A stretch of DNA of 64,000 bases from Misgurnus anguillicaudatus (lineage: Eukaryota; Chordata; Actinopteri; Cypriniformes; Cobitidae): contig NC_073348.2 of NCBI RefSeq assembly GCF_027580225.2, forward strand, positions 30,537,001 to 30,601,000, in the 5' to 3' direction. Below, one piece after another: positions 1-64,000 of the stretch (positions within the stretch are counted from its first letter, which is position 1; each line of letters begins with the position of its first letter). The position numbers were made by a program, and so were the translations under genes. Under the pieces are notes generated by a model, which was not told the origin of the DNA, made no database searches, and saw only the letters and a program-made list of their open reading frames with translations.

Positions 1-364
1 GTTCACTCAATTAACTTCTGTCTACATTGAACAATTGTAATTACAATTAAAGGAAATAAACAATACTGACATATTTTAAAAGTGCATATAGAACAGAATA
101 TGTTGACAGAAAAAAATAGCAACATGTAAACATATAACAACATGTAAACATGCATGTAAACAAAGAATGAAAATTAGAAATTTGTCAGTTCAGCTTGTTC
201 TTTTTGCTTTCCTCAGCTTTTTACAGAAATTATCGTCTAACCATTACATTCAATCCTCTCTCTTCTCCTGTCTTGCTTACCTCATCCTCATTAATATTCT
301 GTTTCCTCCTGTACTCAAACAAATTCTCCCTCTTCATACACCTTTACTCTTCCTTACTATTTTC
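1..364. other. AT-rich flank, nothing assigned
   Basis: Low-complexity AT-rich sequence with short repeated phrases such as acatgtaaacat. The open frames here are short, and I see no splice-supported exon, RNA gene or repeat end before the fold-back element begins at 365. Confidence 0.5.
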
Positions 365-2640
365 TATGACGTTAAAAAGTGGACAAAAGTCTGCAAGCAT
401 GTGAATCAAGCGCGCATGCAAATTACAGCAGCACGAGCACAGTGACAAAGCTTGCACGTAAAATAGAAACCTGCAGAAATCGCAAAGCCCACAGTCGAAC
501 ACAAAAACCAAGACTGTGCGCGTAAATCAACACTTACGAGGGGAATAACAAACCCCTCGAGTACAAATAGTTTGCTCACGCGCAGCCGATCTGCTTGCGC
601 GAGCTACGATTCTACACGCGCGAGAATATCATTCTACACGCGCGCAAATCAGTTTATCACTCAGGGCGCGGGGCACCACGACTCTGTGACATCAAATGCC
701 ATTGGCCCCTGCTACTACTGTTGTGATTGGCTGTTGCTGTTGCTGCCGCCTCAAGTGTTTAAAATCTTTTTTACAGTATATGCTTATGCTTAAAACGTAT
801 TGAGATAATATTTCTTTCCAAACAGCTTTATAAGTATAATACATGTTTTATAATCATAATCTAGTCAATTTAATAGTCAGGCTTGAGGATTCACATTAGT
901 TGTTCAAACGTAAAACGAGAGGATAAGGAAGAACGGCTGAGCACCACTAGACTAACAGTCCATAATAATTGATTGAACAATAATAATTGAACAGGATTAC
1001 TAATTATTTACTTTGATTAAGGGAAGTTAAAATTGTTAACATAAGACTTGTTACTTGTTACAAATTACAATTATTTGAATGCAATATAATGAATGCAATA
1101 TAATCTTAAAATAGACAAATTAGGATTTTTTTTACATCATGTTAAAAAATAATAATTATAAAACGGGCAGTTTTGGTCGTTCATTCTGAATCTGACAGAG
1201 TGGTTGAAAAATATATATCGTCAATTAAAAGAAAATGCTTCCCTGATTTGATCAGTGCAGTTAATAATTTAAGTAGTTGCAGAAATTAGTATTTTCTACA
1301 ATTTTAAAAACTTGCGTCTCATTACAGCTTTTACTACAAAGCAAAAATACAAAGTAATTTTGCCTCCAAATTGTAGTGATTAACCAATATGAACAATATA
1401 TTAAACATGATTATAAATATGAAAATATGATGAAAATATGATTAAAGACTGTGGTGTTTATTTTCATAAATTAACATTCCTCTAATTTATACATAAACAT
1501 TTATTTCGTGCAACTGTTGAAGTGTGGATCAAATATGTTTGGAAGCATGCTTAAATTTACCTGCCAGCGTTTTTAAAAGAGTTGCCACCCAGCTTTAGTT
1601 TAATGCCTTCCAGAAAATTTTTCTTCTTTAAATATATAAACATCAAATATATGAAATGAAAGAACAGACCCTCTGCTTTCAAACAAACAAAAAATATGTT
1701 TCATCCTGAATGCATCAGTGTTTAAGTTGGGTAAGCATTTTCTTTTAATTGACGATATATATTTTTCAACCAGTCTGTCAGATTCAGAATGAACGACCAG
1801 AACTGCCCGTTTTATAATTATTATTTTTGAACATGATGTAAAAAATCCTAATTTGTCTGTTTTAAGATTATATTGCATTCATTACATTATATTCAAATAA
1901 TTGAAATTACCAACATTATTATTAACAGGAAAATATTCAGTATTAGGTCAATTCCAGCAGTCTTATGTTAACAATTTTAACCTCCCTTAATCAAAGTAAA
2001 TAATTAGTAATCCTGTTCAATTATTATTGTTCAATCAATTATTATGGACTGTTAGTCTAGTGGTGCTCAGCCGTTCTTCCTTATCCTCTCGTTTTACGTT
2101 TGAACAACTAATGTGAATCCTCAAGCCTGACTATTAAATTGACTAGATTATGATTATAAAACATGTATTATACTTATAAAGCTGTTTGGAAAGAAATATT
2201 ATCTCATTACGTTTTAAGCATAAGCATATACTGTAAAAAAGATTTAAACACTTGAGGTGGCAGCAACAGCCAATCACAACAGTGGTAGCAGGGGGCATTG
2301 GCATTTGATGTCACAAAGTCGTGGTGCCCCGCGCCCTGAGTGATACACTAAACTGCCTTGCGCGTGTGTAGAATGATATTCTCGCGCGTGTAGAATCGCA
2401 GCTCGCGAGAGCAGATCGGCTGCGCGTGAGCAAACTATTTGTACTCGAGGGGTTTGTTATTCCCCTCGTAAGTGTTGATTTACGCGCACAGTCTTGGTTT
2501 TTGTGTTCGACTGTGGGATTTGCGATTTCTGCAGGTTTCTATTTTACGTGCAAGCTTTGTCACTGTGCTCGTGCTGCTGTAATTTGCATGCGCGCTTGAT
2601 TCACATGCTTGCAGACTTTTGTCCACTTTTTAACGTCATA
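365..2640. mobile_element. Large fold-back element with ~0.9-kb inverted arms
   Basis: The left arm (365-1240) and right arm (1733-2640) are inverted copies over almost their whole length, around a spacer of about 490 bp. The outermost bases are tatgacgttaaaaagtgg and its exact reverse complement. The 6-bp word attttc flanks both ends (359-364 and 2641-2646), as expected for a target-site duplication. The arms are CpG-rich near the tips (several cgcgcg runs) and AT-rich inward. No transposase frame is visible, so it is probably non-autonomous. The superfamily is unresolved. Confidence 0.8.
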
Positions 2641-2730
2641 ATTTTCACTCATTTTTTAAAAAACAGAGCATGATGTGTAAACTATAAATATAGTTTGTCT
2701 GAAAGGAACCTATTATATATTACAAACATA

Positions 2731-3003
2731 CAAAATGATGAATCGTTTGCAGAAGAAAAGCTTTTGTTTACATCATATATGTGTGTACTGTGTATAATAA
2801 TTATGTAGCTCATACACACACATGAATGTATAATTTGAAGAAACAAAATCTATTTATATTTTAAGTGTTTATATATTATAAATTACATATAAACATGCAT
2901 GTGTGTGTATTTATATATAGATAATTATTACACACAGTATACACACATATGATGTAAAAAAAACTTTTATTCTGCAAACGATTAGTCATAATTCATCATT
3001 TTG
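2731..3003. mobile_element. MITE with ~75-bp imperfect inverted ends
   Basis: The start (aaaatgatgaatcgtttgcag) recurs inverted at the end (ctgcaaacgattagtcataattcatcatttt, cut short here to its ends). Both ends carry a cacacagtatacacacatatgatgta-like segment. It lies just downstream of the last exon of the SET-recombinase gene and supplies AATAAA signals on the minus strand. The family is not certain; it resembles common fish hAT-type MITEs. Confidence 0.6.
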
Positions 3004-3121
3004 CAGTCCTAAACATGTTAAAAAGTTATTCTAGAAAAGGCATTCATTATTTTATGTTTTTGTAACATGGCAACTTTTCCTCACCATGCTCTGTTTTTTT
3101 ACAGTAAAAAGAAATGTGTTT

Positions 3122-3127
3122 TTTATT
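3122..3127 (-). terminator. Candidate polyadenylation signal AATAAA
   Basis: AATAAA on the minus strand, about 8 bases after the stop codon of the SET-recombinase gene. A second AATAAA lies at 2967-2972 inside the MITE, a more usual distance from the stop. Which one is used cannot be told from sequence. Confidence 0.35.
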
Positions 3128-3134
3128 TGCTCCC

Positions 3135-3355
3135 CTATAATCCACCCTGTTTTTTTAAAGTGGTGATCCTGTTTCTCACATAATTTTTCACACCAGTCCA
3201 AGTACGTTTCTTCAAGGCTTCTGGCTCTGCTTGAATGCATCTCTCGCAGTCTTGCTTACCAGGAACTTTGCATGTCTTGATGAACTTCATCAGGTGTTTT
3301 TCAACAGCTTTTACCTCAACTTCTTCCCATTTTCTTTTTGGAGGTATTGATGAAC
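3135..3355 (-). CDS. Last coding exon: SANT/Myb-like C-terminal domain
   Basis: Preceded by the acceptor cactttatag and entered in phase 1, exactly the phase in which exon 9191-9069 ends. It encodes 73 residues with the pattern W-x3-E, AVEKHL, VPGK, DC-x2-CI, AEPEAL, W-x2-VK, and a basic end KKQGGL before TAG. The spaced Trp residues and amphipathic helices suggest a SANT/Myb-like helix-turn-helix, probably for DNA or chromatin binding. The exon is 5.7 kb from the previous one because transposons fill the intron. Assignment to this gene rests on phase, strand and my recollection that fish proteins of this recombinase family end in such a domain. Confidence 0.65.
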
Positions 3356-6300
3356 CTATAAAGTGAAAAATCATATCCTTATTACAACTAAAGTCAATGG
3401 GATTTATTTATCAATCAAATGTAGAAACAAGCGCAGATCCATGCGCAAACACAATCTTACAACACCACTCATGTGTGATTCATTAAACTTTCATGTGGCC
3501 AATTCCATCACACAAATGAATGGGTGTTGATAAATGTGGCGAATGAAAACTATAGTAATTTAAATATTAAACCCATATAAATGAAGCCTAGCCCCTAGAG
3601 AATATGACATGAGGAAACATAACCTGGCCACACAGAGGAACATCTACATAGATATTGAACTTTGACATTTCAAGTTCAAACAAAGTAGCTTGAAAAGCAA
3701 TATTCATGCAGTTGGGAGCCAGATCACTAAAAAGTAGAGCTGCAACTAACGACTATTTCTTCTGTCGACTAATCTAGCGATTATTTTTCCGATTAGTCGA
3801 CTACTCTAACAATTTTTTTTTATTAATAAAGTGTTCTTTTTTTGATTAGCTATTTAATCTGTTGGATAATCTGTTTTCTACTCTCTGTCTGATCTGACAG
3901 TCATTGGTTGTTTTATTGTATTTTAACACAACGGAATGCTATTTTCACATATTATCTGTTCTGTTGTCAGACATATAGAGCCGTTTTTCCAGACAGGGAT
4001 TAGACTAGTCCTAGACTAAAATAAATATAAGAGCTGTCCAAACTGAAAACATCTTCCACTGACATATCTTTAAATACATCAGTGCCTTTAGTTTGGCCTC
4101 AAAATGCACACAAGTAATGTTTTTAGTAAGGCATGTTTGTTTAAACTAATTATATTTCCTAATTAAACGAAGGTCTAGTCCTGGCTTAAACTAATCTCTG
4201 TCCAGGAAACCACCCCAAAGACTATTAAAATAGTGACAAAACATGACCCAATAACCTTGTGTTTAATTCAACCAGCTGTTACTTTAACTACTAAGTTACT
4301 AAAATTTTGATTTATAAACGCGACATCGCAGACAATTCGGCACAAATTTAAAAAATTGCCATTACACAGAGTTACTACAGAAGACATGCGCGGGCATAGG
4401 AGAGAGAGAGCTCGCGCACAAGCACATAGAGAACCAGTGTATGTGGGAAAACACTGCTAACCTTTCATGATAAACTTTACGCGAGATGAATGTAAACAGC
4501 GTGACGCGTCGACGCATTTTACGCATGTCGACGTATTTTCGTAGTCGACGTAATCGATGACGTCGACGCGTCGTTGCAGCACTACTAAAAAGAAATTGAT
4601 ATTTCACCAAAACGCCAACATTGTAATTTTTAGATATGTGACCGAACACGGAAAGTAGAGACACAAGTCTGGGGCAGATTCTTAATGTGTAGTATCTAAG
4701 CTTTCCAGCGATGTGTAACACATGGGAATCTGATCATATTTGGAGAAGTTGTTGCCATTTGAATGTAGGAACTCAAAAGACCTCAAAGCGGAGATATAGC
4801 CTTTTAAAGTTTGGATCATTTTCACCTCTGTTCTGCTGGGAGTGACAATAGGGCTCATTTACATCTCATTTAGCTAAGCCATACACCCTGTAAAGCCGTT
4901 TTGAGATACAGATGCTCTATCATCATATGTAGTTTTTTGTGAAAGAAGTCTGGATGAAAACAGACAAAAAATAAACAGGACTTTTTGTGTTTATCACAAG
5001 TCGCATCCAGTCTGTTTCAGACGTGTGAATCATCCAATGACCATTTTTGTCCACAAATGCCATGAAATATAGAAATATATAGTCTATTGTTTACATCAGA
5101 TTTCGAATGAAAGTCTGGTAATAGATTATAATATATAATCTGATGACCATTTACGTCGTAACACTTTATATCACTGTACTCGCTCGATCGTTCCTCCATC
5201 AGCCAATGACTTCATGGCAAATATTGATAGACAAAATACGTAGCCAATTACATAACGAATTCAACAATCATTGTGTGATTTTTTTTGTGTGTTCGACTTC
5301 ATGTGGCGCTGCAAGAACTGACAGGCGGATGACGTCAAAGTACTGCAAGAGCGAGTCGAAATTAGACTACTCCGTAAGATTTCTTGAATAGCTCGAATAG
5401 CTATGAAACGAAGACGACTCCTAACTGTGAGTATTTTTGGTAAAAACAACCATTTTAGTGAACATAGGTTGGTTTGGGCTACAGTGGGGCTCCTTCTCAA
5501 GAGGTTAAGTAGCCACGCTGAGGGCAGGGGCAATAACAAAAGAAACAAAAGAAACAAAAGCTGGCTTATCCAGTATGTAAATGCACACAGACGACGACAC
5601 CACCTACTGCATTCTAGAAACTGCGTAAAAAAAGCAGATATCAACCTCAAAATGTACCCTTTTAAATATACAAATACTGCTATATCAAACATGTAGAGGC
5701 TACTTCGTGATCTCAACAGATTCTGCAAAAAATATAAAAATGCTTTTCTATCATTAGCTCAAAAGTTGTTCTGCCGACTTGTGTCACTGGTTTCCGTGAC
5801 GGGGCACATATTACTGTTTTTAAGACTTGTACAGTCTTGTTCAAAATAATAGCAGTACAATGTGACTAACCAGAATAATCAAGGTTTTTAGTATATTTTT
5901 TTTATTGCTACGTGGCAAACAAGTTACCAGTAGGTTCAGTAGATTCTCAGAAAACAAATGAGACCCAGCATTCATGATATGCACGCTCTTGAGGCTGTGC
6001 AATTGGGCAAGTAGTTGAATTAGTTGAAGGGGGTGTGTTCAGAAAAATAGCAGTGTGGCATTCAATCACTGAGGTCATCAATTTTGTGAAGAAACAGGTG
6101 TGAATCAGGTGGCCCCTATTTAAGGATGAAGCCAACACTTGTTGAACATGCATTTGAAAGCTGAGAAAATGGTTCGTTCAAGACACTGTTCAGAAGAACA
6201 GCGTACTTTGATTAAAAAGTTGATTGGAGAGGTGAAAACCTATAAAGAGGTGCAAAAAATGATAGGCTGTTCAGCTAAAATGATCTCCAATGCCTTAAAA

Positions 6301-9300
6301 TGGAGAGCAAAACCAGAGAGACGTGGAAGAAAACGGAAGACAACCATCAAAATGGATAGAAGAATAACCAGAATGGCAAAGGCTCAGCCAATGATCACCT
6401 CCAGGATGATCAAAGACAGTCTGGAGTTACCTGTAAGTACTGTGACAGTTAGAAGACGTCTGTGTGAAGCTAATCTATTTTCAAGAATCCCCCGCAAAGT
6501 CCCTCTGTTAAAAAAAAGGCATGTGCAGAAGAGGTTACAATTTGCCAAAGAACACATCAACTGGCCTAAAGAGAAATGGAGGAAAATTTTGTGGACTGAT
6601 GAGAGTAAAATTGTTCTTTTTGGGTCCAAGGGCCACAGGCAGTTTGTGAGACGACCCCTAAACTCTGAATTCAAGCCACAGTACACAGTGAAGACAGTGA
6701 AGCATGGAGCATGATATGGGCATGTTTGTCCTACTATGGTGTTGGGCCTATTTATCGCATACCAGGGATCATGGATCAGTTTGCATATGTTAAAATACTT
6801 GAAGAGGTCATGTTGCCCTATGCTGAAGAGGACATCCCCTTGAAATAGTTGTTTCAACAAGACAATGACCCAAAACACACTAGTAAACAGGCAGAGTCTT
6901 GGTTCCAAACCAACAAAATTAATGTTATGGAGTGGCCAGCCCAATCTCCAGACCTTAATCCAATTGAGAACTTGTGGGGTGATATCAAAAATGCTGTTTC
7001 TGAAGCAAAACCAAGAAATGTGAATGAATTGTGGAATGAATCATGGAGTGGAATAACAGCTGAGAGGTGCCACAAGTTGGTTGACTCCATGCCACACAGA
7101 TGTCAAGCAGTTTTTAAAAACTGTGGTCATACAACTAAATATTAGTTTAGTGATTCACAGGATTGCTAAATCACAGAAAAAAAAAAGTTTGTACAAAATA
7201 GTTTTGAATTTGTACAGTCAAAGGTAGACACTGCTATTTTTTTGAACACACCCCTTTCAACTAATACCCCAATTGCACAGCCTTAAGAGTGTGCATATCA
7301 TGAATGCTGGGTCTTGTTTGTATTCTGAGAATCTACTGAACCTACTGGTAACTTGTTTGCCACGTAGCAATAAAAAATATACTAAAAACCTTGATTATTC
7401 TGGTTAGTCACATTGTACTGCTATTATTTTGAACAAGACTGTATATACCCAACTTACCATATTACAGCTGTATAGTAAAAACCTTTTTATAATTAAGTAT
7501 TCTGCATTGATGCATTTAAATATAACAATGTAAATAAAAATCATACTGTGTATGTGAATTTCATTGCAGGTTTTTCACATAACAGTGTAGGCAGAAGGCG
7601 GTTGCGTTTACACTTGGCATTAACATGCGACCTGTATCCGGATGTTGTCCACATACACATTGAAAAGACAAGTGTAAACGCGTCTGTGATCTGAATGTTA
7701 TCCGATCTGTGTGTCCTGATGCAGAGGTAGTCGAGGACGCATTGTGATCGGATCTCAGTGTAATGTAAACGCAATCCAGCCATCGTATCTGCATTTACAG
7801 GTCAACATCACAAAAAAACCCCGCCCACTATCATCTCCTCTCACTGACAGCTGTCAAAAATAAAGGACGTTGTGTCATGGAGCGCAGGTGAGAGACGCAT
7901 ACATTCATATTTGTGAAGCAATGGAAGCTACGCTTAAAAGTATCTTAATAAATCGATATTCAAAAGCATTTAACACTGCTGACTGTATTTAAGTTATTCA
8001 GGCATATGTTATATGTTCCTATTCATAGAGAGATTTAATTTTTAATGGCAGAATTCAGGATCGTTATAATGTTTGAGTTTCCATGGCGACATATCAACGT
8101 GAATGTTGCGCTTCTTTCTGGTCAATCGGCTGTTTCTGTCTCATTTAACACATTTTAAGTTACTTTAAAACACGTACAAACCATAACAACATTAACCAAA
8201 TACATCTATTTAGTGTTGGTTTTATGCAAGGTTACTTATATGTGTTTGTAAATTACATTACTTCTTACGCACTATGAACTGGAAATTTAGGAAATTGTTA
8301 GCTCTTTTAATTAAATCATATAAAAATTACCAGGAAACATAACTAACAACAGTTTATGGTTAAAATATAAATATACATATAAGTTCAGGCAGAGCCAAAA
8401 GCCCGTTATTAAGGCAGAATAAAACAGTGGAGTCGGTCATGTTTCACGCGGATTTTGTTGTTGATTTAAAGCATGCGGGTGAAAGTCAAGTTTAGGTAAA
8501 AACAGGATATTCATCCGCGGTGCGGACGCTATAAAGGCTTTTAAAGAGAAGGCTTTTAAAGCTAAAAAATATAACGCTTAAAATGTGAACATCACAGTTG
8601 TTGGGGTTGCTAGTTATTCTCTGCTGTTGGCTTCTCAGTAGCACTGTACAATACGGGATTGCGGTTAGCGCGAAAACCCTAAATCATGTGGCTAAGGACA
8701 GCTGTACCCATTTTGATTGACAGCTATCCACCCAGCGCGCGTCTCCCCGCACGGGATCAGGTCACACATCCAGATACAGAAGCCACATTTATGTGACAAA
8801 TGTAAACGCGCCGTGTCCTGATATACGAATGATCGGATCTGCGTGAACGGATCACCGAGATCGCATGTTAATGCAAAATGTAAACGCAGCCTTAGTGAAT
8901 AAATGACAAATCACATAATATATGTTTATCTATTTCTTCAAACTGACTGTACAACAAACTCAAATTTTGAAAAGCTCCTGTCTTGCTACTGTTGCCTATA
9001 GGTATTGTATTTAGTAATTCAGGGTTTGCCATTTCTTGCTGTTTGTGTAGTTTAAAGATTTTTTTTACCTTGATCTTTCTGGGAAGCAGATGGTTGATCA
9101 GTCTCTGCTGGTACTGGTGATGTTGTCTGAGGCAGGTCACTACAATCCTCTTCATCACTTGACATTGAATCACCTTCGGCCTCAAGTTGCTCTATAACAA
9201 TAAAAGGAATCTGTGTATCAATGTATTTTTTGCAAAAGATGATGAAAGATACAGATTTGCAAATATGTAAAGCACAGACGCGCACAAAAATCTAATTTCA

Positions 9301-12300
9301 TACATACCATTTGGGTCGATTTCAATGTCATCAAGTCTCTTTCCTTTAAAGCTGGACAGTGTTCCTTTCTCCATTGCCATTAAGACCTTACTCATTTTTG
9401 CCAGCTGCAATGTCCCCTCTGGTAACCGGTAATACTGTCTGTGGATCCTTATATCGTGACCGAGAAAATCAGCCAGTTGATCTGCTTCATTTTCATCAAG
9501 GTTGAGAATCTTTGACATGGTAGCTATGTGTTTCCTGAGCCTGGTTGAGGAAAGAGCTTCAGGATTCTTAATGCCACATTCACGAGCAGCTTACTTATGC
9601 ACTCTCCTCCTCTGTAGGCAGACATTGCACCAGATCTGGCAAACATAAAAGGATTCTCATTTGGGACACCACAAGCCTCACGTGTTTCAACAAGCAGCTT
9701 CATGGCAGAAACCAATGAAGGTTTGAGGAGGACAGGGACCTTTCTCCCTCGCTTACCACGGATCTCTACTCTGGTAAAGTGTTTACACAGCTTCCTCTCG
9801 AACTCAGAAAGACAGATGTCTATGTCTTCATGCAGCTCAGAAGAATCCCGGCTTTGAAAAGCTGACAAAAGCATCCGTGACACCTCACCTTCTCTTCGTC
9901 TATTGAACAGGATAACTTGGGAGAAAGTGACTTTGGCCAAAGCAGCATAGCTGTCTGCAGAGGGGCAGTTTTTAAGTTTATTAAGGAATTTATCCCGTTT
10001 CTTTTCTAGATGTGCGTGCAGGACTTTGACATCCTGAGTGAAAGGAATGATCTGTGGTGCATTCCACTTGGCTTCCTTTAATGTAGTTATAGCACCAGCA
10101 GAAATGTATTCATTCCACCTTGCTTGGTGTACTTTTCTGAAGTCTCGAGCACACTCAGCACGCTCATGGTCTCCATACATCATCGCATTACTTTCAACAA
10201 TGCTACAGATCTTTTTTAAAGAATGTCCAAGTTTGAGGGCTAAAGAGGGAATGCGGTAAGAGTTCTTCTCTTCGTCAAAGCCAGACACAACTTTCACAGC
10301 TGATATGACATGTTTGAAGTTTGCTGGTATCATGAAGTCCTCCATTGTTTTCAGTGGGGTTATCCTTCTTGCTTCAAGAAGAAGTCTGCCAACTTCTCTC
10401 ATTTTCTGTCGGATGTAGTCATGTTTGGTCACATCAGATCCCATCCTGTTAAACATGTGCTCTCCCAGTTGCATGATGCATCTGTCACTATGAATCACCC
10501 GTGAAACTTCGTCATAGTTCATCAGGGAAAGTACTTTCTTGAAACCTTTACTCACCTCTAAGCCAACAGGTGTTTTTAGGGCACAAAGAGATCTTACTCT
10601 TTTTCTGCCCTGAGCTTCATCATCCTTCGGTTTAAGTGGACAGTTTTTAATGTGTTTCCATAGGCTGAGCTTGTTGTAAAGGCCTTGACAGTGAATACAG
10701 TGGATAAATTCTTTGGGGTTTTTGCACTTTTTTGGAAGGTAGCAGGCAATAATCTCACCTTCCCCTTTTCTCACCACATCTGTGTTGTGAGCAAAGTTGC
10801 CCTTTTTTCTAAGAAGGTTTAACTGGACTCTTCGTTCTTTGGAACGTTTTGGGAAAGCTACAGCCTTTGCAACCTCTACTTCATTGCGATGTACAAACTC
10901 AAGGTGTCTTGCCATTTTTGCATATGGCCTAGAGCAATAAAGGCAATACTGTTTTTTGTTATATGACCTGCTCTTTTTTTGTGGTGATGGCATTGACTGA
11001 ACCAAAGTCTTTTTGTCAGATGAGGTTTCGGTCTCTTCAGTTTGGCATTTCATCCTTTTTGATGACACTGCTGTCATACATTTGGCAAATGAACTACCTG
11101 CCTCTTCAGCTTTCCTTTTTGAAAGGGGTGATTTAGTATGTCTTAAACGTTTGTTGGGTCTAGGATCACTACATTCAGACTTATTGTTTGATCCATCTGA
11201 ACTCCTTTCAGCCTTGCTTTGTCCAGAAGCACTTCCATCTGATTCATCTGAGCTGAACTGGGGTATGTAGTCAACATCACTGTAGTCCGTAACATCTGAA
11301 TCACTGTAGGCACTCCCAGAATACTAAATGAGAAAAATGTTACACTTACTTAAATCATGCAAAATTATTTCTTTAACTAAATGTTTAAAAACTTGCTTAA
11401 TGGGATAGACAACTGCCAGAATCCAACTGATTTTCAACAAGAGGAACTCATTTAAGCATATAAAGTGCATGGTTAATTACAAACCTGTCTTTTTCTTGAT
11501 TGCCTTAATGAGTGCATCTGAAAAAAGAACAAACAAAACTAATGTACATAAAATTGTATATAATAATTAAATGTAAATAATAATAATTTAAAAAATAAAA
11601 CACTTAAGAGCAAAAAACAGTTATTTCAACTAGATATATTTCAAACTGTAGCTTAGCAAATAAGGCCTTAGTAGATGGCACACTTGGCACGGTTTGATAA
11701 TCACAAACAGAAACTCTGTACAATACAACTGTATCATAAAATCTTTTTGCACCATGACATAGATGATAATAATATTAGGTCTGTGAATTCACATTAAACA
11801 GTTCTTACTAATCTCAATTACCCACCTCCATTAAAGATAGTGTCTCAGACACCTGTGATGAGGAAATCACAGGGGTGGAAGCAGCACAGGGCAAGGGTGT
11901 AGAGGGATGCACAGGAGAAGAGGACGATGATGTGGTCATCACAGATGATGAGGGCTGCACAAGTGCAGAGGACGATGATGTGGTCTTCACAGGTGATGAG
12001 GGCTGCACAAGTGCAGAGGACGATGATGTGGTCATCACAGGTGATGAGGGCTGCACAGGAGAAGAGGACGATGATGTGGTCATCACAGATGATGAGGGCT
12101 GCACAAGTGCAGAGGACGATGATGTGGTCTTCACAGGTGATGAGGGCTGCACAAGGGCAGAGGAAGATGATGTGGTCATCACAGGTGATGAGGGCTGCAC
12201 ATGAGAAGAGGACCATGATGTGGTCATCACAGATGATGAGGGCTGCACAAGTGCAGAGGAAGATGATGTGGTCTTCACAGGTGATGAGGGCTGCACAGGA

Positions 12301-15300
12301 GAAGAGGACGATGATGTGGTCTTCACAGGTGATGAGGGCTGCACAAGTGCAGAGGACGATGATGTGGTCTTCACAGGTGATGAGGGCTGCACAAGTGCAG
12401 AGGACGATGATGTGGTCATCACAGATGATGAGGGCTGCACAAGTGCAGAGGACGATGATGTGGTCTTCACAGGTGATGAGGGCTGCACAGGAGAAGAGGA
12501 CGATGATGTGGTCTTCACAGGTGATGAGGGCTGCTCTTGTGCAGAGAAAGATGATGTGGTCATCACATGTGATGAGGGCTGCACAGGAGAAGGAGAAGGG
12601 TATGAGGGCAATAAGGCTTTTACAGAGGTAGACATTGCACAGGGTGCCTAAGACGGTGCATTAAATGTGTATGCTATAATACTGTCTGTAACTTTAAAAG
12701 TATAATTGAAAAAAAGTTAAAAATAAAAGCAGCATGGAAACTGTTCAACGACTATTAACACTTTAAATAATAAAGTCTTAATTGACTGAGGTGCTAATCA
12801 AGTAATGTGATGATCATATCCAAATATTACTCACCATGAAATATTCTTGTGATGGCTCTATGGCAGTTTTTTTCGTTTTAATTTGTGCTCTGTTAAAGCG
12901 CTCATGGCAATCTTTGAGTTTCTGAGGATATATGAAAAGGTATTAAACTTAAAAGTAAAATGTACATAATGTTAAAAGCTGTGACACTCAAAGACATTAG
13001 GCAAAACCAATCAAAAATATAGAAAACAAAAAGTAAATATAAAATATTGCTTAATTTCAAGTGCTCTGGTTTAGATTAAAGGAATAGTCTACTCATTTTC
13101 AATATTAAACTATGTTATTACCTTAACTAAGAATTGTTGATACATCCCTCTATCATCTGTGTGCGTGCACGTAAGCGCTGGAGCGCGTTGCGACACTTTG
13201 ATAGCATTTAGCTTAGCCCCATTCATTCAATGGTACCAATCAGAGATAAAGTTAGAAGTGACCAAACACATCAACGTTTTTCCTATTTAAGACGAGTAGT
13301 TATACGAGCAAGTTTGGTGGTACAAAATAAAACGTAGCGCTTTTCTAAGCGGATTTAAAAGAGGAACTATATTTTATGGCGTAATAGCACTTTTGGGAGT
13401 ACTTCGACTCGGCGCAGTAACACCCTCCCTCTCCCATTATGAGAGTGAGAAGGGGAGCGGACTTTTCAGGCGAGTCGAAGTACTCCCAAAAGTGCTATTA
13501 CGCCATAAAATATAGTTCCTCTTTTAAATCCGCTTAGAAAAGCGCTACGTTTTATTTTGTACCACCAAACTTGCTCGTATAACTACTCGTTTTAAACAGG
13601 AAAAACGTTGATGTGTTTGCTCACTTCTAACTTTATCTCTGATTGGTACCATTGAATGAATGGAACGAAATGTCGCAGCACGCTCCAGCGCCCACGCGCA
13701 CGCACACAGACGACAGAGGGATGCACCAACAACTCCCAGCCAAGGCAATAACATAGCTCAACATTGAAAATGAGTAGACTATTCCTTTAAGAGCAAGCCA
13801 AATAAATTTAGTTTAGTAAACTAAATAAGGAAACCCATAAATCTGTTAGAAAAGATATAGCACATAAAGTAAGAAGGGTCTATGGGCCAGATTTACTAAC
13901 AGCTTGTGCCAGCGCAAACCATCATTTTGTTACATAACGACTGTTGTGATTTATTAAAGACTTGAATGTCTTTAAAATACAAAATCGATTGTGGGGCCAT
14001 TGTCATGTTTGAATAGAAAAGAGCTCTGCCCGAACTGCTGCTATAAAATTAGACACACACAATTTTGGAAAATATCATTATATACTGTAGCATTAAGATT
14101 TGTGCTCACAGAAATGAGTAGTTAAATGTGTTCACTAGAAGTTGCCGTCCAATACTTTTGTCCATATAGTGTAACTAGTTATCTGATGAAGTAAACTGCC
14201 TAAGATACTTTCTGCATGTATAGAATGGTTACCATTTTATTCTCTAATGTACTTGCTTTGCCTGACTGTTGTGGCTCAACTTGCTTATGTGGTTCATTGA
14301 TGTACACCTTATACAGGGCAGATGAGGAAACAGGAGGAGCCTGATGGAACTGAAAGTCAGAAAAGAAGAGTTAGGGGGTAAATTTTGTACTGTATTTGCT
14401 AAGCTTTTGTATGGTTTTGTTTTATACTGTGATGTATAAAAGACAGTGAGATGCAGTAATATAAGGTACACGTTCATCTGTCCTACAGTAACTTTAGCTG
14501 AACCTACTTTTTAAATCTGTCAGTATTCCTCTGTTTAAAAAAACAAACAAGAATACGTTTACTGAAAAAATGCACGATTTAGAAGTTGTGGCATTGTTTC
14601 ACAGAGGATTAAATGCTTGTCCAATATGTCAAAAACCTCTCAAATTGCTAGTTTCCCACATGACTGTATAGAACCCGAATATAGATGTTTTGTGTACTTA
14701 CCAATTTCTGCAAATCCAAACTGCTGACTGGGCTTTTATCACTGGATTCTGTTGATGATACCTAAATGAAAGATTTGAGAAATATGAGAACACAATCATA
14801 TGGTATCAAATCAGCATAAGAGAAAAATGTCATCATGAAATATTGTTAAAGATTCTTAGGATATACTTGACAGTACCTTAGCTCGCCAAGGCCAATCTGA
14901 ATCTCCATAACTGTAAGTGATTTCTTCTCCTGGTTGGATATCTCGTACAGCAAAAAGACACAGATGAGGTTTTTTGTTCACTTCAACAGTTCTTATTTTG
15001 CATGTAGGATTTCTGTGCTCATCATTTACAAGTCTTCCCAAGGACCCATCTTCCTTGGATGCATCCATGCTATAAATACATAAAAATACCACCAAGCATA
15101 AGAGACTGATTTGTAATCTTGTACAGCAGTTGTTTCCTTTATGCCTGTACCTCGTAAGAGTAACTTCTGTAAACATATCTTAACAACTACATGAAATCAA
15201 AATGAGTTTTTTGGGCTTTAAGGCATTTTACATCAGTGGGTTTGGTTATATGGTCTGCTCTACAAATTTTGGGGCAGATTCCTGAACAGGGCTAAAGTCT

Positions 15301-18300
15301 ATTCGCAGACTTGAATACAAGTTTGAATTGTCTGAACAGAAAACAGCTTTCACTGAGATATCTTAGAGAGCGCCTATTTCATTTCTAAAAAAAACAATAT
15401 TATTTTGTGTATTTGGTATAATATAATGTGTTCATGTGGTTTATGGTTAAAAAACACATTATTTTCCACATAAGGTTTATTTTTGTATTTCCAGATTTAA
15501 CTCTCTTCCTGAAACGCACTGATTTGAAAAGCTGTGTGCCTAATTGGTCAGCTAATCTGTATGTTGTGATTGGTCTGATTAGCTCTGTCAGCTGGAAACG
15601 TGAGACTTCTTACCATGATTGAAAGATTCAGTTACTAACAGAAGTTACAGGAGTTAACTTACAGGTTGAGTTCGAAGCAGGATGAATTATGATAATGTCG
15701 GTCTTGTCTACATCACCAATCCCAGGAAGTAAACCTTTTGCCTACAATCCGTGTGTTTGTTGTAATCCAAGAAAAGAGCTTTACGTTGGAGACGATAACT
15801 CGCGTCATGGTTTACTTTTGGGCTTGTAACTTTTGCATATTGTTAACATGTACAAATACACACTTAAACACCAGAGGACATTTAAAAACAATAGGTGCTC
15901 TTTAACATATCAGTGCCACTGTTTTTATCACAAGATGCACAGCAAATTTTTTTTGTAAAATGTCCTAATATTACTAAGCCCTAGTCCTGGATTAATCTAA
16001 ACCCTGTATGGTAAACTGCCCCTTTGTTTCTGCTTTTTTACACACAATAAAAATCATCAGCTGGGTACTGAGTGCGTCATACCAAATGTGCAGAGACGAG
16101 GATCACCAGGACCCAGGGGCCGGTTGCATAAACATAGCCGTGACATTAAGACTGCGTCTTAAGAATTATTCTGACTAACTAGCAATTAGTTAGGGCTAAT
16201 CAGTCTTATTATTTGGATTTAAATTAGACCAATCTACCTTTCTATGTAACATACTTAAAACAGTTATGATCAGTCTTGAAGAAAAAAATTCATGACTAAC
16301 TTTAAAGACTAGTCTTAAAGTTTTATGCAACCGGCCACAGGAGTTTTGGTGAACTAACCCTTAACCGCCCTATTACTTCAAGACAACTCTATACTCACCA
16401 CCAATTTTTGCCATGCCACTGAAAATCAAACAAGAATGTGTTCTCAACGTCATTGTAGAGTTCAGATCGATCAAGGCTCTCCTCTGAAGTCAGAAGTTCA
16501 CCTCTGTATTCAAGGACAAAATCACCTCTAAAAAATGCTTCAGTGGTGAAAACTCCACGTCCTAAAAAGAAAAAAATACCAGTAAGTTCTGATGTTCCTT
16601 TAAAGTTAATTATTATTTTCATGAGCTCTTATCCAAAAACAATAATAAAAATTACTAGATCTGAAGTTTTATCTGTGGTATCCAACAAATTTGGACATTG
16701 CCCTAGTTGGATCTTTCATTTTGTTGTTGTCGGCTGGATTAAAAGGAGTAAAACAATACATTTTACCTTGATAATTTGTTATATAAGAGGTCATCATACT
16801 TAAATGAACATCACAAATTTGAAAACGTATGGCTATTGAAATATAACAGTTTTTTGCACCAAGCCAGGAAAATGGTCTATTCAGGAATGTGCTGAAATAT
16901 GATGTCAGAGTAGAATTGAAACACCTCCCCAAACCAATATACAATGACCACTTTTGTAGCCCTGTCCACAGCTTTGCGTGACATGTGTGGGTCAGGGGTA
17001 AAGCAAACCATGCAGTGTCTCAACAATCAGTAAACATTAGGGGTGGCACGGTTCATGAAAAAAATCCGAACCGTTCAGTTCGGAGCGTGTGTGCGTCGCA
17101 CGGTTCATGGCATGCGCAATAGCCTCGTGCCCTGTATGTGACCTTGCCTCAGATGGCGTGTTTCCCTTTCGCGAAAGAAAAGTTGACTGTTGTGGAGAGT
17201 GAGTGCTGCAGTTTATGTTACATGTAGAAATGGCAAGTGGGAGAGAAAAGGAAGGCGGTGGAAAAAAGAGACGGATTTAAATATTACAGGTGTAAACGTT
17301 GTGTTTCTCTCTCGTCCACATATACTCTCTGCAGTATTTAAGCAGCCTCTCAGTGATAAATCTTAAAGCTACACTGAAGTTGGCAGTTTGATAAATGCAA
17401 GTTATCTTTGTGTGCTAAAAAGGCACATAAGATGGATATACACATTCTCCTTTTTTGCCAAAAAAAGAGAGGGTCCCAATAATGTGCTTAAAGTCAAATT
17501 CAGTTTGTGCATGATTACATGATATAACTTTTTTAATAATGTATCCTAAATTATGGATAATTACTACATTAATAAGATAATACATTTCTGGAGTGTTAAA
17601 AATTAAAAGTAAAAATAACAACAAGAACCGTACAGAACCGAGAACTGTGGCCATTAAACCGTGATACGAACCGAACCGAGGGTTTTGTGAACCGTGCCAC
17701 CCCTAGTAAACATGTCTTTAAAGATTGCCAAATGTAACCAAAATGACTTTTGAAAACATGTTTCCTTTTATTTTTACGTGGTGATCTGTTATAAGTACCC
17801 AACAAAGTGTTCGGTTGTGGAAGAACCGTCTATGGGAAGAACACAGACGTTGTTTAACGGAGGCTTGGAACATAACATTAGGAATGCGTGGTTAAAGTTT
17901 GTTTTTGAAGAAGTTCCAGCTCGGGTGGGGAGTGTTTGTTTACTATGTGTACCACGGATTCATTTGTAAAGAAGCCATGAGTCGGTGCTGGATTTGCAGA
18001 GAAACTGTGATTAAAAGCACCAGTAATATTGCATCTGGCAGGAATGACACAACAGTATACACAGTGAGTAATACATTTTACTTTAAGTTACTACGCGTCA
18101 CTACTGTTTAGTAAAAGATCGCTTGATATGTCCTGTTGTAACATCAGTGTCTAAACACGTATATTTTACTGTTTTAATTTACTAAAAAAATTACACTTAA
18201 CAATATGACTGTAATATAACGATAGAAATATACAAAGTTAGTGATAAGGAAGAACTTACCAGCCCTAATTTAGATTCTGATGCCTGCTTACTGTGTTGTA

Positions 18301-19213
18301 TACGGTAATTTAGGCAAGTCGCATTTGTAAGGTCCAACACTCAACAAAGCTTTTTTCTCATATAACTGTGGTATGTAACGTTATGTGTATGTAAGAGCAA
18401 CCTCACAAGCACAATAGAAATATACAAAGTTAGTGATAAGGACTTATCAGCCGTGGTTTAGATTCTGATGCGTGCTTACTTGTGTTGTTTATGGTAATTT
18501 AGTCACGTTGAGTTTATAGTTTTGTTTATACTTTACTATACGTATTGTCATTTATGGGTATCATCTTTAGCACCCAGAATCTTTTGTGGCTCAAACATAT
18601 TTGTGTTCGGCTGCTATTTTTACACATCAATGTTTTTAAAACATTTCCCCACATGTAATGACGGGGATCATAGCAGTGGGCGTTTACGTCCAGGTCTTCA
18701 CTGCGGCCCCCCCTTCAAACGAACCATTATCCAGAGAGCAACTAATCCATGTTACAAACTAACCTATTACTTATTGCCTTTGATGTTTTTGAATGGAAAA
18801 ACCACTTGAACAGTAGATATCAGACAACAGTAGTAAAACAATAAAATCGACAGATTCATTGCCCCTTTAAGTCAGCAGGATCTATCACAAGAGTCCATGT
18901 AGAGTGCACGTGACACAATTTCCATCATGCATTCACTGACGGATTTTGAAGTAGGTAGCCCAGGCGATGTGTTGCATTTTGTCGCAATGCGCATGCATCA
19001 AAAGTCTGTATGCACATACAAATAAACTATGCTTTGCAACTTACATTTGCGTACATGAAAGAAAACCGTCTATACTACAGAATTTATCTTACCTTTATAT
19101 TTGCTGATAACTTGCTCATAAAGCTCAGGCTTGTCTGTTTTGCAAGTAATGTGATGCTCAGCATCCTGTTGAGGTCTTTTTCGTTTTTTCTGCCTTGGTA
19201 TACCCAGCATCAT
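3135..19213 (-). CDS. SET domain / tyrosine recombinase fusion gene (11 coding exons)
   Basis: Model on the minus strand: 19213-19093, 16561-16399, 15069-14877, 14761-14702, 14349-14233, 12921-12835, 12647-11826, 11517-11485, 11323-9308, 9191-9069, 3355-3135. Every junction has AG/GT and the phases agree throughout once one missing base near 9590 is allowed for, giving about 1,318 residues. Order of domains: KMT5A-like SET (about 34-152), Ser/Thr/Pro repeat linker (about 248-521), two Cys/His fingers (about 659-677 and 741-760), Crypton-like tyrosine recombinase (about 900-1160), acidic stretch, SANT/Myb-like C-terminus. KMT5A enzymes mono-methylate H4K20 and tyrosine recombinases cut and rejoin DNA. 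That one nuclear protein does both is inference. The frameshift suggests a decaying copy or a sequence error. I chose the first of two adjacent ATGs, 14 bases after an acceptor. Confidence 0.75.
3735..4584. mobile_element. Non-autonomous hAT element
   Basis: The ends are tagagctgcaac and the inverted gttgcagcacta. The 8-bp word ctaaaaag flanks both sides (3727-3734, 4585-4592), the duplication length typical of hAT. The right part is rich in cgtcgacg words. An inner segment (about 3978-4217) has its own inverted ends resembling ccagacagggattagac, so a second MITE is probably nested inside. No transposase frame remains. It lies in the last intron of the SET-recombinase gene. Confidence 0.85.
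4593..5829. other. Intronic unassigned repeat-like sequence
   Basis: Between the hAT and Tc1 elements of the last intron. Open frames here (for example 5261-5728 minus and 5403-5696 plus) have no recognisable domain. The segment 5302-5370 contains the palindrome TGACGTCA and, read on the minus strand, resembles CpG-rich segments near 20.0, 21.3 and 28.3 kb, so part of it is a dispersed repeat. Confidence 0.4.
5832..7441 (+). mobile_element. Tc1/mariner transposon with IR/DR ends
   Basis: The outer ends cagtcttgttcaaaataa are perfectly inverted and bounded by TA on both sides (5830-5831, 7442-7443). The inverted repeats run about 215-225 bp. Their inner borders (6038-6057 and 7229-7250) carry a second, degenerate copy of the outer word (ttcagaaaaatagcagtgtg), the IR/DR layout known from fish Tc1-like elements in which transposase binds two sites per end. 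It encloses one broken transposase gene and sits in the last intron of the SET-recombinase gene. Confidence 0.93.
6169..7145 (+). pseudogene. Tc1-like transposase, broken by a frameshift and a stop
   Basis: The frame opens at MVRSRHCSEEQ with an N-terminal paired-like helix-turn-helix region and the basic GRKRK motif. The DDE catalytic core follows: WTDESK gives the first Asp, QQDNDPKH the second, and NPIENLW the Glu, a DD34E-like arrangement typical of Tc1. Two lesions inactivate it. The frame shifts near 6708-6711, where KHG should continue into the SM-x-WG strand, and an in-frame TAG lies at 6846-6848, where Trp is usual before LFQQDN. Intact family members are about 340 residues, close to the total here. 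The product would cut and paste the element at TA sites; this copy could move only if helped in trans. Confidence 0.9.
7595..8893. mobile_element. 1.3-kb MITE-like element with inverted ends
   Basis: The left end (aaggcggttgcgtttacac) and the inverted right end (aaggctgcgtttacatttt) continue into shared words gcattaacatgcga and tccgatctgngtgnncngat. I could not find a clear target duplication. The interior lacks a recognisable protein. It lies immediately downstream of exon 9191-9069 in the same intron. Confidence 0.65.
9069..9191 (-). CDS. Acidic linker exon of the SET-recombinase gene
   Basis: Acceptor attgttatag, donor CAAG|gtaaaa, phase 1 in and phase 1 out, 41 codons. The residues are acidic and Ser/Pro-rich (EAEGDSMSSDEEDCSDL, then SPVPAETDQPSA), typical of a flexible tether between the recombinase core and the C-terminal domain. 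Confidence comes from phase matching on both sides; no fold is expected. Confidence 0.6.
9308..11323 (-). CDS. Tyrosine recombinase (Crypton-like) exon with zinc-finger motifs
   Basis: A 2-kb exon entered after catttag and left at AATG|gtatgt. It begins with an acidic Ser/Asp-rich stretch. Two Cys/His motifs follow: C-x2-C-x9-H-x4-H (CLYC...HLEFVH) and C-x2-C-x11-H-x3-C (CIHC...HIKNC). Then comes an alpha-helical core-binding region and the catalytic domain. The visible marks of a tyrosine recombinase are RRREGEVSR (first Arg), GKRGRKVPV (probable beta-hairpin Lys), STRLRKHIAT (second Arg), FLGHDIRIHRQYYR (His and candidate Tyr). The His expected three before the second Arg is Thr here. A one-base deletion at about 9588-9592 breaks the frame between the first and second Arg; the second half resumes in the next frame and restores the exit phase. 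Crypton or Crypton-derived is my best class; DIRS-type recombinases are the alternative. Confidence 0.8.
9588..9592 (-). other. Frameshift (one base missing) in the recombinase core
   Basis: The upstream frame reads GGECISK and then runs into unrelated residues and a TAG about 22 codons on. Shifting by one base at the gcagctta stretch restores family-like sequence (ARECGIKNPEALSSTRLR). The total exon length then also gives the phase needed by the next exon. Genuine decay and an assembly error in this window cannot be told apart here. Confidence 0.75.
11485..11517 (-). CDS. 33-bp basic micro-exon of the SET-recombinase gene
   Basis: Acceptor cttttttcag and donor GACAG|gtttgt enclose 11 codons (MHSLRQSRKRQ), phase 0 on both sides. 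The basic cluster could act as part of a nuclear localisation signal. Its small size makes it the least certain exon of the model. Confidence 0.45.
11826..12647 (-). CDS. Minisatellite-encoded Ser/Thr/Pro linker exon
   Basis: Acceptor gtcttag, donor TGGAG|gtgggt, phase 0 both sides, 274 codons. Nearly all of it is fourteen 16-residue repeats of the type SSSALVQPSSPVKTTS, with ALV/SPV and VKTT/VMTT variants. Repeat length is a multiple of three, so copy-number change keeps the frame. Such low-complexity hydroxyl-rich stretches are usually disordered and heavily phosphorylated or glycosylated; here it separates the SET domain from the recombinase. Other frames on both strands are also open because the 48-bp unit lacks stops in them, and these should not be taken as genes. 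Confidence 0.7.
11895..12566. repeat. 48-bp coding minisatellite, 14 units
   Basis: Tandem 48-bp units on the plus strand of the form gatgagggctgcacaagtgc followed by agaggacgatgatgtggtct and tcacaggt. Units differ at a few positions (cacaagtgcagag or cacaggagaagag; gtcttcac or gtcatcac). The array lies inside an exon of the SET-recombinase gene. Confidence 0.95.
12835..12921 (-). CDS. Basic linker exon of the SET-recombinase gene
   Basis: Acceptor atatcctcag and donor TTCATG|gtgagt, 29 codons, phase 0 on both sides. It encodes a Lys/Arg-rich stretch (KLKDCHERFNRAQIKTKKT) that would suit nuclear import or nucleic-acid contact. No fold is recognised. The exon model rests on splice signals and phase. 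Confidence 0.55.
13080..13786. mobile_element. 707-bp palindromic TTAA MITE
   Basis: TTAA on both sides (13076-13079, 13787-13790), ends aggaatagtctactcatttt inverted exactly. The two halves are inverted copies of each other to within about 25 bp of the centre (near 13430). TTAA targeting is typical of piggyBac- and Kolobok-type transposases. No coding capacity. It sits in an intron of the SET-recombinase gene. Confidence 0.9.
13884..14040. repeat. Partial copy of the 45.83-kb element family
   Basis: gggccagatttactaacagc and the following gcgcaaaccatcattttg match the left end of the element at 45829-46694. No right end is visible, so it is a truncated copy. Confidence 0.55.
14233..14349 (-). 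CDS. Linker exon of the SET-recombinase gene
   Basis: Acceptor tgactttcag, donor AAAATG|gtaacc, 39 codons in phase 0 on both sides. It encodes a Pro/Ser-rich start (FHQAPPVSSSALYKVY) and a polar Gln/Lys-rich remainder. No domain is recognised. The donor is weaker than consensus. Confidence 0.5.
14702..14761 (-). CDS. Short Ser-rich exon after the SET domain
   Basis: Acceptor tttcatttag, donor AAATTG|gtaagt (strong), 20 codons, phase 0 on both sides. It encodes VSSTESSDKSPVSSLDLQKL, a polar linker directly following the SET domain. Confidence 0.6.
14877..15069 (-). CDS. SET domain exon 2 (catalytic C-terminal half)
   Basis: Acceptor gtatttatag, donor GCTAAG|gtactg. Entered in phase 2 so that TG from the previous exon plus C makes Cys, giving NWCMDAS, the counterpart of the CVDA strand in KMT5A. 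It continues with GRLVNDEHRNP, PHLCLFAVRDI and GEEITYSYGDSDWPW. The YSYGD strand carries the expected SET Tyr. The usual NHS motif after GRL reads NDE here, so the His that normally contacts S-adenosylmethionine is replaced by Asp. Strong SET-domain assignment; activity is uncertain. Confidence 0.85.
15271..16022. mobile_element. MITE-like element in a SET intron
   Basis: The left end ggggcagattcctgaacagg and the inverted right end ggggcagtttaccatacagg match imperfectly. They belong to the common fish type with cagggattag-like ends. No clear target duplication was found and other repeats may be nested inside. Confidence 0.5.
16118..16336. mobile_element. Short MITE, ends ggccggttgcataa
   Basis: ggccggttgcataaac at the left and tttatgcaaccggcc at the right are inverted copies. 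Internal arms carrying gactgngtctta and taagactagtc also pair. The word cagg occurs near both borders. 219 bp, non-coding, in the SET intron. Confidence 0.75.
16399..16561 (-). CDS. SET domain exon 1 (cofactor-binding half)
   Basis: Acceptor ttctttttag, donor GGTG|gtgagt. Joined to the first coding exon it reads KGRGVFTTEAFFRGDFVLEY, then RGELLTSEESLDR, and ends FQWHGKNW. This is the KMT5A pattern GKGRGV, F-x-RGDFV-x-EY-G and the FQ strand before C-x-DA. Phase 1 in, phase 2 out. In KMT5A this half forms the SAM pocket entrance and substrate groove. Confidence 0.85.
17038..17705. mobile_element. Non-autonomous hAT element, ends taggggtggcacgg
   Basis: taggggtggcacggttca and its inverted copy tgaaccgtgccacccctA bound 668 bp. 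The 8-bp word gtaaacat flanks both ends (17030-17037, 17706-17713). Internal sub-repeats gaaccg recur near both ends. No transposase frame. It lies between the first coding exon and SET exon 1. Confidence 0.9.
17714..19092. other. Intron sequence with a local duplication
   Basis: No exon recognised. A direct duplication is visible: 18223-18320 and 18413-18510 share gaaatatacaaagttagtga, tttagattctgatg and tacggtaattta-like words about 190 bp apart. The rest is unassigned. Confidence 0.5.
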
Positions 19214-19227
19214 GGCGACTGCAGTGA
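19093..19227 (-). CDS. First coding exon of the SET-recombinase gene
   Basis: Acceptor ttattttcag at 19228-19229, 14 bases of leader, then ATGATG (start taken at 19213). It encodes MMLGIPRQKKRKRPQQ, a basic cluster that resembles a nuclear localisation signal, then a short helix (PELYEQVISKYK) and leaves in phase 1 at AAAG|gtaagat. The joined codon gives the Gly of KGRGV in the SET domain, which is what fixes this exon. Confidence 0.75.
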
Positions 19228-19375
19228 CTGAAAATAATTAAATTAATCAATCGATTAATCAACCATAATATTAAGATTGCTAAAATTGTTTACCCAAACA
19301 GCCAACAAATGGTATAACATATGTATCTAACTTATGTATATGCATGTATACTTTTGTAAATATACATATAGCTTA

Positions 19376-19412
19376 GATATACACACACACACATACATAC
19401 ATACATACACAA
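19376..19412. repeat. Microsatellite (CA)n/(CATA)n
   Basis: acacacacacac followed by acatacatacatacatac. Simple-sequence repeat in the first intron. Confidence 0.9.
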
Positions 19413-19811
19413 CTGTAGTTAACTTAGATATACATACACAACTTAAAATCTTTAAAGATATCTGTGGCTATTCGTGCCACTGTGCATGATAAGAAAATCG
19501 CATGATTGAAATTTAGATTAAACAATAAGAATTAATTACTAATTACCCAATCTATTACTGCTATTTCACATAATTTTACTAAGCACTTAGTCGTTTATGG
19601 ACAACATTAATAGATCAGTAAAGTAAGTTAAGTTACTCTGAAACCGAATGTTTGTTTACTGACCAATGCCAATATCATAGGCTACTCAGGAAGATAATAT
19701 TTTTGACCACAAACCGTCAAATAAGATAAAATATTTCACAAATCATATGTTAATCCTGCTTATCTTTCATATTTTGCAAAAATATGTTATTATACATAGG
19801 ACTGAACTCAC

Positions 19812-20080
19812 CTTTCCTCCTATAATGAGCGCGTGTAGTCTGCTTCGCGGGAAATTGGTGCTAACAGCGGTGATGTCATTATCACGTGTCTGCATTTCCA
19901 GGGAAACGAATCCACTGCTGCTGACTTGCGTAGTAAAAGTGTCGTTGATAGGAAGGCCGAAAGGATGTCACGTTGAAATATCGCGTGAGCGATTCGAGCA
20001 CGTATTGATAAAGTTTGATCTCGCGGTACTGTGATGTCATATCTTGTTCGATCTGCGCAGCGCTGTATGAACACAGCTTA
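19812..20080 (-). other. Probable non-coding first exon of the SET-recombinase gene
   Basis: Reading on the minus strand, GGAAAG|gtgagttcag at 19812 is a near-consensus donor that could join the acceptor at 19228-19229. The upstream 270 bases are CpG-richer than the surroundings. No TATA box is visible, so the 5' limit is arbitrary. Confidence 0.5.
19844..20039 (-). promoter_or_regulatory. E2F, E-box and CRE-like site cluster
   Basis: TTTCCCGCGAA (minus, 19844-19854) matches the E2F consensus. CACGTG lies at 19883-19888. TGATGTCA occurs twice (19871-19878 and 20032-20039). The spacing around the putative first exon suggests a cell-cycle- or CREB/ATF-responsive TATA-less promoter, which is inference from motifs only. 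Confidence 0.4.
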
Positions 20081-20099
20081 GTGGTTTTGCTGTTACGCT

Positions 20100-21050
20100 A
20101 CAGACAAGGGGATCAGCACAGCACCTCGTGCTACTGTCCAAAACAACTGCTATTTACAGAGAGATTCCTCTAAATGTTGACAAATCCACATGGAAATTAA
20201 TTGATGGAATGTACTTTTAAAAACATTTAATACATACAACAAAACAGCTTAATGAAAGCTCTGTTTCTTGAGAACATTTACTGCTCCACCTACAATATCT
20301 TATTGGACTGTCTTTTTTATTACCTAATAAAAATTAAACATGCAACAAAGCTTTTTTAAACAAGTAAAAAATATAATATAATAACTTTTGACCCAAATTG
20401 AACACAGCTGAAACAGAAGGTGTTCAGGGTTGTTTGATAATTACAGACAGGTGTATGAGCAGGGTTTTAGACACCTGACCTAGGGTTTAGGAATACACAA
20501 AGTGTAACTTCAGATTATGAATACCCAGGGTTATCTCTTAACCCCTGGTTAAGCACGAACAGTGTGACACGTGAAACAGATAACCCAGGATTCCGTTAAC
20601 CCGGGGTTTAGAATAACCTGGTGTTAACTTTTCCAGTGTGAAAAGCATGTTTATATGTTGATAACCTCAAATGACACTAAATCTCCTGTTCATTTCTTCT
20701 GGTTGTGTAGTTAGCAGTTTGATGTGCTGCTCTGATGTGGAGCATCAGTGGCTAAAACAAGTGGGTTTCAATGTTTACATGCACAACAATATTCAAATAA
20801 AACAACTGCAAAACTAAGATGTAAACAGTGGTTTTTAATTACTCTTATTTGGCTAAAGTCATAATCAAAGTAAACACAAATCAAATTCATATTCATATTT
20901 TAGCTTCATTATCAAAGTGCATCATGACCTACACACTTCAATCACAATACTAACGTTGTGTGGGAGTTTTGTGACAGGACACATATACACACACAGTGGT
21001 CAACCGTTTGGCTGTAAACAGATGGCATCAAGCAGGAAAGGCCCTCTAGC
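20100..21050. other. Intergenic, nothing assigned
   Basis: Between the SET-recombinase promoter and the next repeat. It holds a patch of inverted aacccngggtta words at about 20520-20625, possibly the remains of a MITE. No exon-like open segment is supported. Confidence 0.4.
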
Positions 21051-22262
21051 TAGGTTTCCAACTGTCCCGTATTAGTCGGCATGTCCGTATTTTGGGTCTC
21101 ATTGATTTTAGTCCTGTATGTGACCTCCCATGTCTTGTTTTTGACTGCTACGTTGATCTAAACAGTGGCTCCACAACAACTGAGAAGCAGATGACGACAA
21201 AATCCAACAAGAGTGATTTGAGAATTCAGACAAAGTGGACTGCTATCGAAATGCTCTCGCGGTACTTTGATGTCATCCGCCTGTCTGTTCATGCGGCACT
21301 GCATGAAGTCAAACAACTAGCAAGCAGTGCTGAACACTTGAGAATAATCTCAAACACAATCAGTATACGCTAAAGGGGGTCATATAATATGATATCATGT
21401 TATCCTTTTATTATTTGTGCAAAGATCTTCATAATTAAAATGCTCAGTCTCAATTACAAAGAGATCACTGATCCAGACCTGCGTAATAAATCGATCTTAA
21501 AGGCCCCAACAAAACATTTCCAACTTTGCTTGGACATTCTCACACTTCTAATTCACATCCTGTGTGTTTTAATTAAAGTATTTGAAGTTGACTCTGCAAA
21601 ACTACAGCTCACAGAATTATTGAATCTATGTTAGTTTTAGTTTGTCACATGTAAGATGAACATGAAGGGGATAACGTTTAATTACCCTTAGTGCAGAAGT
21701 CACAACTGTTTTGTCTTCCCTGCTGAGAAAACCAGCATACCAGCAAGACCAGCATATGTTGTGTTTTGGTGCTGGTTTGCTTGTGAACACCAGCTAAACC
21801 AGCATCAAACCAGCATCAGCACCAGCATTAGCACCAGCTAAACCAGCACCAAACCAGCATTAGCACCAGCTAAACCAGCATTAGCACTAGCATCCCATGC
21901 TGGTCATACCAGCATATGTTGTGTTTTGGTGCTGGTATGCTGTGACCACCAGCTAAACCAGCATAGACCAGCATAATTCCCATGCTGGTCCATGCTGGTT
22001 TGATGCTGTTTTTTTTTCAGCAGCGTTATACGGTAATGGTTCAATTTAAGGACTGTGTTAAAAGTACCTGCTGTACCAACAAACTGTTAATAAACCCATT
22101 GTATGTTGCCAAGGCATAAGAGTTATTATACAATTTTAATTAAGGGATTAGCTATCATTTGGACAAAATACACTGTATACAAACAAAACCATGCCTGCAC
22201 TGCTGCAGCAGACCACCTTTTGTCCTGTATTTGGTGAGGGTGACAAAGTTAGCAACCCTACA
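21051..22262. mobile_element. Possible hAT-like element, ends taggtttccaactgtcc
   Basis: The left taggtttccaactgtcccgt and the inverted right tagggttgctaactttgtca match imperfectly. The 8-bp flanks cctctagc and catctaac agree at six positions, a weak duplication. It includes the open segment 21092-21373, for which I recognise no protein, and an ACCAGC-rich MITE. Confidence 0.4.
21720..22023. repeat. ACCAGC-rich hairpin repeat
   Basis: Dense accagc/gctggt words: the left two thirds read accagcat/accagcacc, and the right end reads atgctggtt before a T-run and cagcag. The outer ends gctgagaaaaccagcat and atgctggtt-tttcagcag are inverted. A known style of fish interspersed repeat. Confidence 0.75.
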
Positions 22263-22533
22263 TCTAACACATATAACAAATAATTAACTGCACTTTAAGC
22301 TTTCGTAATATTTAAAATAAAAAAATAATATAGTATCACAACAACTATGAACTTTATGTTGTTCAGGAGTAACATGGGGATGTAATAATGTCTGCGATTA
22401 ATGGATTAATTCTATAACATGTAAAATGGGAACATGAAAGCATTAAAAGCATTTTATGTAAACACCTTAATTTGAATACTGTATTATTTAGAATAAGGTC
22501 AGTAATTAGATTACTACTGTCCATGTAAACATA

Positions 22534-25500
22534 ATCACTGGCTGACCCTGCTAACTTTACTTCAGTGGACTGCACCTTTTAAATTAAATGATAAAGTTAT
22601 CTAAACAAACAGCTTATATGACTTTATTTCTGAATGAGAATTGTATATGTGTTGTAAAGTCTGATGTGCTACTGTGATGTCGGGGGAAGGGCGTTTAGAC
22701 ATGTGAGGCCTGAAATCACTGACTGACAAACTGCTAACTTTACTTCAGTGGACTGCACCTTTTAAATTAAATGATAAAGTTCTCTAACAAACAGCTTATA
22801 TGACTTTATTTCTGAATGAGAATTGTATATGTGTTGTAAAGTCTGATGTGCTACTGTGATGTCGGGGGAAGGGCGCTTAGACATGTGAGGCCTGAAATCA
22901 CTGACTGACAAACTGCTAACTTTACTTCAGTGGACTGCACCTTTTAAATTAAATGATAAAGTTCTCTAACAAACAGCTTATATGACTTTATTTCTGAATG
23001 AGAATTGTATATGTGTTGTAAAGTCTGATGTGCTACTGTGATGTCGGGGGAAGGGCGCTTAGACATGTGAGGCCTAAAATCACTGACTGGCAAACTGCTA
23101 ACTTTACTTCAGAGGACTGCACCTTTTAAATTAAATAATAAAGTTCTCTAAACAAACAGCTTATATGACTTTATTTCTGAATGAGAATTGTATATGTGTT
23201 GTAAAGTCTGATGTGCTACTGTGATGTCGGGGGAAGGGCGTTTAGACATGTGAGGCCTGAAATCACTGACTGACAAACTGCTAACTTTACTTCAGTGGAC
23301 TGCACCTTTTAAATTAAATGATACAGTTCTCTAAACAAACAGCTTATATGACTTTATTTCTGAATGAGAATTGTATATGTGTTGTAAAGTCTGATGTGCT
23401 ACTGTGATGTCGGGGGAAGGGCGTTTAGACATGTGAGGCCTGAAATCACTGACTGACAAACTGCTAACTTTACTTCAGTGGACTGCACCTTTTAAATTAA
23501 ATGATCAAGTTCTCTAACAAACAGCTTATATGACTTTATTTCTGAATGAGAATTGTATATGTGTTGTAAAGTCTGATGTGCTACTGTGATGTCGGGGGAA
23601 GGGCGCTTAGACATGTGAGGCCTGAATCACTGACTGACAAACTGCTAACTTTACTTCAGAGGACTGCACCTTTTAAATTAAATGATAAAGTTCTCTAAAC
23701 AAACAGCTTATATGACTTTATTTCTGAATGAGAATTGTATATGTGTTGTAAAGTCTGATGTGCTACTGTGATGTCAGGGGAAGGGCATTTAGACATGTGA
23801 GGCCTGAAATCACTGACTGACAAACTGCTAACTTTACTTCAGTGGACTGCACCTTTTAAATTAAATGATAAAGTTCTCTAAACAAACAGCTTATATGACT
23901 TTATTTCTGAATGAGAATTGTATTGTAAAGTCTGATGTGCTACTGTGATGTCGGGGGAAGGGCGTTTAGACATGTGAGGCCTAAAATCACTGACTGACAA
24001 ACTACTAACTTTACTTCAGAGGACTGCACCTTTTAAATTAAATGATACAGTTCTCTAAACAAACAGCTTATATGACTTTATTTCTGAATGAGAATTGTAT
24101 ATGTGTTGTAAAGTCTGATGTGCTACTGTGATGTCGGGGGAAGGGCGCTTGGACATGTGAGGCCTGAAATCACTGACTGACAAACTGCTAACTTTACTTC
24201 AGTGGACTGCACCTTTTAAATTAAATGATAAAGTTCTCTAAACAAACAGCTTATGACTTTATTTCTGAATGAGAATTGTATTGTAATGTCTGATGTGCTA
24301 CTGTGATGTCGGGGGAAGGGCGTGTCGACATGTGAGGCCTAAAGTCACTGACTGACAAACTACTAACTTTACTTCAGAGGACTGCACCTTTTAAATTAAA
24401 TGATACAGTTCTCTAAACAAACAGCTTATATGACTTTATTTCTGAATGAGAATTGTATATGTGTTGTAAAGTCTGATGTGCTACTGTGATGTCGGGGGAA
24501 GGGCGTTTAGACATGTGAGGCCTAAAATCACTGACTGGCAAACTGCTAACTTTACTTCAGAGGACTGCACCTTTTAAATTAAATGATACAGTTCTCCAAA
24601 CAAACAGCTTATATGACTTTATTTCTGAATGAGAATTGTATATGTGTTGTAAAGTCTGATGTGCTACTGTGATGTCGGGGGAAGGGCGCTTAGACATGTG
24701 AGGCCTGAAATCACTGACTGACAAACTGCTAACTTTACTTCAGAGGACTGCACCTTTTAAATTAAATGATACAGTTCTCTAACAAACAGCTTATATGACT
24801 TTATTTCTGAATGAGAATTGTATATGTGTTGTAAAGTCTGATGTGCTACTGTGATGTCGGGGGAAGGGCGTTTAGACATGTGAGGCCTGAAATCACTGAC
24901 TGACAAACTGCTAACTTTACTTCAGTGGACTGCACCTTTTAAATTAAATGATACAGTTCTCTAACAAACAGCTTATATGACTTTATTTCTGAATGAGAAT
25001 TGTATATGTGTTGTAAAGTCTGATGTGCTACTGTGATGTCGGGGGAAGGGCGTTTAGACATGTGAGGCCTGAAATCACTGACTGACAAACTGCTAACTTT
25101 ACTTCAGTGGACTGCACCTTTTAAATTAAATGATAAAGTTCTCTAAACAAACAGCTCATATGACTTTATTTCTGAAGGAGAATTGTATATGTGTTGTAAA
25201 GTCTGATGTGCTACTGTGATGTCGGGGGAAGGGCGTTTAGACATGTGAGGCCTGAAATCACTGACTGACAAACTGCTAACTTTACTTCAGTGGACTGCAC
25301 CTTTTAAATTAAATGATAAAGTTCTCTAAACAAACAGCTTATGACTTTATTTCTGAATGAGAATTGTATTGTAAAGTCTGATGTGCTACTGTGATGTCGG
25401 GGGAAGGGTGCTCAGACATGTGAGGCCTGAAATCACTGACTGACAAACTGCTAACTTTACTTCAGAGGACTGCACCTTTTAAATTAAATTATACAGTTCT

Positions 25501-27468
25501 CTAAACAAACAGCTGGCTTATATGACTTAATTTCTGAATGAGAATTGTATATGTGTTGTAAAGTCTTATGTGCTACTGTGATGTCGGGGGAAGGGCGTTT
25601 AGACATGTGAGGCCTGAAATCACTGACTGACAAACTGCTAACTTTACTTCAGAGGACTGCACCTTTTAAATTAAATTATACAGTTCTCTAAACAAACAGC
25701 TCATATGACTTTATTTCTGAATGAGAATTGTATATGTGTTGTAAAGTCTGATGTGCTACTGTGATGTCGGGGGAAGGGCGCTTAGACATGTGAGGCCTGA
25801 AATCACTGACTGATAGTGGTGGGCGATACTGCAAAATTTGGTATCGATCCGATACCAAATACATATAGGGTCAGTATTGCCGATTCCGATACCAATCCGA
25901 TACTTTTTACTTAAAAAATACTTTTGTGTAGGGGAGAGCAGTAGGCTATGTCATTATTTCTGAGGTGAATGAATGATAAATTCTTTAGGCTTTTTTAATT
26001 AAAGTATTGAAGTCCACAAAATTATTAGTTATTAGGAACTGTAGAATTAATTTGTTACAACCTTTAAAAAAAAAAAAAAAAAAAAAGAATAACAAAATTC
26101 TCTCCCTTTTTTCTGTTTTTAAAAGCAAATGAAATAAATTGAACACAATTATTACTTTTTACACGTATCAAGTTATAGTATTATTATTTAGAGCCGTAAA
26201 ATAGCTCCACACAACGCTTCTCTTCCTCTCGGCCATCCTGATCTCTCACTCAGTTCGCTGCTCCTCGGCGCGTTGTGTCAGTGAGTCACGTGACGACACA
26301 ACAACGAATCACAGCAGAGCAGAAGGAGGGGGAGGAGTAGCAAAGTGGGCCAGGATGTGAAAGAAGCGTTTGCTCAGGATTGTAGAGGTAGAAGACACGA
26401 GCAAAGTATAATGAACGTAGAGGAGAGGTATTTAAAATGAAGTATCGATTCAATTGCAATTGTATCGATCTGATACCAATACCAGTGTTGGCATCGATAC
26501 TATCGATATTTAGATCGATCCGCCCACCCCTACTGACTGACAAACTGCTAACTTTACTTCAGTGGACTGCACCTTTTAAATTAAATGATACAGTTCTCTA
26601 AACAAACAGCTTATATGACTTTATTTCTGCATGAGAATTGTATATGTGTTGTATAGTCTGATGTGCTACTGTGATGTCGGGGGAAGGGCGTTTAGACATG
26701 TGAGGCCTGAAATCACTGACTGACAAACTGCTAACTTTACTTCAGTGGACTGCACCTTTTAAATTAAATGATACAGTTCTCTAAACAAACAGCTGGCTTA
26801 TATGACTTAATTTCTGAATGAGAATTGTATATGTGTTTTGTAAAGTCTGATGTGCTACTGTGATGTCGGGGGAAGGGCGCTTAGACATGTGAGGCCTAAA
26901 ATCACTGCCTGGCAAACTGCTAACTTTACTTCAGTGGACTGCACCTTTAAAATTAAATGATAAAGTTCTCTAAACAAACAGCTTATATGACTTTATTTCT
27001 GAATGAGAATTGTATATGTGTTGTAAAGTCTGATGTGCTACTGTGATGTCGGGGGAAGGGCGTTTAGACATGTGAGGCCTGAAATCACTGACTGACAAAC
27101 TGCTAACTTTACTTCAGTGGACTGCACCTTTTAAATTAAATGATACAGTTCTCTAAACAAACAGCTTATATGACTTTATTTCTGAATGAGAATTGTATTG
27201 TAAAGTCTGATGTGCTACTGTGATGTCGGGGGAAGGGCGTTTAGACATGTGAGGCCTAAAATCACTGACTGACAAACTACTAACTTTACTTCAGAGGACT
27301 GCACCTTTTAAATTAAATGATGCAGTTCTCTAAACAAACAGCTTATATGACTTTATTTCTGAATGAGAATTGTAGCCTATATGTGTTGTAAAGTCTGATG
27401 TGACATGTGGTGGAAAGCATGAAATCACTGACTGACAAACTGCTAACCTTACTTCTTTGAATTCCAGC
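22534..27468. repeat. 183-bp satellite array, 23 monomers
   Basis: The word tgcacctt recurs every 176-188 bases (22571, 22754, 22936, 23119 and so on to about 27299), 23 times in all, with monomers of about 183 bp. Conserved parts include gctaactttacttcag, ttaaattaaatgat and gatgtcgggggaaggg. Some monomers lack 8 bases (gtattgtaaag for gtatatgtgttgtaaag). The array is interrupted by a hAT element at 25814-26532. No coding frame; probably non-transcribed satellite DNA. Confidence 0.97.
25814..26532. mobile_element. hAT element inserted in the satellite
   Basis: Ends tagtggtgggcga and the inverted cgcccacccctA; the 8-bp duplication ctgactga (25806-25813, 26533-26540) is itself satellite sequence, proving insertion into a monomer. 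The ends carry tatcgatccgataccaa words in both orientations. A poly-A run lies near 26065. No intact transposase. Confidence 0.92.
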
Positions 27469-27827
27469 TATATAATTATAAAAATCATATAAACTTCATC
27501 TTGATTTGTGATTGTTTTTAGAGCTTTTAGTTAATAAACTGAAAATACACATTTATTCTTATTCTAGAAACTGAATATAATAATTAATGATGAAATATGG
27601 CATGAGGATTGTTTATATTATAAATCACTATCTGATGCCATGAGGTGATGTTTGCTGTGCTTACTGTGTGGAGTGGGGATTGGGCTACAGTCTGCTTAGC
27701 CATCTGAATTAAACAGAATGGTCAGAGATCGATTTTATTCAAACTAAACATAAAGAAGGAAAAAATATTAAAACCAATCAAACTGCAACAAAAAGCACAC
27801 AATTCCTCATGTTTTAACATATTTTCC
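27469..27827. other. Satellite flank, nothing assigned
   Basis: AT-rich unique-looking sequence after the last monomer. No exon, repeat end or RNA gene recognised. Confidence 0.4.
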
Positions 27828-28029
27828 TTACGAAAATTAACCATGGTTTTATTGTGTTAAAAGTGTATTAATCATGTTTTTTGGGGTAATGATTACTATC
27901 AGCAAAAGCATGGTTTTACTACACTAACCAATTATAGTTTTTGGTTATCAACAACCATGGTTACTTTGTGGTTACCATGGTTTACTATTTGTTTTTGTTT
28001 AACTGTAAAACCATGGTTAATTTTCGTAA
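27828..28029. mobile_element. MITE, ends ttacgaaaattaaccatggt
   Basis: ttacgaaaattaaccatggt and its inverted copy accatggttaattttcgtaa bound 202 bp with several internal ccatggtt palindromes. No target duplication resolved. Confidence 0.8.
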
Positions 28030-28179
28030 GCGTTGTGTCATATAGGCTATATTTAATTAAATAAACAAAAAACATTGTAATGACACCTACTGCATTAAAT
28101 GTAAACATACCACTTTACTTTTAGAAAGAAATGTTTCCTTTAAAGCCTAATGTCCGTCTCCGCTGTATTAAACTGTTCC

Positions 28180-28510
28180 TGCACCATTAATAAACAACTG
28201 TTATCGATTTTATACAGCGCTGCGCATATTGGTCCGGCTATGAAATCAAACTACCGCGAGCACAGACGGTTGAGTGTGCTTTTGAATCGCTTTCGCAAAA
28301 CTGTGATGTCACAAACCGATCGATCTGCGCAGCACAAACACACGTGCTGCCTGCATTACTGTACCGCGGGTCCTGTCAGTCACTCGATGAGTGAGTCGAG
28401 GGAGAGGCTGCACGGGTCATCTTTACACAGACGCGACAGAGAAACCGAGTATACGATGCAAAGTTGAGAAACACATCATAAGAGATCCTGATTCTTAATA
28501 CAGGTTAGTC
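28180..28510 (+). promoter_or_regulatory. GC-rich promoter-like segment
   Basis: CpG-richer than its surroundings. Contains TGATGTCA (28304-28311) followed by gatctgcgcagc, shared with the SET-recombinase promoter. A possible donor ATACAG|gttagt lies at about 28503. No downstream partner exon is recognised on the plus strand, so promoter status is speculative; an open frame of 105 codons here has no recognisable domain. Confidence 0.3.
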
Positions 28511-28604
28511 TGTTTTAAATTTATAGGGTTTATTTTAAACAACTGTAAATAATGTGTCCATTCTTTCATATAATATCTTCCGCAATCTCTACTGATCGCG
28601 TATT

Positions 28605-28765
28605 TGGCCTCTGATTGGTCAGATTATCATTATATTTAAAATGTGCAGTTCATTTAATGGCCGATTGGGGCGATATGGGGCCCTAATCTTCCTGGCCTGT
28701 GATTGGTCAGAATCTCCCGAGTGTGTATCTTTCAGGAAGTGCAGTTCTCCTAGAGGGCGCTGCAT
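28605..28765. promoter_or_regulatory. Paired CCAAT boxes and CTCF-like core
   Basis: ctctgattggtcaga (about 28609) and ctgtgattggtcaga (about 28699) are two near-identical CCAAT-box contexts about 90 bp apart. tagagggcgc (about 28751-28760) fits the core of a CTCF site. Motif matches only. Confidence 0.25.
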
Positions 28766-28993
28766 TATACACAAATTAGTGGGGGGGCATACACACTTTG
28801 AGTACACAAATCATGTAAAAGTGCATTTTTGGGACAAGTGAGATTTTAAGTTAGGACACCATTTTAGGACATGCTGAATGCCATTATATAGTCAAACAAA
28901 TGAGGACATCAAAAAAGTCCTAAATTGTCAAGGTGGTCCTCAGTTTACTGGTGTGTACTCTGGTGAATGTCCCCAAAAGTGACATAAGTAAGT

Positions 28994-28999
<6 letters not shown>

Positions 29000-29054
<55 letters not shown>
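29000..29054. repeat. (AC)n microsatellite
   Basis: About 27 uninterrupted AC dinucleotides followed by short TA runs. Confidence 0.97.
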
Positions 29055-29062
<8 letters not shown>

Positions 29063-29514
29063 CACATATATACAAGATCTTTTCTATATAACTGTATTAA
29101 CTGTAAAAATCATTCACAAGGGTCGATTTTCTGAATGAATAAATAAACTTTCCATTGATGTATGGTTTGTTAAAATAGGTCAAAATTTGTCTGAGATACA
29201 ATTACTTAAAATTCCAGATGCAAAATTTTGAGAAAATCACCTTTTAAATTTTTCAAATAAAGTCCTTAGCAACACATATTACTAATGATAAATACATACT
29301 TGCTATATTTATGTTTATATTTATACATGAAATTTACTTAAATATCCTAATGATTTTTGGCATAAAAAGCAACCATTTTAACCCATTCAATGACCTTTTG
29401 GCTATTACAGTACAAATATACCTATTCTACTTATGACAGGTTTTGTGGTTTATGGTCACATTTCTTTACTGTAAAATGTAATAAGTTGAGAAACCAATTG
29501 CCTTACATTTTTAA

Positions 29515-30007
29515 CTCTTTCCCCACCTTTGACGAGTTATCTCCTCAATTAAGAGAAAACATTTGCATGAAGAAAAAAAACGTGTTCCTGGTGAGTTTTT
29601 ATCTTAATCTGTAATACCACGATTACCCCAAATATTACCCAATTTATAAAAAAACTGAAGCAAAAAATTATTTACTAATTTTAAACTCTGTGTATGTTTT
29701 GCTAATTGTTCTGTATCTGATCTCTGAACAAAATTCCTTTACAAAAATGCTATTATTTTAGCTTTTTGCTAAAAAAATATTTTTAAGAGAAATACCCGTA
29801 TTTAAGAGATAAGCAAAGTAAAAATATAAACTTTTGTTTTTCCTTTTGTTTGTTTGTTTGAATGCAGACTGTCTGTTCTTTCATTTGATATATTTGTATG
29901 GTTTTTTATTTTTAGATTTTTTTTTCCTGGAATCCATTTTGTGAAACTTTTGTGAAAATCACAAATGCTGGCAGGCAACTTTCAAAAAAAGGCTGGCGCT
30001 GATCGAG
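29515..30007. mobile_element. TTAA MITE, ends ctctttc, copy 1
   Basis: TTAA at 29511-29514 and 30008-30011. ctctttccccacctttgacg at the left and a degenerate inverted ctggcgctgatcgag at the right. The interior is related to 38334-38787: agagaaaac, ctgtctgttctttcatttga, gtgaaaatca and gctggcaggcaact are shared in order. Confidence 0.75.
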
Positions 30008-30326
30008 TTAAGTAAAGTAATGTATTCATTTTAAGTTAATAGTATTTGCAGACTAAACTTCTTCATCAAGTAAAGCATGTAACTTGAATTAAAGTAATAT
30101 ATCAAGATTTTTATGCTGTGCCTCTGCGTCATGTGAAGTTTCACGCCAAGGTACAACCAGAAATGAAAAGAAAGAAATTATGACATTCATTGCTGAGAAC
30201 CAGCTCTGGCAATTGACTAATCAAAAAACAAACACTGCCAAACACCTTCAATGAGCTGTGTCCTTTAGGGAAATAAAAGGCAACTCATGAAATGATTTGT
30301 TAATAATCTACACAACAGTTTTATAC

Positions 30327-30527
30327 CCTCTGTAATTGACAAAGACAGGCTTGATGCTGTCAGTTTATCTTCACCATCTGCAATCACACCGAATCTTTGC
30401 AAATCCAACGCATCATAAGAGTAAATTGGGATGGGTTGAAGTGTCGAGGAGGCAGACATTGCTTTGGGAGTTAGTGTATTCGGCTCTGGGCTGTGGGGAG
30501 GGAACATTTTGACTGTGCCGTCTCGCT
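30327..30527 (-). CDS. Orphan exon-like open segment, Pro/Ser-rich
   Basis: On the minus strand, acceptor aaatttattttag and donor GAGG|gtataaa enclose 201 bases open in phase 1-1. It reads RDGTVKMFPPHSPEPN, TLTPKAMSASSTLQPIPIY, SYDALDLQRFGVIADGEDKL and TASSLSLSITEG, with codon use and composition that look protein-like rather than repeat-like. I do not recognise the protein. It could be a cassette exon of a gene extending beyond this view, or chance. No neighbouring exons were found within several kb. Confidence 0.35.
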
Positions 30528-30698
30528 CTAAAATAAATTTAATATGCGTTCAGGAATACTTCAAGAAGTCTACATTTGCTCGCAGGGTACAAGGAGCATA
30601 CTCAGGTTAGATTTCTCTTTGCTTTTAGATACAAACTTCAGTTACACTTTGGTCTACGATAAATATTTATGCTTCAGCATTGCTGTAAATGTATAATG

Positions 30699-30755
30699 AA
30701 TGACCTCATTTGTAAGTCACTTTAGATAAAAGCGTTTGCTAAATGAATAAATCTA
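30699..30755 (-). repeat. Dispersed SINE/LINE-tail-like core
   Basis: On the minus strand it carries atttagcaaacgcttttatc followed by taaagtgacttacaaatga. Similar cores, on the plus strand, occur at 36364-36416, 40939-40990 and 53307-53360. This core is widespread in fish genomes; its parent element is uncertain. Confidence 0.55.
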
Positions 30756-32271
30756 AAATATAATGTGATGTAAATAAGTGGGAATGTTCAGATTGAAGCA
30801 TGTGGGTTCTTGTGGCCCCGTATGAAGTCAAAAACACCTTTTATGATTTTATCTTCAACAGTAAGATAACATTTACTAAGCTTTGTGAATTGTTTTGGCA
30901 CCCGTTTCTTAGTTTTTAAGCTACTGTATACACCTATGGACATTAAAGGGACACTCCATTCAGCCGATCTCCGGGTCTGGCGGTACCACTTTTAGCAAAG
31001 CTTAGCATAATCTATTAAATCTGATTAGACCATTAGCATCGCGTTCAAGTGAAGTGTCCCTTTAACCATAGTATTAATAACCCCCCCCCCCCCGCCAAAT
31101 AAATAAATAAATCATAGTTAAACCATTTTGCTGAATAAAAAGGAATTGGGAGTCGGAACAAATATTGTGGATTCAGAATTCATCATCCCTGTTTGAAATA
31201 TGGAGAGTTGGCTCATAGCAGTATGTGTTTGTGGTGCTTTAGTAGTACAAACTGATAGAAGACCACCACTGTGGCTGACACCCCCTTTAAGGGGGTTGAT
31301 TGGCTGCTTTAAGCCACCTGAGCATCCAAAAGCCCCCGCCTATCATCATCATCATGCCTTCATCACTACCCCCACACCCCACGAGCCTATACCATGATTT
31401 CTCAGCGTCCGTCTCATCTTCAATCTCTTTCTGTCTCTCTTTGATTACTGACATGTGATGTCTCATCCAGCTTAGAGATTTCTCTGCTGAGCCGTCGACT
31501 GAGTATCGTGTGACAAACACAGACACACACACACTCATGACACTTGTTCCTCTGTGGCACAAGGCACCTGCTTTCTTAGACAGCTATATGGCGTGTTAAC
31601 GTAGGCACAAAGCATCTCAATTATAAGCTACAGTGAAAATGGTGAACACTTAACGTCATTCTGGTTTCATTGCTTTTTCAAAACATTACATAATTGCAAA
31701 AAAAAATGTATACAGATATACTAAAAACAGCATAATGTTGTAACTTATACTTAGTACTTTCTTTATTTAGGCATAAATTACTTTGCATAGCTTGAAATTC
31801 ATTCAAACACACAAACCCCTCCTTTTGTTTATTGTAAGTCAGCACCAATCCACAACCTCCAGAATCTCAGCTGGTCCCTAAATGAATATTATTATTATAT
31901 AAACAGTAACATTACCTCTTTAAAGTAGGCTCGTGTTTGCCAATGGAAAGTATCCAATCCAGAATTTAAGGGCAAAGGCTAATGGTCACTTGAACTCTAC
32001 ACAGCAGGACCACCAGATGATCTCTTGATGGAACCAGCTGTGCTTTACCTGAAAATATAGAAAAAATATCACAACCCCGACCACATGGACATAGATTATA
32101 TGACTTAAATACTGTATATACAATATATGTGAGATAGAGGTGTCAGGGTTCCAATTGGAACAATGTATTACATTACAAACATTATTCGTATACCCACATA
32201 CACAGTACACTGAAGCTGCTAACATATATCGGATTGGACATAAATGCTACATATACTAAAAATTACTGCTA
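30756..32271. other. Intergenic, nothing firmly assigned
   Basis: Contains a C-run near 31080, a catcat-rich stretch near 31345 and a short piece (30950-31065) with inverted agggacact ends that looks like a MITE. Open frames at 31200-31562 have no recognisable domain. Confidence 0.4.
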
Positions 32272-32844
32272 TACACTGTTAGAAAAAAGTATCAAAATAT
32301 GTACTGTACCCCGGCTGTCAAGAGGGCAGTACCCTTTTAAATATAATGGAAATCTGACTTTTTTCATGTTTAAGTGCTATAATTGGGTCTCCAGTGCTTC
32401 TGTCAACCTAGAACATGTGAAAAAGATCAACCCAGTAACTTAGTTTTGGTAAACCATTCTCTGCGAGCATGTGAAAACATAGGTAATTGAAATTTGGCTC
32501 CCCTTGTGATGTCAGAAGGGGATTATACCGTCCCTTAATCTGCACTATCCAACCGCAGGGCTGTCATTTAGTGCAGAGATCAGCTCATTTGCATTTTTAA
32601 AGGACACACCCAAAACGACACATTTTTGCTCACGCCTACAAAGTGGCGATTTTAACATGTTATAATAAATTATTTATATATTGTATTTTGAGCTAGAACT
32701 TCACATACCTACTCTGGGGACACCAAAGATTTATTTGACATCTTAAAAAAGTGTCCCCTTTAAAAGGTCCTAATATGTAGCAATAGGTACAGATTTGTAT
32801 ACATTTAGTAGGTACATATATTTATTATTTTTTCTGACAGTGTA
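32272..32844. mobile_element. MITE, ends tacactgttagaaa, with a nested TTAA element
   Basis: tacactgttagaaaaaa and the inverted ttttttctgacagtgta form the outer ends. Inside, TTAA-flanked sequence 32341-32759 is a reverse-orientation copy of the element at 52839-53265, sharing agtgctataattggg, aatttggctccccttgtgat and aaaggacacaccc. So one MITE lies inside another. Confidence 0.75.
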
Positions 32845-33627
32845 TTTATATTTAGGACAGTCTTGCTATGTATGCTTTATTGTGATACATATAGTTAAAA
32901 GTTTTACAATAATACAAGATATAATAGTTTCATTGTGGCCATCCTGTATTCCCCAAAATAGCCAACCTTGTTTGTCTCATTTCTGAATGTGTGCTGATCT
33001 AAGAGAAATGGGCAGACGTAATCTAGAATGACAGAAATAGTTTAAGGGGCCCTGGAACAGGGCATTTTTGTCTATTAAATTTAGACTGCTGCTGACTTTG
33101 AGCCGAGTGGAGACTGGAGAAACAGCGTTGGCAAATCTGAGATGACGCTGCCGTTTGTTACACCTCAGACTATTTGAAAGCGCTCAGCTCCTCTGTTCTG
33201 TTTATACCCCTAAATGTGACAGCATCCATTTCTTTTCTTCCGGAAGGAAATATTGTGTCATTATGTCATCATTAAATGATAGCAGTGATAGCCTCAAGCT
33301 GTATGCTTCTTTAATTTGTTTGAACGGCAGTCGCCTAATAGCATCTGTATTTTATCTATATGATCTGAAAATAAAGCAGATTGCATTTTCATTATAGCCT
33401 ATTGCTATACAGAGCTAATCAAAGATCTAATCAAAATTTTATCACACCGACTGCATTTAACCACACAATTACAAATAAAAGAGAATAAATAAAATAGTTA
33501 AGTCTTTACTAAAAAAGCAGAAGTGAGAAATAAACAAAATAGGCTAATGAAATGAATACTGATTGAAGTTTTAAAGGTGCATTGGTAACTTTAGAAGGAT
33601 CTCTTGACAGAAAAGCAATATAATATA

Positions 33628-34166
33628 CACTCACCTAAAGGATTATTAGGAACACCTGTTCAATTTCTTATTAATGCATTGGGGTAATGGTGTGGGGAAT
33701 GTTTTCTTGCCACACTTTAGGCCCCTTAGTGCCAATTGGGCATTGTTTAAATGCCACGGCCTACCTGAGCATTGTTTCTGACCATGTCCATCCCTTTATG
33801 ACCACAATGTACCCATCCTCTGATGGCTTCTTCCAGCAGGATAATGCACCATGTCACAAAGCTTGAATCATTTCAAATTGGTTTCTTGAACATGACAATG
33901 AGTTCACTGTACTAAAATGCTCAGTCACCAGATCTCAACCCAATAGAGCATTTTTGGGATGTGGTGGAACGGGAGCTTCGGGCCATGGATGTGCATCCCA
34001 CAAAGCTCCATCAACTGCAAGCTGCTATCCTATCAATATGATCCAACATTCCTAAAGAATGCTTTCAGCACCTTGTTGAATCAATGCCACGTAGAATTAA
34101 GGCAGACCAGAAAGGGGGTCAAACACAGTATTAGTATGGTGTTCCTAATAATCCTTTAGGTAAGTG
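33628..34166 (+). mobile_element. Internally deleted Tc1-like transposon
   Basis: Ends cactcacctaaaggattatt and the inverted aataatcctttaggtaagtg, flanked by TA (33626-33627, 34167-34168). 539 bp. It retains only the C-terminal part of a transposase: frames for GVGVGNVF-like, FQQDNAPCH-like and NPIEHFWD-like motifs can be picked out at about 33690-33965 but are broken. Inserted into the TTAA MITE above. Confidence 0.88.
33690..34130 (+). pseudogene. Tc1-like transposase C-terminal remnant
   Basis: DNA for the second Asp motif (cagcaggataatgcaccatg at about 33836) and the Glu motif (caacccaatagagcatttt at about 33938) is present, with shifts between them and no N-terminal half. Non-functional. 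Confidence 0.8.
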
Positions 34167-34649
34167 TAATTATCTGTATTAGCAGTGGTGTATAAAGACC
34201 TTACAAAATTAACTCTATTGTTTTTATTAGCTTAGAATGAGACGTTTTTATCTACAAACACTGTGGGTCCCTTACATGGAAGTCGCCATCATGTTTCTAC
34301 AGTAGCCCTAAACGGACAAACTGCTCTAAAGAGTGCATTTCATCACTTTATTGTCTCAGACAATGACATGTTTGTCCTGTGGCAGCTACCGTAGCTTCTC
34401 TATGCGTTTCTAAAGGGAGGGGTGAGCTGTGGACTGAGCAGTTGGTTGCAATTCACAATCTCACCATTACATGCCGCTAAAAATGTACACAATGGATCTT
34501 TAAAGTTACTGACCAAAATATTGATGACTTTAGCCGAAAGTATACTAGGGCCATCCGCGTAGTCGCACCATCTGCATGACACAATTTTCGTCATTCGGAG
34601 GGTCGTCTGTGTGCAGCCCAAAATTTGAGATTGCGTAGACAGTACGAGT

Positions 34650-35022
34650 ACAATAAGTCGCACTTTTTTCATAGTTTGGTTGGTCCTGCGACTTATAGTC
34701 AGGTGCGACTTATATGTCAAAATTAATTCATACTGACTAATATGAACCAAAAGAAAAACATTACCGTGTACAGCCAAGAGGGGGCACTATATGTTGGTCC
34801 TGTACCCTACCCCTGAAAAAAATTGTTAACTGAAATATTCATTTAAAGACAACGGAGAAAGACTTAACAAACAAAATGCCCCCCAAAAGAATAATAATTT
34901 TCTAAATAAATGCGACTTATAGTCCAGTGCCACTTATATATGTTTTTCCTCTTCATGACGCATTTTTTGAATGATGCGACTTATACTCCGTAGCGACTTA
35001 TAGTCCAGAAAATACGATACAA
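34650..35022. repeat. gcgacttata repeat element
   Basis: gcgacttatagtc words recur in clusters at both ends (34690-34715 and 34975-35005), with aagtcgcactttt at the left and agaaaatacga at the right. A familiar kind of fish MITE; exact ends not resolved. Confidence 0.5.
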
Positions 35023-36363
35023 CAGCGCATGTGCGAGTAAAGAAATGTTTGAACAGGAGAGTCCACTAGGTGGCAATACACACAGTACGGTTTTCGAATA
35101 AGAGTGCGGACGATCGATACAAATAAGCCCGTTAAAGAAAGAAACAAAAACACGAACTGCGAGTTTGATGAAAAACAGTAAGCATAGAATCATTTCTTCC
35201 TCTATTATTTTACTGTTAGTTTTTTTGTTTTGCAATGCAGTAGCACCTTTCTTCATTTTCTTCTAGCCAGATTTTGTACATGTCCTGTTCACGGATGTGA
35301 CTCTGGGCTGCCCTCTGATGGTCAGGAGGGGGAAAACGAAACATTTGTACTATGTCTATGCCAAACTCAGCCAGTCTACTTTTGGAAAGAAAGTATACCT
35401 GGCCCTTTATATTGCGCTTACTTGTTTGTCCAATAATACGCACTTTTGACTTTTTCTTGTCTGGGAATAGGACAGTAAATCATCTTAACCTTCCTGTTTC
35501 AGTAGCAAATGTCAACACAAGGATGCAAACGGCACTCACCAACCAAACCATGAGGTCACTGCAAGTACAGTTTAGTGTTTTGCTGTAGACAGCATATTTT
35601 ATAGAGCGGAACAAAGCAAGCATTCTCGCTTTGTTTTGAACATTAGATATACCTGCTGGCTATCTCAAGACATTAGATCAAAAAAGGACCCATGCAATGT
35701 CTCTGTCCTACATAAAGGCCAATGGCCAATATAGTTTTTGCAATCACAGGACATACTTCCAATCCCTGGAAACTTTTCTAAAAACCAATCAGAAAGGCTA
35801 ATTGTTTAATTACATGCTTTATAATTTTACAAAAACCCAAGCGGGCAAGAAAACTCTTAATGATTCTTAATGAAGCAGTTAATACAATTAAATCACAATC
35901 TTTTCTAAATCTACATTTCAATATCATTTGGGAATGTAGAGATTCATTTAAAAATATGTTTTAAACTCATTACAGGTATGTGAAAGTTCTGTACGGGAGT
36001 TGTTCTGACGAGGTCTTTGAATTCAGTTTTAATGACATTTTCTGCCTGCTTAGTTTGTTCCCTATTGGAAAGAGTTCATCATGCCCGCCCGGTGGGGAAG
36101 CTGTCATCTAATTTAGGAGAACATGAGGAGCAAAAAAATTATTTGATAAGAATGTGAAAATGATTATTAAGTTTGAATCAAGCTGTGGATAGGTAATTGT
36201 CCAAAACTATATTCCAGACAGTATCATTTGAATATATCACTTAGTCCAGGATTTAATGTGTTATAGATAAACAGAAACCTGATTTAATATACATCTCAGC
36301 AGTCAATATCTAAATCTTTTAGATATTTTTAAGTTTTAACTTTGTATTACAAGAATTAGCTCA
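35023..36363. other. Intergenic, nothing assigned
   Basis: Open frames on both strands at 35216-35590 are mutually overlapping, lack domains and have no convincing splice context. The remainder is AT-rich. Confidence 0.35.
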
Positions 36364-36416
36364 AATTATTTGCATTTATATATACTTTTATCCAAAGTGA
36401 CCTACAGCATTACAAG
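36364..36416 (+). repeat. Dispersed SINE/LINE-tail-like core
   Basis: tttgcatttatatatacttt followed by tatccaaagtgacctacag; same core as at 30.70, 40.94 and 53.31 kb. Confidence 0.5.
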
Positions 36417-36432
36417 GCATACAACCCTAACA

Positions 36433-36755
36433 GCGCATTCACACGGGGCGTAAGCGTTAACGCTTAACGGAAGGCTTGTCTGAAGCGTGGCCAACAGTCA
36501 ATCACAGTGGCCGCTACACATGCTCCGTTCTTCCATAAACGTAATTGGCTGGCTCTGTCTAGGTAATTTGCATAAGGCAATCTGATTGGCTGAAGCACGC
36601 GTTGCCGCTTGAAAAGTTGAGAAATGTTCAACTTCAGCCGCGAGCAACGGCATTGACGCGGCGCCGACGGATCCACAATTCAGTTCGGCAACGCATGACG
36701 TCACCCATTAAAAGTGAATGGGAAGCGTTAACGCTGACGCCCCGTGTGAATGCGC
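36433..36755. mobile_element. MITE, ends gcgcattcacacggggcgt
   Basis: gcgcattcacacggggcgt with gcgttaacgct just inside, inverted at the right end. GC-richer than its surroundings. No target duplication resolved. Confidence 0.85.
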
Positions 36756-37396
36756 CGTAAGCGCTGCTAACGCAATGGTTATAAAAGCTATGTGGCATTT
36801 GGGCTTGTCTGAGTGAATTTTTTTAAAACAATTAATTTGATGCTTGATAATAATTTGAAGTCTAAGAAGCAAATGATTTAGATAGAATACACAATATTTT
36901 AAACTAGCATGCCTGTTATCAAAAGTTTGTTTTTCCTATTAAAAAACACAGTGAATGTCAACTCTGCAATCTAACATTAAAAATTAGGTCACCATTTCAT
37001 TAATGCAGGTACATGATTGACAGACTGATAAGCACCCACGTACAGGGACCTACAACAAATAATAGTAGAAAAAAATGCATTTTAATAATCGTAATGCTGA
37101 TAATGTCATTATTTCTGATTACTAAGGCACAAACACAGAATGTGAACCTGGTCTGTATGTTAAAGGTCTGCAAAATCATTAACTCTGCATTTCCAGTATA
37201 CTGACAAAACACCCAAACACACAATTGCTATTATTGCCAGATATTATCTAATGTCTGTCTTTTAACAAATCCAATCAAATTTTCTGAAAATGCAAAACAG
37301 AAATAAAACAACAGACTACTTACCAATAAAAGTGAAATGACAACAAATATAAGCTATAGTTATAGTAAATATATTTGCTTCATTTGAACTTGTTAA

Positions 37397-37788
37397 AGGT
37401 GCAGTGTGTAACTTTTAGAAGTATCTAATGACAGAAAAGCAATACAACATACATAACTATATTATCAGTATTATAAAGACCTTACATAATAAACTGTTAT
37501 GTGTTTATTACCTTAGAATGAGCCGTTTTTATGTACATACACAGCGGGTCCCCTTACATGGACGTCGCTATTTTGTGCCGCCATGGTTATAAATGGTATT
37601 ATAAAACTGTCAGCCCTAAATGGACAAACTGCTCTACAAACTATGGTATTTTGTCTTAGATGACAACATGTTTGTCCTATAGCGGCTACCGTAGCTTCTC
37701 TATGCGTTTCGTTGAACGGTGGACCCAGCAGCTGGTTGCAGTTCACAATCTCACTGCTAGATGACGCTATATTCTACACACTGCACCT
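37397..37788. mobile_element. TTAA MITE (aggtgcagtg family), uninterrupted copy
   Basis: TTAA at 37393-37396 and 37789-37792; ends aggtgcagtgtgtaact and the inverted tacacactgcacct. Serves as the empty-site reference for the copy at 33575-34499. Confidence 0.9.
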
Positions 37789-38089
37789 TTAAACAACTGA
37801 TAATGTAAATGTAAAACAAAAATAATTTGCACTGGCTTTTAAATAATAATGTAAAAATAAATATAATTACATATTTTTACATATTTATAGAAATTAATGA
37901 TCAATATTGCTGATAACGGCCTTGATCATATTTAGTATTGCTCATACTGTCAGAAATAAGGTACAAAAGCTGTTACCCAAGTATATAAGTACAAGTATGT
38001 ACCTCTAAGGTACCAATATGCACCCCTTAGGTACAAAGGTGTACCCTTTGAAAGTGTACCGCTGCCCCAGTGACAGTTTTGTAACTTAA

Positions 38090-38329
38090 AGGTGGGGTGC
38101 ATGATCTGTGAGAGCCAATGTTGACATTTGAAATCACCTAAACAAACACACCCCTACCCCAATAGAATCTGGACCTTCTTTTGATAGACCCGCCCCACAC
38201 ATTCGCCACCCAGGCAACGATGTCGGTTAGTAGACATGCCTCTTACTGCTGATTGGCTAAAAGTGTGTTTTGATAGTCGGCCCGACTCCCTTTTCCAAAG
38301 TGTTTTTTTAAAAATCACGCACCCCGCCT
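38090..38329. mobile_element. TTAA MITE, ends aggtggggtgcatgat, copy 1
   Basis: TTAA at 38086-38089 and 38330-38333; ends aggtggggtgcatgatc and the inverted atcacgcaccccgcct. A second copy lies at 60151-60387. Confidence 0.9.
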
Positions 38330-38333
38330 TTAA

Positions 38334-38787
38334 CTCTTTCGCTGCCATTGACGAGATATCTCGTCAATCAAGAGAAAACGCTTCCCCGCCAACGACGAGT
38401 ATTTCCGCAACTTTTTAAACCCGGAAGTATTGCCCTATGGCAAGCAGCTGCATGTCCGTGTCTGTTTTAAAGATCCCTCTGAATGGGATCTCTATGAAAA
38501 GTCTGTCTAAAAAAATGGAATTATCTCTGCTTTTTGCTCAAAATGTGGTGTTTTTGCAGAAACCTACCCATATTCAAAAGCTGATTACAAAAGAACTACT
38601 GAAGGTAGGATGAAACGTTTTTTTTTTTGTTTGAAAGCAGAGGGTCTGTTCTTTTTACATTTGATATATTGTATGTTTATATATTTAAAGAAGAACATTT
38701 TCTGGAAGGCATTAAACTTTTGTGAAAATCATGAAAAACGCTGGCGCTGGCTGGCAACTTAAAAAAAAAATGCTGGCGGTGAAAGAG
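38334..38787. mobile_element. TTAA MITE, ends ctctttcgctgcca, copy 2
   Basis: TTAA at 38330-38333 (shared with the previous element) and 38788-38791. ctctttcgctgccattgac at the left, and inverted tggcggtgaaagag at the right. Related to 29515-30007. Confidence 0.9.
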
Positions 38788-38803
38788 TTAATTTCTGACA
38801 GTA

Positions 38804-39359
38804 TACAGTACCTACACATATCCAACAAATGTGAGGCGTAACCAAACAAAAAAAATCTTGTTTACATATTCTTTCTAGTGGCCTATGTGTCTAGTAACAC
38901 AGATTTTTTTTAATCTATCGATCAAATAGTGTAGAGCTCAGACAAAAATATGAGGCAATACTGAAATCTTTAATAGGGCTCTATTTAACAAAATCTGAAT
39001 GAATCTTAAGCATTTAAGTGCATCATATTTATCTGGTTATTAAAATCCATTGCTGGCAAACAACATTGCAAGTTATTATGAATCACACCTACCAACCAAT
39101 CATTTCTGATAAAATATTGACTAGTTATCCAGCTTTTCAGAAATAATGGTTTTGATTTTCTTTTCCTTATACAGAAATCAATGTCTCGGGCAAAAACCTG
39201 GCCCAATAGCACTGCCGTTCCGGTTGTTGCTGTCTGAAATACTCTCATTCCCAGCAGGACTTGTGTCTAGAATTGTTATTTACAGTTGTTGGGTGATTTA
39301 GAAAATTCCCTTACTATAACATCCACACCGATAAATCTACTGAAATGAACTTTGGGAGG

Positions 39360-39407
<48 letters not shown>

Positions 39408-40938
39408 AAAAGCATAAGAGACTCTATTGTCAGTCCAAGTTGGAAACCAAAATTGCCTTCTTGGATGTTACCCTCAGTTTATGTACAGCTGGCTGATTCA
39501 GATTCAGTTTTTTGTGGCACTTTTCCTCATATATGCATAATTCACAAATAAATTTGCTCAGTTGTGCAAGCCCTCCAATTCGGGTCACTCTCTGCTCTAG
39601 CTCTCCCCAGATGAGCTTGGTGACGCGCCACACATTCTCACTAACACCTGAGCACACCCAACGTCTGTCCAAATCAGTGCTACTTCGCATGAATCATCAA
39701 CGCCTTGAGCTTTTGGGCTGAAACCAAATGCTTTGCAGGCCACTTATCGATCAGTTTGTCTTACAGAATATAATCTGTAGAAACACTGATAAACACAGAG
39801 TTTTTGTTTGGGTGAGGAAAGATGCACAAGGCCTAAAAGAGGCCTCCGTTTCAATAGCCAGCCAGTAGAAAACAGTGTAGTGGGAGCACACATAAAACAA
39901 GATTTAAACAGTTAGTATTTACTACACCTGTCATGTATTAACCAGTGTGAGGATGAAATTAAGAAGTGGCTTGATATATGAAGATATTCAATCATTTCGT
40001 GTTGTTGATCGGAGTTGATGGGTCTTCAATGCGCAAATATAAAAGCACAGAGACATACCAGTATCTTTACAATGGGATGTCAGTCGAGACTTCGTGTTTT
40101 TAACTTTTCAGGGGCTGGTTTAAAATTTCACAACTGTCCCTCTGGTGTGAGGGTTTTTTGAAACGGCAATTTTTAATGGACTTTAATGGCGACACGTTGA
40201 GCTTCACGCAGTCCGACACAGTCAGCAGTATCATTCAACATATTGTAAGTTATTTGAACAAACCATAATAAACATATTCAACTACTACATGTTATGAGTT
40301 CTGTTTGCGTTTTATGAAAATATTACATCGCTTCGTACGCACTAAGTGGAGACATGAGCTTATGAAATTATTTGCTTACTTTTTAAAGTATTTGCTTTTT
40401 TTATTTAATACATAAAAGTACACATTACGAACTATTATAAACATCAACTAAGCAGATTATGTCATATATAATAATATATAGTAGCAGAATAAATAAATCA
40501 GCATATTTTTATCAGCAAAACATTAGTTGTTTTTAAACAATTATTGCATTTATTGTTTACTGGTAGTTTCTATGAAAGGTTTTACTGGATGGATTTGTAA
40601 ATACAGATCATGATTGCATGTGCGCCACATACACATTCAGTTCTTATGCATGGGGTTAAAACAAATGTTTTATAGAGATTTACTGCATTTGTATCAGCTA
40701 TTATGCAACCCCTAACTGCACAAATTATGTCTGTCTTCTTGGATTTCTTAATAAACATTAAACAGCCAGTCAAAACGGCAAACTTGTGTCCTTCGCAATA
40801 GACTACCATTAGCTTTAGTGGCTCACCAGAAGTCATAAACCGGAAAGCTCAAAGATGGCAGCGCCCACATTTACGTCAAGAAACAGGTGGATTGCAAAGA
40901 AAATACACTTTAAATAGGCATGTGTTTCCTGTACATTT
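38804..40938. other. Intergenic with (GA)n microsatellite
   Basis: A GA microsatellite runs 39364-39406. I see no splice-supported exon; open frames near 39430-39720 overlap on opposite strands without domains. Confidence 0.4.
39364..39406. repeat. (GA)n microsatellite
   Basis: About 21 uninterrupted GA units. Confidence 0.97.
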
Positions 40939-40990
40939 ACTTTAATGCATTTGGCAGATGCTTTCAGCCAAAGCGACTAACAGTGCACTT
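40939..40990 (+). repeat. Dispersed SINE/LINE-tail-like core
   Basis: gcatttggcagatgctttc and ccaaagcgactaacagtgca; best preserved of the four cores in this window. Confidence 0.6.
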
Positions 40991-42143
40991 AAGAGCTAGA
41001 TTTATCACTGTGTACCATGTACAGCAATAAAAGCGATAAAAGTCTATTAGTTAAAACACACACACACACAACAGAGACATTGCTAATAGATTTTTCACCA
41101 AGTGTTGTGTTGAAAACTCCCGCTGTGATAAATCAAATGTACTACCATATACTGTATCTAACTTTCTCTACAGTCGCAGCCCAATTTTACCCCTGAGGAA
41201 AATTGCCTTTGACTCACCAATGCCATAATCCACAGAACCTTCAGCAATAGATACCTTTATTACAAATTAAAGTTTCAAACAAACATTAAAGAAGCCTGAT
41301 ATTACATTTGCGGTTTACTTTTAGCTCGCTTTGAATTCTGATTTTAGCTGATTCGTAGGAAATTAAAAACGTTTGGCTTCTTTATATGGCCTTGATTTAA
41401 GTTAACTCTACTTCGTTTAAGAAACTTGGACTTTTTACACAGCCAAGACTTTGCTAAATGATTTTGCAAACCGAGTTTAACGGTACTTTGACTGATATTA
41501 GCATACCTGTCAATAAAAAGGCAGAGAATGTGTTAGTCCCACAGATGAGCTATTGATTTAAATTAATGCCGGTACTTTTGGGGATGAACCATAAAACAAC
41601 CCATTACAGAAGGTAATTGCTCATTAAAAGAGCTAGATTTTTATCCTGTGGCCAGCACAAACACATTTGTAATACATATAGGATTCAGGATTTATGAACA
41701 GTGTAGCAAGCCAAAAGTCTTCAAGGGTGACAGCATAAATTTAAGACATTCGCGCATTTAATTATAAACAAGTAAGCTGCTACCGTCGTACTGTTTTATG
41801 AATGCTCGACTCAGTGGGAGTTCTACATTTTTAAACTAAGACTAAGTGTTAAGTGCATCTTAAAAGTGAAGTGTAAATAGAATATACTCACATACTACAT
41901 ATATCAGTATGCTCATTTAATGTCCAAAATCTCTGTGTGCCAAAAAAAACATAGATTTCCCAGTGTGCATCAAATGGACACTTCCATGAAGCCACAGGAA
42001 AGGAGAAGTCACCAAATTCTAAAAGTTAGTAGATTTTAAAATACTGATAACTGTGAGCCGGTCAGATGTTTTCAAGTGTAAGCGGTCGTTTAAACGCAGC
42101 TGAAAACACTAAGCGTGTGGACGCTTGCAAGAATTTCTTCAGC
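40991..42143. other. Intergenic, nothing assigned
   Basis: AT-rich sequence without recognised exons, repeats or RNA genes. Confidence 0.35.
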
Positions 42144-42146
42144 TAA

Positions 42147-42836
42147 TGCCAGGTACACACCAAAAGATTTTTTACACCTTATAAGATTTTCAAAATAGAC
42201 CACAAACATGGAGATAAAAAATCCTAGATTTAACAGTTTTGCTCCTTTAGTGTGTGGTGCGCCATGATGTGTCAAAGACAGCACACCACACACAAACAGA
42301 TTTTCAACCCGAGTCTCAACAGTGAACACAGTAAAACTCGTGAAATCTCGCGAGACTTCAGAATAAGCATAGCGGACAATGTGCAGAAAGAAATTTCAAT
42401 GGTAGTGCTTGGAATGATTTTCACAAAAAATTCAAGGGGAAAAAAAGGATTGGGTAAAGTCATGGAGACAGTGGGAACATTGTCTGTACAAGTTCACTTT
42501 GCATCAAGCTTTGTGCTGCGCCATGACTGCTTCATCTTCCATCATCTCGCTTTCTGATTGGATATTGATTCGTTTTACGTGATAATCTCAAGAGAGTGCA
42601 CGCGTTTGTCCTTGGGGTTCCCCCCACACACGTCAGGATTTCTGATCGTAAATATTAAACATGTTTGCGATCAGGGCGGCTTCAACATTCTTCTGATCAG
42701 GTTCGGACACTCTTAAAAATCTGATAAGATAATCTGTAGAACCATCAAGATAATTGGGACATAGCTACTGTAGGATTGTCGGAAGAGGGGAATCAGCCCA
42801 AAATCAGCCCGATTTTCTTTTGGTGTGTACCCGGCA
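42147..42836. mobile_element. PIF/Harbinger-like MITE, TSD TAA
   Basis: tgccaggtacacaccaaaag at the left and inverted cttttggtgtgtacccggca at the right, with TAA directly outside both ends (42144-42146, 42837-42839). A 3-bp TWA duplication is typical of PIF/Harbinger. Confidence 0.8.
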
Positions 42837-43531
42837 TAAGCGCTTTGGTTGTTCATCAGTCGTACGATGCAGCAGTTGGTTGTTTGTAGTTTATTTCCTG
42901 CCTCTCCTCCACTGTGATTGGACCGCTGAGTGAAAAAGTGACATTAACGAGCTAAGCGTTTCCCCCAAAGTGGAACCTTTTTCCAAATGCTGTCATTTTT
43001 AAAATGCGGCGCCTTTATTTAAAACAATTATATAATTCAGACGTAAATACCTTGGTGTACATGCCCGCTAAGATACAGTATAGGTACAAGAAATGTATAT
43101 GTCTGGATGTATATGTCTGGATCCATATACTATATAGAACATACTGTTTTAACAGTTGATAAAAAGTTACATAATCCAATTCGGTACGTACTGTCACAGT
43201 GTGTGATTTCGGATACAGGGATGTTATCACAGCTACAGTGTTTATACTTTGTTGAAAAAACGTCAGGATATCCCAGTCCTCAGACATGGCTCAGGTGCCT
43301 CTTTTATGAGTCTTTCCCCCCCATTTCATCATCCAACAGGTGAAAATTTTAAATCTGAACGCTTCAATAAAGCAATACCGCACCTTTTCTCAAAGGGCCA
43401 CCTGATTAAGGGTACCATTCAATGTGTAAAACCATTAAAGTTAGGTTTAAAACTCAGGAACAATCTTAAGTATTACCAGAAAAATTTAATACTTAGATAC
43501 AATAAAAAAACTCTTTCCAAACAAAGTGTTA

Positions 43532-43954
43532 CTGTGGGTTTACACCAGACGTGTTTGAGGAGTCAAATTCGCGTCTACCGCGTGTAGTTGGACGCTTAAA
43601 CATTTTGAGTGTACTCGCTTCATTCGTGCGTGAAAGCCGCACTTGAAATTCTAGTCATCATGACATTCACACGGAAATTCGCGTCATGGGAGGGGCTTCT
43701 GTGACTCTGCTCGCTTCCTGTAATCACGTCACTACTAGAGCAAGGTCCTGATTAGTTTCCCGCGGCAACGCTCAATTTGCGTCATTCGTGCAGAGTAGAC
43801 GCGCGAATGAGGCGGAATCGCGTCTACCGCGTCGCGCTAAATGCCTCATTCACGCCGCGAGACCTCCAGACGCGCGTCAACGCATCTTTACTTTGACTTA
43901 ACATTGAAATCACTCGCGCTTGATGCCTCTACCATTGCTGGTGTGAACGCAGCA
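43532..43954. mobile_element. PIF/Harbinger-like MITE, TSD TTA
   Basis: ctgtgggtttacaccag at the left, inverted ctggtgtgaacgcagca at the right, TTA outside both ends (43529-43531, 43955-43957). The interior is CpG-rich, with gcgtctaccgcgt twice. Confidence 0.75.
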
Positions 43955-43957
43955 TTA

Positions 43958-45055
43958 TGCATTCCATTTATTGATGATTAAATGGTATGGATGGCCCATG
44001 CTTTTATTACATATTGGTGATTCAGAGCTGAACAAAATCAATGCATATTTAAATTTAGTTAAGACAAAATTGAAACAAACTGATTGAAAAACAAATTGAA
44101 ACCGTCCATGCTTTTCTGTCCTGCTGAACACACACTGGTATCTTCCACCATTGTCAAACAACTATATACAGCATTTATGAATAAATATGAATTGCCATAC
44201 TTCAGCTACAATGTGCTACCTGACATTCCTTTGTAGTTTCACCTGCCTACTTTCAATTCTTAGTATGGATCTCAGGTATTCATCTAAAAAGGTCTGTGCA
44301 CTGTTACCAAGGCGACTACACACCCACTTATTGTATTTTGGGGAGCAATTAGCGTACCAAAGACTTGTTAGCATGTTTATTGCACCTTGTCTTTTGTATT
44401 GTCTATGTTCTTTGTTGTATTCACAGTGAAATATCTCAGACAGATGAGTCAATGAAAGTTTATATCAACAAATCCATAGTTTTCCTTCCATTTTGCTTTC
44501 AACAATGAAAATGTATCAAAGACAACATTTATTGGAGCAACTGCTTTGTATTTCATTTCAAGATCAATGTTAATATCGTTGTTTCAAAAGTGAACTAATG
44601 CGAGTTGAACTATTTTAGTGTTAGTAGTACCACTACTAAGTTTAGGTAAACTGGTTTGAAGAATCGTCCTTTGATCATTCGCAAACAAACACGCAACTCT
44701 ACAGGCAGAAGAAGTATATGGCAATCCTTATCTAACACGAGTGTGACACATTTGACCCGCTTCACTGAGTTTGGCCAGTCAGGGATTACAGCTTGAAGCA
44801 AAACTCAAATTTATATTTATGAATGTGCAGATAGTCAGTAAACAGTTTAACGGCATAATAATGGAATGCTTTAAATGCATTCACTTATTTTTGATATACT
44901 AAATTTTCAATGACATTATCCAAAACCATTTCCATCCATTTTGGAAAATCTAACTTCTTGCCCTTATTTAAAATGCCATTTCAGGAAAATATTATTATTA
45001 AAGAACTTTAAAGCATGACATACAATTTCTATGCGGTTACTGTTTGAATGTCATT
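43958..45055. other. Intergenic, nothing assigned
   Basis: AT-rich; no exon, repeat end or RNA gene recognised. Confidence 0.35.
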
Positions 45056-45057
45056 CT

Positions 45058-45460
45058 TGATTCAATTCTTAAAGGAAAACACCACCGATTTTCAATATTT
45101 TACTATGTTCTCACCTCGGATGAATTAATACATACCTATCATTTTTCAATTCATGCACTTTTAATCTTTGTACAGCGCCTCGTAAATGTGTTAGCATTTA
45201 GCCTAGCCCTTATTCATTCCTTAGTATCCAAACAGGGATGAATTTAGAAGCCACCAAACACTTCCATGTTTTCCCTATTTAAAGACTGTTACATGTGTAG
45301 TTACATAAGTAAGTATGGCGGCACAAAATAAAACTTTTGTTTGGAACCATAGGAACGAATGGGGCTTGGCTTAAATACATTCAAGAAGCACTGTACAAAG
45401 ATTGTGAGAGGTTGTGTCCAGCTCTCCCCTACATATTCCTCTTTATTCTGTTGACAAAGA
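45058..45460. repeat. Truncated TTAA element related to 13080-13786
   Basis: cttaaaggaaaacaccaccg then ttttcaatattttactatgtt, gcatttagcctagccc and attcattc-tagta words occur in the same order as in the left half of the palindromic element at 13080-13786. The mirrored right end is missing. Confidence 0.55.
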
Positions 45461-45525
45461 GTGTCAAGTCCTAACAAACACAACTTTTTAAAGCTTTTAA
45501 AACACCTCCATGTATGGGAATACTG

Positions 45526-46878
45526 TAGGGCTATCGATAAAATCCATAATAATCAATTGTAAAAATAGTTTTCAACGAATTTCATTATTGAGTAGCTGCT
45601 CTGTGACGTCACATGCTCACGCAACACCATCGTAGGGACAGCGAACAAGCATCCGCTTTATACCGTGCGAGCTGTATGTTAATAAAGTAAGGTGCCTTTT
45701 CTTCATACAACGCAACCTGCGCACTTATAAAATCAGGTTCTGCTTCTTCTTACAGCACGACCACCAGCTTCTTTCTCACCAGCACATCTCTAAAGATTAC
45801 AACTCAATACATTTATATTTTGATATTTGGGGCCAGATTTACTTACAGCTTGCGTCATCGCAAACCATTATTTTGGCGTTAAATAACGACTGTAGGTATT
45901 TACTAAAGATGCGCAGTAGATAATTAATGGTCTAGTAATTTTTGCGACTGATCTTATTACATATGCATTTCTAGGAGTTACCCTTTCAGATGCAAAATTT
46001 ATGGAAGGAGAGCATTTAAATGATTAACGCAAAGCGATTTACTACTTGCACGTGTAATATTAGTGGTATTTGCGCCATTATTTAACGTCGAAAAAAGCAT
46101 GTCTTAAATCATTTTGCTCCTGAACGGCTGCAAGAGTAGCTGATAATAAGAGGCTTGGCAGAGACGGTACAAGGCAGAAGATTTTTTTTACACGTAAGAG
46201 TTTATTTGTAATGCCAGAGGAACATATTCAAAAATACTGTTTGCCAAGCAAAGTGATTTTTGCTGGATGAAATAAAAGAGATACCAGACAGCAGACCACT
46301 CTGGGCCGGATTCGCACTGTAACCGCGCCAAAGTCAGCAGCTCTGGTGCAGATCTGGCCCGGAGTTGTCTGTTGTCTGGGGAGAGGTCACACAATAGCAA
46401 TTGTTTTAAAACTTATTGTAAACCTTCACTTTCAGTGTACTATGGCTTTGTTTGCTGGGATGTCCGTGGTGCTGAACTCAAGCGCATCAGGCGTCAGTAG
46501 GTCACCAACAACTCATTATCTCTGCTTATTTGCCAAACTGAATTTGAGCTGCTCGTAGAAGATTGCGTTAGTCATTTAATTATTTAATTTGCACCTTTTT
46601 AGTAAATAACACACAGATATAAACACTCCCATCTGCGCTTTTTCGGAATTGCGCTTTCAGGCTAATTTGCCCCATTTAGTAAATCTGGCCCTTAGATATT
46701 TAACCTTTTACAATTTAAAAGCTGCACTAAAGTTTTTATTTAGGGCTTAAAATATTAAATAAAAAGATATTAGTAATATTCAAAGTGAATACCCCAAAGT
46801 ATCTGATTAGCCGATTATTCTGAAAAAATAATCATCAATATAAATGATAATGTATAATAATCATTAGTTGCGAACCCA
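45526..46878. mobile_element. hAT element with a nested MITE
   Basis: The 8-bp duplication gaatactg lies at 45518-45525 and 46879-46886. Ends tagggctatcgataaaatc and the inverted attagttgcgaaccca are degenerate. Near the left end it holds a CpG-containing stretch with gtgacgtcac. A second element is inserted at 45829-46694. Confidence 0.8.
45829..46694. mobile_element. MITE, ends ggggccagatttact, nested in hAT
   Basis: ggggccagatttacttacag and inverted agtaaatctggccctta; the 7-bp word gatattt flanks both ends (45822-45828, 46695-46701). A partial copy lies at 13884. Confidence 0.8.
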
Positions 46879-46886
46879 GAATACTG

Positions 46887-47935
46887 TAAACTTTACTAAA
46901 AAGTTAATGAATGCAGGTAAGGTAAAAAAAAATGTCCTATTTGTGCCAAGCTAGAAAAGTACGTTTTCTTTTGCTTTTCAGAAATTTGACCTTGAAATTA
47001 AGCTTCGAAATTAACATTTAGCAGCACTTTAGGAGGTTATCTGCCACTTAAGCCACAAGGTTGTTTTGTAAGTGTTTGCAGAGGGCCGTTGCTTTCTTCC
47101 AAGTTTCTAAAAGATAAACACACCTTATGTTCACACTTACACACACATTAACAACATTAGAGAACTTGCGATTGCTAAAAGTTGGCACAAGGCCGATCAC
47201 TCTGCATGCAAACAACATCTTGCATTTACATTAAAACATTACAGCTCTTGCAGGAAGGTTAGGTTATTTGCAGTCCAAATCTACACTTTGATGCAAGGGC
47301 AGTTTAAATTATAGTTTTATTATAATATTTTATACAGTAAAGGTTTCAAACTAAACTGCTTCACTAATCTGAGATGCTGAGACATATCAGTATGGTCTAC
47401 CCCTCAACATATGTCAAAATTCAGACATTGTAAATGTGAATGTCAATTTAAAGCTTGGTTTATATAAGTTATTCAATCCTGGCTTCTCTCATGAGATATC
47501 AATAACAAACCCCATAGATAAAAACTCTTGAATTGTGTAGATGACACCAAGTCTGGTTAAGCATTTTCGTCAGTTCTTTGACGGTTATCAGTTGTGTCTT
47601 TGGACCAGACCGTTTCTTTATCCTTCAGCTCTCTCTTATGTGAGCAGTCAGAACAGGTGTTTCTTTTCTCTGCCCATTATCAGCCTCCACACAGACAGAT
47701 GTGAGACTGCCGAGAATAAGTAGGGAATATCTTCACCTTGTACAAAGCTTTAAGCAGGCTGTCATTTAACTTGCCTTCTGCTTTGTTGAGTGACTGCAAG
47801 GTCAGCTTCTCCCCTCATACAGGTTGAAATTACACCGCTCAGAAAACACACATTTGAGCTTGGACACTCAAATACAACATAAACACCGTGAAAGGTTTAA
47901 ATGGGTGTAAAGTAGTAGTAGAGTAATACACTGTA
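46887..47935. other. Intergenic, nothing assigned
   Basis: No exon or repeat end recognised. The open frame at 47541-47723 has no domain or splice context. Confidence 0.35.
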
Positions 47936-48213
47936 AAACCTAAAAGTTAAATCAACTCAAACCATTTAAGGAAACCGGTTGCATTAAACCATTTAAGTTT
48001 TAAAACACATACATTTGAGTACTGTGAATTTAAACAAATTAAGTAATTTGCAGTTATGCACATATATATTTAAGTTCACACTACTTAAATATAAGTGCAT
48101 AATTGCACATGACACAAGTTCACAGTACTTAAATGTATGTGTTTTAAAACTTAAATGGTTTAAGGCAACCGGTTTCCTTAAATGGTTTGAGTTAAGTTGA
48201 CTGTTAGGTTTAG
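47936..48213. mobile_element. Hairpin MITE, ends acctaaaagttaaatcaac
   Basis: The left half (acctaaaagttaaatcaact, accatttaaggaaaccggtt, aaaacacatacatttgagta) is mirrored almost perfectly in the right half, folding into one long hairpin. Confidence 0.8.
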
Positions 48214-48734
48214 GTTATAAATTTACTTCGGCATTCCTGTTAAACATAGTAGATCTAGTGCTGTTTTCATACATAAAGCCTTAAAGAGCTACCAAAGACG
48301 AGAATAACCAATGTCCAAGGGATATGCTCATTAACATCTTAAACCGAAGTAAAAGAAAATGTACTAACTTTTTTATACTTTACACTGTAGCATTAGACGA
48401 CAGGCATTTTTTTCTCGCATACATTCAGATATTACAATAAAAAAAAAACAACATAACACAAATAATAATACTATTAATAACAATAACAAGCTACGATAGT
48501 ACATACCGGCAAACGGAAGCGATCAACCCAGTTTTCCAGTTTGGTCACGTGACGTTCCACATATACTGTATTATAAGGGGCTGTTAACACGACAATGTTT
48601 TTGACCCAAAACTGGAATGTTTTTATGCTTTTTGCATGTTTCTTAACATGACAGGGGCATTTTGGGGTCCTAAAATTGTAAACTTTTGGAGATGGGTTTC
48701 AAAGTGCAAGTATTTGAAAATGACACTCCGTGAT

Positions 48735-48975
48735 GTAAAATTACAGAAAACATTTGTGTATTACGGAAAATTTCTGTAATTTATTGTGCCCGTTATTTTA
48801 CAGTATTTTTCCGGCATCCCAGCTGCCAGAATTTCACTATTTTTTACAGATTTTTTAAATGTAAAATTACAGAAAAAAATATTTTGTATTACGGAAAATT
48901 TCTGTAATTTATTGTGCCCGTTATTTTATTATAATTTATCTGTTTTTACGGATTTTTTTACAGTGATATGAAAAC
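48735..48975. repeat. Direct duplication of ~126 bp
   Basis: gtaaaattacagaaaa, attacggaaaatttctgtaa and tttattgtgcccgttatttt recur in the same order at 48735 and 48861. The surrounding sequence (about 48575-49000) looks like a MITE with aacgcgat/acacgacaatg ends. Confidence 0.8.
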
Positions 48976-49064
48976 GCGATTCTGTGATTAAGGTGATGTC
49001 ATGCGCGCGTGTTAATTCAATCGGCATGTGCAGCCTATAAGACTGCTTGTGCTGATACTCACTG

Positions 49065-49270
49065 CGTCCGAAACCATCTACTTCCATTCTAAAAGAAGTA
49101 GGCAAGTAGTATGTCCGAATTCAAAGAATTACAAGAAAAACAGTAGGCGAAGAATACCCAGATGACCTAATACTTCCGGCAAGATTTTGGAGTGTGCATT
49201 CAATGAACACTTTCCTATCCCGTGAGCCCCCGTGAGAGGAGTCACCCAGGCGTTGTCATATTCAGAAACT
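49065..49270. repeat. MITE-like gcgtccgaaaccatctact repeat
   Basis: ctgcgtccgaaaccatctac and following agtaggcaagtagtatgtcc resemble common fish MITE ends. A matching right end was not found. Confidence 0.4.
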
Positions 49271-49511
49271 TTGGAAAGAGGTAACGTGGCTAATAGAGCA
49301 AATATATATAGGGAACAGCTGTTCCTTGTGATTAAATTTGCTTGTTTAATTGCATCCAAGTTAACGGCTCACCTGTTGTTACTGTATGATGATATTTTTA
49401 ATGAAAAAATATTTCTGCTCTATAATTTCATCTGAAGTGCAAAGTATGTCACTGATCATAATGTAAATTTAAAAAAAGATCACATTTCTGTGAATCATAC
49501 TTAACTTTTAA

Positions 49512-50272
49512 CAGTGTTTCCCACAGGATTTTGAGGAGACTGTGGTGGTGATGACATCACCCGCTAATTAGCATATATGTGACGTCATCATGTTGTGTTT
49601 GCGTTTGATCTAGGCTGCGTCCAAAAACTCTAAATTGCTGCCTTCTGAGGCAGCTTTCCAAGGCAGGAAGGCATCAAGGCATGTCCGAATTCAATGTTAG
49701 GCTTACTTCCTGTCTCCTGAGATACCTATGAGTGGACGTACATTAAGAATGTGATTGGTCGAGCCCGGTCGAGTTCGAAAAAATAAAATGGCGGCCAAGG
49801 ACGCGACTGGACCACCAATTTAGTGTAAATAAAGGTAGATTTTCACTTTTTACACATTTTAATTGCTTTTCTAGCGAGAAATTAGTATTGTAGTTTTCAA
49901 ATATGTGATTAGTTATCACAAAGGCGCTCTCTGTTTAAATTTCAAACACGCTGCCTTAGAAGTGTGTCCGAAAGTCTTTCTCTGAGCTGCCTTCATACCT
50001 CCGAAGTCATTTCCTCATGAGGCAGCGAGGCAACGAGTCACTGCCTTGAGTTTTCGGACGCAGCGCTAGTGTTGGCACCTGAAATATGTTTCACTTTGAT
50101 CTGTATCTGTATTTGATCTGTATTATATATCAAATTATATTTTGAGCCGAATTAAGCTGTTTTAAATGGTGAAATAAAAATGTAAATGGGAATCATGAAA
50201 ATTCTATTTGTGGGGGCCAGTGTTGATTCTGTGGTGGGCCACCACAAATAAATCAATGTATAGGAAACACTG
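49512..50272. mobile_element. hAT-like element, ends cagtgtttccca
   Basis: cagtgtttcccacaggattt and the inverted tgtataggaaacactg, flanked by cttttaa (49505-49511, 50273-50279). Interior tggtggtgatgacatcaccc and tggtgggccaccacaaat. It is split by a PIF-like MITE. Confidence 0.8.
49613..50067. mobile_element. PIF/Harbinger-like MITE nested in hAT
   Basis: ggctgcgtccaaaaactc and inverted gagttttcggacgcagcg, with CTA on both outer sides. The interior has repeated gctgccttc/gaggcagc words. Confidence 0.75.
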
Positions 50273-50279
50273 CTTTTAA

Positions 50280-52834
50280 TATCCTAACGGCCATCTTAAT
50301 TCATGGTAATGAAATAATTTATCTTTGTAAAGAGATGTTTTGTTATGCGTCACTACATCAACTGCATTTAAGCTCATTGTCATTGTTGAAGACATTGATC
50401 ATCAATTAACTTTAAAAGTTTAAAAGTTTCATTCATTAAATATAATTACAAGTGAAACATTTTGCTCTCATATGTGTATGTTTTAGGTATTTTCATTTTT
50501 AAATGGCACATCACTCATTCTGACTACATTCATTGTAATCCTTCATTCACTTTGAAAAGCCGCTAAGCTCTGATGAGGGCACCTCAACTGTGATACTCTT
50601 AAATTCTGCACCAGTCTTCATGAAACAGTCCCTTAAAAACAGCTCTGGGATATTGATCCTGTCATCAGATCATGTGGGGACTTGATAATTGACGTCATGC
50701 TGCGGTCTCGCCACTTTCACCTTCCATTTCGGATCCGGCGAGGAGCGTTTAACAACAGTAATCAAGGTTTCCCGGGCAGCGGCAGAGCATGACAAAGGTC
50801 CTTGCTCATATTGTTTTCTCTCTTCATAGCTTGTGTTGCCATGTCTGTACTTTATAAGCAACATTGGCTTGTTTAACTTTGTTCACTTACAATATGGATG
50901 GTCAAGAGACCACCTATCCCCACCTATTGTTGGCATTCAACGGCATTATTTTATTATTAACTAATATGTATTTTCACTTTCCTAATAACGAGATGACTTT
51001 CTTTTAGGGTACTGATATAGATCAGCAAGTTCTGGCAACACTGCCTACAACTTTTTTCTCTCAACCAGATTAGGGATCCATTACTGAATCATGTTGGACC
51101 CGAGCACACAGTCCCAGCTTCCAGCTCATCTCACAGGGCTAGCGCAGCATCCATCATCACACCAGTTCGCATCCCCTGATAACAGCACATAAAGCTCACA
51201 TCTGTCTTAATTGAACATTAACGAGAGATTACTTGCAACGCTAAACCTTTGGTTCTGTAAGACAACAACTGATACAAAGAAAACAAACGGGTTGATGGAG
51301 GAATAATTGGATGTCACGTTTTATCCCACTCTTCTCACTAAGCTCTCCGGAGAAAAGAAATATCATGGGCACTAATATCTGTACACCACAAACACAGGCA
51401 GTGATAAGGACACTGAACTTGAAAAAGGCGTAACGTGTCAGGCCTAAATTGGATAATAGGGCTGAATGACTCAAGAATAGTTTTAGAAAAAACTTCTTTT
51501 TAAAACTCTAGGGATGCTCCCAGAGCCACAGTGACTGGTGTTTTGTTAAAAACAGGATACTCATATCAAATAATATTTTATTTACATTGTGATATTAATT
51601 ACATGTACCGCATATCTACAGCTTTAATATCTATTTATTGATATTTATGAAATGGAAAAAATTAATGTGTAGTGTACTATACTGGTAGTAATGCAAAATC
51701 TAATTTTGCATCCTAAATATATGATCTAATAAGAGGCATATAGTGGTTAATCCTGATTAAAAATGACGAAATCCTGCCCTCATGTGGACAAAGCGTGATT
51801 TTGCTTATTATTTGAAGAAATCAAGACCTAAATTACTTTTAGTAGATGTGTAATAATACTTATATTAATAATAATAATAATAATAATACTATCAATAATT
51901 TACCTATATCTTCAGTACTACTCGGTGATGTTGTCATTTTAACTCATACTGACTGAACACGTGTTTAAAACACACAAATGCAAAGTCATCATAGCAAACT
52001 GCTATAGATAGAAACCTATAAAAACAACCACAACTATGCATACTGCTGTTATAATATGAATTATATGAATTTCTCAGTCTGTGAGAACTTACAGTTGTGT
52101 GTATGTAAGCCTATTTTGGTTTGTTAAGATGCTTGAAATTCAAAAAAAAAAAAAAAAAAACTATGCACACTGCTGACATAAGGCACGACCACAAAATAAA
52201 AACATTTCAAGATCTTAGATTTACAAATAAAAATACGAGTTCAACACGTGCATGATCTTTAACAATATATATCTGGTTTGTTTTCTCTGTGTAAACTTTT
52301 GTCCCTGTCAAACACTGTCGAAGCAACCACACGCGTTTAATTGCGCCTGCGCGAGTAACTGTTACTGTTATGTACATAACTTACCTGAGACAACCGAATA
52401 TTCCCGTTGCAGTACAGTCGGACGCTGTTATACTGTTTGTTTTGTTGCTATTTGTACTTTTTTTACTTATGTATGCAAACATTTTTGACAAATTTGATTT
52501 AGCTCAATTCTCTTCAAGTTTACACCTGTACGAACTAACTGACAAAAGATTTCATCTTATTGGCTGGATTGTGTAACTTCTCTTTGACGATTGGCTAGTT
52601 TTCACGTCGATCAATAGGCTAATTTAAGTTTAGTAGGCGGTTCTTGTGAAGAATAAATGGTGACGTATTCAAAACGCAGAACCCATGCTTGCAGTTTAAT
52701 ACAGCTCAGACATTAATTTGTGCAAATTAAAATTATTCTGACTTTAAACCCAAGTGGTCATAATGCGGCCAGTGGACAATTTTGCTTATTGTAGCAACTA
52801 TTTAGGTAGAAATGACGTCACAAGTTGGGACATC
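50280..52834. other. Intergenic, nothing firmly assigned
   Basis: Contains an (ATA)n run at about 51868-51900 and a long A-run at about 52142. The segment 50640-50870 is GC-richer and open on the minus strand for 64 codons, but I recognise no protein and no clean splice sites. Confidence 0.35.
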
Positions 52835-52838
52835 TTAA

Positions 52839-53265
52839 AGGGGGCATTTCACAAGACTTTTTAAAGATGCAAAATATATGTGTATGTGTGTGAAGTTTTG
52901 GCTCAAAATACCATGTAGAAAATGTATTATAGCATGTTAAATTTTTTTTTTTTTTTTAAATCTGCCTTTGTAGGTGTGAGCAAATATGTGCCATTTTGGG
53001 GTGTGTCCTTTTAAATGCAAATGAGCTGATCTCTGCACTAAATGGCAGTGCCTTGCTTTGATTAAGGGGCGGATTATCCCCGTCTGACATCACAAGGGGA
53101 GCTAAATTTCAATTACCTATTTTTTCACATGCTTGCAGAGAATGGTTTACCCAAACTAAGTTAATGGGTTGTTCTTTTCCACATATTCTAGGTTGATAGA
53201 AGCACTGGGGACCTAATTATAGCACTTAAACATGGAAAAAGTCAGATTTTCATAATATGTCTCCT
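52839..53265. mobile_element. TTAA MITE, ends agggggcatttc / gtctcct
   Basis: TTAA at 52835-52838 and 53266-53269; agggggcatttcacaagact and inverted cataatatgtctcct. Reverse-orientation relative at 32341-32759, and a fragment of its right end at about 53943-53985. Confidence 0.85.
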
Positions 53266-53306
53266 TTAAAAAGTCACTTATACATGTTTTATATACATGA
53301 TTCATT

Positions 53307-53360
53307 ACATTTAGGCATTTGGCAGACCGTTTTATTCAAAGCTTCTTACAGTGCATTCGA
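53307..53360 (+). repeat. Dispersed SINE/LINE-tail-like core
   Basis: catttaggcatttggcagac and caaagcttcttacagtgcat; degenerate relative of the core at 40939. Confidence 0.5.
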
Positions 53361-54408
53361 GATTTTTTTTTTTTTTCATCACTGTATCTCTCTCCAATGA
53401 CTGCTAGCATTATAGTGTTAAGAGGAATTTGGGAAATAACTTTTTCTCTCAGACATCATTTATCTGCAAATAATTTACTATTTGTTGTACTGTCACCTCT
53501 GAAAAGACCATTACAGAATCCTCTGGGCAGATCTGTGTATCAGTACTCCATCATACTAATTGAGTTTCTCCTGGCTTTTAGCAGGCTCATTAACTCACTC
53601 AACTCTTATCACAGGCCAAACTGACTTGGATCACGAAAGATGATATTAATGTTGTGTTACTAGAGTGACCTTTTTCTGTTGGTGCTACACTAAATACCAT
53701 GTCCTTAACTACTACAAATGGGAGAGTCAAATTGCTATCATGTCATAGAAATCACATACCGCTCATGGGTGATTGTATAATTGCAGGTAGCCTATTGGTG
53801 TCATTATTTTTTCAACATTTTCAAATGGTTTTTAATGAAAAGCTTAAATTCATTAATTAAATTCTGTTACTTGACTGTTACTGACCAACTCTGTTACCAA
53901 GATTGAGTAATTTTGTGTTGGTGGTATGTATACAGTATATTGTTTTAAATGGGACATATCAAATCTGACTTTTTCCATGTTTAAAGGACAAGTTCGGTAT
54001 TTTACACTCAAAGCCCTGTTTTCAGATTGTTTATGGTGAAATAGAATGGTTTTGACTGAAATTTGGACATATGATGCTGGCCCGAGAATTTTCGGATGTT
54101 TGATGTTTTACCCCCCACCTCTACAATGGCTGCATAGGTGCACTGGAACAATCCTCCCTAAAATGCATGAAACTTTCGTTTACAAAGACGTGAAACTTAC
54201 TGAGTGGTCAGGGGTGTTCACTGATATGCTCACACAAAAATAACTGCAAAAAAATGCGTTCCGACAGGTGTTTTAAAATGTATATTTTACTAATTGTAAA
54301 CTGACTAATTCGGACAACAAAAATTGTCCAAAAAAGAAATAACAAAAAAGACAACAAAAAATCATGATTTTCAACTATATAAGGCCCTTTTCATGGACAA
54401 TATTATAT
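53361..54408. other. Intergenic with MITE fragments
   Basis: At 53943-54000 a TTAA-MITE end runs directly into another TTAA-type start (ttaaaggacaagttcggtat). No exon recognised. Confidence 0.4.
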
Positions 54409-54646
54409 TCACTCTAAAATAATAAATAAATAGTGCTAAATAGCCCTTAAAGTCCGTAATGATAGGGGAACCATTTCTAGCGCCATATAGCACCTATAAA
54501 GCACCTATGAAGAACCAAATATGGTTCTATATAGCACAATATGGTTCTACACAGGTGCTACGTGGCACCCAAAATGGTTCCCTATATGATTATGAGCCAG
54601 TGAAGCACTTTAAGTGCTATTTAGCACCGTTTGTTTTTAGAGTGTT
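54409..54646. mobile_element. MITE, ends cactctaaaa
   Basis: cactctaaaataataaata with agtgctaaatagccctta at the left, and inverted agtgctatttagcaccg with tttttagagtg at the right. Inner ggttctatatagcac and ggtgctacgtggcacc words pair. Confidence 0.75.
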
Positions 54647-55760
54647 GATATGGCCAGTGACATCTTATGATCCATGCCAATGAGTACAAACTTTTAAAAT
54701 AATAAAAAAATATAACCATTTGAAAAAAAGATGGAAAAATATTGACTTTAGACATCAGTACCAGTACCTGCAATTATATACTCACCCATATGTATACAGG
54801 TCTTTTATATCAGAATAGTTGTGTGTTTATCTGAATGTTACCTACTTGAAATTGTTTATAAAATTCAAATAACCAACATCTAATTTTCTCTTGTCCAACA
54901 AAACCCACAAAGTTTTGCCTTTTTCCTTCCTCAGGTTTCTGTCTGTGTGGCCATACTGTGAGAATAAAAGGTCTTTGAGATCAAACATTGGTGCTGAGCA
55001 AATGGATCTCACACAGAGAGGGCAGCAGATGGACTGAGCATCCGGACACAGTATAGCACCTCTCCAAACAGACTTTCAATGAGCCACAGCGAAAACTGAA
55101 AGAGGTCGACAGTAGTAAATGATTGTTTAAAAAAATAAAAATTCAAATTCGGTTGCTGGAATGCATCACAAACCAACACAGTATATGTCATTTTCGTTTA
55201 GGTGCTGTCGATATATCAGATATTTTTAGTGCTTTGATTGAGGAGCGCTGATATAGGATCACTGTACTGTGTAATGTGGAAATAAATGAAGCCAATATCA
55301 GATACAAACAATTTTTTTTTTTTTTAAAAGATGATTATGCTAGTATTCACCCAGAATAGATAATTAGAATGAAAAAAATAAAAAATAAATAGAGATATGT
55401 AATATGCTTAAGTTATACAGTATGGAAACTCTATTTTGGAGGCTTTTTGAAAGGTTATATTATAATGCAGATTTCTGCTTTTTGTATTCCTAAGGTGTGT
55501 CAGACACCCATAGGGATTTATTTAAGTCTAGGCTTTAATTTTAATTCTAGACTGAAAGAAAATGATTTTAAAGAGTAAACTAATCGCTATCTTCATCATT
55601 ATTCATCTCATAGATTTAGCTGTTCTACAAGGCCTTTAGTTTCCTACAGGACCAGTCCACTGGTTGGTGCTTTAGGCAAAACAACATGTTGTAGTCTCCT
55701 GCAACTCATGGTACCCATGGTGGTTTGGCTCTGTAAAGAAACAGAGAGTTCTGTTAGGGG
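54647..55760. other. Downstream flank of panx3, nothing assigned
   Basis: AT-rich; no exon or repeat end recognised. Confidence 0.35.
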
Positions 55761-55768
55761 CATAAGTC

Positions 55769-55792
55769 TTTATTTATTATTTATTTATTCAT
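55769..55792 (-). terminator. Candidate panx3 polyadenylation signals
   Basis: On the minus strand AATAAATAAATAATAAATAA contains several overlapping AATAAA words, 270-295 bases after the stop codon. This implies a 3' UTR of about 0.3 kb. Confidence 0.5.
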
Positions 55793-56063
55793 CTGGTTAA
55801 CAACCTAAAGGTAAATAAAGTGCTGAAATATATCAAAACCTAAAATTTTGTCTGTAAAACTATTCAAATTATAGCCTCCTTTATAACTAGTTAGATTGTC
55901 TAATATGTACAACTTTAAAAGGTTGGTATGCACCATATTATCTAAAATTTGTATATCTTCGAGAAATGTCATGTTTTTTTTTATCCTGATAATAAAATGA
56001 TATTCACATACACACTAAATACATAAAAGGTTGCATCACATGCAATGGTCAACATTGAGCACA

Positions 56064-56895
56064 TCAAGCTAATCTGATGATTTTCTGAACATCCCATATA
56101 ATAGCCACGAAAACACCAACAAGCAAGATGCGTTTGAGCACATATATCAGAGTGACTGTACCGAGCGTCATGTCTTCCTCCACAAGGGGGTGCTGCTGTG
56201 GGCAGTGCACTACTTTCCCTCTGGCTGCTCCCAACGCAGTCATGAGGTCTACAAGATTAAGCTTGCCCTCCTCTCTGGCCTCCCTAATCTCCTCCTCGAG
56301 CTCTTCCACAGCCTCCGCCGCCTCTTCAGCCTGCTCCTCCGTCATCAAGCGCTTTCCGGCCTTCACTCGAGGAGGCGCGAGGGAACAGACGGCCCTCAGG
56401 CGCCCGTACGAACGCAGTTGTGCTACGTTGGCGCGTAGGAAGAGCAGCAGCACGTTCAGGTCATTAAGCGGGCAGCCCAGTTTCTGCCCGCTGATGAGGC
56501 CTAACGCAGGCAGCACCTCGTAAAGAGAGAGGAAGGTCGTGTCCCAACAGAACAATCGCAGTAGGCTAAAGAGAACAATAGGGCCCAGCAGCACATAGAC
56601 GGCACCGTTAGCCACGCTAATGACCTGGAACACAAGCAGGCCAGTCATTTTACACTGAACGAGCTCAGGCACCCAGGGCTGGTCACGCAGGAGCCCGGTG
56701 CGTACGTAACAGCTGAATTCATCTTGCAGGAACGCGGAGAGGTGGAAGTAGACCAAGTACAGGCACGATGCAGACATGAAGGTCAGCAGAAGGAAACTTC
56801 GCAAGAAAAGCATGCTGACCAGGAAATAGGAGCCGTGCTTGCACTGCATGTATCTCTCCAGCAGGGGGTACTCAAAGTATCGCATGCGTTTGGCT
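56064..56895 (-). CDS. panx3: panx3 exon 4 (TM3, TM4, C-terminus)
   Basis: Acceptor gtctctttag; phase 2 entry gives R-A-K-R before MRYFEYPLLERY. It holds the second extracellular loop (EFSCY ... VQCKM), TM4 (LLVFQVISVANGAVYVLL), an EE-rich helix and the C-terminal VTLIYVLKRILLVGVFVAII segment before TGA. Confidence 0.95.
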
Positions 56896-59800
56896 CTAAA
56901 GAGACAGACGTGACATTTATTAGAATAATATTTCTTGGGTTCAGGAGATGGTTAACATATTTTCTCATATGCCTGCAGTAATAATTATAAATTCTTTTTT
57001 TAAGCTTTGCAAATGCATAAATTAAATTGAAATGTGTTAAACAACATACAACTTAAAAGGATGTTTGTCTGTGCATCCCAGCTAGCCGATCAAATATAGT
57101 AATAATCTTGGCCTAGCCAATAGTACCGTTTGAGTTCTGTTTGTCCAAACAATGGTAGACTGATTGCCTATTCAGGTAGAAATTTTATTTCCTGATGCTA
57201 TTGGCACCGAAAATCAAACATTTCACTTTTAAAACTTAAAAGAAGAAGCATGTTCATAATATGAGATACCTCTCAAGCTCAGCTTGAAACTGCAAAGGGT
57301 CATCGGTTCTTTCTTTAAGCTCCAGAATGTTTTGAGCCAGACGGACGGAGCGGTTGTAAGATTTGTCCAGTTCATCAATGATAAAGAGCAGGTCAGAGCT
57401 CAGGCTGGGCGTGGCCAGAAAACGCCATATCAAAGTAGGTATGTACATCATCACGGCCATGACCAATAAGGAGTATGGAAAAATCTGAAGATGCCAAAGG
57501 GAAGAAAACAAATCAGTTTTGTTATGATAAGAATTATAGATAGTTCTGTAGAAATTTCGACAGTTTGGTATACATGCAATTTTTACAGCAAATACAAGAG
57601 GGATTTTTTTTCACAAAAGGGATTCTTGTATTAGTATCAACTTTGTTTATTGTTACACCTTAATTTATTCAGTAGACATAAAAATACCCACAAATGAGAC
57701 AACTGTTGAAATGCAGTAATAACTGTAGAGTAAAATTCACTGTAAAATTACAATATTGCTTGAGGCTGTTTGCCAGTTACTTACTGTAGATTTAAATTTA
57801 TGTTATTTACTGACAACAGTTAAAAGTTCTTCAAAGTTAAATAAACATTAACAAGTCTTTGTCTTTACAGAATAAAGCTTTAAAATAACAGCCTCATGCA
57901 AAGCATTCTAGGACCCAAAATTTGAAAATAAAGAACAGAAAAAGGTTGATGAGGATTTTTGGTTCTCAGAATGCTTTTTTGCGTTATTTTATAGTTTTAT
58001 TCTTTATAGTTTTATCCTCTACTTCACGCTTAAATGACATCAATAACAGAATTTTTGACTAAACTCCACCCACAGAAATACGTCAGTCGCCAAACTAAGC
58101 TCACACGGCTCTGCTAAGTTAAGTGGCTGTCCAATCACAACAAACTAAACAAGCTACACAATCAGAACTCGTTATGTATTTCTGAAGGAGGGACTTCATA
58201 AAACAAGGTAGACATCATCTTTTATAGAGATTAAATTATATGAAAAATACTATAAAAAAATGTACACGTGAAACATGAACACGTTATATTGTGCATTGTA
58301 AACACAATCAAAGCTTCAAAAACACAGAAAGAACGGGACCTTTAATGTTTATTTAACTTTGAACAAACTGTTGTCAGTAAATAACATAAATTTAAATCTA
58401 CAGTAATTTACTGGCAAACAGCTGCATAACTACCGCAATTTTTACAGTGTTGATAGCCAACATAATCTTATGGCAGTTTGTGACTTTTTTACAAGGTGAT
58501 TCATTTGTATGAATACAAACATATCTCGTTTGTTTCAGTATGATCTGCTTTCACCCCAGTGATGTTAGGTTAAGGGGTGGGGTTTTATTATTGTTTTTTT
58601 TTTTTTGCCTGATCTCACAAATTTCTGTGGTGAAATATTTAGCTAATTTTTCCGTGCGATTGTCACGGATCTCCGCATTTTTCTGTGTCCGTACCACGGA
58701 CTTTCTTTTCCATGTCAGTTTCACGTATTGGTTTTCCTATTTTTAAAAAATTGTCGCTTGGGGATAGATTTGGAGTTTGGGTTAGGATGTCACTTTAACT
58801 ATTGGTTTATAAAAAAATTCTGATTTTTAAACCATTGTCGCCTGGCGTTAGGGTTAGGATGTCATTTTATGTAACAGAAAGTCATTCTAACCCCAAATAT
58901 AAATGAGCAAAATATTCTGTGACTATACTACGGAAATTCGTGAGATCAGGTTGGTCTTTTAACGATTCATATTATGAAAATGTATACAAATTAGCCACCT
59001 CATAAATAGTTACGTATTAGGCTGTGATAGCATAGCTCTATTAATTTTACATAATATTCTTTTGCAAACATTTGGGAAGCAGAAGACAAGCAAATACCTC
59101 TATTTTATCTCTATATATCTTAACGTTGACCTCTTGTACTTTATATTCCTACTGTATTTATAATCTAACAACGGTGTTTATGACTTACTTTGTGCACCCA
59201 CAGTGAACGTTCTTCAAAGTTTCCATCTGTGTCAAACTCGTGGTGCATTAGAGAGTCCCAGCAGTATGTGTCTACATATGCTGCCTGCTTTGCTGTGAAG
59301 TTGTTGGGAGGAAAGCAGCTGATCTGTGGTCCTGGGGGGAGAAACAAAGAAAATTAACATGCAGAGTTATAAATTATAGAAGTTTAACACTGTAACGTTG
59401 AAGTGTAAAGCAAAAGCTGTTGGCTAGACTTTTCCAGGAATCCAGATGTTGAACTACCATGGTGGTAAGTAACGCCCTTTGAAGGATTTGATTTCTGGGT
59501 AGTAGGGTGTATCCCGCTACTAAAAGAAGGCCAAACCTTACTTCATACAGACCACTTGAACATGTGTGCCACCATCCAAAACCTACACTAAACCTTCAAT
59601 TTACTCACTGAACATGACATACTGTACCCCACATCTGCTGCAACAGAGAACAGAACTCCTTAAAACATCTCTGAAAATTATATGATATTAAATTGCTTTA
59701 AAGCAGGAGAGATATTAATAGGGATTTGATGCTGTGCTGATGAAAAGTTTTAATCTTAATCTGTTTAAGCAAAATATACATGGTTCAAAGTCATATGACT

Positions 59801-62800
59801 GCAATTTAAAAAGCTATGATGTAAAGAAATATTTTAAAATCTGCACTATGGCTAAACGTAAGCACATTTATGACACTGATCACAGTAAGTCGCTTGTATC
59901 AATGGTTAAGTGTAAAAATGTCCTTGCTTCTATTGGCTATTGGTATGAATTCATACAAAGTGAATAGTACAAAAACATACAATTATCATAAAATAAAAAA
60001 CAATAATGCCGCCCCTAACCTCAGCATCCCAGGGGCAAAATCAAATTGTAGAAAAATGTACGAATGTGGTCGTACGAATTAATACAAATTAGCCACCTCT
60101 TAAAATACATACGAATTGCCATAGTGTTTATATAGTCTGATAGCATTTAAAGACGGAGTACATGATGTTTGAAAGCCAATGTTGATATTTGAAATCACCT
60201 AAACAAACACGCCCCTACCCCAATAGAATCTGGACCTTCTGTTGATAGACCCGCCCCACACATACGCAACCCGGCAAGGATGTCGGTTAGTAGACACGCT
60301 TCTTACTGCTGATTGGCTATAAGTGTGTTTTGGTAGTCGGTCCGTCTCCTTTTCCAAAGCGTTTTTCAAACATTGTGGACTCTGCCTTTAATATTCTGAA
60401 ATCATGCTGGGAAACATGGATCATCAGGATTTGCAACACAATCTTACGGGAATTCATATGCATTTTACGATGTTTTATATATATGGTTTTATTAAAAAAA
60501 TCTCTATTTTACAATTATATACAAGGATTTATAAATTTATATAAGATTATATTTTAGTTCGTATTAGCTCGTACATGAGATAACGCTAAATAATTCGTAT
60601 TAAGTTGTACATTTCTGTACGATTTCCTTCAGCCTTTAACGCTGGGGTTAGGGTCGAGGTTAAGGGTGGGGGTTCGTTATTGAGGTTTTTTGTACGATAA
60701 ACTTTGTACCAATCAATTGAAATTAGCCAACTCGTAAAATATGTTACAATTCTTCTGAGATCAGGCGACCACATTATGACATTTTTGTACAATTTCCTTT
60801 TGCCCGTAACGTTGGGGTCGAGGTTATGGGTGAAGTTTCGTTATTGGGGTTTTTTAAACGATTAACTTTGTACAAATTAATTTAAATTAGCCAACTCATA
60901 AAATATGTACGAATAGACCCCTTCACGGTTCACGTCGCAGGCAGTTTCCACTGCGCATGTTGGGGTCAGAAAAGTCATTACAGCAGATTGAGTTGCGTAT
61001 TATTCAGTATCGTCAAAAATGCCTACTTACGTCGTGGGGTGTGAAAATCACACCAGGTCTTCCGTTAAGTTTTTCGCGATTCATGCAGAATCTCAAAAAC
61101 AAAAAAATACAACATCTGCGTCTGCAAGCAATTAACGTGCAGACTGGGACAATGCAAAGATCAAAGAGGCTTGTGTTTGTAGTGCTCACTTCATTTGAGG
61201 TAAGTCAGCATTTTTCAGCCGTGTTAGATTAAATTATAAAGCCTAAATGGTATGAACAGTTTGACCCCATGCTGCGCGTGCACCCGATCGTCATTCAATG
61301 TTTACAAACCTTGAAGGGGTCTATTCTTGTAAGATCAGACAACCACATTCAGACATTTTTGTATGATTTCCTTTTGCCCGTAATGCTGGGGTTAGGGTTG
61401 AGGTTAAGGGTTGGGTTTCGTTATTAAGGTTTTTATACGATTAACTTCATACAAATTAATTAAAATTAGCCAACTCTTAAAATATGTACAGTTTCTTGTG
61501 AGATCATGCACCACATTCAGACATTTTTGTATGATTTCCTTTTGCATGTAACGCTGGTGTTAGGGTCGAGATTAAGGGTTGGGTTTCCTTATTGAGTTTT
61601 TTTTATACAATTCACTTTGTATGAATCAATTTAAATTAGCCAACTCTTAAAATATGTACAGTTTCTTGTGAGATCAGACGACCACATTCAGACATTTTTG
61701 TACAATTTCCTTTTGCACGTAACGTTGGGGTTAGGGTCGAGGTTAAGGGTTGGGTTTCGTTATTGAGATTTTTATGATTATCATAGTTTTTTATGTGATT
61801 AACTTTGTACGAATTGATTCGAATTAGCCAACTTGTAAAATATGTACGAATTCTTGTGAGCCCAGGCGACCACATTCAGACAGTTTTGTAAAATTTGCTT
61901 TCGCACCTGTGATTTTATGGTTAGGGGTGGGGTTTAATTTTTTCTCACTTCGTAAGCATTCGTACAAATTTCCCTAAGATTAGGCTGGGTATTTGCAATA
62001 CATGGACTCCATGCCAGCTCAAGTGCATGACATCATAAAACTGGGGAATGCATGCCAAATAGTGCAAGTCTGAAAGTTCATTTTCCACCTATTCTTTACT
62101 ACTCACTGAAGTTTTTAAAACTGACCATATATTTTGCAATAAACATTGCATTAAATTTGTACAGCCGGCACACTAGAACCATTTTTGGTAGTGGCCTCAG
62201 ATTTTTTTGACCCCACTGGCTGTATGTTTGCGAACCGGATAAGCATGCAGTGTTATTTTGCTTTTTCGCTGTAAAGTTTGTGTTGATAGATTCTAACCAA
62301 ATAACCTGAGTGTTGTCAGACCCCGATCTGAGCCAGAAATGGCTGTCTGCTTGCCTCGCACGTCTTGTTTTAATTAGCATCTCCTCTAGTTAGTCTAAAA
62401 TAGAGAGAGCTGGGAAAGAGCAGGCTGACTGTAATTACAGCCTCTTGTCATCTCTGCACGTCTCTCTTAATCATCCTCCTGCCAATTAACATCCGCATGA
62501 GCTGATTGCAGATCAGCTCCCAAGGAACTGATTGCAACCTCAAAGTCAGCTGCTTGCACAAAACACACACTTCCCTCCAATGCAGCACTGGCAGGAGCAG
62601 TGGCATTTATCGCCAACATTCCTCCGGCAGTGTATTAGAGAAATGGCACCCATGTTGTTCTAGTCACTCAAGATTTCGCCCTTAAAAGCAGCTTGAGTCA
62701 GTTAGAGGTGTCATATATAAATTGCTAAAGTAATAATGATTAACAGATGTTTAACTCTAGTTTAGTTTAGTCATTGGCCGCTCAAGCTGATGGTCAGTCA

Positions 62801-63073
62801 ATTAACTTAAGGCTTTACGAAATAACTGCAGGGCCGATGCTACTCTGGCATCACGTGAATTGCGGTTTGACACTGGGAAGAAGAAAAGAGATGCTAACCG
62901 ATGGAAATCTCTCTGGCAAACGCCATGGACACCAGAAGCAGTGGCAGACCCACAGATACAAACTTGATGACTTTATCCAAAGGCAAATCCAATTCCAGGT
63001 GTCTGTCGCCATTACTGTCCCTCAGCAGGGCATCGGAGAGCATTGCCTGGGCGGCTGTGTTGGCAATAGACAT
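56064..63073 (-). CDS. panx3: Pannexin-3
   Basis: Exons 63073-62899, 59331-59189, 57484-57270 and 56895-56064 join in phase (1, 0, 2) to 454 residues. Pannexins form large-pore plasma-membrane or ER channels passing ATP and calcium; Panx3 is known from cartilage and bone. Visible features: start MSIANTAAQAMLSDALL; TM1 about 38-58; first loop QISCF and YCW Cys pair (64, 82) with sequon NFT at 69, as in mammalian Panx3; TM2 about 109-129; SSDLLFI-DELDKSYNRS, diagnostic for Panx3 over Panx1; TM3 about 202-228; second-loop Cys pair (240, 259); TM4 about 262-290; GCPLNDLNVLLLFLRAN near the end. An acidic coiled stretch (about 363-389) and a hydrophobic tail (about 425-445) make it longer than the about 392-residue mammalian protein. 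Confidence 0.95.
57270..57484 (-). CDS. panx3: panx3 exon 3 (TM2 and cytoplasmic loop)
   Basis: Acceptor gcatcttcag, donor TTGAGAG|gtatct. Encodes IFPYSLLVMAVMMYIPTLIW (TM2) and the loop with SSDLLFIIDELDKSYNRS, ending in a Lys/Glu-rich helix. Confidence 0.95.
57737..58450. mobile_element. MITE in panx3 intron 2
   Basis: Left arm (to about 57855: ttcactgtaaaattacaat, ggctgtttgccagttactta, aatttatgttatttactgac) is inverted at the right (58345-58450). The middle is unrelated. Non-coding. Confidence 0.75.
58540..58960. repeat. ttaggttaggg-type dispersed repeat, panx3 intron 2
   Basis: Contains cccagtgatgttaggtt, aaggggtggggtt and gggttaggatgtca twice (about 58781 and 58850), plus gatctcacaaatt. 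Similar in style to the array at 60.58-61.97 kb. Confidence 0.5.
59189..59331 (-). CDS. panx3: panx3 exon 2 (first extracellular loop)
   Basis: Acceptor tctccccccag, donor CACAAA|gtaagt. Encodes GPQISCFPPNNF, then QAAYVDTYCWDSL and ends LWVHK. It carries both first-loop cysteines and the NFT sequon. Confidence 0.95.
60151..60387. mobile_element. TTAA MITE, copy 2 of the 38.09-kb family
   Basis: TTAA at 60147-60150 and 60388-60391. Shares aaatcacctaaacaaacac, ccaatagaatctggacct and ttactgctgattggcta with 38090-38329 in the same order. In panx3 intron 1. Confidence 0.9.
60915..61323 (+). mobile_element. Decayed THAP-transposon fragment with inverted ends
   Basis: agaccccttcacggtt and inverted aaccttgaaggggtct bound 409 bp with AT on both sides (60913-60914, 61324-61325). 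It encloses a broken THAP-type exon (61019-61199) and a consensus donor. P-element-like or Kolobok-like transposases carry THAP domains; the parent family is not settled. Confidence 0.7.
61019..61199 (+). pseudogene. THAP zinc-finger exon remnant
   Basis: MPTYVVGCENHTRSSVKFF opens like a THAP domain (the usual first Cys after MPTY is lost). A frame slip in the middle leads to TAA, and beyond it the frame reads RADWDNAKIKEACVCSAHF, the THAP W and C-x2-H end. It is followed by GAG|gtaagt. THAP domains bind DNA at transposon ends; this one is inactive. Confidence 0.7.
61976..62898. other. panx3 intron 1, nothing else assigned
   Basis: From 62400 to 62650 the sequence is less AT-rich (gagctgattgcagatcagc and similar), possibly a conserved non-coding block, but no motif is decisive. 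Confidence 0.35.
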
Positions 63074-63081
63074 GCTGGCAA
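62899..63081 (-). CDS. panx3: panx3 first coding exon (N-terminus and TM1)
   Basis: Acceptor atcgctgtccacag, 8 bases of leader, ATG at 63073, donor ATCG|gttagc at 62899. Encodes MSIANTAAQAMLSDALLRDS, LDLPLDKVIKFVSVGLPLLL and VSMAFAREISIG, matching the start of Panx3. The good acceptor right before ATG implies an upstream 5' UTR exon. Confidence 0.93.
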
Positions 63082-63154
63082 CTGTGGACAGCGATAGAAG
63101 AGTAAAAAGTTATTTTTGGTTGATTGTTTTTGGATACATTTTTGTGTTGTGCTG

Positions 63155-63288
63155 CACTCTAAAAATGGCTGGGTTATTTTTGACCCATAATGGGTAAATA
63201 TTGGACAAAACACATGCTGGATTAAAAATGACCCAATGTTGGGTTGTTGTTGCAACCATGGGGTATAATAACCCAGCCATTTTTATAT
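63155..63288. mobile_element. Small MITE, ends aaaaatggctgggttat
   Basis: ctctaaaaatggctgggttat and inverted ataacccagccatttttat, with gacccataatggg/tgacccaatgttggg inside. 134 bp, between the UTR exon and first coding exon of panx3. Confidence 0.85.
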
Positions 63289-63568
63289 AGATGGGTCGAT
63301 GGATCGGTGGATCAATAAATAGATAATTAGACTGACAGACAGAAAGACACAACCAAAAAGTGCTGTGGTGGCAAACAACTTTCGTCAGGTTAAGAGACAG
63401 ACAGAAAGAGAGACAGACAGACAAATAGAGTAAATGATAAGTCTTCATACAAAATAAAGTTTCAAATGAAGTCTTGCATTAAATAATGTTTGATTAATTA
63501 TGTTAGAAATGTTAAACACTGGTAATACAATTAATTATTTAGATAATTTGCATATATTTGTACAGTAC

Positions 63569-63875
63569 CTTAAGAGTCCCGTAGAAGAATGTATACTGTA
63601 ACAATCCACCATTGAACTGGTCCTGAGGCTGGAGAGGACAGGGATGTTGGCGACGGTCTTAAGTACTAAAGGAGGTCTGGTTAAAATGAGAGGCTGTACT
63701 GGGCTGGGTTACAGGGTAATTTAAAGAGTTTGCTGGGGCAAAATCAGCAGGGGCAGTGGCAAGAGAGAGGTTTGAATACTGTAGGGTGGAGATGTCTTGT
63801 AGATCGACCGAATTCCTTGACATGCTCAGCCCGGTGGCAGCCTTCCACTTCAAATGCGTTTGGCCATGTGGCTTT
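63569..63875 (-). other. panx3: Probable panx3 5' UTR exon
   Basis: Starts about 25-30 bases after a TATA box and ends at CTTAAG|gtactg, which can join the acceptor at 63082-63083. It contains upstream ATGs, one opening a 64-codon frame (63853-63659). The exon is inferred from promoter, donor and downstream acceptor. Confidence 0.45.
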
Positions 63876-63898
63876 TCTTACCTCTGTCATTTCTGCGC

Positions 63899-63906
63899 TA
63901 TTTATA
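63899..63906 (-). promoter_or_regulatory. panx3: TATA box of panx3
   Basis: TATAAATAG on the minus strand, a full match to the TATA consensus, placed about 830 bases upstream of the panx3 ATG and upstream of the putative UTR exon. Confidence 0.5.
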
Positions 63907-64000
63907 CACAACAGTCCTGAATGGCCCTGCTTTTACAGCCATGTTCAAGATATACATACAGAACTGAACATTTCAGATGGACACAGACCTTTAAGAAGTT

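Follow-up and report, generated by a model that had tools for sequence, protein, structure and literature searches.

We analysed a window of 64,000 nt from the loach Misgurnus anguillicaudatus (NC_073348.2) and found on its minus strand a gene that joins a KMT5A-like SET domain to a tyrosine recombinase (YR). This SET-YR gene is confirmed as a real observation, far beyond chance. The explanation that we favour, with a probability of about two in three, is that the locus is one frameshifted copy of a multi-copy family of Crypton-like YR DNA transposon type which has captured a SET domain of the KMT5A/SET8 type.

Structure of the gene and its broken frame

The gene spans 19895-3135 (-) and consists of a 5' exon (19895-19812) followed by eleven coding exons (19227-3135; Table 1). 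All exon joints have GT/AG borders, and the phases are compatible across the coding part. The junctions that an earlier, sequence-only reading had named exist, with corrections given below; exon 10 is frameshifted. That reading also had the domain order right: a KMT5A-like SET domain, a linker of 16-aa repeats, two zinc fingers, the YR and a C-terminal domain, which is homeodomain/Myb-like. Because the 5' exon, when spliced to exon 2, runs into a stop in our by-eye reading, translation of the window copy would start in exon 2.

Table 1. Features of the SET-YR gene, in window coordinates and in the direction of transcription
Feature	Position	Strand	Remarks
Exon 1 (5')	19812..19895	-	coding in several loach loci; here meets a stop once spliced to exon 2
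Exon 2	19093..19227	-	first usable ATG 19213
Exon 3	16399..16561	-	SET domain, first half
Exon 4	14877..15069	-	SET domain, second half (RLVNDE, TYSYG)
Exon 5	14702..14761	-	linker
Exon 6	14233..14349	-	linker
Exon 7	12835..12921	-	linker
Exon 8	11826..12647	-	Ser/Thr-rich linker, 16-aa repeats; 48-bp array 11902-12585
Exon 9	11485..11517	-	33 nt, 11-aa cassette exon
Exon 10	9308..11323	-	acidic region, two zinc fingers, YR; frameshift inside
Zinc finger 1	10889..10945	-	C-x2-C-x9-H-x4-H
Zinc finger 2	10640..10699	-	C-x2-C-x11-H-x3-C
YR box I, first catalytic Arg	9884..9910	-	LFNRRREGE
YR beta-hairpin Lys	9740..9763	-	IRGKRGRK
Frameshift site	9590..9593	-	between GGECIS and AARECG; between Lys motif and box II
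YR box II, second catalytic Arg	9528..9548	-	STRLRKH, shifted frame
YR LGH His and nucleophile Tyr	9429..9467	-	FLGHDIRIHRQYY, shifted frame
Exon 11	9069..9191	-	linker
Exon 12	3135..3355	-	homeodomain/Myb-like C-terminal domain (3338-3150), then the stop codon with AATAAA just beyond

P0001, the spliced protein of the intact loach locus LOC129433905, matched the window exons by tblastn with 90.9-100% identity per piece. Exon 8 with its low-complexity repeats and exon 9 of 11 aa were unmatched, and exon 11 was matched in part. The window held no further match to 69 family proteins at E 1e-6.

We compared the exon joints with 28 loach models (26 from Misgurnus, isoforms counted, and 2 from Paramisgurnus), all of which are predicted proteins. 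Junction peptides were found in 22 (E2/E3), 22 (E3/E4), 26 (E4/E5), 26 (E5/E6) and 24 (E6/E7) of these models, and towards the 3' end in 11 (E8/E9), 11 (E9/E10), 26 (E10/E11) and 22 (E11/E12). Of three junctions singled out in the sequence-only reading, 14877-14702 (E4/E5) and 9069-3355 (E11/E12) were therefore borne out, whereas 11485-11826 exists but is optional, because exon 9 is a cassette and 17 of the 28 models join exon 8 straight to exon 10. The acceptor that had been placed at 12647 for the repeat exon fits none of the 28 models. Exon 8, whose array contains about fourteen 48-bp repeats, opens with PSS in 27 of 28, and its acceptor would most simply lie inside the repeat, at 12578 in the window copy. 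Since these models are already spliced proteins, common junction peptides do not prove introns in other copies; what still hints at them is that exon 9 is present in some isoforms and absent from others.

Exon 10 is not a single open frame. Its 599-aa ORF ends at 9524, and the remaining YR sequence and exons 11 and 12 are read in another frame from 9590, a site at which the intact copies have no matching break. Compared with the nearest annotated copy, LOC129433905, the window copy differs at 1 of 247, 7 of 577 and 1 of 208 residues in three pieces. These comparisons suggest that the window copy is recent and probably dead, because the frameshift at about 9590 separates the catalytic motifs of the YR; the shift could instead be an error of the assembly.

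Several other features lie in or around the gene. A Tc1/mariner-like element (5830-7443) lies in the last intron; its termini are inverted repeats, and it carries two fragments of transposase (HTH_Tnp_Tc3_2 and DDE_3). A long palindrome (13076-13790; 218-nt arms, 93%, 9 nt apart) lies in the intron that separates exon 6 from exon 7. Just downstream of the 3' end of the gene is a 2.3-kb fold-back (365-2640) with arms of about 900 nt that are 92% alike overall, which may be an element in its own right or be situated close to an element border. Upstream, two 183-bp satellite arrays of about 18 and 4.7 copies occupy 22533-27402. The window copy probably sits in ordinary host DNA, since exons of a pannexin-like host gene were recognised by eye at 56064-57610 (-), where the Innexin Pfam match (0.0022) is below the cut-off.

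The SET domain and the recombinase

Exons 2-4 encode the SET domain (Pfam SET 1.5e-21; KMT5A match 3e-25), and KMT5A/SET8, which methylates histone H4K20, is the closest solved SET domain both by sequence and by fold. In the predicted structures the SET fold is retained in the fusion proteins. The NH motif, however, reads ND in the family: 63 of 64 filled rows have D in place of H, and D is present in 227 of 234 SET stretches. The equivalents of SET8 Y245, Y334 and Y336 are retained in 221, 225 and 232 of the 234 stretches, respectively. The family thus resembles KMT5A/SET8 in sequence, fold and most active-site tyrosines, and differs from it in the ND motif, in the fusion to a recombinase and in its multiple copies.

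All four ligands of each zinc finger are invariant in 45 aligned proteins. The catalytic set R, K, R, H, Y is complete in 98 of 114 chosen fusions and in the window is split across two frames. The predicted catalytic domain has the fold of tyrosine recombinases (XerH, XerD, Cre). With these bacterial and phage enzymes the family has in common this fold and the R-K-R-H-Y set, to which it adds N-terminal zinc fingers and SET and a homeodomain-like C-terminal extension. In the HxxR box, 68 of 69 rows have Thr in place of the first His, a position that is variable among YRs.

By sequence, the YR of the window had no match to a YR family in Pfam or PDB, and among 15 relatives scanned only P0215 and P0221 gave a Phage_integrase Pfam match. 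The proteins scanned gave no match to Crypton-derived Pfam families, and YR proteins scanned gave no Pfam match to a DDE transposase or reverse transcriptase. Against the R-H-R-Y set described for Cryptons in PMC3212892, in a passage that is ambiguous as to which His is meant, the family has R, R, Y and the LGH His, with Thr in place of the HxxR His.

Spread, copies and lineages of the family

Homologue searches returned 742, 807 and 410 matches, from each of which the best 120 were taken; in the first search, 110 of the best 120 of 742 had a Pfam SET domain. The joining of SET and YR, which the sequence-only reading had claimed for the window, proved general in the family. Both domains occurred in 230 of the 279 proteins retrieved and YR only in the other 49, among the matches listed and with a bias towards fused proteins from the long queries. 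We picked 124 of the 279 by hand after removal of isoforms and near-duplicates, and 114 of the 124 had both domains. That reading had also pointed to fishes as the place to seek homologues; the fused relatives found there represent 65 fish genera, to which one frog genus is added (chosen proteins, among the matches listed). The named carriers are all ray-finned fishes apart from the frog Ranitomeya variabilis, in which a cluster lies on two contigs, the longest of 691 Mb. Patterns from close relatives had no match in the viral contigs scanned. In P0133 from the basal ray-finned fish Polypterus both the SET and the YR motifs are decayed, and this copy is probably a fossil.

SET and YR distances correlated across 63 proteins (Mantel r 0.83, reached in 0 of 2000 permutations), with 6 of the first 69 proteins omitted for having too little SET. 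Because of this agreement, to which shared species history also contributes, the fusion seems to be old and to have been passed on as one unit. Formal tests of horizontal transfer had a mixed outcome, and the linker of an osteoglossomorph and a piranha was 0.64 identical over 340 residues, compared with 0.61 between Misgurnus and Chanodichthys, both Cypriniformes. Horizontal transfer is only partly supported.

The sequence-only reading had proposed to count the copies, and at the protein level several near-identical ones occupy separate loci. At least nine M. anguillicaudatus RefSeq loci encode the fusion at 98-99% identity, and at least five shad loci differ by 0-27 residues (among the matches listed). 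The YR stretches of eight loach loci differ at 0-8 of 537 residues (mean 3.7), and in both loach and shad the near-identical copies are spread over several contigs. Introns in the window copy, together with alternative use of exon 9 among the isoforms of several other loci, indicate that the loach copies probably arose by copying at the DNA level. Certain copies carry the names of host-gene isoforms (of NCK2a and PAK1, for example), which suggests insertions in or near these genes.

The tree places Misgurnus proteins in at least three deep lineages of the family. In a second large clade, to which other loach copies belong, an additional C1-like zinc finger lies between SET and YR. A pattern search located this finger in 37 of 124 chosen proteins, all within P0177-P0263, and PF00130 matched five of seven proteins scanned with E values of 0.001-0.012, under the cut-off. 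Two fused proteins, P0130 of Epinephelus and P0046 of Acanthochromis, have an added THAP or MamL-1 match; these added domains may be gene-model mergers.

A percomorph clade has a degraded recombinase. It comprises Anabas, Anableps, Mugil, Stegastes, Betta, Labrus, Acanthochromis, Amphiprion percula, Thalassophryne, Chelmon and four further sequences (16 rows, SH-aLRT 100 in a quick tree without bootstrap), and its long branches make the internal order unsure. As labelled without Chelmon, the degraded state takes two changes on the tree; Chelmon, degraded as well, falls within the clade. All 16 units have a degraded box I, and 14 of the 15 with data have lost the box II Arg; retention is partial for Lys (8 of 16) and the LGH His (9 of 15) and complete for Tyr (15 of 15). 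SET is retained in the ten named proteins, with its motifs mostly intact. At matched SET identity, the YR of this clade showed no clear acceleration (mean 0.515 vs 0.532). Because the Arg boxes are degraded while SET persists, the clade is a probable case of domestication, in which a transposon protein would have been kept for its SET and DNA-binding parts. The analogy is with SETMAR, as outlined in the literature, where a SET domain likewise accompanies an inactive transposase. All five cases of Y334-to-F in SET fall in this clade (P0164, P0165, P0167, P0168, P0173), and solved structures of the equivalent SET8 mutant are titled under multiple lysine methylation. In Anabas and Anableps a single protein reads SET-YR-SET-YR.

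Alternative explanations and biological meaning

A host gene family, founded by a single joining of SET to a YR of old origin, spread by tandem or segmental duplication and serving chromatin or transcription without mobility, would account for a multi-exon gene with a cassette exon and for the agreement of SET and YR distances. It would also account for the percomorph clade, in which SET outlasts the Arg boxes as in a host gene. We nevertheless consider it unlikely, given the near-identical copies that loach and shad carry on several contigs, the several deep lineages per genome, the patchy occurrence in frog and the five YR residues that are complete in most fusions. That prediction programs or the assembly merged two adjacent genes is very improbable. 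Every relative is a predicted protein and some bear the names of NCK2a or PAK1 isoforms, but the two domains recur together in most proteins retrieved (long queries favouring fusions, among the matches listed), the records come in several naming styles, the two distance matrices agree and the junction peptides are common to many loach models. A YR retrotransposon like DIRS or Ngaro would have a recombinase of the same superfamily; we give this little credence, as no reverse transcriptase-like frame was seen by eye among the listed ORFs, and the transposon frames run against Pfam were the Tc1/mariner pieces of the last intron.

Under the favoured explanation, a mobile element with a captured SET domain, the zinc fingers and the C-terminal helix-turn-helix would recognise the element ends or target DNA. 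The YR tyrosine would cut and rejoin DNA, so that the element is excised, probably as a circle, and then integrated. The N-terminal SET domain, acting on nucleosomes, would methylate histones near the element, or else guide or anchor integration to a given chromatin state, and the repeat linker would let the SET and YR halves act apart. What we infer here is mobility as such, copying at the DNA level, the circular form of the intermediate and whatever part SET plays. A variant, in which SET is a non-enzymatic nucleosome-binding module that only targets the recombinase, is possible although we lean against it: it is suggested by the changed NH motif, with D almost throughout, and fits the retained fold, but the three tyrosines are kept in nearly all SET stretches. 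The sequence-only reading, which saw an element or host gene coupling a chromatin mark to recombination or DNA binding, was right in part; the fusion is real, widespread and mobile-like, but the gene in the window copy is broken.

Kojima and Jurka (2011, PMC3212892) describe Cryptons in medaka, fossil ones in further vertebrates and domesticated genes that derive from a Crypton YR, and CryptonV was first reported from cnidarians as a target-specific lineage, by the title of a reference in PMC8869645. The loach family resembles Cryptons, as described in PMC3212892, in using a YR as its recombinase and in being multi-copy, the comparison being one of published descriptions. It differs in the Thr at the first His of the HxxR box, and 'SET domain' and 'methyltransferase' have 0 occurrences in the main text of that paper. 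SETMAR (Metnase), as summarised in the literature, is also a SET domain fused to an enzyme of DNA transposition, but there a SET gene was joined to a mariner (DDE) transposase in primates, whereas here a KMT5A-like SET domain accompanies a YR in many fish genera and a frog genus (chosen proteins). Titles and abstract openings mentioned no SET-YR fusion; an earlier description is possible, above all under CryptonV, with most subscription journals and Repbase Reports outside the search.

We tentatively propose, at a little under an even chance, that ray-finned fishes harbour an undescribed and still partly active class of YR transposon with its own SET8-derived nucleosome-engaging domain, which has spread among distantly related fishes, reached a frog and was tamed once in percomorphs. 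The SETMAR route would then be reversed, the element having brought the chromatin enzyme. If true, this would be the first described transposon family, in the literature searched, with a histone-methyltransferase-type domain in its recombinase protein, and one present in many ray-finned fishes. It would allow a direct test of whether the sites of a transposon are selected or silenced through a chromatin mark that the element writes or reads, and the percomorph lineage with the degraded YR would offer a natural comparison for the transition to a host chromatin factor.
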